From assembly GCA_037903355.1 (NCBI GenBank), contig JBAJFE010000002.1:119501-183500 (forward strand): DNA of 64,000 nucleotides. The letters are read 5' to 3'. Every line of letters begins with the position of its first letter. Positions within the stretch are counted from its first letter, which is position 1. The notes below the pieces were generated by a model. It was given only the letters and a program-made list of their open reading frames with translations, made no database searches and was not told where the DNA came from. The position numbers and the translations under genes were made by a program. This document shows, piece after piece, positions 1 through 64,000 of this stretch. The stretch comes from Trichuris trichiura (Eukaryota > Nematoda > Enoplea > Trichinellida > Trichuridae).

Positions 1-74
1 AACGGGAGGGGGCTCTGAGGAGATGTGCGTCTCGAAAGGGGACCCTGGCGCAGAAAAGGTTGGGAATCACTGCC
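1..74 (+). mobile_element. hAT-A 3' terminal fragment
   Basis: The sequence matches the last ~70 bp of the longer hAT copy that ends near 8012. It has the same run of G-rich sequence, CCCTGGC..AAAAGGTTGGGAA and a final CACTG. Only the 3' end is inside the window. From 75 to 380 I recognise nothing. Confidence 0.6.
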
Positions 75-380
75 CTATCAGAAAGGCTAAATAGCTTATA
101 TTCTAACCGCGTATCTCGTCCCTCCCCCTTGAATTCCTTCCGGAACGGTTATCGTACCTAACAATCCTTCGAAGCTTGGTACTGCAGAATCTAGCCACGC
201 GATAAAGAAATTAATGAGATTGCCGTTGTCCAATGGAGCCAGCCATCAGAGTTCGCGCCGTTAGATACAAGAAAGGATGGAAGCAAGACGCTCTTTCCTT
301 GAACGCCTGGGAATCGCCTTGCTTTAATGAGCTAAGCGATGTACTGGTGCGCGAAATGGGTACAGAGCAGGGGAAATTTA

Positions 381-1261
381 GGGTCTAGTATGTTTCGCGG
401 GCACCGGAAGTAGAGGCAGCTTCTTCAAAGCGTTATCTGCGAATCTACGGCGTAATAAATGGTTGTTATCGGCGCAACAGGACGGACGTTATCGTCAGGT
501 TTAGTGAAAGGATGGAATTTAGCAGATGCGCATGCATTCAAGTTACGGGAAACACAATGGGGCCTGCAGGTGTTTAAGCTGAGACGTCGTGTAGGAATTC
601 GTGAAAAACATCGCAGGTCAACTTTCCGAGCTGAGGCGTGCCTTGGTAGACAGGGTAAATCTCATTCTGCGTTATGTCTGTCCCGGGATCTAGTGACAAC
701 TTGCCATCGACAAGTGGAGGCACCGTAAGGAGGCACTGACGCCTTCTGCCTGATTAGGTACACCCGAGTGAACCCGTCGGATGCGCCTCCAGCGAAATCG
801 ACGCGTCGCCTTCGTCAGGCTGAGCGCCTGCGTTAGCAGTACGTATGCTTTTTCCCTTTTTCCGTTAGTCAATGCTCGCGTGTTCACTGATCGCTAAATA
901 ACGTCACTTTGCGCTATGCTTCTTGTATTTTGCGCCACGGTCAAAACTGCATAACCCAACAGCAGCAACGAACACGCGTTATGTTAAGGTTTAGGCTTAG
1001 GCTTAGGCTTAGGCAGGACAGGATGGCCGGCAGGGTTATAGGACGCACTTGGAAACAATTACCAGAACGGCCAACTGTTTCCAGATGTGCAGCGTCTGTT
1101 TCCAGATGTGCAGCGTTCCTTCGCTGATACGCATCGCTCGCGTGTGTACACAGCGAACAATAGCTTAGGTCACCCATTGTTCAGGTGACGTAGTAATGAT
1201 CACGTGACCGCCTTTGAAGTTGCCGCCTCTACTTCCGGTGCCCGCGAAACATACAAGACCC
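381..1261 (+). mobile_element. R element copy 1 (8-bp TSD DNA transposon, non-autonomous)
   Basis: The element begins GGGTCTAGTATG and ends CATACAAGACCC, with ~50-bp inverted termini (CGCGGGCACCGGAAGTAGAGGC near each end). It is flanked by the perfect 8-bp duplication GAAATTTA (373-380 and 1262-1269). Its centre holds four TTAGGC units. The reverse strand has a short reading frame (about 690-887) whose KREKAYVLLTQAL segment recurs in the other copies. No transposase domain was recognised. An 8-bp duplication with GG-starting termini fits Merlin-like or hAT-like elements; the class is inferred only. Confidence 0.8.
991..1014 (+). repeat. (TTAGGC)4 telomere-like tract
   Basis: Four exact TTAGGC units lie inside R copy 1. 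This hexamer is the telomeric repeat of many nematodes. Sister copies carry two to five units at the same place. Confidence 0.85.
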
Positions 1262-1995
1262 GAAATTTAAAATACATAGGTGCACTTAAGCAGAAATAGT
1301 GAACATTACTTAGAACACATCAACATAGAGCAAAACGTTGACGGCAGAAACGACTGGGGTATCATGTATCAATTTACCCTCTTTCTGTAGGTGAGCGCAG
1401 CTTTTCTGGAGAACGGCCAGAACTAAGGTTTCTTGAATGTATTGGTAACAAAACTTCTCTTAAAATTTTAGTCTCCGCAGCTGCAGGAGCTTTGTTTTGA
1501 AAAATTGTTATAAGGAGCTTTCTCTCCCTTTTCTTCGCTTTATCGAATAAATCTTGTGGCAGCTTCAACGAAACCATTATGCTTCGTGTAACCATGATGC
1601 CACGTTTCGTGGATGGATCGTATACAGCAATCGTACCCTTTAGGACCTGCGCTTGCCGGAAAATACTGGCAAGCTTTTTCAGCGTTCAGTCTGCGGGTGT
1701 TTAAGCTCCTGTATTTTCCATCATAACGTCTTCATCGTCGTCGCTGCCCGTAGGTGATTGCATCAGTTCCTCGAGTTCTTCGTCGCGAACGGCTTTCCAC
1801 AATCTTCTATGCGCTTCCTGATATCGTCTTCTATCATGTCAGAGAAACCCTCACCTCCCAACTCGTTGCCAAAATTGGTGGTGAGTGGTTGCATAGGCAC
1901 AGAAGACTGCACTCCAAAAGCCTGAACAGGTCGTCAGGCTAGCAGGACGTGACCCTGTACCTCCATACTTGGTAAAGAAGCAGAGAAGCTAGGTT
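1262..1995. other. unassigned stretch with possible minus-strand coding remnant
   Basis: On the minus strand, about 1374-1700 can be read as a lysine-rich peptide (…GTIAVYDPSTKRGIMVTR…). A second minus frame ends at about 1708 with an acidic tail (GSDDDEDVMMENTGA, then stop). The composition looks more protein-like than the neighbouring repeats, so this may be a broken gene or processed copy. I cannot assign a family, and the reading frames are interrupted. Confidence 0.25.
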
Positions 1996-4388
1996 AAGCA
2001 TTTATTTTCTTTAAAATGTATCGATTACTGCAGTACATTACTTCGTTGAATGGAAATGTAGATTTCTCCGGGATCGAAGGCCGCAGACGGGCCGCGCGGT
2101 CACCTTCGCACCGTCCATTGTCCCGATGGGACGTTCCGACGCTTAGGAGGAGAGCCGGCAGCTCCACACATACCTCAGCCATTGAAAGTGTATCTAGAAA
2201 AGTCGTTTACGTCAAAACTCTTAACTTTACACCACACGATTTCTGAATTACCTATATCACGGCGTATAAGAACTCCCACTACCTAAGTAAAGGGTAGTAA
2301 TGATTGGCCCAGCTACAGCGACGCTGAGTGCTCGACTCTAGGTCAATTCTGATTAGTCAGTTTTCGTGTTGAAGTTGGGGCAAGACAGTTTCAGTTGAAT
2401 GGAAGATTAGCATTCACAGCAAACTGACCAAACAGAATTGACCTAGACGTGAGCAATGAGCGTCGTCGTCACTGGGCCAATCATTGCCACCCTTTACTTA
2501 GGTAGGGGGAGCTCTACGCCGTGATATACGGTATGTGAAATTTCAAGCTTTTGTGCGGTCCAGCACCAGGTATGGCGCCGCGTGCACACAACACCGCACT
2601 CCGAAGGCTGACTAGGTCATCCATCTGGCAGGGCATGAGGCGGTTCCTCCATACTTTTTGGACAATCAGAGAACCTGTGTTAAGCATTTATTTGCTTTAA
2701 CATTTATCGTTTATCGGCAACAGATTGCTTTGTTTACTGCAAATGCCGATTTTTCCGGGATCAGAGACCAGGAGAGTAGCTGCGCTGCCGCGTCCGCCCC
2801 TTACATAGTTCCGAAGGACCGCTCGGATGCTTAAAAGATGAGCCAGTCGCGCCACACATACCGGGGCCATGGGAAATGTGTCTAGAAAGTTCGTTTACGT
2901 CAACATTGTTCTGCATGTAGTTGGCGAATTATGTAACATTTTATGGTTCTCTGCGGTTCAACAGCAGGAATAATGCCGCGCGCAGATAAAGTTGCACTCC
3001 AGAAGCATGAATGGTTGGTCGGATTGGCAGAAGGAAATCCTGCGCAACCACTGATGTTGGACAAGCAGAGAACCAGTGATGAACGTTACTTTTCTTTAAA
3101 ATGTATCGGTTATCGGCAATACATTGCTTCGTTTACTTGAAATGTAGATTTTTCCCAGATCCGACACCAGAAGAAGAGCCGCAAGGCCGCCTGTGCACTG
3201 TACATAATGCCAAAGGGCTGTTCAGACGCTTAGGGGATGAGCCGGCGGTTCTACACATACCGGAGCCACGGAAAATGTATCTAAGAAGTTCGTTTAGGCC
3301 CCATGCCTTAACTTTGCTCAATGTAATTTGTGGATTACGTAACATTTAATGGTTTTCTGCGGTCCCACACCAGGAGTAGTGCGGCGGGCACATAACACCG
3401 CACTTGAGATGGCCGAACAGGCGGTCGGACTGGCAGGTGGTGAGCCTGTGCGTCCCTAGTTTTTGCACAAGCAGAGAAGCTGTATTAATCATTTATATTC
3501 TTTAAAATTTGTCGTCGACGGGCAACACATTGCTCCGTGTACTGAAAATGTAGATTTTTCCGGGATCAGAAGCCATGGTAGAAACCGGTCGGCAACCTCC
3601 GCACTGTGCGTAAGTCCAAAGGGCCGTTCAGAGGCTTAGGAGATGAGTGAGCGGCTCTACACATATCGCCGCCATTGAAAATGTATGTAGAAAATTTGTT
3701 TACATCAAAGTTCTTAACTTTTCTGCTTGTAATTTGGGAATTATGTGACACTGTATGGCTTCTGCGGTCTAACAATAGGAATGGTGCCGCGGAGAGACAA
3801 AACTCTACTCCAGTAGGCCGAACTGGGCGTCGGATGGGCAGGACGTGTGCCTGTGCCTCCATACTTGTTGTAGAAGCACAGCACCTACACTAAAGATTTA
3901 TTTTGTTTAACAGTTATCGTTCACCAGCAATACATTGCTTTGTTTACTGAAAATGTAAAATTTTCCGTTAGTGGAGACGAGGAGAAGAGGCGCGCGGGTA
4001 CCTCCGCGCAGTCCATAGTCCCGAAGAGCCGTTCGCGCGCTTAGCAGGTGAGCCAGCGGCTCCACACATACCGGAGCCATGGAAGATGTATCTAGATAGA
4101 ACGTTCGTTTACTTCAAAATTCTTAACCTTAGTAAACGTAATTTGTGAATTATATAAAATTGTAGGGTTTTCTGCGGTGCAGCAGCAGGCATGGTGCTGC
4201 GGGCGCACAAAACCGTACTGCAGAAGACCCAACAGGCCGTCGGACTGGCAGGAAGCGAGCCTGTGCCACCGTAGACGTTTGACATGCAGAGAACCCATGT
4301 TAAACGTTTAGATACTTTCTTTAAAATTCATCGTTTATCGGCAATACATTGCTTCGTTTACTGAAAATGTAGATTTTTCCGAGATCGC
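1996..4388 (+). repeat. ~405-bp satellite array, left block
   Basis: About six tandem monomers, recognisable by a recurring anchor (AATGTAGATTTTTCCGGGATC-like). Anchors occur near 2068, 2753, 3148, 3557, 3960 and 4372. The spacing is ~405 bp, except the first gap, which is ~690 because a 281-bp MITE is inserted there. Each monomer also contains GGAGCCATGGAAAATGTAT and CTTGTTGGACAAGCAGAGAA-like blocks. Divergence between monomers is high. Short frames here are satellite artefacts. Confidence 0.85.
2251..2531. mobile_element. TA-flanked MITE related to pogo (MITE-1)
   Basis: 281-bp element with inverted termini of ~100 bp (CCTATATCACGGCG… and …CGCCGTGATATACGG). It sits inside a satellite monomer. 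Removing it together with one TA (2249-2250 or 2532-2533) restores the monomer sequence gaatTAtgtgaa. The termini match the end of the pogo-like element at 12132, so this is an internally deleted or foldback derivative of it. Confidence 0.85.
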
Positions 4389-5419
4389 GGGACTTCGGCA
4401 ACGCCTAGTGCCGCTCCTTGTGATCATATTTCCCAGAGAAACTAAGCCACAGGCGGTGCTTTCTAAGAAACGCGCTCCGTAAACGCCAGCAGGTTTCCGC
4501 GACGACTCTCACGGCGTGTCAGGCTTCAGGACGGCCGACAGGGTCCGTCGCGGAAGTCTTAACCTAAGTTATAGCGCTCGACGACGTCACCCATTTTTCT
4601 ATGTTTGGGCTTTGAACTAGCATCAGCCTCCGGTTGTTCGTCAACTTCTTCGGGAAAGGATTAGTTTGCTTATGTTTAACCACGCCTATGTTTAAATAGC
4701 GAATGATAAACCCACAAGTTCAGTAGCGCTCACCAGCAAAAAGGAGAATACACACCCAGTTTGCTTTACAGGTGGGAGCATCTTACGACCGTCTGCCTTC
4801 CTTCCTTACGCATGGCCTTGCGGTTCGCAAAAATAGCAAGGAAAATAGGCCTAGTACGGGAGGTGTAGATCTGTTTGAAGCAGTACTCAGTCAAACATTT
4901 GTATCCCCCACTCTTCACTGGTTTGATATCTAAAAAGACAGCCAGTAGCGGAGAGTTCGTCGTTAAACTGCGGGCATTGTTTGCCATCAAACCTTGGTGG
5001 CGGAAGTATTTCCGAACTTGAAACCATGCGAAATCTTGTCAGCCAGCCTACCTTCTCAAACATGACACGACAACACCAGGGAGAGGGAGGATGTCCGCAA
5101 ACCTGGGCAGAAAATTTTATCGCGTGCTTTCCGTTGTCCGCCGCGCGAGGACAAGAACGACCCTGTCGCAACCTCATGCTTCATAGACTTATTTTGAGCC
5201 TATTTGTCCGTCGCTACCATCAGAAAAGAGCGGGGTGACCACATGAAAGCGATCTGCTCCCGCTTCCAGGACCGACGTAGAGGGACAGTACCGTCCGGTA
5301 CGGAATCCCCTGTGTTCTTACTGCGGGAGCTTAGATGACGCTTGGCTAATTGATTTCTTAATACCACTGTGCTACTGTCTGGCTCTGAACTTGTTAGTAA
5401 CGGATGTAAATTTCTACAG

Positions 5420-7311
<1,892 letters not shown>

Positions 7312-8012
7312 GTGAGGTAAGATCAAGCGGCTGTCGTCTTGCTCCGAGGAAATATTGAATTTAGATTCATTGTTGCGCAGCACTGAGAACAACATCGCAG
7401 CCTCACTTACAATTTGCGTTACCATTGCTAACAGCCCGAAATATTAAGGAAGAGGAAACCCAATGCCGCGCTTGTACTCTGAATGCTCCCTGATCTGCAG
7501 TTAGCTGGCTTAAGTCCAGTAATACGAAAAGAACGCCTTCAGTGCCAAATAAAGAATTTATGGCTTTAACGGCTTCGAATATCGCTAGGAGCATTCGCCG
7601 TATATGGCAGCTGGCTGGCTTCCTTACTAGCCATTTTGCTCTAGTGTAGAAAAGAAATTCAGCGTCGACTTCGCGTCGCCAGGTTTTCCAGCCGCACACT
7701 CAACTTTCACAGCGCAAACCATGGGGTCCTACTTGCGGCTGACAAGATCCGCTGGTTAATAAGGTTTTTAAAGATGGCCCGGCTTAACTGTTTTTTCTTT
7801 GGCAAACACGGTAGGCAGCGAAATCAATTCTACATTCTGTCGGCTCTTTCATGTGCTGAACTACTTGTACAAATTGACAACAACGTAACCACAGTAGGCG
7901 CACCTGAGGATAACAGAAGCAGGAGAATTACGTTGGGGAGAATGTCAGGGGGCCCCGGCAAGTTGAAGGTCGCGAAAGGGGGCCCTGGCTGAAAAAAGGT
8001 TGGGAAACACTA

Positions 8013-8785
8013 GTCTATCCTTTTCTAACACGTTGTCACCTACTTGTCAGAAATGAATATCCAGCTGCAGAGTGCGAACCAGCTTCTCAGCTCACTAGTT
8101 TCAAACGTAAAATCATTTGAAGCTGAATTAAGGCTGTGGAAACTGCAACTTCGAAAGGGTAACACGGTACATTTCCCTTCACTCCAGGGACAGTAGCCTT
8201 CTACGACACTAGAGTATGCCGATGAATATGCGAAACTCCTTGAGGCGTTTAGCGAAAGACTCAACGATGTGAAAAGTAGACAGATGCAACTGAACATCTT
8301 CGCCATTCCATTCAACGTAGAAGTAGCTGATGTGCCCAATGAACTGCAGCACAAGACCATTCAGCCGCAAAGCGATGACGAGCTCAATGCTAAATACAAC
8401 ATTTTCCTGCTGCTTGAGTTCTATAAGCGGTACTTAAGCAACGATGAATTTCCCGCTTTGAGGAGACGCTTTGAAATTCGCATCCTTGTTCGGAACAACG
8501 TACTGCTGCGAGCAGTTCTTTCCAGAACTTACCATCGCAAAGAATTGTCTGCGCACCAGACTCATGGACACAACTCTGGTGAACCAGCTGCGAGTAGCAA
8601 CGTCATCAGGAGCTAACATCGCACTCCCCACCAGGGAAAAGCAGTTCCAAGCATCCGTTAGGGATGACTTAATAAACATACGTGCAAATAAAGCAGGCTG
8701 TTTTTCGTTTAAATACTCTATACAGCCCGCGAACGGTCTTAAACGTCTAAACGACCCGTGGCACCAAAAAGGTTCCCCACCCCTG
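8013..8785 (+). pseudogene. second hAT transposase C-terminal remnant (GTF2IRD2/SCAND3-like)
   Basis: Decayed frames read NIQLQSANQLLSSLVSNVKSF, then YAKLLEAFSERLNDVKSRQMQ and NIFAIPFNVEVADVPNELQ, typical of the C-terminal half of GTF2IRD2/FAM200-like hAT transposases. The stretch ends with …GGCACCAAAAAGGTTCCCCACCCCTG at 8785, the same terminus as the complete hAT-N at 20648. A stop lies in the middle, and the N-terminal half is missing. Confidence 0.7.
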
Positions 8786-11700
8786 ACGTAAACAAATTTT
8801 CCACATACATTTTCAATGGCTTCGGTTAGTGTGCAGCCGCCGAGTAACCTCCTAAGCATCCGAACAGCCCAGTGGGAATTTGGACTGTGCGGAGGCGTCC
8901 GTGCAGCTCCTCTCGTACTTTCTGATCCCGGAAAAATCTGCATTTTCTGTAAACGAAGCAATGTATTGGTGATAAACGATAAACTTTTAAAGAAAATGAG
9001 CGTTTAACATAGGTTCTCTGCTTGTCCAACACGTAGGAAGACACAGACTCACGTCCTGCCAGTCTGAGGACCTGTTCGGCCTTCTAGAGTCCAGTTCTGT
9101 CTGCCCGAGGCGCCATTCAATGTGTTCAACCGCAGAAAACCGTGAAACGTTACATAAGTGTAGTAAACGCAGTCGACAAACGCACGCAGGAAAGGGTTGT
9201 CAAACACTTTATTCTACCGAAACAACATGAATTTCTTCATTCCCTAAGCCCTCCGTGGGTGCTCCTTATATACTCCTTATCCTGGCGGGGGCCAAGCGTC
9301 ACTTCGTGGGCCAGATGACATCTGACAACTATTTCCGGTGACCGCCCTGGGCGTGTCACTTCCAAGGTTTGTCCTGCAGGGATCGTCGCTTTCGCCGCCC
9401 GTCGTGGAGGAAGCAATTTCCGTAGTTTCCGTCGCGCTGTTCATCACAATAATTCACAAATTACGTCCAGTGAAGTGAAGACTTTTGACGTAAACGAACC
9501 TTCTAGATATATTTTGCATGGCTCCGGTGTGTGTTGTGCCGCCAGCTCACCTCCTAATCGTCCCAAGGGCCCTTCGCGGCTACAAACAGTGCGGAGATGG
9601 CCTCGCGATTCTTCTCCTCGCCTACGATTCCGTAAAAATCGACATTTGCAGTAAACCAAACAACGTATTGTCTATAAATGATAACTTTTAAAGAAAATAA
9701 GTGTTTAACATACGTGCTCTGCTTCTCGAACAAGTATGGAGGCGCAAGCTCACCTCCTGCCAGTCAGTCGACTTCTTCGGCCATCTCGAGCGCGGTTTCT
9801 TTGTCCGCGGCACCATTCCTGGCGTCGGTCAGCAGGAAACTGTCAAATTTTACATAATTCAAAAATTAGAAGGAGTAAACTTTCGACTTTTCATGTAAAC
9901 GAACTTTCCAGATACATTTTCCATGGCTCCGGTATAAGCGGAGCCGTCGGCTCATCTGCTAAGCATTCCAACAGCCCTTCGGGACTATGGACAGCGCGGA
10001 GGCGGTTGCGGGACTCCTCTCCTGGTTTCCGACCCCTGAAAAGTCTACATTTTCAGTAAACGAAGAAATGCATTGTCAATAAACCGTAAATGTTAAAGAA
10101 AATAAATGTTTATCATAGTTTTTCTCTGCTTGTCCAACAAGTATGCGGGCACACGCTAACCTCCTGCCAGTCCGACCACCTGTACGGCCTTCTGGAGTGC
10201 AGTTCTCTCTGCCGGACGCGTGATTCCTTGTGTTGGAACGCAGAAAAGAGTGAAATTTTACATAATTCACAAATCACATAGCGTAAAGTTCAGAACTTTG
10301 GAGTAAACGAATCTTCGACATACGTTATCAATGGCTCCGGTATGTGTGGAGCCGCCGACTGTCCTCCTTAGCGTCCGAATGGCTCTTCAGAACTATGGAC
10401 AGTACAGAGGCAGCCGCGCGGCTATTCTCCTGGTCTCCGACCCCGGAAAATTGTACACCTTCAAGAAACGAAGCAACGTATTGCCTCTAAACGATAAATT
10501 GTAAAGAAACAAACGTTTAACAAATGTTGTCTGCTTCCCCAACAAATATGGAGGCACAGGCTCACCTTCTGCCAGTGGGTCGAAATGTTCGGTTTTCTGG
10601 AGGGCGCTTTTGCGTGCCCCCGGCACCATTCCTGGCGGTGCACCGCAGACAACCGTGAAATTATACATAATTCACAGCTTACATGGAATAAAGCTAAAAA
10701 TGTTGGCGTAAAGAACCTTCTACATACCTTTTGGATGGGGCCGCTTTGTGTGGAGCCGCCGGCTCAATTCCTAAACGTCCGAGCTGCCTATCGGGACAAT
10801 GGCTGTGCGTAGGAAGCGGCACGATTCCTCTCCACGTCGCTGATCCCCGAAAAATCTCCAATTTCAGTAAACGAAGCAATCTATTGCTGAGAAACGATAC
10901 ATTTGGAAGGAAATAAATGGTTATCATAGGTTTTCTCCTAGTCCAAGAAATATAGAGACACAGGCTCACCCCGCTCCAGTCGGACGACCTGTTCGGCCTT
11001 CCGCAGTGCGGTTTTGTGTGCCCGCGGCACCATTCCTGGTGTTGGACCGCAGAAAACCGTGCAGTATTTACAGAAATCACATGTTGCATGCAGTAAAGTT
11101 ATGACTTTTGACGTGAACGAACCTTCCAGGTGCATTTTCCATCGATCCGGTATGTGTGAGCCATCCGCTCGCCTATTATGCGTCCGAACGGCGCTTCCGA
11201 ACTATGGACAGTGTGGAGGCGGCCGCGTGGCTCCTGTGCTGGTCTCTGATTCCGGGAAAATCTATATTCTTAGTAAACGAAGCAATGTATTGGCGATAAG
11301 CGATAAATTTTAAAGAGAATAAATGTTTGACATACGTTTTCTGCTTGTGCAACAGGTATGGAGGCACAGGCTCGCCTCCTGCAAATCCGATGAACTGTTC
11401 GGCTTTCTGGAGTGCAGTTTTGTCTGCCTGAAGCGCAATTCCTGGTGTTGGGCCGCAGGAAACCGTCACGTTTTACGTAATTCGCAAATTACATGGAGTA
11501 AAACTAAGAATTTTGACGTAGACGAACTTTCTGGATACATTTGCAATGGCTCTGGTATGTGTGGAGCGGCCCACTCAGCTCCTAAGCGCCCGAACGTCCC
11601 TTCCAGGCTGTGGAGAGTGCGGAGCTCGCCTCGCGGCTCCTTTCCTGCCCTCCGATCCCGGACAAATATACATTTTCACTAAGGGAAGGAACGTATTGCC

Positions 11701-12100
11701 GATGAACGATAAATTTTAAAAAGATAAATGTTTAACATAGGTTCTCAGCTTGTTCAACAAGTATGCAGGCACGGGCTTAACGTCCTGCCACTCGAAAATC
11801 TTGTTCGGCCTTCTGTACTGCGGTGCTGGGCGCCCCGGGTCCACTGCCGGTGTTGGGCCGCCGAAAACCATAAAATTTTGCAAGACTGGGAATTTATATG
11901 GGAAAGCCTGATTAAGTTTCTGAAAGCGAATGCACCGCATACCTTTTCACGTGCTGCTCCAAGTACGGAACTGTCGGTTTGCGTACTGCGGCGTGGTAGC
12001 TCTGCGGTTCTAGTCCTCTTCTCTGAGCCTAGAATACCGAACTATTGCAGAAAACAACAGAATTCTAGGCGGAAAGGCAATTACTTTTTATCTCCCGTCT
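8786..12100 (-). repeat. ~405-bp satellite array, right block (inverted)
   Basis: About seven monomers of the satellite seen at 1996-4388, now in reverse orientation. Anchor positions (GATCCCGGAAAAATC-like) fall near 8935, 9630, 10040, 10445, 10850, 11258 and 11660. The first gap is long by one inserted LTR. Together with the left block it forms a ~10-kb imperfect palindrome around the hAT-A element. Confidence 0.85.
9159..9448 (-). mobile_element. solo LTR inserted in satellite
   Basis: TGTAGTAAAC…ATCACA, 290 bp. It is flanked by near-identical 5-bp repeats ATAAG (9154-9158) and ATAAT (9449-9453), and it splits a satellite monomer whose sequence resumes on both sides. A TATA-like TATATAAG lies on the minus strand near 9263. 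No coding region is attached. Confidence 0.7.
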
Positions 12101-12131
12101 GATTTACATTTACCATAGAAAGTTGAATATA

Positions 12132-13205
12132 CCGTACATTGCCACGTATAAGAACTCCCTCCTACGTTAGCGAAGGGTGGTAATGATTAGCCCAGCAACG
12201 ACGGCGCTCATTGCTCAGGTCTAGATCAACTCTGATTGGTCAGTTTTCCGTGAATGCTAATCGGCCATTCAATTGAAACTGTCTTGCTTCAACTTCAACG
12301 CCAAAACTGATCATCTGCCGATCAGCGCGTGTTGTACAGCATTGCGTAGGCTACGACAAATGAATTTTGTTGAGTAGGTTTATTGGACGTCTATTACAAC
12401 TGTTGCATGTAAAACACGGATGAATAGATTGTAGAAGCAAACATGGTACATGACGCGGAAAACATCAGTTGCAGTGACAAAAGGGTTAAGCTAAGAATAG
12501 TCTTAGTCACTGTCTAGCAGTCCATCGTCTTCTGTGTCGTCCAACGGGGTGGAGATGGAGCACTTTCGGAAAGCCTTCACGACGGTTTCCCTCTTCACTT
12601 TGCTCCATGCCTTTATTACGAACTGGCACAGCAAGGTGAGCAATGGTGCTCGCATTTGTCCGCTGGCTGTGTACGTCTTCGGTCCGTTCGCCATCCATTC
12701 TTTTCACTCTTCTCGAATGTAGTTTTTAAAGGGCTTATTAATGCAAACATCCAGCGGTTGCAGGACTGATGTAAGCCCACCGTGTACTAAGGCTGTTTCT
12801 ACTTTGCTTTTCATTAAATGTAATTTTATTGTTGCTGCCACGTGACTTCGGAATGACTCTCACACCGGTAAGCTTCTGTTGTTACCGTGTCCAAACCTTT
12901 TTCTCCAGATGCTGTCAATCCTCAATCTCACACCCTGTCCGCCTATCCAACCGTTCTCATGAAAGTGGACAAAGGCGCCGGAAGGAAAATCCTCCTTTGG
13001 CGTCCTTTTCCTCTTAAATATGACCGTAGGCTTCAGCTTTATTCCATTAGCTAGACACGACAGCACCACCGTGAAGTGAGTTCTTTCATGTCTAGTGCTC
13101 TTCACTAGAATGGACCTTGTGCCTTTACTATCCATGGTTCTATTGCCAATCATACCGAAAATTATTGGCGTCTCATCCGTATTACTGATGTTGGCCAATG
13201 GAAAC
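12132..13205 (-). mobile_element. pogo/Tigger-like element, one end preserved
   Basis: The terminus CCGTACATTGCCACGTATAAG follows TA at 12130-12131 and shares ~170 bp with MITE-1. The element contains transposase remnants and is cut off near 13205, where a ribozyme-bearing fragment of another family begins. Confidence 0.7.
12503..13198 (-). pseudogene. pogo/Tigger DDE transposase fragments
   Basis: The minus strand at 12860-13198 reads ANISNTDETPIIFGMIGNRT, then SKGTRSILVKSTRHERTHFTV and SCLANGIKLKPTVIFKRK. This is the diagnostic first-Asp block of the Tigger/Jerky-type DDE domain. The minus strand at 12503-12694 supplies the C-terminal part (VVKAFRKCSISTPLDDTEDD). The region between, which should hold the other catalytic Asp residues, is frame-shifted. 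The N-terminal CENP-B-like DNA-binding domain is absent. Confidence 0.85.
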
Positions 13206-13262
13206 TAATTTTGAGCGATTATTAGGAAAATTGTACAGGACCAATACACTCAACTTCATTTT

Positions 13263-13300
13263 TCAGAGCTTTCGGAGCGCTCTAGTTCCGTCGTCAGTGA
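13263..13300 (-). ncRNA. hammerhead ribozyme motif (PLE-type), copy a
   Basis: Reverse strand: TCA-CTGACGA, stem II CGGAACTAGAGCGCTCCG, GAAAGCTC, then TGA. The conserved cores CUGANGA and GAAA are present. A three-pair stem I (TCA/TGA) flanks them, and stem III is minimal (A-GC-U before the cleavage C). It lies in a short isolated fragment of the foldback family (13245-13330). Confidence 0.65.
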
Positions 13301-13330
13301 GATGGAGGAGACCGACGTCTGGTGAGTACA

Positions 13331-14289
13331 ACAGCGTCAAAGAGATGTTGTCAGTTTAAGCAGAAAACACTGAAGTCGCTCATATACATTAGATCCAGTC
13401 ATTGGCTATTCAGCGATTTTCAACGTGTAGAATCTTCTTTGCACGGGGAGCAACCATTAGGGGGCTCGTTACTGCCGTTGTTGCCTGAGCCATACTTGAT
13501 GAATTGTTAGAAAAGCATGAATTCGCTTATGGTGCCTTGACGCGCTACATTACTAATAAACTTCGCTTTGTTCATTCTTTTTCTGTAAACGCGGATGAAT
13601 TCACTGTACTTAAAACTATTATGTCTTAATTCTTTATAGTACTTCATTTCAAAATGTTTTAGTCAGTACTATATGTGTGCTCATAAAGTGTTTCAACGAC
13701 TGATCAATACTGATTGCTTTTAAGGAGGGTTACTTGCATACCGTCACCAGTGTTGTATAGATTAAAGAGTTAATAAAGCTTTGTTTCGCTAACTTTGATG
13801 GCAGTTGGCAATTCAAGACTGCTGAACTCTGCTGCAGGTATGCTTAATTTGGTACTGTTTGGTGCGCTAAGTTTGGAGTTAATTACTTTATTTGCGAAAA
13901 TATTTACTCCTGGTTGCAGATCTAGGTTAGGTCCTAAAGCTCAAGGTTTTTTCTTAAATCGGGATATTTTCACCGCTTTTTGATCTGGAAGAGACAAGGC
14001 GAATTCAGAAACTTTTGGAAAGAAGACGAAAGGATACTATGTATTAACAAGCTGGTTAAATGCATTGAAAAAGCTCTGAATGTAGTTTTATACTGATAAA
14101 ATGACACTGGTAGAATGTAAGTTGATTTAAAAATCGACAAAGAACTTTACGTTATGTTAGTCAGATGTTACCTGCCATTAACCGGTGTAAGTTTCGGAAA
14201 CGGAACGTTTCTGGACTTCAGAAATTGTCCTCCGTTTTTCTTGTGTATCTCCTGCAGCCTGGAGTCGTTTATCGGAGAGAATCAAATCT
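13331..14289 (+). other. region upstream of NOMO
   Basis: No recognisable repeat or coding homology. It should contain the NOMO promoter, but I cannot point to a defined TATA or initiator element. Nematode genes may also be trans-spliced at an upstream acceptor. Confidence 0.3.
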
Positions 14290-14951
14290 ATGCTGAGGAT
14301 CGGTGATAGTTGGGTCATTATACTTCAACGACGGAAAACGCTCATTGTAACCAGCTCTCTTGATTAATTCTAATAGTAATTTTTGGCCTAACACTAGCGC
14401 ATGTAACCTTTTTCAGGCAATAAATTCTTCTTCTTAACGTCGCTCCTTCTCCTGATCCAATGTTATCTCGGAGATCAGAATGTTTACATATGCAGTGGTT
14501 TTGTCAGATCGTCAGTTCTTATTGACTTCAGTAAAGTTTCGGTGAGTAGTTTGGGGATATCTTTAAAGTATTTGGGTTTCCGTTTTCTGTGTAGTTTTGC
14601 TCCGCATTTGGAACCGCGTGAATGGAACTGCGAAACTGAATTTATGACTAAACAATTTTTAGGTTCGACTTCTAACGTTACAAGGTAATTTGAAGTATCA
14701 AACGCGTTACTCACAAACTGGCGGTTATTACATGATCCCAGTTTATGAGAAGGGTGTATATGTGCTGCGCGTCAAGGCACCAGAAGGTTGGAACTTTGGT
14801 AAGACGCTTAAATTACCTAATCAATAATGGAGATGGAGCGCTTCTTTGAGAACCCGAAGGTGTTGAGCTACGAATCGATGGTCAAGCTGACCCTTGTAGC
14901 AAAGGCGAGCATATTATTTTCAACTTTTCTGGTTATTCATTAAGGGGAAAG
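14290..14951 (+). CDS. NOMO: NOMO exons 1-4
   Basis: Exons 14290-14302 (ATGCTGAGGATCG), 14417-14541, 14663-14798 and 14851-14951. Exon 1 is tentative. It was chosen because an ATG with a GT donor in phase 1 joins the TTTTTCAG acceptor at 14416 and gives a signal peptide (MLRIGNKFFFLTSLLLLIQC). There is an in-frame stop upstream of exon 2, so translation must start in a spliced leader exon. Exon 2 ends FSKVS; exon 3 gives VRLLTLQGNLKYQT and YYMIPVYEKG; exon 4 gives EPEGVELRIDGQADPC and FNFSGYSLRGK, matching the first human repeats. Confidence 0.85.
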
Positions 14952-17900
14952 GTAAGATAATTCCGTTCTCGCGCGTACAATTATCTATTTATTGTCGCGT
15001 GCGTTAAAAATTTGTGAGTTCGTAACAGGTCCATACGTTTCCATTTTACTCACAGTAACGAAAGTCGTTGTTTTCAACAAGTCTTTACTACGCAGAACTT
15101 TCAGAACTAACACGTTCCGTCTCGGTGCTTGAATAACTGAAACTAACGGAGGAGTCGATCTTATAGGCGAAAAATATGGATTATTCAGTTGTCGTTGTTT
15201 CTGTTATCGGGCATAACCAATTTCGCCCAATTAGGTTGGTCCAAATATCGCTGACTTCTGTTCCCATGCCTCTGTTTTTATCAGCACGTTGTGCCTTATG
15301 TAAAGCGCTTCCTTCATTTTCCGTAGCTGGAAATCTGTTTCGTTGGTGATGGTGTTCGGATACAGTTAGCCATTGCAATGTGACGCATGCTCCACTATTG
15401 CAGACGCCTTGATTGCTTCTTCTATCGCCTCATTTGGCTGAAGTTTTCGTGGTCGCCCTCGTCTCTTTGTTTCTAATCCCTTTTGATCGTTCATGGCATT
15501 TTTGTAACGGTTCAGATAAATCAATTGTTGGTCGTACCTGTGGGATGAGGTATTGCCTGTCTCTTCTATGTAGGAGGCGGAGCACGTGCACTTAATTCCG
15601 TATATATGACTCGCTTTTTGTTTGGGACCAGTCTGATCTTGTTATTCCTGACTGGATCTGAAGACAGCGGCGCTTTTAAAATAAACTTGGTAAGAGCTCA
15701 GTTTTCTCTCCTAAACCTCTATAGTAGAGCAGTATGAGTAGTGGAATTGTCGGTCGTGGCATATGTTTCTCTGGTTTGGAAAATACGTGTGGGGTCTTAG
15801 AAGAAATCAGTGCCGCCGGATAGCCATTGCTGAGGAAAGTCGTTTTTATAGGCTGTAATTCTTTTGAGAATAATTCTTCATTGCAAATCGTTTTCGCCCT
15901 TTCCACTATCCCACTGATCATGCCTCTCATCACTAATCGAGGGTGGTGTGAAGAGAAATGTAGGTGTCTCTCCGGGTGCGTCGGCTTTTCAAAGACCGTT
16001 GTTTTTAGCTTGACCACTGACGGGAAACAGAACATCCTCAGTGAAGAATAGCGAAAAGTTCTGTGCTAAAGTCAGGATGTAATCTTACGCGTTTCAGACT
16101 TCTTCGTCAGCTACGATGTAAAGGACCTCTTTGCATGGATTCCCATGGACATCACTCTAAATGCATTCCAAAATCTGCTGGGCAAAGACTGCAATAAAAA
16201 CGGACTAGTCTGAAGGTCTTTCATATCAAAAAACTACAGTAGAACCTCTGAAGTTGACCACCTCTCTATGTCGATCACCTCCCTAAGTTGACCGACTTTT
16301 GACCACTTGGTTGGTCCGCACGTCAATAATATAATATACCCACAGCCTCTTATGTTGACCACCTCCTATGTTGACCAGTCTTTCCCGGTCCCTTGGGTGG
16401 TCAACTTATGGAGGTTCTACTGTAGTTTCTTTTTGCGCGAAACAAGCTATTTCTGGTTTGGGAAACAGTTCTTTGCGCAAAACAACGGTGCACCAATGGG
16501 GAGCTCCCTCTCATCTCTTTTAGCAGAAATGGTAATGGAACACCTGCAACAAATTGCATTTTTCACTGCTAACGAGTCTATTGTCCCGACGCTCTACAAA
16601 CGTTACGTTGGTGACATTTTTGCCAACATCAAGCTCGGTGAGGATGAAACTATCTTCAATCACCTCAACTATCTTTTGCCTACATGCATCTCTTTTACCA
16701 TCGAAAAGTAGGAGAACGGCAGACTTCCCTATTTAGATGCACTCGTCATTAGGGAATGCGACAGGCTAAAAACAAGGGTCTACAGAAAGCCGATCCATTC
16801 GGACAGAAACTTACACTTCTCTTCACACCACCCTCGGTTAGTAATGAGAGGCGTGATCAGTGGGATGGTGGAAAGGGCGAAAGCCATTTGCAATGAAAAA
16901 TTCTTTCAAAAAGAACTAAAGCATATAAAAACAACTTTCTTCAGCAGATAGCTATCCAGCGGCACTGATTTCTTCTACAACCCCACATGCATTTAACAAA
17001 TCAGAGGATTATGTGCCACGGCCGGCAGTTCCACTACTCTTACTGCTCTACTATAGAGGTTTAGGAGAGAAAAATAAGCGTTTGGGCAAGACCATCGCTT
17101 ACCGAGTTTATTTTAAAAGCGCTGCTTTCCCCGGACCCATTGTCGGAAATGACAAGATCAGACTGGCTCTAAACGAAAACTTGGAATCATTTACGAAATT
17201 AAACACATGTGCTCCGCCTCCTACGTTGGGGAGACAGGCAGTAGGTTAAACTCGAGTTGCCTGAACCTTTACGAAAATGCCATGAGCGACCAAAAGGGAT
17301 TAGAAACAGTGGGACAAGGACGATCACGAAACTTTAGCTAAGTGGGGCAATGGAAAAAGCAATCAAGGCGTCCGCATCAGTAGAGCATGCGTCATGTTGC
17401 AGTGGCCAGTTGTATTCAAACATCCTCACCAATGAGCCAGATTTCCAGCTACGGCAAATCAAGGAAGCGCTTTACATAAGGCACAGCGTGCTGATAAAAA
17501 CGGAGACATGGGAACAGAGGTTAGCGACATTCGGACCAACTTAATTGTGCGAAATCTGTTATGCACGCTAACAGAAACAACAACAGCCGACTAACCTATA
17601 TTTCCCGCCTATAAGATCGACTCCTCCGTTATCCCCAGTTATTCAAGCGGTGAGGTCGGAACGTGTTAGTTCCCGAAGCTCTGCGTAGTAAAAACTTGTT
17701 GAAAACGGAATTTTTGTTATTGTGAGAAAAACGCCGCGTACGTTTAGAATTGGTCTGTTTGTATTGACTTTGCAACATCTTGGTTTTTTTATGTAGCCTA
17801 CAAACACGAAGCACATTTTAAACGCCAGAAGATTAGACAATTTTTCTTAGCAGAAGCCGCAAAATGGACGTGCAGCAGAGACGTTCGGAACTAAACACAG

Positions 17901-20900
17901 AATAGCAGCAAACGAGACGGTGTAGTTTTGCGGGTAGAAAACGGAGCTTTCAGAGTACCGTCCGTTCTGTCATCAGCGTAAAGCGAAATGCAAAAGAAAC
18001 GAACAGCCAACTCAAATTTAGTAACGTATGTAGTCCGTAAAGTTGCAAATTTTAACGGATTTGTACCAAGTTTTTCTAGTGTGGAAGAAAACGGTAAACG
18101 CTTTTGTTTTGCAGCCAAGTATCAGTGAAGTTTTACTGGTGGAAAGAAGTAGGCGCAAAACCGTTTAACCCTGTGAAAGGGGATGCTTGGTCATTCGTCC
18201 TCTACCATAATGTTCACCTTTCGTGATGCCTATGCTCGATAACCTATGCGCTACTGTAGCACGCGTTCCTCCCTCATAGCATTTCAAGCGCTAGGACATA
18301 GGCTTAGCGTAAGCCTTATGTTCAGGTCTCCGTTTAGGTAAGGGAAGAACTTGACTGTCGGTACGTTTCTTTCTTTGACCACCGTACTTTACGCCTAAGC
18401 GTATGCCAAAGCGTAATTATCATGCTTGGGCGTAGGCTTAGGTGAAGGAAGAAAACGATTGCCTGTATTTTTTCTCCCTAGCCATCCTGTTTGCTTTTGG
18501 TTTAGCCTAAGCCTACACGTAGCACTTATGTTCTGGTCATAAATTCTGAAAGCAAGGCGTAAGAAGAAGTTACACTCTAACAGTTCTCCGTTCTGTCTGG
18601 CTTCTTCGTGCATAGGAATAATGAGTGACTGCGGAAAAATCGGAAGGGGTGAAGAAAGGTTCATTAATACTTCCTATTAAAAATGCCTGTTAATTTGCTT
18701 ACACGTTTTATGAGGCCACTTTTTATGAGCGCGCTTCAACTTAGCCTACTTGACTGCGCCAACCTGATCTTAACGAACATGACTTCAAGCCAATTTTGCC
18801 TAGAAATAATTGGTCCTGTTGCTATAGCTGCATTCACGTACACGCTATGCCTGACGTAACTTTAGTATACGTGATACACAGAAAGGATGTATAGTACAGT
18901 AAAACCCCCGTAAGTTGACCACCCAAAAGACTGAGGTTAACTGGTCAACATAGGGAGGTGGTCAACGTACGGGAATTGTGGATATAAGTGGCTCGGCTGA
19001 ATAGATTGCAGTTGAACCACCGTAAGTTGTCCACTCAACAGACTGGTCAACTTGCGGAGAGCAAACTAGCATTGCGTCCATATACCACGTCAGGCTAAAG
19101 CAGTCAACTTCCCACTTACGGAGGTTGTCCTTGCGTGTATTAACGTGCGGACAAACCAGCTGGCTAAAATTCGGTCAACTTATAGGAGGGAGGTGGTCAC
19201 CATATAGGAGTGGTCAACGTTGGGGGTTTTACTGTAATTGCAGAACAAGCGCATAGGTATGCTGTATACAGTATGCATGTACTACGTGTTACGCGTACGA
19301 TATTTTTCTGCTCTCATAGGTTTCTGCATCATATGCGTAATATGGAGGATGTATACTTATGTTAAACTGTTTTTTATACGGAATGTATGTCTTGTTGAAA
19401 ACTTTTAAGTCTCTGGAGCTTTCAGGTCACTCGTGACCCGTCTTCAGCGGTCTTGAATTGCAAATGGAATTTGTGAGTGCGAAATCAGCCTTCTGTTGTT
19501 TCTAAAGGTTTAAAGCGAGTGTTTTAAAGTCTTCTGTTGGTGGTTTTTTTTCTTTGTCTGTCAGCTGTCTTGTGCTCTTTATAGCTTAGTATAGCTTAGT
19601 TCCTTATAGCTTGTAGTATTTTTGTGTGCCTGTTGATTTGTTTTTTAAAACATTTTATTCCATTGTTAATTCACGTTTTTTTCTATCTATTTTTCATTTG
19701 CGTTCCACATTTGTCAATTCGTTTCTTTTTGTTTGTTCCATGTAGTATTTAATTTTATCCATTTTCCATTTGTTCCAGGGAACAAACAAAAAGAAACGAA
19801 TTGACAAATGTGGAACGCAAATGAAAAATAGATAGAAAAAAACGTGAACAAACAATGGAAAAAAATATTTTAAAAAACAAATCAACAGTCACACAAAAAT
19901 ATAACAAGCTATACGGAACAAAAGCAGAAGACATCTAACAGACACAAAGAAAAAACCACCAACAGAAGACTTTAAAACAGTCGCGTTAAACCTTTAGAAA
20001 CGATAGAAGGCTGAACTCGCACTCACAAATTATATTTATAATTTAAGACCGCTGAAGACGGGTCACTCGTGACCTGAAAGTTTCGGAGAATTACAAGTTT
20101 TCAACGGGACATACATTCCGTATAAGAAACAGTTTAACATGAAAATCCACAGTCCCGTACCAAGAAGTAACATTTACAGGATGTATACTTTCGTATTCAT
20201 ACAGGACATTCATGGAGGTTACAGGATTGGCGTGGCATACTTTGTCTATAAGCGGAATATTTGCGAAACCCACGGTTTCTATGCTGCACGTGTAGTTTTA
20301 ATCCAGTATGTACTTGCACATAAGGAATATTTACGTCTTTGATGGCTTATAAGTAGTATACATTGTTTGTAACTATGATAGCTGCGGCATAAATGGTCTG
20401 TACGGTATAGATAGGGTATCTATGCTGTATATAACTGCATACATAAGATATGAAATTTATGACTTGTTCATGATTTAATTTACTTCTAAAGAAGGCGTTT
20501 ATAATATCTGTCGTCTCTAAGATATACATGTAGTATCTGTATTATGCACACTTGTATAGAGAGAATGAACATTTAGCGTATGTATACTATGTATACGGTA
20601 TGCATTGCGTATAAGTAAGGTATAAGTAGGGTGTCTTTGATATACAGCAGGGGTGGGGAACCTTTTTGGTGCCGCGGGCCGTTTAGACGTTTATATGACC
20701 GTTCGCGGGCCGTATAGCATACTTAAACGAAAAACAGCCTGCTTTATTCGCTCGTATGTTTATCAAGTCACCCGTAATGGGATGCGTTGAACTGCTTTTC
20801 CCTGGCGAGGAAACTTCAAGATAAAAGGAAGAATTTTGAGACAATTCTGCAACCCAGTTGTCAAGAACATTATCGCAACTACAGAGAAGGAAATAACTTT

Positions 20901-23900
20901 TTTGTACTTCGAAGACGTAAAGCACAGGCGATCGGCGCAAACCGACGAGAACGATAGCGAGAGAAGGCGAGAACGATGCCAATGACTACTGAGCAAAAAA
21001 AGCAGAAGTGCTCTAGCATGCTGGACAGTCGTTCTCTCTAACAAAGCAATAGTCCACGCTACTTATGCGCGCGCACACACTAGAATGGCGCCTACTGCTT
21101 GTCACCGAGGAATAACAAAGTCGGTTTGTGGTCAGAGAGCTGTCAGCAACGCAGTCTTCTGAGCCAGCCTGACGTTCCCTGCTTGTTACGCAAGATTTAT
21201 GTTCTTACTAGGATTCACATAAAATACGTTTGTCGCCTTATGAAAAATAACTACCTACAATCACATTTCACTGAATCTCGCATCCATGTGCGGTTGCCCC
21301 AGCTCGTGGGCGGAAAATGGTCTCGCGGGCCGGACGTTCCCCACCCCTGATATACAGGGTTACGGTCACACGTGCAGTAGATATGGCATGTATTTACTTA
21401 CACGTGCAGTATATAGGGCATGTATTACTTGTCTGTAGTATTTATTTATGCCACTTATAGTATGCTGGTAGTATATTGCATATGTGCCGTTGAGACGCTA
21501 GGTATTACAAACATATTCTCTATAGGCAACGTTTACCACGCGTACACTGTAGGCACCGTAAGCGTTCTCTCAGCGCAACTGTGTGCACCAGAAGCATTAC
21601 ATGTGCGTCTGGAGATTCAGGATATCACAGATACCCAATTTTAAGGCAATTTATACCACGTGCATACTATAACTGGCATAAATAAATCCTGTAGGCAACT
21701 ATATATGCCTTATCTACTGCATGTGTGGCTGGGTTCCTTGTATATCACAAATGTCTTACTTATAAGCGATATCCTGTGTATATACCATAAAAACATTAAA
21801 TATTCCCTCTACGCAAGTGTATACAATATGGATACTACATGTATGCCGTAGCAATGATAGTTATCATAAATATTTTCTTCAGGTGCAACTTATACCATTG
21901 TAAATAATATAGATTTCATGAATGTCCTATGCATGCAGTTTTGTACAACACGGATACTACATCTATACCGTAGAGCCCATTTATGCCGCACCTATCCTAG
22001 TTATAAGCAATGTGTACCACGTAGGAGCTATGTACGATGTAAATATTTTTTGTATGCAAGCACATGCACGATACATGCTACACGTGTAGTATAAAAACCG
22101 TGGGTTTCGCAGGTATTTTGCTTACAGGTTAAGTGTGCCACATCGATCCTGTAATTTCCATGAGTACCCTGCATGAATAGGGTATACATCCTCTGTATTA
22201 CGCATATGATGCAGAAATCTAAGAAGGCAGAAAAACATCTTACAAGTAAGTTGCTGTATACAGCAGACCTATGCGCTTGCTCTGCAATTACTACGCGCCC
22301 CTTCTGTGTATCACATACGCTAGACTGGCACCAGGCAAAACATATATCTAAGTGAAGCTATGGCAACGAGGCGAATTATTTTTAGGCAAAGTTAACCTGA
22401 AGTCATGTCGGTTCAGGTCAAGCTGCGGTGCTCCATATTTCCTACGGTCAGTTGAACACACAATAACCCGCAGAAGTAAACAACAAAAAGTGGGTAGACC
22501 AGTGTTTCTCACTAAACGCCTTGCCAGTGCCCCCTTTTCAAATCACAGAGCTCGCCATCGCCCCCTCCCCCCATTCTGCTTGGCAAAATTCACGTATGAG
22601 CTGATTTTGTCTCCCGAACGATCAGCGTTAATGGTTCTTTCTGCCCAGACTCGCAAAGGAAACCGACGATGAAGCATGAAACTTAGGCGGCAACAAAGAC
22701 GCTGTCACGAACCATATCTGCATATGAGCAGACGCAAAAACGGTCTTTGCTCAAGCGGTGCCTGCTCATTGCTGTGCTAGAGCAAGCAGTCTTACTATTG
22801 CATCAGCCCTTCGCTGCATCGTTTCTCACCGTCTTCCTCGCCAACGTCCCCGTTTTGAACTAGTAGTTTTTCCAGCGCCCACTACCCGTTAGCTTGCTTT
22901 AACAAAGCAACTTCAGCGCCTATGAAATAGTCTTAGCCGAGAAAGATGGTACTTGACACTGATGAATTTACCTCTTGTGTACTCATAAGCGTAATATAGC
23001 GAGCGAACTTCGTTGTCAGGTTTGAAAACCACACAGAGAGAGCAGCTTTTCTACGTCCGGCTCTATGCTGCTACCCAGAGTCTGAGGTCACCTCCGTTTA
23101 CTATAAACAGTGTATTTCTTTTCTTTGTCGGCAAATCCGCAATGACACTAAGGCCACGCTCAACAAGGTACAAAAAAGGAAACGAGAGAGGCAGCTTTTT
23201 TTACTACATTCCGCAATCCTGGGTAAAAGCGTGGTATATCGCGTTGCAACCAGAAGGTCCTGTATCCATGCCTAAACTTTGGCTTGAGCTCCTAATTGGC
23301 CTGCAGCTCTAGCAACGCTTCCTCCAATCGCTGTTCTGCATTGTCAACTTCAGAGAAAAGGTCTGTGATCGAACCTCGCACGTCTAGCAAAAAGATATTT
23401 CCAAACCGTTCGAAGAAATCTTGATGCAGAACTCCAGATGACGCCAATACACTTCGACATTTTTTCATTGAATCGCCCTTTGCTCCTTCGCAAGGATTTG
23501 GAAGGTTGCAAAACTCCCACGGGCGACATTGTTTTTGAACTATAGAAGCTTGGAAACGAACGCCAGTTACGGTTTTCGTTTTTATCAAGTTCAGGTCTTC
23601 GCCTTGTAACTATAAGTCTGTAAGGCAATTCCATCGAATTTCGTATGTAGATCGGCCATACAGGCAATAACACCTTCAATTTTCTCCAGAGTCACACAAA
23701 GAGAGGTGTCCTCTTCACGAAACACCAAAACCGAAGCATGCGGATTGCAAAAGCGCGATAAGCAGGCTCCTTCCGATAACCCTCTTACTTCAGTATGAGG
23801 CAACAAACGGTGGAAATTTTCCTCATTCTCCTCGCACAACGGACCAAATAATCTACCGCTTATAAGCCTGCTCTTGATCCTATTCACCGCCGTAATGATG

Positions 23901-26900
23901 AGATGAAGGGAACAATAGAGGGCCTCATTTAGGCACTTCGCTACCAAGTGCTGACGTTGAATTACGCACAGAATGGCTAATACGTTTGGAACGACCTTCG
24001 AGTCTTGACAACATAGTTAGTTCCCCCCGGATGTAATGGCGGCAACTCCAAAGGAGGTCAAGTAGAGATAAGGAGAGATTGTGTCCAGTAACTTGCGTAA
24101 CCGGATTATCAGATTAGCGTGGAAACATTTCTGGCGGCAGCGACAAAGTGGAGTAACAGTTCCTAATGGAACAATCAAACGTATGTTGCTGGTAACGCTG
24201 CGTGCACCCCAGCGTCATACTGTAAGTCTGCCGGCCATCTTGTCCTGCCCTAGCCTCAGCCTAAACCTAAACATAAGGTGTGTGTCTTGGCTTAAATTTG
24301 GACGAGGGCAAAAAAGGATGAAAGTCATGCTGTCTAATGAAGACAACAAATTACGAGCACGCTGGTCAGAAAGGAACCTGCGCTTCTCTGACGTCGGGCG
24401 GCTGAGAAACAACGTCTGAGTAACGCGTAAAATGAAACTAAATGTGAAACAAGCGTACATACCATTCACTGGGGGAAAGAGACTGTCACAGGCGGGGCAG
24501 TCACTCGGGGCGGGTTTAATCTGATGATAGTAGCACGCATAGACAAAATAACAGTAAAGAAAGTGCATACCGTTCACTGCGGCAGGGAGACCGGCGCTGG
24601 CGGCGCGTCCACGGTGTCTTTCGCGGAAACAACGCAGAATGAGCTTTATGCCGTTTACCAAGACGCGGAGCGGTCCGCTGATCTTAGACGTTCTCTACGA
24701 ATCACGAACCGAAGCCCACCATGCACCACTGTTGCTCCATTGTGTTCTCCGTGCTAGGAATCTATGCGCAGCTGTTTCTTTCCCTCACCTTTACTTTTTT
24801 ACAGGAGTCAGTAAAGGAATTCCTCGGCAGGTTTTCCGTGGGTCAATAAGCGCACTTCTCGCATGTGCCACTGACGCGCTATTGCGCTCCCCGTGCCAAA
24901 TGCTTGGCATGTGTTCAGTTACCTGCAGTAAGGCGTCTCTCCCGTTGTTCCTCTAATCACACTTCATTACGCAGTATCGTTGCATATTACCCATTGATAT
25001 TGTCGCGTGTACTTCCGGGGGGGACAGTGTTGTTAGGATCCCGACTTTCTTCAAGTACAAAATGAAACCTCATTGGCAACCGACCATTGCGGACGCACCG
25101 TCAGTTGCGACAGAGATTACGTTTGTGAGGAGAATCTCTTTTTCTTTGCAGTAACTTTCCACTGCCTGAAAAATAGATTTTCTTTTGCTGTTCGTGACCA
25201 GTTTTCTTCTGAACAAAACTCCTTGAGCTAAATTCTCTTCCTTTGTAAGTCCCACGTATGCAAGCAGTAGCGCTTCATTTCCCGGCAGACGAGTTTCATC
25301 TAACTTTAAGGAGAACCTCGTACTTTTAACAAAATTGCACAACGTTTCTTCCTCAATTTTCCCATTGCGTCGGTACGCCGTTAGACTGTGTTGTTACTCA
25401 AAGAAATGCTTTTAATTGTCTCACCCTTTGGCGTGCACAAAACAGTGTGTAACACCTCGCTTACAACAGGAAGAAGTAATTCTTCACCGACGGCATTCAC
25501 TTTTCCAGACCTAGCGATCATTAACGAAACGTTAAACGAAGCACGCAGACTTGTCCATTGCTAATGCTGCTCTTTAAAAAAAATGTATTCGATAGAATAG
25601 GTCGCTTTCCAACATTTTAGCAAGGCGATCTGAAGTGGTTGAAATCCTTGCCTGCTTTGTTCGGATGTACTTTTGCGAGATATTTTTTCAATTTTGAGAG
25701 CTTCATAGACGTGTTCGAGAATGCTCTGTTGCAAAGCAGGCACATCGGTAACTGCTTATTACTTGGCGCAAGTCCGAAGCCGTACTTGAGGTAATCAGAA
25801 CTATATTACCTACATTTCCTTTTCGACTCTGCAGTTAGGAAGCCCGAACGAGAAAATTACCTTTAGGTAGCGCGCAACGAGAGAAAGTGGCTAAAGCTGG
25901 TTGTCTGCAGCTTCCTTTGCAGAAACTCACACAACTGGAGACAGGATTGTAATCGGCAAAGTTGACTATGGTTGAAAGGATTTTATGATATGCAACGATG
26001 GATACTTATATGGAATGGAATTTTTTGGAACCCAGAAAGAAAAACGCGATGAAACGGAGGCTACTAACAGTATGAGTAACCGAAGACCGAACAAAGAGTA
26101 GACCTGCCAGCAACGAGTGCAATTTCATCGCTTTAGATAAAACAAGAATTCATGCTGGCAAACGAAGCTGGCCAGTGACCCTTAACTTTTTTTGCTCAGG
26201 CGTAGGGACGTTTTGAAGAACGATATCTACGTCTGCGCTAGCATAGCTTTTTTCTACGGAACAGAAGTCTTTCCATGTGTGCCCAACAGTAAGCTACAGC
26301 GAACAGCGTGTATTTGTGCTCTGCGACAAGCTTTTGGTCTGGGCAGCGTCAGTAAGTGAGAGCAGACGAAAAGGGCATTCGGAAAAGAAGAGAAAAAAGC
26401 GCAACGCATGACCTTTGCCGACAATACGACACTGCTGCTATTTGGTTTATTGGCGCCTGCCTAAGCGTCAGTAACGTAAGGTATGCACTTTACGCGGTGG
26501 AACTATTTGGTGTCCCATTAGCTTTCACAGGGGGGCGGTACCGCCCCCTTAGGAAACACTGGGGTAGACTAAGGCGTCAGTAAACAAGCTGACTGAAGTA
26601 AACATATCGTAATCACGTTAACAGCGAATTAAAAGTCATTTTCTTGCATCGCGATGCTTCTGTTCTGTTCCTGAAAAAGCCACTAGGAACTACAGAGATA
26701 TGTAGAGGAAAGTAGAACAAAAGACATCTGGTATAGCGTCTGGCGCGTCAACTGAGACCATGAACAGCTGTAGAATAGTAAGACAAAGCAAGAACTACAG
26801 AGGCACCATTATGTCTGACGAGTCGATTGCTAGCGCAGTGCAAGAAGCTCTGTTTTCATGGTGATTTCCATAACAGTTGTTATAGGCAACACAAACTAGA

Positions 26901-29900
26901 CATTGCCCCGTTTGTTTAGTCATCCTGTTGCTCAAATCCTTCGTCGCTCCAACAGCTCTTACTACTGCTCTGCATTAACAAAAAATTTGCGAAAACAGTT
27001 TTCTGTAGGCCGCTTATGCTCAAACCAAAACTAAATATAATTGAAAGGTTGATCCTACTTTTTCTGGGTAAAACGTAAATTAGAAAAGCAAGCGAAGTGC
27101 ACAGTCTGCCTGTTCTTGAAATCATTTGTTGGCCAAGGACACTGCACAGTCTGCTAAGTTTAAACCAGTGATTCTCACGGTGGGGCATGTGTCCCACCGG
27201 GGGTCCTTTTGACCTGTAGAGGGCACATGCCCCATCTAAGCGATCGTGTTGAAGTGCACAGAAAAGTATGGCCTGCAGGTCAGATATTGTGCTTGTCTGC
27301 CTAAGAGAAAGCTGCATGCTGTTGCACCCCACAATTCTGACTGACTGGCAGAGAGGACCGGGGGAGCCGACTCGGAGGTGGGAGAGTAAGTGTTGGACAC
27401 GCTATCTGGGAAGCGTTTTCCCCATAGAACTTTGTGCGGTACCTACCTTATGACGTCCAGGCTGCTCTCCGCCTTCCCATCGAGGCAATCAGTGCGCTCG
27501 AAATTGACTAATCAGAATTTGGGGGGGGGGGCAAACTCTCGCAAACGTTCACAGAGAGGCTCTGGTGATCTTGACTTTGAAAAACACTGGTATAGACACT
27601 AAAACAAAGCCGTCGATGATCAGTCTGCACTGTAGAATATAGTTGTCGCGGTTTGATGGCCTCTTACTTCGTTGCCATCACGGTTCATCAGTTCCTGATT
27701 ATCAATCATCACAATGCTGTGACATAATGAGGGCGACTGCTGCCGCGGTTCGGAAAATTCCGGAGACGAACGCTACAAAACCTGAAAGCTGCACTTAATG
27801 AATAGTGACACAAGAGTCGTAATGAGTTACTTCGTAGGTTTTTGCTGGTGAAAACGAAACGCAGACAGTTGACTGTGAAGTTTCATTGTATGATTCCAGA
27901 GACCAAGTTCTCAATTCTACAAAGAGTGTCCAAGGATTGTAAGTCGCTTAAAGCCCCTATACGCTGCTGAAGTTTCGCTTTTGCATTTAGTTTTTTTTTT
28001 CGTGCCGTTCTTCCGGGTAACTACTCGATACGGTTGACGGATTCAGAAGTTTGTGGGAAATCTGTTAGCGTTACCATTGACTTGAAAAGTGACGATGTGC
28101 CATCAAGCAGTCTTTATGCCACTGGCTTTTCTGTGCAGGTTGGTGCAACAAATGCGAATAGGTCCTGTTTATCCTAACCTTTTCAGGGGGAAATTAAACA
28201 TTCGGATATACCATCAGAAGTAGTGACGCTGCTTCTCTACTCAAAGCAAAATTCAACTGTAAGTTTTCGTTTATTATCCGCGCTTCATATTTTGTTACCA
28301 GTAACATTGTTTCTTGGCTCCAGCAAAATTCTAATGGTGCTCTATCTTTTCCAATAAACAGGCTGCTACTCATAATAAATATGCAGGTTTATGTGTTCGT
28401 ACGCGTAAGCCAAACGTTCAAGATATTAGGCCGCCCTAAATCGATCTTACAGCTGTTTATTCAATTTTAGGCGCAGGATTGCGAGACACGTCTACTAAAA
28501 AAAACTGATCAGGATTTGTTTATGCCTAAAGGTTTTTACTATTCGCGCAAGATTGAATCTTCTCCGAACGGATCATATAGGTTCCCGTGCGTTGGTCTCG
28601 GTAAACACGCAATTGTACGTTGAAATTATAACCTACTTTGCTGTGATATTTTTAATACTTAGATACCAACTTACCGAAAGGGTTTGTTGACGTTCCAGTG
28701 GGACCCAAAGTACTTGTTAGCAAAAGTGGTCAATCGACCAGTCATCGTAAAAGTATTGGAATGTGTTGCATTCAGGTAGCTGAGTTTTCTGTTTCAGGAG
28801 CCCTTCAGAGTAACTGGATTTGCTGTCCAAGGAAGTGTTCTTTGGAATGAAAAGGTAAAAATCCTCAAGATTTATTTAGTATATTAATAGTATAATATTA
28901 ATTTAGTATGTTTAGTGAGGACAGTTCACGAAAAGTGACTTAGTCGTCCACAATCACAACAGCAGTAACTTAATTGTTCAACTTGTATACTTAAGAAAGG
29001 ATGATTGGGAAAAGACTATTTCGTAAACTACCTAAGTTTTACTTTCATAAATACAGCAAATCCCCCGAAGCTGACCACTCCTATATGGTGACTACCTCCC
29101 CAAGTTGACCGAATTTTGGCCAGTTGATTTGTCCGCAAGTTAGCCAAGCCACTTATATCCACTTCCTGTACGTTGACCAGTTTTCCGCGGTCCGTTTGGT
29201 GGTCAACTTACGGGGATTTTACTGTAGATACTTTATCTGATATTCTTGTCCGTTCGTTGGCCATTGGAATGGGCAAACCTTTACAGCTATCACATTTCTT
29301 AAGCGATCTTACTGTTGGAAATGCCATGGTGAGTCGACAGTGCGCTTTGATCGTTTGCGTCAAGGAGTATCACAGAAGTTCCAAATTTCGAATCCCTATG
29401 ACAGATAACAAGAAAGAAAGCCACTTCGTTTATTGAGTAAATAATATTGATACTTTATTGGGAATAGCAATTGGTGGTCATTGTCTACTTTATAAAACTT
29501 GGGAGATGGAAAGGTGTATATTACCTGTTTATATGGGCAGAATGTGTTTGCAAAAGAAAGGACGCTTATTCTTCACTAGGACTACGCATACGTACGGTCC
29601 GTTGCAGTAAGAATTATTCGCTGGTTTCCCACTAGGTACGATTTTAAACCATTGCTCTGGGTAAACGTATCCCTCATAGCGTTTTCTCTTGCAGAATGCG
29701 GTCTCGTTCCCTTTTTCGGTCTGATGAGGCCCTCGTAGTATCGCTGAGTGTTTGAACATCGCTTGCGTGGCAACCGATCTCTTCTTGCTATTCTAGTACA
29801 AAGCTACATTTTTTATCTATCCCTAGTGTGGACCTTGCAAGCAGTCTAGTTTCACGAAACAGCTCACTGCCGCTACATTTAGCTCAGGAATGCCTATGAC

Positions 29901-32900
29901 TGAAATACAAATAGGTTTCGCAGAACGCGTGGAGTTCAAGGAGTTTCCGCTCGTAAGCAATTTTACTGGGTGGAAAGAATAGACATGTAACGAAGTCTCT
30001 CTCTGTTCTCGTCCACCCAAAGCGAGCGCAGGCCGCGCTCCGATCTCTGCGCGTTCTCTGGTCACGCACAAGCGAAGCGGTGATTCTACTGTGACAAGAA
30101 CGTTTATGACTCATATCAGATGTCACAAGCTGATAATGGCATTAACAACATTGCAAAAGCCTGGAATGGCACACTAAAAACAATGCATGCGTCATCTTCA
30201 GTGGAAACTTGCCACAGACTTTACCTGCGATTTCAAAAGCTTTTTGCCTAACGCTTAGGTCCACAACATTAATGAAAGCTGCGGCAAACAGGCCAGGCCT
30301 TAAGAAAGCGGAATGTCAGGATGCTTAATCAGAATGTTAATTTTGAATCATCAAAGGGATGAACTAACCACCGAAGAGTTTTGGGGGAAGCAGAAGGAAG
30401 AGAAGAACCAGATAGTTATAAGAAGCAGGAAAGTACTTGGCGGCTGCTGCCCACGGCAAAACTATCAGGTGCTCTAGAAACTATTGAACAGCGCTTACAA
30501 TGTTTGGCACACAATGATTGGTAACGCGGAACGCAGCTACGTTAGCCTTGTCTGAGCTACCTTGGAGCCATGTAAGTAACTGCTGTACGAAAGAACATTT
30601 GCGAAACAAAAAAAGCTGAGATTCTATTTTACTGCGATGAAGAAACATTCTGAAGACGATGTAGCGCAACCTTATACGTCTAATAAGACCTCGTATCGAC
30701 CGTAACTGAGGCTAGTGAAATGAAAAACTTATGGATTCCAGTGGACCACCATTGGAATCCTTGAAAAAACGGGTCTAGTATGCTACGAGGGCGCCGGAAG
30801 TGGAGGCGGCTACTTCAAAGCGTAATCTGCGACTCTACAGCGTAATAAATGGTTGTTATGGGCACAACGGGACGGACGTTATCGTCAGGTTTAGTGAAAG
30901 CAGGTGCGCATGCATTGAAGTTACGGGAAACACAATGGGGCCTGCAGGTGTTCAAGTTGAAACGTCGTGTAGGAATTCGTGAAAAACATCAGCTGAGGCG
31001 TGCCTTGGTAGACAGGGTAAATCTCATTCTGCGTTATGTCTGTCCCGGGATCTAGTGACAACTTGCCATCGACAAGTGGAGGCACCGTAAGGAGGCACCG
31101 ACGCCTTCTGCCTGATTAGGTACATCTGAGTGAACCCGTCGGATGCGCCTGCAGCGAAATCGACGCGTCGCCTTCGTCAGGGTGAGCGCCTGCGTTAGCA
31201 GTACGTATGCTTTTTCTCTTTTTCCGTTACTCATTGCTCGCTTGTTCAGTGATCGCTAAATAACGTTACTTTGCGCTATGCTTCTTGTCGTTTGCGCCAC
31301 GGTCAAAACTGCAAAACCCAACAGCAGCAACGAACACGCGTCATTTTAAGGTTTAGGCTTAGGCTTAGGCTTAAGCTTAGGCTAGGGCAGGACAGGATGG
31401 CCGGCAGGGTTATAGGACGCACTTGGAAACAATTACCAGAACGGCCAACTGTTTCCAGATGTGCAGCGTCTGTTTCCAGATGTGCAGCGTTCCTTCGCTG
31501 ATACGCATCGCTCGCATGTGTACACAGTGAACAAAAGCTTAGGTCACCCATTGTTCAGGTGACGTAGTAATGATCGCGTGACCGCCTTTGAAGTTGCCGC
31601 CTCAACTTCCGGCGCCCCCGTAGCATACAAGACTCGAAAAAACTTGTTCGTTTGCTAGGTACGAGGTCAATTATTTTAGAATTGAAAGAACTTCTTTGTA
31701 TCTTGAGAACTGGGTGTTTTGTAACGGGTTGAATTTTCATGGTTGTAAGGTCTTCTACGGCTTTTCCCGTTTTTTCGTTGTGCTGTTATCTGTAATTAAA
31801 TTAAAACAACTGCTCTACCAACGGATGGATGAGCCGTTATTAAGAAAAAGTACATATATCAACGCACTCAACTTTTTTAATGTTCAAAGCTTTCGGAACT
31901 AGAGCGTTCCGAAAGCTCTGAACATTAAAAAAGTTTAGTGCGTTGATATATGTACTTTTTCTTAATAACGGCTCATCCATCCGTTGGTAGAGCAGTTGTT
32001 TTAGTTTAATTACAGATAACAGCACAACGAAAAAACGGGAAAAGCCGTTCAAGACCTTACAACCATGAACTTCTTTGTATGGGTGTAAAAACGCTGAGAG
32101 TGTTGTTCCTGAAAGTTTCTCAGAACTCTATCTGTTGTAAAGAGTTCTATCATAAAAGTTACCCACTTAATATGTCGCCGCCATAAATGGGAAAATCATG
32201 GGATTCAGATCCTATGAAAAAAAGGGTCCATATTTTCGTGCTCGTAGAGGTTGATTAAAGAGCTCAGACAAAATTATTATTTCTGTTTTCAACGCAGTTT
32301 AATTACAATTTTGCCTGTTGTAAACAATTTTCCTGGGGCTCTGAACCAAGCCGTGATTTTCCTATTGTTTACATGTCTCCTTTAAGTCTATTTCACATAA
32401 CACGAGATTTCCCCTGATTCTGCAGCAATCGAACTCACGTTATACGAGAGCTACCCATATACAGCCTCAGCTGAAATGCAACATGAGCTGTACGAACTGG
32501 TGAAACTTTAAGCCGAATCCCTACAAAGCATTCAATCGATCGTCAGTTCACGGCTTCTCAGCATTCTTACCACCTAACCAGATTCCTCTAAGAACGCTCA
32601 CTTCCTTACGGTACTGTGGCCTAAAAACGGCAGTGAAAGCAACTGTGTCTGCTTCTGTTGTGTATCAGTTTACATGGGCTTACTGCAAGAGGAACACGTC
32701 ATCTCATGGTACAGTAGGTCTTCTTTCACTGAGGAAAGCTATGGCACTCCCGTCGTCGTTAATGCTGCCGAAGACTAAACTTAAGTTCACGCCAAACGAA
32801 ACAGACGCATTGTGGCTACGACAGTAGCGAGAGGTAACATCGTATCGAAAAAAGACGAACGCCACAACAATACAGGCATTCCGATTAACAGCTAATTAAT

Positions 32901-35900
32901 CATTTTGAGTAATGAACTGTTAAAAGCGGCAGCTTAGGTTGTTTACCGACAATATGTATGCGTTTTCTTTTTCATAGGTGGCAGAATGCGTTCTCTTTAC
33001 TTAAAGAACACGGAACCCCTTTCCATTTGATAGTCTTGGGCAAGGTATCGCCTGGTTCGTCGCATGGAACGATTTTTTCTCGCAACTATAAGCATTGTCA
33101 GTACTTAGGGAGCAATTAACAGCCTACCTGGTGAAAAGACAGATTGCAGTGCGAAAAGAAAATACCGGTAGCGAATAGTTTAGTGTTTGACGCTTTCAGA
33201 ATTTATTTTATTGTAAGTGTGCCGACGCTACGTCCTATGGCTGTTTGTTTGAATGTTATAATACTTGTGTGAACACTTTTGCACTCTGTCTTGATGTTCA
33301 GTCTAAATCAGATTAGAAATAGAGCGCCACTTTTATAATAGTTAAACTCACGGTATGTAGCAACGCTCTGTTTCGCAACTATTTACTCAAAAACGATATC
33401 GCAATGACAACCAGCGACAACTTGTTCGGTACCACGAACTACGCACGGCCCGTCTTAGCTTGTCATGGCTCTTATATACTCTCAAGGTCAACACGGGGAG
33501 ATCATAACAACAACAGGAGGGCACCCAGCTTTAGAAGGGAAAACACCTAGTCACACGATAACAACAGCTGCGGAATTCTGCCCGCTGACCCTTAATTACC
33601 CGATGCCGGACTTGTTATTCGGCACACAGTAACAACAAAATTGCTTTGACTGCAATTACTTTTTACGGGCAGTGGTTTTTGTTTTCCATCGCAATATAAA
33701 ACGATGAAAGGTGAGTCCTGTTTTTTGCTGTAACTGTTGACGCTATCTGAAATTGTGGTTGTAAGGTCTTCTACGGCTTTTCCCGTTTTTCGTTGTGCTG
33801 TTATCTGTAATTAAACTAAACAACTGCTCTACCAACGGATGGATGAGCCGTTATTAAGAAAAGTACAGATATCAACGCACTCAACTGTTTTATTGTTCAA
33901 AGCTCTCGGAACGCTCTAGTTCCGTCGTCAGTGAGGTGGTGGAGGAGGTGTTATTCTCCGAACGGTGTCACATAGGCTCATGTGACAATAGGAATGGGGG
34001 TCGAGGTCAGCGCGGCAGAGAGCAACACTTGGTTTTACTAATCAGTGGGTCCCAAGCCGAGCTAACCTCTTGTCCTTTGTCACGGTTGATGGTATGGTTA
34101 TGGCGGATGAAAAGAGCCTCCTTAACCCGACGGAGATGTAAGTGGCTCTCGCGACAAATAATCTGCGGCTGTAGGAATGCTTCCTCTCAATGCTCTCTCG
34201 ACCTACAACCGCAGATTATTTGTCGCGAGAGCCACTTACATCTCCGTCGGGTTAAGGAGGCTCTTTTCATCCGCCATAACCATACCATCAACCGTGACAA
34301 AGGACAAGAGGTTAGCTCGGCTTGGGACCCACTGATTAGTATAACCAAGTGTTGCTCTCTGCCGCGCTGACCTCGACCCCCATTCCTATTGTCACATGAG
34401 CCTAGGTAACACCGTTCGGAGAATAACACCTTCTCCACCACCTCACTGACGACGGAACTAGAGCGTTCCGAAAGCTTTGAACAATAAAACAGTTGAGTGC
34501 GTTGATATCTGTACTTTTCTTAATAACGGCTCATCCATCCGTTGGTAGAGCAGTTGTTTAGTTTAATTACAGATAACAGCAGAACGAAAAACGGGAAAAG
34601 CCGTAGAAGACCTTACAACCATGAAAATTCAACCCGTTACAAAACATCCAGTTTTCAAGAGTATCTGAAATTGTGTGAAAAAGCAAACTTTTTCTGAAGG
34701 ACGTTATTAAAATGGAACAAACCACGAGAATAGTATGTTGTCTTCCCACCGGAAGTTGAGGCGGCTATTTCAAAGCGTAATCTGTGACTCTACTGCGTAA
34801 TAAATGGTTGTTATCGGCACAACGGGACGGAAAACACAATGGAGCGTGCAGGTGTTCAAGCTGAGACGTCGTCTAGCAATTCGTGAAAAACATCGCAGGT
34901 CAACTGTGCGAGCTGCAGCGAGCCTTCGTAGACAGGATAAATCTCATTCTGCGTTATGTCTGTCCTGGGATCTAGTGACAACTTCCTATCGACAAGTAGA
35001 GGCACCGTAAGGAGGCACTGACGCCTTGTGCCTGATTAGGTACACCCGATTGAACCCGTCGGATGAGCCTCCAGTGAAATCGACGCGTCGCCTTTGTCAG
35101 GCTGAGCGCCTGCGTTAGCAGTACGTATGCTTTTCTCCTTTTTGCGTTACTCATTGCTCGCTTGGTCAGTGATCACTAAATAACGTTACTTTGCGCTATG
35201 CTTCTTGTCGTTTGCGCCACGGTCAAAACTGCAAAACCCAATAGGAGCAACGAACACGCGTCACGTTAAGGTTTAGGCTTAGGCTAGGGCAGGACAGGAT
35301 GGCCGGCAGGGTTATAGCACTCAATTGGAAACAAGTACCAGAACGGCCAACTGTTTCCAGGTGTGCAGCGTTCCTTCGCTGATACGCATCGCTCGCATCA
35401 GTGCACAGTGAACAATAGCTTAGGTCAGCCATTGTTCAGGTGACGTAGTAATCTCCACTTGACCTCCTTTGAAGTTGCCGCCTGATTTTCCGGTGGGGAG
35501 ACAACATACAAGACCCCAAACCACTTTTTATGTTTTATTATGGAAGTCTGAACTGCGTTTCAAAACTTATATTGTCGCCTGCTTATTGAGGATAAAGAAC
35601 TGAGGACCTGGTTTAGCGACGTTTCATATTTAGGGACCAGGAGTTAACGGCGCCAAAATATACGTAGACAAAAACTTCATCACTTCAACAAATGAAGCCG
35701 GTCTATTTACAATAAGTGGCGTGAAGGTTGGCAACCACTCTATACTGGCAAAACGTTATGGTTTGGAGTTCTCGCCGTTGGACATAACATTTTCAAGCAA
35801 GACCATTTCTTTATCACCAATAATTGTGCAGAGGCAAGTTATTTTCCAGTGATGGGTCATGCGTGAGTGACGGTTTATCGCTACTAGGGTTGTTTTAAAT

Positions 35901-38900
35901 GATTTGTTTTTGTGTGACGATAATTTGTGCTATTTTTTAGGATCCGACAATGTGGAAAAGTTACGGTCACTCATTTTCCGTCAAGTGTAGCCACGTTAGC
36001 CCAGAGGAAAGTTGTATTCACTGAAACCAAGAGAAACGAAATATTATCGACGACAGCCGACAGAGACGGGTACTTCTGCAAAATGCTGCCGCATGGCACC
36101 TTCCTCGTTGAGGTAGTATTCCGTTTTAACACTGCTGTTTACTTACTGAATCAAAGAGTTTTTTCATGTTTGGAAAATTACGCTTCACCGTAAAAGTAAT
36201 ATCTGTCCATCAGTTGTGCAATGAAACTTGACCTGCGCTGTATAAATAAATGTATGATAGCTGTTATTGCTGTCTTAACTCCTTGCATTTTAGCCGCAGA
36301 TTCTTTCTAATGAAAAAGCTGCTGGCTTTGTGTTAAAGCCATCCAGCATTAAAGTGACCGTGGCAGACAGAGCGTTGGAAGACATTACATTCCGTCAGTT
36401 GGAGGCAAGGATTTCTGGCCGCTTACTTTGCATTGGTAATAAGAATTATCTTCTGTTTAACGTTTTCTGTTTCACTTTAGAGCAATGCAGTGATGTCCAT
36501 GTCAGCCTCTTTCAGGATGGTGTTAAGATCAATAGAGTATTGGCAGAACCGAGTGTTGCTCCAGCTTATGAATTTCAAAATATATTTCCTGGGATGTACA
36601 CAGGTAATGAAAGTATTAATGAAACTGAAATGTGTGATTTATCTGCAGAATTGATCCGTTCGTTAAAAGATTTTTTTCGGAACTTTCAAGACTCCTTACG
36701 TCCAGTCATCAGTGAATCGGAACGATGTGCAGTAAAAGTTTTACTGCACATCGTTTTGGTTCACTGCTGAGTCAATTTCGTGAGTGAGTTCCATAAGGAA
36801 ACTGATGTTATACTACTGAAAAGCTACGGGTTCGGTATTAGTGAAACTGAAAATGTGGTATAGTCTGCTTTTTCTTTATTTTCTTGCGGTTACCAACAAA
36901 AATGAACAGAGATTGGATGTCACGGAAACGAGTATGCTCAGGCGCACTCTTGGAATCAGTAGACTACAGCATACCCCAAATGGAATAGCAAGATTATCAA
37001 TGGGGATGGCGCCTATGGTGAACAAAGTCAGGGAAAAACGCGTAGGGTGGTTGGAGCATGTACTCTCACGTTAAGATAATCACCCTGGGAAAAGGCTGCT
37101 ACTGCACACTTAGAGGGAAAACGCACATCAGGAAAACCCAAACTAAAATGGATGGCTAAAATAAAAGCTGGTCAAAATGAATTACAAATCATTTACGACC
37201 AAGCACACAAGAGACGCAACTGGAAGAACATTACCAGAGCCGCAGACCCCACGTAAGTGGGAAGGGTGCATACGTTTCAGCGCGTACGGTTCGGCGTACA
37301 CGATTTGTACTAATGAAATCTCTGCCTCACTTATAATTTTCGTCTGTAGACAATCTCCCTTTGGTTCAGAGCAGCGGACATTTTTCATTAGTCGTGTTTG
37401 GAAGGTTTTCTTTCAGGGGGTTTTAGTTATCATAGTTAACTCTCATGAGCTTTTCCTGTTTGTTTTGTTGTATCATGCTGGAACGTTTTTCTCAGTGTTG
37501 CAAAAACCAAACCAGGAGCTTTGCTCAGCTAAGAAAGGCTACTCCGAAATTAAACGGTAGATAGAGATGTAATGGCGGCTAGGCAGCAGCAAGCATGGCC
37601 TACAGAATAAATAGAAGCACGCGCAGGAAGGATGGCAGATACTTCTGGTACCGGAAGGCAAACATACGTATCACATTCAGGGCTTTCTTTCCCTGCGGAA
37701 CGTCTCCAGCAGGTAAACTTCCGTTGTTTTACAACCATACGTTTTACTGAGTGACTGACGATAGTGGACAATCTTTCTCTACGTTCCAGAGAGCATCGCG
37801 TTTTCCCTGTCATGCTCTCCAGCCTTCCTTTCGATGGCGGTTTCGTTTTCATCCTATCACGTTTCTGCATTGTCTGGATTCGATGTGACTTTTTCCATGG
37901 GTGCCTTTTCATGGCACATGGTCAAACTTTCCGACTTGCGCGTGTGAGCATTTTCATTGGCGTGTGATCATTCGCCTTGGCGTGTCTGGGATTCTCCTGG
38001 TCAGGTGTTGCAAAGGTACTTTCGCAGGACAGGTGCGTCTGAACGTGTGTACAGGTTTCCATTTTCCCACTTAAAAGCATTGCGTTTGAATCGAACTAAA
38101 GATTTATGATTTCATGAGCTCCCATCTTCGTACGGATTCGTTACAGATGTTTTTCCCCATAGGGTAAGTTTCCGTGAATGTATTTATGTACGCATCTGCC
38201 TAGTACTTTTCCATGTGTTATTATCCCCTGAATATCTTAAGTGCAAAACGTTCTGTGCCTATCAGTGTGCTTGCCTTAGCCGCTGGACGAAGCTGGTGTT
38301 CATGACAGCAGCCCTAGGTCGTTGCTCCCACACGGGTGATCATAGGGTGATCCGAATTACTCCTCTTTTCTGTTAGGTAGACCTGGGCAGTTTGCAGAAC
38401 GTCATGTGGTCATTGTTGTTACCTAGCTCATTGTTTCCGCAGGTCAGTCTCTTTAGGCTATTGTCCTGTCATGGGTTACTGTCTCACTTCAATCATTTTC
38501 GTGTAGAATATAAAAGTTTCTTGTCAAGGAAATGTTCCGTTACAACAAATAACGTCACAATATTCCTCAGTAAAACAGCATAGTCTCATAAATTTGAGTT
38601 TTAGCCTTAATCGCTTGGTACAAAACCAGCGTATAAGGCGATCCTTCAGTGCAACACAATAAGGTTGGCATTCAACCGAAACGCTCGTTGCATTTTCATC
38701 TGTGAAGCTTCAGAAATCGCTTCAACACTCGTTTATTAAACTGCGCCATATTTAGCTTTCTGTACTGGCTTAGAGTACGAGCCAAGTCGCTAAGGAGCGT
38801 TATCCCCTTTACCTGTTTGCTAATTTGCGATACGACCACAAGAAGTAATAAAAATGTTCCCAAAAATAATATAACGTTACGAATCCGTTTTAACTCAGTT

Positions 38901-41900
38901 GAAATTGACTACAACGAATGCTTCAATTATTAATCGTTTGAATACTGTCTAACAGATCCGTAATACGTCAAATGTATCCTTGTAGTAGCCAAAGGGTGAC
39001 CGTCACTTGTGGTGAAATGGGCGAACCGCCGCATTGGTGACATTTCAGTGTCCCTTTCCGAACAGTTTTGTGAGGACCGGTTGCGCCTCTGCCAGTTGGA
39101 AGGCCTTCATTATTTCAAAGTCGTTTGGAGACATTTTGCGAGAAAATCGTCCCAAACAAGTTTCAAATCAAAATTTTATGCTCAGTCTGGCGAACGTCCA
39201 GCAAAGCGCCTAAAATATGTAGCAAAGTCTCCAAACAACTTAAATTTTTCTATTTCAAATGGTGAATCTGCAGCAGGCCTTTGTGGCAGAAAATGTGGCA
39301 GCAGTTCCCCTAAAGAAGCATCTCAGCACTGATATGGCGGCACGGATCCCCCTGCTTCTTCACGGTTGCCTTATCCCTGGCATGCACTAATATTCAAAAA
39401 TTAGTAGTAAACTGATGTAGCGCGGGCTGAACCGACAGAATGAGAAAGGTGAACACTCATTTATTCGACCAGAACGTTCGCAAGCTTCAAACCGAGAAAA
39501 ACGATCTCACAGTCCTTCGTCCTGTCCTTATATATAGTTCTCTGGTCGCTGTCGGGTCAGGTCACATGCAGCACCTAGTCAGACAACGTGGCTATCATGT
39601 GTGACCCGGGGACAGTCTCCGTTCGCTGTTTTCGTCAGTGACCGCCAGGCAGTTGGCGGCCCCCTGGTCGCACGACAACATGTTTACAACTGGACTATCG
39701 TTTTATACGTTATACATTCACAAATAAAGAGAAATTATTCGTAAATACGGCTATCGTCATATACGCCAGCATACGGAACGTTTTAACCTTTCATTCTACG
39801 GAGTCATAGCCGCGGCAAATGCTGCAAAGTGAAAACGTTGGTTCTTCAGTCTTCATTATTGCAGCTCAATGGAAAGTAACACCATTAGAGGTGCGAACTT
39901 GTAAACGCACGATCGAACGAAAGTTAGTTTCGTTGGAAAGCATGTTCGGAACCATGAAGGCGTGCGCCACGGAAGCATAATGCATCAGAACCAGGCGATG
40001 TGGAAACGTAATGGCCTGAAAACGAAACCGCCTCTGAAACAAACCTTCGGAAACACAGCTGGCGAAACAGTTCAGCCGCAGATATACCGAAAAAGAGTGG
40101 CCATTGGTGACAGTCACCTGGTAGAATGTATCGTTGCAGGGCACTGGAAATATACCTGGTAGAAACGTGCCGCAAAGAGAGGAAGCGTACCAGCGTGAGA
40201 GCTAAAGCTCTTCTGAAAAGAAACATTAGTAATATCGCTAGCGAAACACAATGTACGCTGGCCTGAATTAAACGAAAGTTGCCCATTGACAGCATTCATA
40301 AGCCATATATGGGATACCATTCGCACGATTCAATTGTGCACCGAACTGAACGCGCTAAACTGTATGTGTCGAATCTTATACGCCAAAACGTATGTGTCGA
40401 ACTGATCTGCTTCGAAGCTGGACTTGCGAACGGAAAAAATATTTTTTCTGCCAGCTGTCACACATACGTAGGTTTTATATCTTATATTCGGCAGCGCGTT
40501 TCTTAAGTTGGTAAGGCCCTTGGTATTATGACTTCGTTTGCTGGGTTTAAATTGAAATTATGCGTCCTTTCTGTCGTGAAATTACAGGTAAATTTTTAAA
40601 AACACATTTCCAACTGGGATGATTGTAGCAACGTTTCGATTCGCAACGATTTACTCAACAACGATATCGCAATGACAACGATCGCCAACTTGTTCGGTAC
40701 CGTGAACTACGCACACTGGCCACCTTGGCTTGTCATTGCTCTTATATACTCTTAAGGTCAACACGGGGCTGATCATAACAACAACAGGTGGCACAAAGCT
40801 TTAGAGGCGAAAACATCTGGTCAGACGATAAAAACAGCTGCGGAATCCTGCCCGCTGGCCCTTAATTACCCGATGCCGGACTTGTTATTCGGCACAATGA
40901 TGTTACTGGCACAAAAGCCTTATTGCCTATCCTATCAAATAATAGACCGTCTGATTATTCGCTGGCCCATTTGCGACCGCTCTATTAAAAATGCAGCGAA
41001 TTGAAAATAAACGCTTATTGTCCTTAACAACTTTTAACTTTCAGCAGAAGGGTAGAGGACAGCTCGGCACGACCGGATCCGTTCTTCTCTCTTCTGTGTT
41101 ATCCCTGTTTTCACGCAGGCATTTTGAGTTCGACTTACTGTGCTGTAACCGGCTGCAATATTTTGCTGCCGCTGAGTGGTAACAGTGGAAGAAAAACGCA
41201 GTTGTTCTTGCTAGGGTTTTTATACTGCTTTCCTTAAAAACTGTGCAGCATAATGGCAGCAAGTCCGTGCAGTACTTTGTTACAGTTCTGTTTCTGTTTC
41301 CAATGTACGAGATGAATGAATCCATCTACCGCAACTCGCGTCCGATGTCCCTTAGTGGCTCGCTGTCTTTATGCTGTACAATTTGTAAGCTGACCAGCAT
41401 AAAGGCTCTGGCGACAACAACTGCGTTTTTCTTTCCCTGTTTGTACTCAACGGAAGCAAAATGTCACTGCTTTTTACAGCGCAATAAGATGGTATTTTCA
41501 TCTACCATCATGGTCGCGTCAAAACAGCCATAAACGAGAATAAAGGAAAAGAGAACTGGCCTGGGAGGATTGATGGCAGAAAGTTGGCGGCAGCGAGTTG
41601 CCCGTTACCGCATCAGAAACTGTTTGCTCTTAACAGTCAAAAGTCTATGTATTAATATAAGCGAGGGTAGGCTCATAAAGCGTTTCATTGTCACGTTAGC
41701 GACTTCGTCAAAAGTTGATCATGTGCTCATAATTATTCAATTGCGCTAACTTGAGTGATATTGTTGTTGCGAAATGTCTTTGTTTGATTTCCCTCATCAT
41801 GTTTTTTCTTTTAGCATGAAATCCAGTTTTATAAATTTTTTATGTGCATGAACAAAGTAACGCATACAGTCTTGACCGTTTTCAGTTATCACAGATGAAG

Positions 41901-48247: not shown

Positions 48248-50800
48248 TCACACACACACCTCCCCGACGACGCAGGGCGCAGCGCCAGGTAAGCACTCTT
48301 CGGGCAGGTAGTCGACTTCACGGATCCTCACGTCGTACCGGTAAACTGTGGCAGCCGGTGTCGACGACGCGCTCCAATCGTCCCGTGGAGTGACGTTGTG
48401 CAGGTAGACGGCCTCTGATATCGAGCAACCCTTTCTCGCAACGATCAAGTTGACACACCGATGGCAGCGCTCCGCGATGCCATTATCTGAAGGGACGTAT
48501 GCGCACCTGAAACGCAGTCGCACTCCCCAATCAGCAGCAAAGGCGGCGAACAATGGCTTAGTAAGGTAGTGTGTCATCTAGGAGCAATTCTTCGGGGGCC
48601 CGTTGCTCGCAGAAGACGCTTTCGAGTTGCTCTATCACGTCGGCGCTAGTTTGAAGTCTCAGGGGCTGCCACACCGCGAACCGCGAGGGCTCACAATCAA
48701 TGAGCGTCGGAACCGGCCTCACGCCGCAGTGGGTGGTGTCAATCGCCACCCGTTGCCAAACGCGTGGAATTTCCAAGGTTCCGTACTCCCACCCAGCGGA
48801 CAGTGGATCGAAGGACTGGCACACTTGGCACTCTGTCACCACCTGGCGCATCAGGCCCCTGTTCATCGCCGTGTTCGCCTGCTGCACGAAGTAGGACGTT
48901 CTCCTCACGCCAGGATGGCCGGCTGCGTGGTGCACGGCAGCGATCAGACGCACGGCCCTTGAGTCGGCGACGGCTGCGCACACCGGACTGCTGAGACCGA
49001 TTGCGAGTGTCAGCCATCGTTGAGGCACACGAGTCAGCGAGTCCGCTCGGTTATCCTGAGACTTCACGAGTGTGACAGAGGGCTGGAGCGCGTACTCCTC
49101 GAAGAGAGAGCACTGTGCTGGTCCGTCGCCGAATAAGCATCTCGCCGGCTGCCTTCGTCCGCAGCCGGGCCTTCCCTGACAGCCCGTCAGAGATCCAATC
49201 GTGGACGGTCGACGAATTGGTCATCACCTCGATAGTCTTCATTTTCCAGGAGTGGGCCACGTTGAGCCTTCTGATGACGTCGTCGAGCTCCGCCATGTTG
49301 ATACGCTGGGGGTAACCCCGGCGCAGCCAAGATACGTCCTCTACGATTGCGCCTCCGACCTCCAACGCCATGCCCAGCGCCAAGCCGCTAGCGTCGACCC
49401 ATATCCTGGCCGTGTCGTCAGATACGTTCCAGACCTTTTGAGTTGGGTCCTGCTCCTTCACCCGAGCTGCAATCTCCTCCAAGAAAGGTCTGATCGTTCC
49501 ATCATCGGTGAGTTCGTCCCATCTTTTTGTGGCGGCGTTAGCTGATCGTTTTGCAAACGCAACAGCCACCTGCACACTGGAAGATGGCCCACGAGCTCAT
49601 CACAATATGCAAACACCGCTCGACGAGTCAGTTCTTGCGGCACATCGCGTACTGGGTTGCCTCTTGCCCACATCAGCTGGCCGTGCTCCCTGCTGACCTT
49701 CAAGCCGAGAACGAGCGCTCCGTCGACTAGGCGCTCGGGAGGATTGCACTGGAGACCGTTGCTCTCAAGCTCTTCCTCTACACGGCTCGCTGAAATTACG
49801 TTCACGTTAACCAATGTGTCGTCAATAAACGCCGACTTCCCTCGCTTTATCGCCGGGTTCTGCGAAAGCACGAAATTGAAGATCGCCTTCATTACCAGGG
49901 GCGCCACGTTTAGGCCGAACCCTAGGCGCGTTAAGCAGTACCTGTAGCCTCCAACTTCCACGGTCTGGCAGGGCCAGAAGGCCTCGTCCACGTGGACTAG
50001 CAGGTAGGCATCCTTCAGATCAATCACAGCGACGTTAACGCCTTGTTTTTGCCCTTGCCGCAGTTTGTCTGTGCACACGTCGGCCGCCGCAGTGAAGAGC
50101 TCGATATGAGCGTTCAACTCCAGGAAATCCATGACTGAGCGAATTTTCTGCTTGTGCCGTTCGACCATCGCCATTAGGGGAATCAGCCCCTTCACTTGAC
50201 CTTGACGGCGAGAGTCGTACGGAATGAGCCATCCCTCGTGGACCCACTTTTCGAGTTCCGCCTCATACGACGCTCAGACCAGCGTACTCAGTGAGTATTC
50301 CTTCACTGAGTTTTTCAGGACGGCTGGCCCTTCACAACCCCTCCACTTCCAGGCAGCGGTCTAAACCCGCGTTGTCGGGTCAAAAGCTACGGCGAAATTC
50401 CGCTCTTCTAGCCGGACCGGAACAACGCCTGCAGAGCAGACCGGGGCGCTTTCCGAACTGAACTTCACCCGTGGGCCCTTAGTCACGAAGACCCCTTCAA
50501 GGGCCTCTATACCGTTCATGTCAAGCATGAAGTCGAAGCCAAGTGGCTTGGCGTCGACTATAATCACTTCGACGGTAGCTTGACCCGCCATCAGTCCGCT
50601 CTAAGGCTTACGACTCCCACGCCTTGGCACTCCAGCTCCTTTCCGTCAACTGCCAGGAGACTGACGGGCCGTCTCGTCCACCGTTTGCAACTTCTGACAT
50701 GAGCTACGCACTTTGAGCATCCGGTATCGACTAGCACGTTGCGAGGGATGCCGTCGATGCGCAGTCGTATGGAAGGCAGCGCCTTGGTAAACACCGGTCG
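48248..50800 (-). pseudogene. pol: protease, reverse transcriptase, RNase H, integrase (frame-shifted)
   Basis: In coding order: protease LVDTGCSKCV (~50700); RT with RSVMDFLELN, VIDLKDAYLLVHVDE, CLTRLGFGLNVAP and catalytic FIDDTLV (49800-50140); RNase H with WVDASGLALGMALEVGG and AELDDVIRRL (49150-49420); integrase zinc domain HAAGHPG…CQVC (~48820-48930), catalytic AIDTTHCG, LLLDDTLPY, and SDNGIAERCH with the Glu (~48480). The PR-RT-RH-INT order excludes Ty1/copia. The RT type favours Ty3/gypsy over BEL/Pao. Segments lie in several frames, so no intact polyprotein exists. Confidence 0.88.
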
Positions 50801-50889
50801 AGGGAGTAGGCTGGCGCTGAGGCCTCTTCCCCACGAGCGTTTTCCTGGTTCCTGACTTTGGCGACCTCTGAGGCGTCGCGACGGCGACC

Positions 50890-51580
50890 TTGTCGCCCTC
50901 TCCAGCGAAGGTCCGCCCTCGGCGGTCCATCAGCGTCCGGGCACTGGCGCGGAGTCAGGCCTTCTGTAGCAAAATGACTCAGTCCGCCGCAGAAGAAGCA
51001 TTTCTGCGCCAAATGGATTTGCTGCTGTCTCCGCCTTGGCTCCGCGGCTCCTAGGCATGCGCCGATCAAGCCCATTGGCAAGTCGTCCTTCAACACAGCG
51101 CGACGCAGCCGATGATGTCGTCTAAGTTTAGGTTTTCCATGCGTGAACCCACGCGGAGCAGCTGGCGGGTGCTCCCTGGCAGTCCGGTCACAAAGGCACA
51201 GGCCAGTGCCTTGTCTGACACCCCACCGAAGAGCCTGCCAGTCTTCGCAGATCCCCTCAAAAACGAATCTGGCTGTTCATTCGGCTTCACCTTCCTTGAG
51301 ACGAATCGCTCGTAGGCAACGGAGTCCACTTCGAATGCCAACCTCAGGGTGTCCTTAACCGTGGCGGGGTCTTTCTGGTGTTCAAGCGGAAGCTGGCTAT
51401 ACACGACGAGAGCGCCACCAGCTAGTCGCAGCGGTATGACGCTCGTGCCATCGTCGATTCCTCAGACACACCAGCTCGAGCTTGTCGAGCCATTCAGAGA
51501 TCGGTTAATTCAACGAGCCGTCATATTCGGGAATGAGTCGCACGTCAAGGGAAGCATCAGTCCGCCGGGGCTTCGTCTTT
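50890..51580 (-). pseudogene. gag with degenerate zinc knuckle
   Basis: YSQLPLEHQKDPATVKDTLR, FVSRKVKPNEQPDSFLRG and AFVTGLPGSTRQLLRVGSRM (51090-51404) match the capsid-type gag of gypsy-like elements. Further on, KCFFCGGLSHFATEG (~50990) is a CCHC-like knuckle with irregular spacing. Frames shift between the pieces. Confidence 0.75.
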
Positions 51581-51600
51581 GAATCAGCAGAGGTAACCAG

Positions 51601-51614
51601 TCGGTTAGGCTCCA
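51601..51614 (-). promoter_or_regulatory. candidate primer binding site
   Basis: The minus strand has TGGAGCCTAACCGA 13 bp after the 5' LTR. A start with TGG fits pairing to a tRNA CCA end; the tRNA species is not determined. Confidence 0.4.
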
Positions 51615-51627
51615 TGTCTCAATAGCT

Positions 51628-51951
51628 TATGCGCTCCAAACGGTTGCCGATGAATGGTCTTTAAGCTTTACTGTCAATAATAACAACGGTACAGAATGGT
51701 CCGTCGCAAACTTGGAGAAAGCCGGAATGCTTCGTGCTATGAGCGGCCTGCTTATATACTCTTCCCTGACTTGCGCGTTGGCCACATGACGAACGCAGGT
51801 CAGGGATCAGCGGCCGTCAGGAGATTTCGCCAGCGGCAGGAGCGGGAGTCCAGCGACGTCGCAACTATCTACGTCCTCGCCTGGGAAAAACGCTCTTCGC
51901 AAACAGGTTGCACCCGCTTTGGGGTCGTGGGCATGCGCAACTACCGGCACA
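51628..51951 (-). repeat. 5' LTR with TATA box
   Basis: 324 bp. The minus strand carries TATATAAG at about 51752-51759. Its inner end is TA instead of TG, a point change. Confidence 0.9.
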
Positions 51952-52382
51952 GTCATGCATCGCGCTTTTTTCTCTTCTTTGCCTAATGCACCCTTCGTCT
52001 GCTCTGATTCATTGATGCTGTCCAGAACGAACGCTTGTCGCAGAGCATAAATAGGCTCTGTTCGCTGTAGCTTAGCGCTGAGCACGCATGGCGGGACTTT
52101 CTGTTCCGTAGAAAAAAGCTGTTCGCGCAGACGTAGATATCGTTCTTCAAAACTTCTCTGCGCTGAAGAAAACAGGTTAACAGTCGTTGGTCAGCTTTGT
52201 TTGCCAACATGAGTTTCTGCTTGATCTCAAGCGATAAAAAGCGCTCCTTGCCGCCAGATCTACTTTTCATTCGGTCTTAGGTAGCTCGTAGTGTTAGTAG
52301 CCTCCGTTTTCATCGTGCTTTTCTTTCTGGGTTCCAAGACGTTCCATTCCATACAAGTGCCCATCGTTGCATATAAAAATCC

Positions 52383-53683
52383 GGGTCTACTATGTTTTAG
52401 CGTAACCGGAAGTGGAGGCGGCTAGTTCAAAACGTGATCTGCAACTCTACAGCATAATAACATGTTATTAGCGGCACAACGGGAGGAACATTGTCGTCAG
52501 GTGTAGTGAACACGTGCCGAGTTGTTGGCGCGCCAGCACAATGGAGCATCATTGGCACATGCGGTGACCCGTTTATCGGTCTAACGGATTAACGCCGAAG
52601 AATTCTGCTAGACGGCCATGTAATAGGCACATGCAGTGACCCGGTTGTCGGTGTAACGGATTAGCGCCGAAGAATTTTGCTACACTGCAATGTAACAGCG
52701 TTTGTAAGTGCCACTGATGCGTTTAGTGACCTGTAGGAAAAAGCGATGGTAAGGGAATTAAGCAGCTGCGCGTGCATTGAAGCCACGGGAAACACAATAG
52801 AGCGTGCAGGTGTTCAAGCTGAGACCTCATCTAGCAACTCGTGAAAAACATCGGAGGTCAACTGTTCGAGCTGCAGCGTGCCTTGACAGACTGAGTAAAT
52901 CTCATTCTGCGTTAAGTCTGTCCCGGGATCTAGTGGCAACTTCCAATCGACAAGTTAAGGCAGCGTAAAGGTGGCACGAAGAAGGCGCAACATTAGGCGG
53001 GCCACCGACTGGCTGCAGGAGACAGTGCCAGACGAAAAGGCGGCTGTGCTCTCCCTACGCCGCAAGGGACTGCTGCACAGCGAGAGGCTCCTCCTTCGGC
53101 TGCAGCCACACTGACAGGACGAGCCGCCAGCGCCACAGCCGTTGCCACAGTCAACGGTATGTCGAGCGTTAACGTTTACTTCCTCTGACGCCTTCTGCCA
53201 GATTAGGTACACCCCAGTGAACCCGTCAGATGCGCCTATAGCGAAATCGACGCGTCGCCTTCGTCAGGCTGAGCGCCTGCGTTAGCAGTACGTATGCTTT
53301 TTCGCTTTTTGCGTTACTCATTGCTCGCGTGTTCAGTGATCGCTAAATAACGTCACTTTGCGCTATGCTTCTTGTCGTTTGCGCCACGGTCAAAACTGCA
53401 TAACTCAACAGCAGCAACGAACACGCGTCATGTTAAGGTTTAGGCTTAGGCTAGGGCAGAGCAGGATGGCCGGCGTGGTTATAGCTCGCACTTGGAAACA
53501 ATTGTCAGAACGGGCAACTGTTTCCAGGTGTGCAGCGTTCTTTTGCTAATACGCATCGCTCGCATCAGTGCGCAGTGAACAATGGCTTAGGTCACCCATT
53601 GTTCAGCTGACGTAATAATCCCCACTTGACCTCCTTTGGAGTTACCGCCTCCACTTCCGATTAAGCTGAAACATATAAGACCC
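52383..53683 (+). mobile_element. R element copy 4 (long form)
   Basis: GGGTCTACTATG…CATATAAGACCC, 1,301 bp, flanks AAAAATCC and TAAAATCC (7 of 8), inserted in hAT-B copy 2. The extra length comes from a doubled ~75-bp unit (GGCACATGC.GTGACCCG…GCCGAAGAATT, 52550-52690) and a ~230-bp block at 52975-53190. Two TTAGGC units near 53438. Confidence 0.88.
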
Positions 53684-53691
53684 TAAAATCC

Positions 53692-54030
53692 TTTAAACCA
53701 TAGTCAACTTTACCGATTATAATCCTGTCTCCGGTTGTTTGAGTGTCTGCAAAGGAAGCTGCAGACAGCCAGCTTCAGCAATTTTCTCTCATTGATCGCT
53801 ATTTAAGGGTACTTTGTTTGTTCAGGCTTCTTAATTGCAGAGTTAAAAAACAATGTAGGCAATATAGCTCAGACTACCTCAAGTACGGTTTCGTCACTGC
53901 GCCAAGTAATAAGCAATTACCGAAGTATCTGCTTCGCAACAGAGTATTCCCGAATGAGTCTATGAGGCCTTGAAAATTGAAGGAGCATCTTGCAAAAGTA
54001 CATTTGCACAAAGCAGGCAAAGATTTCAAC
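53692..54030 (+). pseudogene. hAT-B transposase N-terminal fragment
   Basis: RQYSSDYLKYGFVTAPSNKQ, RNRVFPNESMRP and a stop, then KLKEHLAKVHLHKAGKDFN. This is the BED-like N-terminus, matching minus 25560-25900. It is cut by the TA-flanked insertion at 54033. Confidence 0.75.
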
Positions 54031-54032
54031 TA

Positions 54033-54760
54033 CAGTAAAACCTCTCGGATCCAGACCCCTCAAATCAGAAACGCCTCATATCCGAGAGCGTCCATAGACT
54101 GACCGTACGCAGTAAAGATGCGCAGACTACTTCATTGCCGTCTACTGTTATACGCTGTTTTCTTTTCTCTGGTAATTTTTCATTCAAATGTGATGCGCGC
54201 CATGCGAAGTTCGAAGTGCCGTTTTTCGTTTGAAGCTAAAGCCCAGTGACAAAACGAACCATAGCTTGGGACGTTTTCTGTAGACAGCTGGTGCTTTAAA
54301 ATTCCTCGTTTAGCCAGGTACTTTAGTTCATTGCTTCCGTTTCCGGAGAACGAGTGGGACAATTTCTGAAGCATTTGCTATCTTGTTTAGAATTAAACTA
54401 AACGTGAAACGCAAACTTCCTAAGCGCGTGCCAGAAAATAGCCTCGACGGACTAAAAGTAGTGTGTCATCAACAGGAACAATCAGGACAGCTTGTTTTCC
54501 AGTCACTTCCGAGTACGCTACCTCACTCCTTAGGAAACTAATTTCTGATGGTTGCAGTCTGTTGATGTTAACCAGAGCTTAGATACTACCCTTAATCTTA
54601 CGCGGCCTAAGTTCACCGCGGCCATAGGGACCAGTGAACAACAGCAACTCAAACGCACATGAATTGAATGTGCGTTCCAGTGCATCGTACAGTAGAATCC
54701 CTCCAATCCGGAAACCTCGCATATCCGCGAGATCCCTGGTTCTGAGCTGCCCAAATACGA
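54033..54760 (+). mobile_element. two Tigger-like terminal fragments
   Basis: CAGTAAAACCTCTCGGATCC at 54033 and CAGTAGAATCCCTCCAATCC at 54690, each preceded by TA and followed by CATATCCGCGAG-like sequence, as in Tigger termini. They lie in the same direction, and the opposite ends were not found. Nothing else was recognised up to 55002. Confidence 0.6.
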
Positions 54761-55010
54761 GGGCTTCGACTGGGATGCAAAGCATGCAAATCGATAAAGC
54801 ACAGTGTCAATGAAGCGGTCAAAGCGTTGCGGAAGGTGGTGGAACTACTGTGCTTAGTGCTTGCAGGGGTTCCTGATGTGGCTTGCATGAATGAGTCATC
54901 TTGCCAAGTTGCCGGTCAGTCGTCAGCATCAACCCATCAGACCTTCTGTGAAAACCCTAGACTAGTGTTTCTCATGATGAAGGTCACGTGGGCCCCTGTG
55001 AACATTTCTG

Positions 55011-56326
55011 GGATCTTATATGTTCCAACTTAACCGGAAGTGGAGTCGGCAACTTCAAAGGAGGTCAAGTAGGGATTATTACGTCACATGAACAATCGGT
55101 GACCTAAGCCATTGTTCACTGCGCACTAATGCGAGCGATGCGTATTAGCAAAAGAACGCTGCACACCTGGAAACAGTTGCCCGTTCTGACAATTGTTTCC
55201 AAGTGTGAGCTGGAACAGTGCCGGCCATCGTGCTCTGCCCTAGCCTAAGCCTAAACCTTAACATGACGCGTGTTCGTCGCTGCTGTTGGGTTATGCAGTT
55301 TTGACCGTGGCGCAAACGACAAGAAGCATAGCGCAAAGTAACGTTACTTAGCGATCACTGAACACGCGAGCAATGAGTAACGCAAAAAGGGAAAAAGCAT
55401 ACGTACTGCTAATGCAGGAGCTCAGCCTGACGAAGGCGGCGCGTCGATTTCGCTATACGAGCATCGGGCGGGTTCACTGGGGTGTACCTAATCAGGCAGA
55501 AGGCGTCAGAGGAAGTACACGTTAACATATCGTTAACATACCGTCGACATACCGCTGACTGTGGCAACGGCTGTGGCGCTGGCGGCTCGTCCTGTCAGGG
55601 TGGGTGCAGCCGAAGGAGGAGCCTCTCGCTGTGCAGCAGTCCCTTGCGGCGTAGGGAGAGCACAGCCGCCTTTTCGTCTGGCACTGTCTCCTGCAGCCAG
55701 TCGATGGCCCTCCTAATGTTGCGCCTTCTTCGTGCCACCTTTACGCTGCCTTAACTTGTCGATTGGAAGTTGCCACTAGATCCCGGGACAGACTTAACGC
55801 AGAATGAGATTTACTCAGTCTGTCAAGGCACGCTGCAGCTCGAACAGTTGACCTCCGATGTTTTTCACGAGTTGCTAGACGAGGTCTCAGCTTGAACACC
55901 TGCAAGTCCCATTGTGTTTCCCGTGGCTTCAATGCACGCGCAGCTGCTTAATTCCCTTACCATCGCTTTTTCCTACAGGTCACTAAACGCATCAGTGGCA
56001 CTTACAAACGCTGTTACATTGCAGTGTAGCAAAATTCTTCGGCGCTAATCCATTACACCGACAACCGGGTCACTGCATGTGCCTATTACGTGGCCGTCTA
56101 GCAGAATTCTTCGGCGTTAATCCGTTAGACCGATAAACGGGTCACCGCATGTGCCAATGATGCTCCATTGTGCTGGCGCGCCAACAACTCAGCACGTGTT
56201 CACTACACCTGACGACAATGTTCCTCCCGTTGTGCCGCTAATAACATGCTATTATGCTGTAGAGTTGAAGATCACGTTTTGAACTAGCCGCCTCCACTTC
56301 CGGTTACGCTGAAACATAGTAGACCC
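55011..56326 (-). mobile_element. R element copy 5 (long form, inverted)
   Basis: GGATCTTATATG…CATAGTAGACCC, 1,316 bp, TSD CATTTCTG (55003-55010 and 56327-56334). Same doubled unit and extra block as copy 4, but in opposite orientation. Conserved short frame at 55376 (MSNAKREKAYVLLMQEL). Two reversed TTAGGC units near 55245. Confidence 0.88.
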
Positions 56327-56589
56327 CATTTCTGAGTTTCAGGGCTCCCCAATTCTGATTGGCCAATTGCGAGCGCACTGATTGGCTGAAATGATTGCAA
56401 GGGCAGAAGCTGAACTACAGCTGCACAAATTTATTTCTGCAAACTGTTTTTCAAGAAGTCAGCGAGAGCTACTTGACACGCCCAGATGCGATCGAGCTAG
56501 CCTGTCAACGTTGGGCTCGATCGAGGTAACTCGCAGACGCAGATCGCCGCGTCTGACTACTTGCAGATGACTGCGTTACTTCGTCAATA

Positions 56590-57450
56590 GGTATGTAACG
56601 ATACTAAATGCGCGTTCCACTAGACTCGATGGCAAAGACAAATCAGTAACTTTTTTAGCACATTCCATACGCCAGGATACAACCGCTGGACTTCTTTCTG
56701 CAGGCAGAACTGCTGATAACCCTGTGACAACCTGGCCTCCAGCTCTACGTTCGACTGCAACTCCAGCAGCTCTTCTTGCAGCGAGATTTCTTCGTCGTCT
56801 ATATTTGTTAGCGCATTGATCATCCAGTCTGGGATTACCGTAAACAAAATGTCGTGAAAATGACGTGTGAAATCGTCGTGCAGCGCTTCGAGATGCTCAC
56901 AGTACAATTCCTCATCTGCTTCAGAGATACCACCTTCGTTTCCCACTTGGGCGAGACTTTGAAACTGGGACAATTCACTCCTTGCAAAGTTGCGCTTGAA
57001 GGAAAGCAGCTTTGACATGAACGCAGAGATAACGGATTTTGTCTTAATCAAGTTCGAGTCGTCCGCCTGGAGCTGCTTATTCATCTCATCAAACTTAAAA
57101 TACAAGTCTGCAAAATACGCGGTGTCCGCTTTCCGATTACGCAGGTTTTCGCTCAGCGAAGCGTCCTCTTGTTCAAAAAATTGAAGAACGGATTCGTACA
57201 GGTCGAAAAACCTCGACAGAGAGGCACCTTTTGATGGCCATCTGACTTCTGTGCGCAGAAGTAGAGGATTGAAGTCTTCGTTATTTTCATCACATAGTCG
57301 TCGAAAAAGTCTGTCGATGAATGGATTACTTTTGATTTTGTTTACCGCGTTGATGACATACCGAAGGGATTAATTCAAATGAAGGCTAAAACGACGGGCG
57401 ACAAGATGCTGCCGATGCAACACACAATGGATCCACAGCACGTTGGGAAC
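56590..57450 (-). pseudogene. hAT-C transposase, C-terminal half
   Basis: Minus strand: FKFDEMNKQLQADDSNLIKT, LSFKRNFARSELSQFQSL, EHLEALHDDFTRHFHDILF, VIPDWMINALTN and LLELQSNVELEARLSQGY. Upstream are decayed VRWPSKGASLSRFFD-like and RFVCRL-like blocks to 57450. It is the same superfamily branch as hAT-A but clearly a separate lineage. The 5' part was replaced by a Tigger end at 57453. Confidence 0.8.
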
Positions 57451-57452
57451 TA

Positions 57453-57540
57453 CAGTGGGCCCTCGTTATCCGCCTTCTTTTCATCCGCGGATTTGGCTCT
57501 ACGCGGTTTGTCTTTAGAAAACAATGACTTTATTTTCAGC
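57453..57540 (+). mobile_element. Tigger-type terminal fragment
   Basis: TA then CAGTGGGCCCTCGTTATCCG, a typical Tigger start, followed by CATCCGCGGATTTGG. Only one end is visible. Confidence 0.6.
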
Positions 57541-57822
57541 AGGAACTGACGAATTGCTGCTGAACGTAATAGCAGCACAGTATCCTTTTTTGTACATGTA
57601 GTGGTAGGATTCCATCATGTGACCTGAGAAAATGGTTTTTTCTATTCTTATGTCTTCTCAACCTGCACATAATGCTAATACCTCGTGTTACTATGATGAC
57701 CTATCATTCACCTGTTGTTTTTACTTTCTCACTTCCCCAAATTAGGTACAGGTACCTCATACTATTGTAAGTCAATTTCTTAAGTCTTAATGGCTTACTC
57801 CTTCAATGGATAGGGAAGTTTA

Positions 57823-58681
57823 GGGTCTAGTATGCTACGAGGGCGCCGGAAGTGGAGGCGGCTACTTCAAAACGTAATCTGCGACCCTACAGCGTAATAA
57901 ATGGTTGTTATCGGCACAACGGGACAGACGTTATCGTCAGGTTTAGTGAAAGCATGGAATTTAGCAGGTGCGCATGCATTGAAGTTACGGGAAACACAAT
58001 GGGGCCTGCAGGTGTTCAAGCTGAGACGTCGTGTAGGAATTTGTGAAAAACATCGCAGGTCAACTTTCCGAGCTGAGGCCTGCCTTGGTAGACAGGGTAA
58101 ATCTCATTCTGCGTTATGTCTGTCCCGGGATCTAGTGACAACGAAACTTGCCATCGACAAGTGGAGGCACCGTAAGGAGGCACTGACGCCTTCTTCCTGA
58201 TTAGGTACACCCGAGTGAACCCGTCGGATGCGCCTGCAGCGAAATCGACGCGTCGCCTTAGTCAGAGTGAGCGCCTGCGTTAGCAGTACGTATGCCTTTT
58301 CTCTTTTTGCGTTACTCATTGCTCGCGTGTTCAGTGATCGCTAAATAACGTCACTTTGCGCTATGCTTCTTGTCGTTTGCGCCACGGTCAAAACTGCAAA
58401 ACCCAACAGCAGCAACGAACACGCGTCATGTTAAGGTTTAGGCTTAGGCTAGGGCAGGACAGGAGGGCCAGCACAGTTATAGCACGCACTTGGAAACAAT
58501 TACCAGAACGGCCAACTGTTTCGAGATGTGCAGCGTTCCTTCACTGATGCGCATCGCTCGCATGTGTACACAGTGAAATATAGCTTAGGTCACCCATTGT
58601 TCAGGTGACGTTGTAATGATCACGTGACCGCCTTTGAAGTTGCCGCCTCAACTTCCGGCGCCCCCGTAGCATACAAGACCC
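57823..58681 (+). mobile_element. R element copy 6
   Basis: GGGTCTAGTATG…CATACAAGACCC, 859 bp, perfect TSD GAAGTTTA (57815-57822 and 58682-58689). Two TTAGGC units near 58440. Conserved minus frame at 58104-58319 (MSNAKREKAYVLLTQAL). Confidence 0.9.
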
Positions 58682-58962
58682 GAAGTTTATTACTTTCTTA
58701 TCCATAGAAGCAGTTACGTTTGAATAATTCACTGCCTGAGAAAGGCTGCATAAGTTTTCTGAAGAAACACTGTGAGATCGCTTAATGCACCAAAGTTTTA
58801 AATTTACCCGAGCTAATGGCCTGCTCGATAGATTAGCAAGTCCGTTAACAACAGCAAAGGTTTAAAAGGGTAACAGCACCGCTTAGTCTACTGAAGTTGA
58901 AATATCGTTTGGTGCGCAATAACTTTAAGGAGAAAAAATGGCATTTACACCACAGTTTAGGC

Positions 58963-61900
58963 CAGTGTTTCCCAACCTTTTTTGAGCCAGGGCCCCCTTT
59001 CGCGACCTTCAACTTAATGGGGCCCCCGGTCATTCTCCCCAACGTAATTCTCCTGCTTCTGTTATCCTCAGGTGCGCCTACTGTGGTTACGTTGTTATCA
59101 ATTTGTACAAGTAGTTCAGCACTTGAAAGAGCCGGCAGAATGTAGAATTGATTTCGCTGCCTACAGTGTTTGCCAAAGAAAAAACAGTTAAGCTGGGCCA
59201 TCCTTAAAAACCGTATTAACCCGCGGATCTTGTCAGCCGCAAGTAGGACCCCATGGTTTGCGCTGTGAAAGTTGAGCGTGCGATTAATGGCTGGAAAACC
59301 TGGCGATGCGAAGTCGACGCTGAATTTCTTTTCTACACTAGAGCAAAATGGCTAGTAAGGAAGCCAGCCAGCTGCCATATACGGCGAATGCTTCTAGCGA
59401 TATTCGAAGCCGTTAACGCCATAAATTCTTTATTTGGCACTGAAGGCGTTCTTTTCGTATTACTAGACTTAGGTCGGCTAACTGCAGATCAGGGAGCATT
59501 CAGAGTACAAGCGCGGCATTGGGTTTCCTCTTCCTTAATTTTTCGGGCTGTTAGCAATGGTAACGCAAATTGTAAGTGGGGCTGCGATGTTGTTCTCAGT
59601 GCTGCGCAACAATGAATCTAAATTCAATATTTCCTCAGAGCAAGACGACAGCCGCTTGATCTTACCTCACTTAGTGCGACGGTTGGGTCTGGTGCAATGC
59701 TAGTAATTTATCCACGTCCGGCTCGATAGTCGTCAGAAGTAATCTCAAGTCGCCTCGCCTGACTATTTGTAAGCGGTTTCTTTTTTTTCCGAGAAGGTCT
59801 GTTACCGCACTAAATCCGCGTTCAACCAAATAGGACGACGGAAAAGGGATGAGGAACTTCTTAGCTACGTTCTATAGCTTGGGATACAGCTGTCTGATTT
59901 CCTGCTGCAGCCAGAAACTGGTATAGCCGCCCTTCATCTTGGGCTTCAGCTCCTCGTTGGCTTGCATCTCAATGAGTTCTTCCTGGTAAGCCACTTCAAC
60001 CTCGGCGAGGCATGTAAACGGGTCCAAAACCCAGTCCGGTATCGTCATGGACAAAATGTCTCTGTACCTTTCGCACATGTCCTCATGGAGCATGCTGAGA
60101 TGGTCACAGAAGGAGCGTATGACATCGTCAGGGAGGCTGCTATTCTTCTTGAGGTCGTCAAAGTTAGGGAACTGGCGTTACTCTCCGCGCCCAAGGTTTC
60201 GGCGGAAAATGGAAAGCTTGTTGATGAAAGCCTTTACAACCGTCTTGGTCTTGATAAGATTCAGTTGATCTCCTTGCAACTGCAAATTCATCTCGTTAAA
60301 CTTTAAGTAGAGGTCCGACATGTAAGCTATGTCAGCTCTTGATTTCTCCACGTTGTCGCGTAATTCCGTATCCTCAGTTTTGAGAAACTGTACGACGGTG
60401 TCAAAAAAGGTATAGAAGCGGCTCAAGCAGGCGCCCCTTGAAAGCCAGCGTACTTCTGTGTGAAGCAGGAGCCGGTTAAAATCTTCGCCATTTTCTTCGC
60501 ATAGTTGGCTGAACAATCTCTCTCTCAAGGCACTGCTTTTGATTCTATTAACCGCAGTGATCACGTACTGCAGCGAACGGTGCAGTCTGAGCCGCTTCGC
60601 CACCAGATGTTGCCGGTGAATTACGCAGTGCACGGTCAGCAAATCCGGTACCTTTTCTTTTAGATACGAAAGGAACCCGCGATTGCGTCCAAGCATTGAC
60701 GGGGCTCCTGCCGTCGCGACAGCGATTACGTTCGTTAGTGGTATCTCCTTATCTTTAAAAAAAGTTTTCTACAGTACGAAATATTGATTCTTCTCTAGTG
60801 TCAGTCAGCAGTTCTCTTGCGAAGAGTAACTCCTGAACTAACTTGCCTTCCTTGATGAACCTGACATAGGCCAGCAGCAGCAGCGCTTCGTTATGTGGCA
60901 ACGTCGACTCATCCGCCTGTAAAGAAAATTCCTCTGTTCTCAAGAGGTTGCAGAGCGTATTCTCCATATCAGCGCTCATTTTATCAATACGTCGCTGCAC
61001 CGTATTGTTGCTTAAGGGAATCTTTTTAATTATTTCAGTTGCAGGAATGCGCAACACAGCACGCAGCACTTCCGAAACAGCCGGCAGTATCAGTTCTTCT
61101 CCGATGGCATGCAGCTTTCCAGAGTTCACGATTAAGAGGGAAATGTTATAGGACGCGCGCAATCCGTCGGTGTTTCCTCTTGATGCGGATGAAAAAATCC
61201 CTGGCAATTTAGGTCGCTTTTGGAAGTTATCTTGAAGAGATTGGAAGTAAGAAAAATCTTTATTGGCCTTGTCACCGTGCATCGTTTTCAGGTGTTTTAC
61301 TAATATTGAGGGCTTCATCAGTTCATTCGCAAAAGCCTTTTCACAGATCAAGCAAAATGGTTGCTGCGAATTCGAGTGTGACGGTATAAAACCGTATCTT
61401 AGATATTCGACGTTGTATTGCCTACATTTTTTTTTGCTTCTGCTATCTGTAGAAATTTACATCCGTTACTAACACGTTCAGAGCCAGACAGTAGCACAGT
61501 CGTATTAGGAATACAATTAGCCAAGCGTCATCTAAGCTCCCGCAGTAAGAACACAGGGGATTCCGTACCGGACGGCACTGTCCCTCTACGTCGGTCCTGG
61601 AAGCGGAAGCGGGATCGCTTTCATGTGATCACCCCGCTCTTTTCTGATGGTAGCGACGGACAAATAAGCTCAAAATAAGTCTATGAAGCATGAGGTTGCG
61701 ACAGGGTCGTTCTTGTCCTCGCGCGGCGGACAACGGAAAGCACGCGATAACATTTTCTACCCATGTGTGCGGACATCCTCCCTCTCCCTGGTGTTGTCGT
61801 GTCATGTCTGAGAAGGTAGGCTGGCTGACAAGATTTCGCATGGTTTCAAGTTCGGAAATACTTCCGCCCACCAAGGTCTGATGGCAAACAATGCCCGCAG

Positions 61901-62480
61901 TTCAACGACGAAACTCTCCGCTACTGGCTGTCTTTTTAGATATCAAACCAGTGAAGAATGGGGGATACAAATGTTTGACTGAGTACTGCTTTAAACAGGT
62001 CTACACCTCCCTTACTAGGCCTATTTTCCTTGCTATTTTTGCGAACCGCAAGGCCATGCGTAAGGAAGGAAGGCAGACGGTCGTAAGATGCTCCCACCTG
62101 TAAAGCAAACTGGGCGTGTATTCTCCTTTTTGCTAGTGAGCGCTACCGAACTTGTGGGTTTATCATTCGCTACTTAAACATAGGCGTGGTTAAACACAAG
62201 CAAACTAATCCTTTCCCGAAGAAGCTGACGAACAACCGGAGGCTGGTGCTAGTTCAAAGCCCAAGAATAGCAAAATGGGTGACTTCGTCAAGCACTATAA
62301 CTTAGGTTAAGACTTCCGCGACGGACCCTGTCGGCCGTCCTGAAGCCTGACACGCCGTGAGAGTCGTCGCGGAAACCTGCTGGCGTTTACGGAGCGCGTT
62401 TCTTAGAAAGCACCGCCTGTGGCTTAGTTTCTCTGGGAAATATGATCACAAGGAGCGGCACTAGGCGTTGCCGAAGTCCC
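58963..62480 (-). mobile_element. hAT-A element, copy 2
   Basis: Reverse-oriented near-copy of 4389-8012. The 3' end starts CAGTGTTTCCCAACC on the plus strand; the 5' limit GGGACTTCGG is the same as in copy 1. It lacks the GA expansion. No duplication at the ends was recognised. Confidence 0.8.
59671..61446 (-). pseudogene. hAT transposase (ZBED5/FAM200-type), copy 2
   Basis: Minus strand: RQYNVEYLRYGFIPSHSNSQ, CLICEKAFANELMKPSILVK (BED-type Cys pair kept here), DESTLPHNEALLLLAYVRF, MLGRNRGFLSYLKEKVPDLL, SALRERLFSQLCEENGEDF, and YLVERGFSAV-like near 59830. The initiation codon is changed (ATAGCAGAAGC where copy 1 has ATGGCAGAAGC). At least three frame changes (around 60750, 60180 and 59870) disable it. 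It is the best template for reading the damaged parts of copy 1. Confidence 0.85.
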
Positions 62481-63626
62481 ACGGGCGATAAGCTTCAGGC
62501 ACAATACATAGCGCGCGACGTGCCTGTTAGCGGCCGAGAAAAAGACGTCCACTATAGTGTTGAAATGGGCACACTTCGTCGTTTAAGTACCCGTAGTAGC
62601 GAGCATATGACTTCTTGAAATCCCGTTAGGTATCTACACTAGATGTAGAAATCAAACTGAGAAGTAGTACTTATAAGATGTCCCCGTTAAGTGAAGAGCC
62701 ACGGCAAGTGTTTCAGACATGTAAAAGGTAACCTGTACAAAACTGTGATGTGATGTGCCTTTCGCGTTGATGAAGGCTCAGGGGTTAAGCTATCGCCGAC
62801 GTGTTAAAGATGGATGGGACGCATTGGGACAGTCAGAAGGACCGCCGTCAGTCAAGGATCCCCTGTACTCACTAAACTAGCAGATCAGAGCTTATTATCC
62901 TTACAGATACTCCTATGGTTGCGACTGAATCTATTTTAATGCTCAAGCAATGCTAATCTCCTGGTAACGTGAGCCGTGTTTCAACTAAAATCTTACAAGA
63001 CACCTTTCTATTTTTAAGAAGTTCGTCGAATTTCAGGAGAGGTCCGTAGTCGCGACAAAGCTGTTTCCTAACAGCTGATATAACGGGATAGCTGAATAGA
63101 TGAGAAGTACAGCACTGAGGAAACATGACACAAGAAGGATCGCAGAGCTATTATTACTTTTCACCGTCAACGCACAGGAGAGAATAATCAGTGTCTACTG
63201 AGCATTTTCCCCGCCATTACCCCCCAGGCGCGCTTGTCCGCCCCCGCGAAGAAGCTGTCATCGCCCCCTGCAGGTTGTAGTTCTCCGAGCCCTCCGATTT
63301 GCGCCAGGGTGGTACGCTAATGCGAAAAAAACCAACCAAAAAGATTCATTTGGAATTGCGCTTTGGCACAGCAGCAGATGGCGAAGGAGCAAATACGAGC
63401 AGGAAAAATCCATGTACATCTTTTGTTGAAAGGCACAATATTCAAAATGACCGGCAAAGGAAGGCGGCTGGGGTCAATGTCCTAGTTAAGGCTGAGGCAC
63501 AGTTTGCCATTTGCATGGCAGGTGATGGAAGCCGCCCTTTCGCTCAATGTGAACAGTTGAACTCTATGCCATTGGACAATCAGCTTAAGGCTGCTAGGAA
63601 AGCAGTGTTGTTTTGTATGCCTAAGC
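62481..63626. other. unassigned sequence
   Basis: No coding homology. The C-rich stretch at 63215-63275 (CGCCCCCGCGAAGAAGC, CATCGCCCCCTGC) resembles the hAT-B 3' subterminal region near 22530-22600, so a hAT scrap may lie here. Confidence 0.3.
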
Positions 63627-64000
63627 CAGTGTTTCTCACGGTGGGGCAGGTGCCCCTCCATGGGGATCATTTCTAAATCCATGGCGGCCCAAAGCGCCAG
63701 TGGGCCCGCTGGGGGGCCCACTTAAGCTGTGTGGGGCACATGGCCGACTTGAGCCGTCAAGTAGAGGTGCATCGGAAGGTGAGGTCCGACGGTTAGGTAT
63801 TGGGTGTACTGGTTATGATAACGCCGCATGCTATGCGGGATGCCGGCTACCACCGAATCCACCACATGAACCAATCACCGCTCGTGAAAATGACCATTCA
63901 GAACACGCGGCAGAAGGGATCACATGTTTGTCACCGCGACCTTCCCGGCGTAGGATTTTGTAAGGGAAGCTTTCTGCTCAGAATTACTGAGCGCAGAGGA
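63627..64000 (+). mobile_element. hAT-type terminus running out of the window
   Basis: CAGTGTTTCTCACGGTGGGG with GGGGCAGGTGCCCC just inside resembles the element at 27166. The other end lies beyond the window. Confidence 0.55.

What the first reader, a model, noticed from the sequence alone, without database searches (positions are those of the whole stretch)
19359..46258. A family of palindromic insertions carrying hammerhead ribozymes in both arms
P1 (19359-20177), P2 (31702-32066), P3 (33758-34661) and P4 (45785-46258) are near-perfect inverted repeats. Three have exact 13-14 bp target duplications (AGGATGTATACTT, GAACTTCTTTGTAT, TATCTGAAATTGTG), too long for DNA transposons and fitting target-primed insertion. 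P1, P3 and P4 have a hammerhead motif in each arm; P2 has ribozyme halves at its centre. P3 arms also encode the C-terminal end of a Penelope-like protein. Ribozymes in PLEs are known, but short symmetric foldbacks amplified in one gene of a nematode look like a distinct, possibly undescribed non-autonomous form.
Basis: partly seen in the sequence, partly recalled or inferred. Interest (0 to 1): 0.9.

Follow-up and report, generated by a model that had tools for sequence, protein, structure and literature searches.

The report
Two-sided Penelope retroelement insertions
The four palindromes are insertions of Penelope-type jumping elements in which a copy of the element's RNA leader seems to have been written into each of the two cut DNA ends, and the pattern of their ends suggests how this poorly understood class of retroelements inserts itself.

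Summary
The four palindromes are real. Each is two 5' leaders of a Penelope-like element (PLE) joined head to head, RNA 3' ends outward. They are not local to one gene: of 139 loci examined in three sequence families, 86 are simple outward pairs, mostly with 11-16 bp target duplications.

One-tail rule: one end stops at the PLE start codon (seen for P3 and P1 types), the other runs about 35 nt into the ORF (P3 family 44 of 45, P1 23 of 26, P4 14 of 15; the left-out copy L055 breaks it). The target is dyad-symmetric outside the duplication (T at -6 in 35 of 54, A at +6 in 37 of 54). Centres differ between copies.

Best explanation: both cut DNA ends prime reverse transcription, at two adjacent internal sites. 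Inverted leaders with an optional tail on one were known in PLEs and ascribed to self-priming; a purified PLE protein cuts and extends both strands. My open-access searches found no earlier report of the near-obligate rule or the symmetric target. Ribozyme cores are supported by covariation, though Rfam calls none. One or two template RNAs: undecided.

The parts
19359..20177 (.). P1 palindromic insertion, tail- end left, tail+ end right
19346..19358 (.). P1 left target duplication AGGATGTATACTT
   Evidence: (position)
20178..20190 (.). P1 right target duplication AGGATGTATACTT
   Evidence: (position)
20139..20177 (+). P1 tail; read by eye as the first codons of a PLE ORF
   Evidence: related ORF start in L029
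19409..19454 (-). P1 left-arm hammerhead motif, predicted cut at 19416
20045..20090 (+). P1 right-arm hammerhead motif, predicted cut after 20083
22078..22291 (-). Paralogue of P1's flanks without the insertion (empty site, 78% identity)
31702..32066 (.). P2 palindromic insertion, tail+ end left, tail- end right; centre lies in ribozyme stem II
31688..31701 (.). P2 left target duplication GAACTTCTTTGTAT
32067..32080 (.). P2 right target duplication GAACTTCTTTGTAT
31702..31740 (-). P2 tail (start of the PLE ORF)
33758..34661 (.). P3 palindromic insertion, tail- end left, tail+ end right; arms also hold the C-terminal end of the PLE ORF
33744..33757 (.). P3 left target duplication TATCTGAAATTGTG
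34662..34675 (.). P3 right target duplication TATCTGAAATTGTG
34621..34659 (+). P3 tail, MKIQPVTKHPVFK, the first 13 codons of the PLE ORF
33893..33938 (-). P3 left-arm hammerhead motif with one core change (GAGA)
34439..34484 (+). P3 right-arm hammerhead motif, predicted cut after 34477
34433..34433 (+). Fixed inner end of many related arms (P3R position 232), read as the RNA 5' end
45760..46258 (.). P4 palindromic insertion, tail+ end left (about 45760), tail- end right; no clear duplication
45861..45907 (-). P4 left-arm hammerhead motif, predicted cut at 45868
46138..46184 (+). P4 right-arm hammerhead motif, predicted cut after 46177

Best explanation
Each palindrome is one bilateral target-primed insertion by a Penelope-like RT/GIY-YIG protein. 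The endonuclease, acting as a symmetric dimer, cuts both DNA strands about 13 nt apart and leaves 3' ends that often finish in TT. Each 3' end primes reverse transcription inside the element's RNA at one of two adjacent start sites: at the ORF start codon (tail-) or about 35 nt further into the ORF (tail+). As a rule one end uses each site. Both cDNAs run towards the RNA 5' end, often to a fixed point just upstream of the hammerhead. They are then joined head to head with small overlaps or filler, and repair leaves the duplication. Starting at the leader in front of the ORF gives short palindromes (strong-stop products); starting at the leader behind it gives long ones such as P3. Shown: architecture, tail rule, identity of the tail with the ORF start (P3 and P1 types), duplications, symmetric target, variable centres, paralogous empty sites. 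Inferred: the dimer, the cut geometry, the order of events, that the fixed inner end is the RNA 5' end, and joining by end repair.
For: Outward pairs: 45 of 69, 26 of 39 and 15 of 31 loci of the P3, P1 and P4 families. One tail+ and one tail- end: 44 of 45 (43 of 45 by alignment ends), 23 of 26 and 14 of 15; independent choice could give at most about half. Exact duplications of 11-16 bp in 37 of 45 P3-family pairs. Dyad-symmetric target: T at -6 in 35 of 54 (p 8e-8), A at +6 in 37 of 54 (p 4e-9), mirror-image profiles. Tail = ORF start. RT and GIY-YIG in one ORF. 43 distinct junctions in 45 pairs; inner ends differ by more than 3 nt in 32 of 45. Empty sites for 12 of 67. In vitro, an anole PLE protein cleaves and extends both strands, is predicted to be a dimer, and starts at two internal sites that bound the tail (PMC11167929).
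Against: Single-arm loci exist: 17 of 69, 9 of 39 and 9 of 31; at least five of the P3 family have a duplication but no visible second end. L055, the longest copy read, has tail+ at both ends and no clear duplication. L079 is tail+/tail+, L167 tail-/tail-. P4 has no clear duplication. The two arms of a copy are more alike than arms of different copies (1.7% against 3.5%), which self-priming would also give. The loci are best matches, not a random sample, and no other genome was tested. The in vitro study saw no difference in start site between strands and did not report pairing within a molecule.
Confidence: 0.78

Rival explanations
1. Self-priming (proposed by Arkhipova et al. 2013): one template folds back on itself, so the second arm is a copy of the first, and the hairpin product is then integrated.
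For: Arms within a copy are alike. P2 and L063 are centred on the self-complementary stem II, where a hairpin could prime. Proposed for rotifer Penelope elements from palindromes at the junction (PMC3846280).
Against: A copied arm should end where its template ends, yet one arm has the tail and the other stops at a discrete site before it in 44 of 45 P3-family pairs. Inner ends differ in 32 of 45, and 23 of 36 short pairs have filler at the centre.
Confidence: 0.1
2. The palindrome is a self-contained non-autonomous element (foldback- or MITE-like) that is copied as a unit.
For: Short palindromes of similar size are numerous.
Against: Centres differ copy by copy (43 distinct junctions in 45 pairs). 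The two ends are not alike. The arms are the leader of an ORF-bearing element.
Confidence: 0.05
3. Two independent one-sided insertions, or recombination between leaders, placed the arms side by side.
For: Single-arm insertions with duplications exist, and compound loci occur: 7 of 69, 4 of 39 and 7 of 31.
Against: One duplication brackets the whole pair in most cases, and unlinked events would not give the tail pairing. Orientation is weaker evidence here, because my class 'pair' required the outward order.
Confidence: 0.04

Closest known systems
Penelope elements of Adineta vaga (Arkhipova et al. 2013, PMC3846280; parts 1-4 of 5 read)
   Same: Inverted pLTRs, mostly head to head; a 31-bp tail optionally on one of the inverted pLTRs; pLTR plus tail reaching into the ORF start; duplications of 8-10 bp
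   Different: Few copies there, tail called optional, explained by self-priming. Here three families, a near-obligate one-tail rule, longer duplications, a symmetric target, and many insertions made of leaders only
Poseidon of Anolis carolinensis, PAc (Frangieh et al. 2024, PMC11167929; parts 1-3 of 4 read)
   Same: Both strands cut and extended; two internal RT start sites bounding the tail; AT-rich ATT target; hammerhead near the ORF start, not needed for insertion in vitro
   Different: Start sites lie 111-118 nt into the ORF there, at the start codon and about 35 nt inside here. The parts read do not link two-strand priming to inverted genomic copies or to tail pairing within a copy
Animal small retrozymes (Cervera and de la Pena 2020, PMC7229834; passages read)
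   Same: Short units with type I hammerheads dispersed in animal genomes
   Different: Those are head-to-tail tandem repeats with canonical hammerheads; here inverted pairs with the minimal PLE-type motif
Twin priming of LINE-1 (recalled, not read)
   Same: Two primers at one target give an inverted product within one duplication
   Different: In LINE-1 the second primer lands at a variable internal place and the segments hardly overlap; here both start within about 35 nt of each other and the arms overlap

Membership tests
Endonuclease-containing Penelope-like element | RT and GIY-YIG domains in one ORF | tested here: met
   L045 and L029 ORFs; L055 shows RT only at the cut-off used; the ORF of the P4 family was not seen
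Endonuclease-containing Penelope-like element | Leader (pLTR) at the ORF start, optional tail of 30-40 bp, inverted leader copies, short duplications | tested here: met
Endonuclease-containing Penelope-like element | RT groups with PLE/telomerase RTs in a tree | not tested
   no tree was built
Endonuclease-containing Penelope-like element | Retention of introns in inserted copies | not tested
   not examined
Hammerhead ribozyme (PLE-type, type I) | Core CUGANGA / GAA and H17 not G | tested here: met
   121 distinct instances required to have core and paired stem II; H17 C79 U31 A10 G1; one window arm (P3 left) has a changed core
Hammerhead ribozyme (PLE-type, type I) | Stems I and II with compensatory changes | tested here: met
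   18 sequences: 93.8% of cells paired against 85.0% shuffled, covariation score 0/500; but pairs with double change 40/500 and further pair types 111/500 are not significant
Hammerhead ribozyme (PLE-type, type I) | Detected by Rfam hammerhead models | tested here: not met
   no hit at E<=1
Hammerhead ribozyme (PLE-type, type I) | Self-cleavage | not testable with these tools
   needs an RNA assay
Bilateral target-primed insertion (as a mechanism) | RNA 3' ends outward at both junctions, one duplication around the pair, symmetric target | tested here: met
Self-primed hairpin insertion (as a mechanism) | The two arms end at the same template position | tested here: not met
   1 of 45 P3-family pairs has like ends
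MITE / foldback DNA transposon | Identical terminal inverted repeats and a constant interior | tested here: not met
   ends differ by the tail; 43 distinct centres in 45
Small retrozyme | Head-to-tail tandem repeat units | tested here: not met
   main form is the inverted pair; a few compound loci such as L149 and L122 do hold arms in the same orientation

The most novel reading that the evidence does not exclude
Penelope-like elements normally insert from both sides at once, with two polymerases working in line on a single RNA: the leading one starts at the start codon (tail- arm), the trailing one about 35 nt behind it (tail+ arm). One RNA that offers each site once would by itself produce the one-tail rule, the likeness of the two arms, and the tail- arm reaching further more often (22 against 8, with 13 equal). 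Such two-ended priming would be a distinct way for a eukaryotic retroelement to insert, and the leader-only palindromes would be its strong-stop products.
Probability: 0.35. Interest if true: 0.88.

Novelty: new variant of a known kind. Interest (0 to 1): 0.73.

Why it matters
How Penelope-like elements insert is open; the 2024 in vitro study leaves the steps after priming to be validated. The insertions in this genome tie its two-strand priming and its two start sites to a genomic product, would explain the long-known inverted pLTRs and optional tail as one event, and speak against self-priming. They give a simple prediction: in a single product one end is tail+ and the other tail-. They also suggest that ribozyme-cleaved RNA is seldom the template: 2 of 90 P3-family arms stop at the predicted cut, 41 of 90 at the fixed point upstream.

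Tried and rejected
Rfam: no hammerhead at E<=1; a model was built from other copies instead. P1 and P4 relatives are in that model, so only the P3 hits come from a lineage it had not seen.

Gene-local amplification, and copying of the palindrome as a unit: rejected.

Two template RNAs from arms of different haplotypes: first thought supported (L131 8%, L011 14%; 21 of 102 differing sites with both states shared, null 2.8%). Re-alignment showed L131 and L123 to be mainly indel or alignment effects and L011 and L056 to be diverged copies. What remains are single-site discordances such as L066, only suggestive. So one or two RNAs stays open.

Ribozyme-processed 5' ends as the main template: not supported.

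A tail- arm reaching further than its tail+ partner (22 to 8, p 0.016; short pairs only 18 to 6, p 0.023) is a modest effect, and for long arms the comparison is limited by the length of the reference arm.

Loci left out of the P3-family table: L055 (tail+ at both ends, no clear duplication), L013-L016, and L009, L010, L012, which repeat loci already in it; L015 looks tail-/tail+. The target-motif count used 54 sites after dropping microsatellite duplications, lengths outside 11-16, same-tail pairs and one duplicated site. In the P1 and P4 families duplications were sought within 45 nt of the arm ends, so some may be chance.

Literature: Craig 2021 is not held; a search with the name Nematis found nothing. 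That the one-tail rule and the symmetric target are not in print rests only.

Full report
WHAT IS THERE. P1-P4 are inverted repeats as described. P1, P2 and P3 are bracketed by exact 13-14 bp duplications. P4 is not clearly bracketed, and its left end lies about 25 nt outside the given coordinate because that arm carries a tail. In all four the outer ends differ, one arm being some 25-40 nt longer: P1 and P3 have the longer end on the right, P2 and P4 on the left.

WHAT THE ARMS ARE. In P2 and P3 the longer end (the tail) reads MKIQPVTKHPVFK (for P3); in P1 it reads by eye MKIHSPVPRSNIY. In L182 the end of a P3-type leader runs straight into an ORF starting MKIQPVTKHPVFKNIL; in L029 a P1-type leader runs into MKLYGPVPRSYIFKTIQG. 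Both genomic copies also have an inverted leader in front. ORFs of related copies carry RT and GIY-YIG domains in one frame (L045, L029). P3's arms match the C-terminal end of the ORF of L055. So for the P3 and P1 types the arms are the leader of a Penelope-like element plus, in the tail+ arm, the ORF start. For the P4 type the same layout holds, but its ORF start was not seen.

HOW GENERAL. Searches of the 72.7-Mb source genome with tips of the arms gave 1,146, 1,069, 1,080 and 866 first-look candidates for the P3 family, 653 for P1 and 234 for P4, of which only 40 each were scored. These are not copy numbers. I examined 69 P3-family, 39 P1-family and 31 P4-family loci, the four window copies included, chosen from best matches. 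Simple outward pairs: 45, 26 and 15. Single arms: 17, 9 and 9. Other, mostly compound: 7, 4 and 7. The class 'pair' required the outward order; other orders fall under 'other', for example L092 and L137, where a plus arm precedes a minus arm.

ONE-TAIL RULE. By alignment ends 43 of 45 P3-family pairs have one tail+ and one tail- end; by direct probing 44 of 45, the exception being L079. One batch (L062-L081) was picked with a query that contains the tail: 17 of 18 there, 27 of 27 elsewhere. P1 family: 23 of 26; in the other three (L104, L108, L158) one alignment end lies at neither site. P4 family: 14 of 15; L167 is tail- at both ends. L055, left out of the table, is tail+ at both ends. Among singles, L134 has, read by eye, about 10 nt of a tail+ tip beside its far duplication; at least five others (L094, L096, L127, L132, L133) have a duplication and no such tip.

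TARGET. Over 54 sites oriented by the tail, the flanks are mirror images. At -6: A16 C0 G3 T35. At +6, read on the other strand: A15 C0 G2 T37. The duplication tends to start with A (31 of 54) and end with T (32 of 54). Among P3-family pairs an exact duplication was found in 43 of 45, of 11-16 bp in 37; 14 and 13 are commonest. Because the element joins the inner edge of each duplication, the priming 3' ends are the strands that carry it, often ending in TT. A symmetric site fits an enzyme acting as a symmetric dimer (inference). Of 67 insertions with an exact duplication of 9 bp or more, 12 have a paralogous empty site at 75-93% identity, P1's inside the window.

INNER ENDS. Of 90 arms in the P3-family pairs, 41 stop at positions 231-235 of the reference arm, about 13 nt upstream of the ribozyme core; 2 stop at the predicted ribozyme cut (276-279), 32 at other downstream places and 15 upstream. 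I read the fixed point as the RNA's 5' end. Inner ends differ by more than 3 nt in 32 of 45. Among 43 mixed pairs the tail- arm reaches further in 22, the tail+ arm in 8, and 13 are equal within 3 nt or reach the end of the reference (p 0.016). Centres of the 36 short pairs: 8 overlaps, 5 direct joins, 23 with filler. P2 and L063 join at the same place within the self-complementary stem II.

RIBOZYMES. Rfam detects none at E<=1. Across 121 distinct instances chosen for core and paired stem II, H17 is C, U or A in 120 and the bases after GAA are AGCU in 99. Stem I triplets pair more than shuffled ones (1 of 2,000 shuffles as high). In 18 sequences 93.8% of cells pair against 85.0% shuffled, and the covariation score is not reached in 500 shuffles, though two of the five measures are not significant. 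The resulting model finds all six arms plus sites at 13259-13304 and 17937-17983. Activity is untested. An AGCU stem III without a loop could pair only between two molecules; that is inference.

MECHANISM. Together these favour bilateral target-primed reverse transcription. An anole PLE protein cuts and extends both strands in vitro, starts at two internal sites that bound the tail, and inserts with ribozyme-dead RNA (PMC11167929). Rotifer elements show inverted leaders with an optional tail on one, explained by self-priming (PMC3846280); self-priming does not predict different ends on the two arms. What makes the two ends use one site each is open: one RNA copied by two polymerases in line, or two RNAs in a complex with unequal active sites. 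Arms within a copy are more alike than between copies (1.7% against 3.5% over 35 pairs). My first evidence for two RNAs weakened on re-alignment.

LIMITS. Loci are best matches, not a random sample. No other PLE genome could be searched here. The families were told apart by sequence, not by a tree. The host was not identified. No long reads, RNA or population data were available.

Noticed in passing
window 13212-13311: A further old, single P3-type arm (82% identity, minus strand) with a hammerhead match (E 2.2e-8). The stretch just beside it (12969-13211) is an empty-site paralogue of the insertion in L078.
   Followed up: partly
window 17937-17983: Hammerhead-model match (E 3.7e-6, minus strand) outside any arm found by similarity; perhaps another Penelope lineage.
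   Followed up: no
window 36673-36719: Weak hammerhead-model match (E 0.08) beside a short perfect-looking hairpin.
   Followed up: no
window 52383-53165 and 55544-56326: Long inverted repeat, 783 nt, 98% complementary, with further inverted blocks nearby.
   Followed up: no
window 5439-7311, 56620-57369, 60178-61456: ORFs that look like one family of hAT/ZBED-type transposase genes (label recalled; Pfam gave no hit for the three pieces tried; ORFs).
   Followed up: partly
window 49458-50273: ORF with a reverse-transcriptase match just under the Pfam cut-off and DUF7047 above it: probably another retroelement.
   Followed up: partly
window 19693-19826: P1's centre scores against microRNA-precursor families MIR4239 and MIR837 below their gathering scores, presumably because any long hairpin does.
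   Followed up: no
L084, L085, L089: Three copies of a larger repeat that share both flanks around one tail+ P3-type arm: a leader carried inside another repeat.
   Followed up: no
window 34520-34560: The P3-type leader contains CCGTTGGTAGAGCAG, which resembles the D-arm of a tRNA (resemblance recalled, not tested).
   Followed up: no
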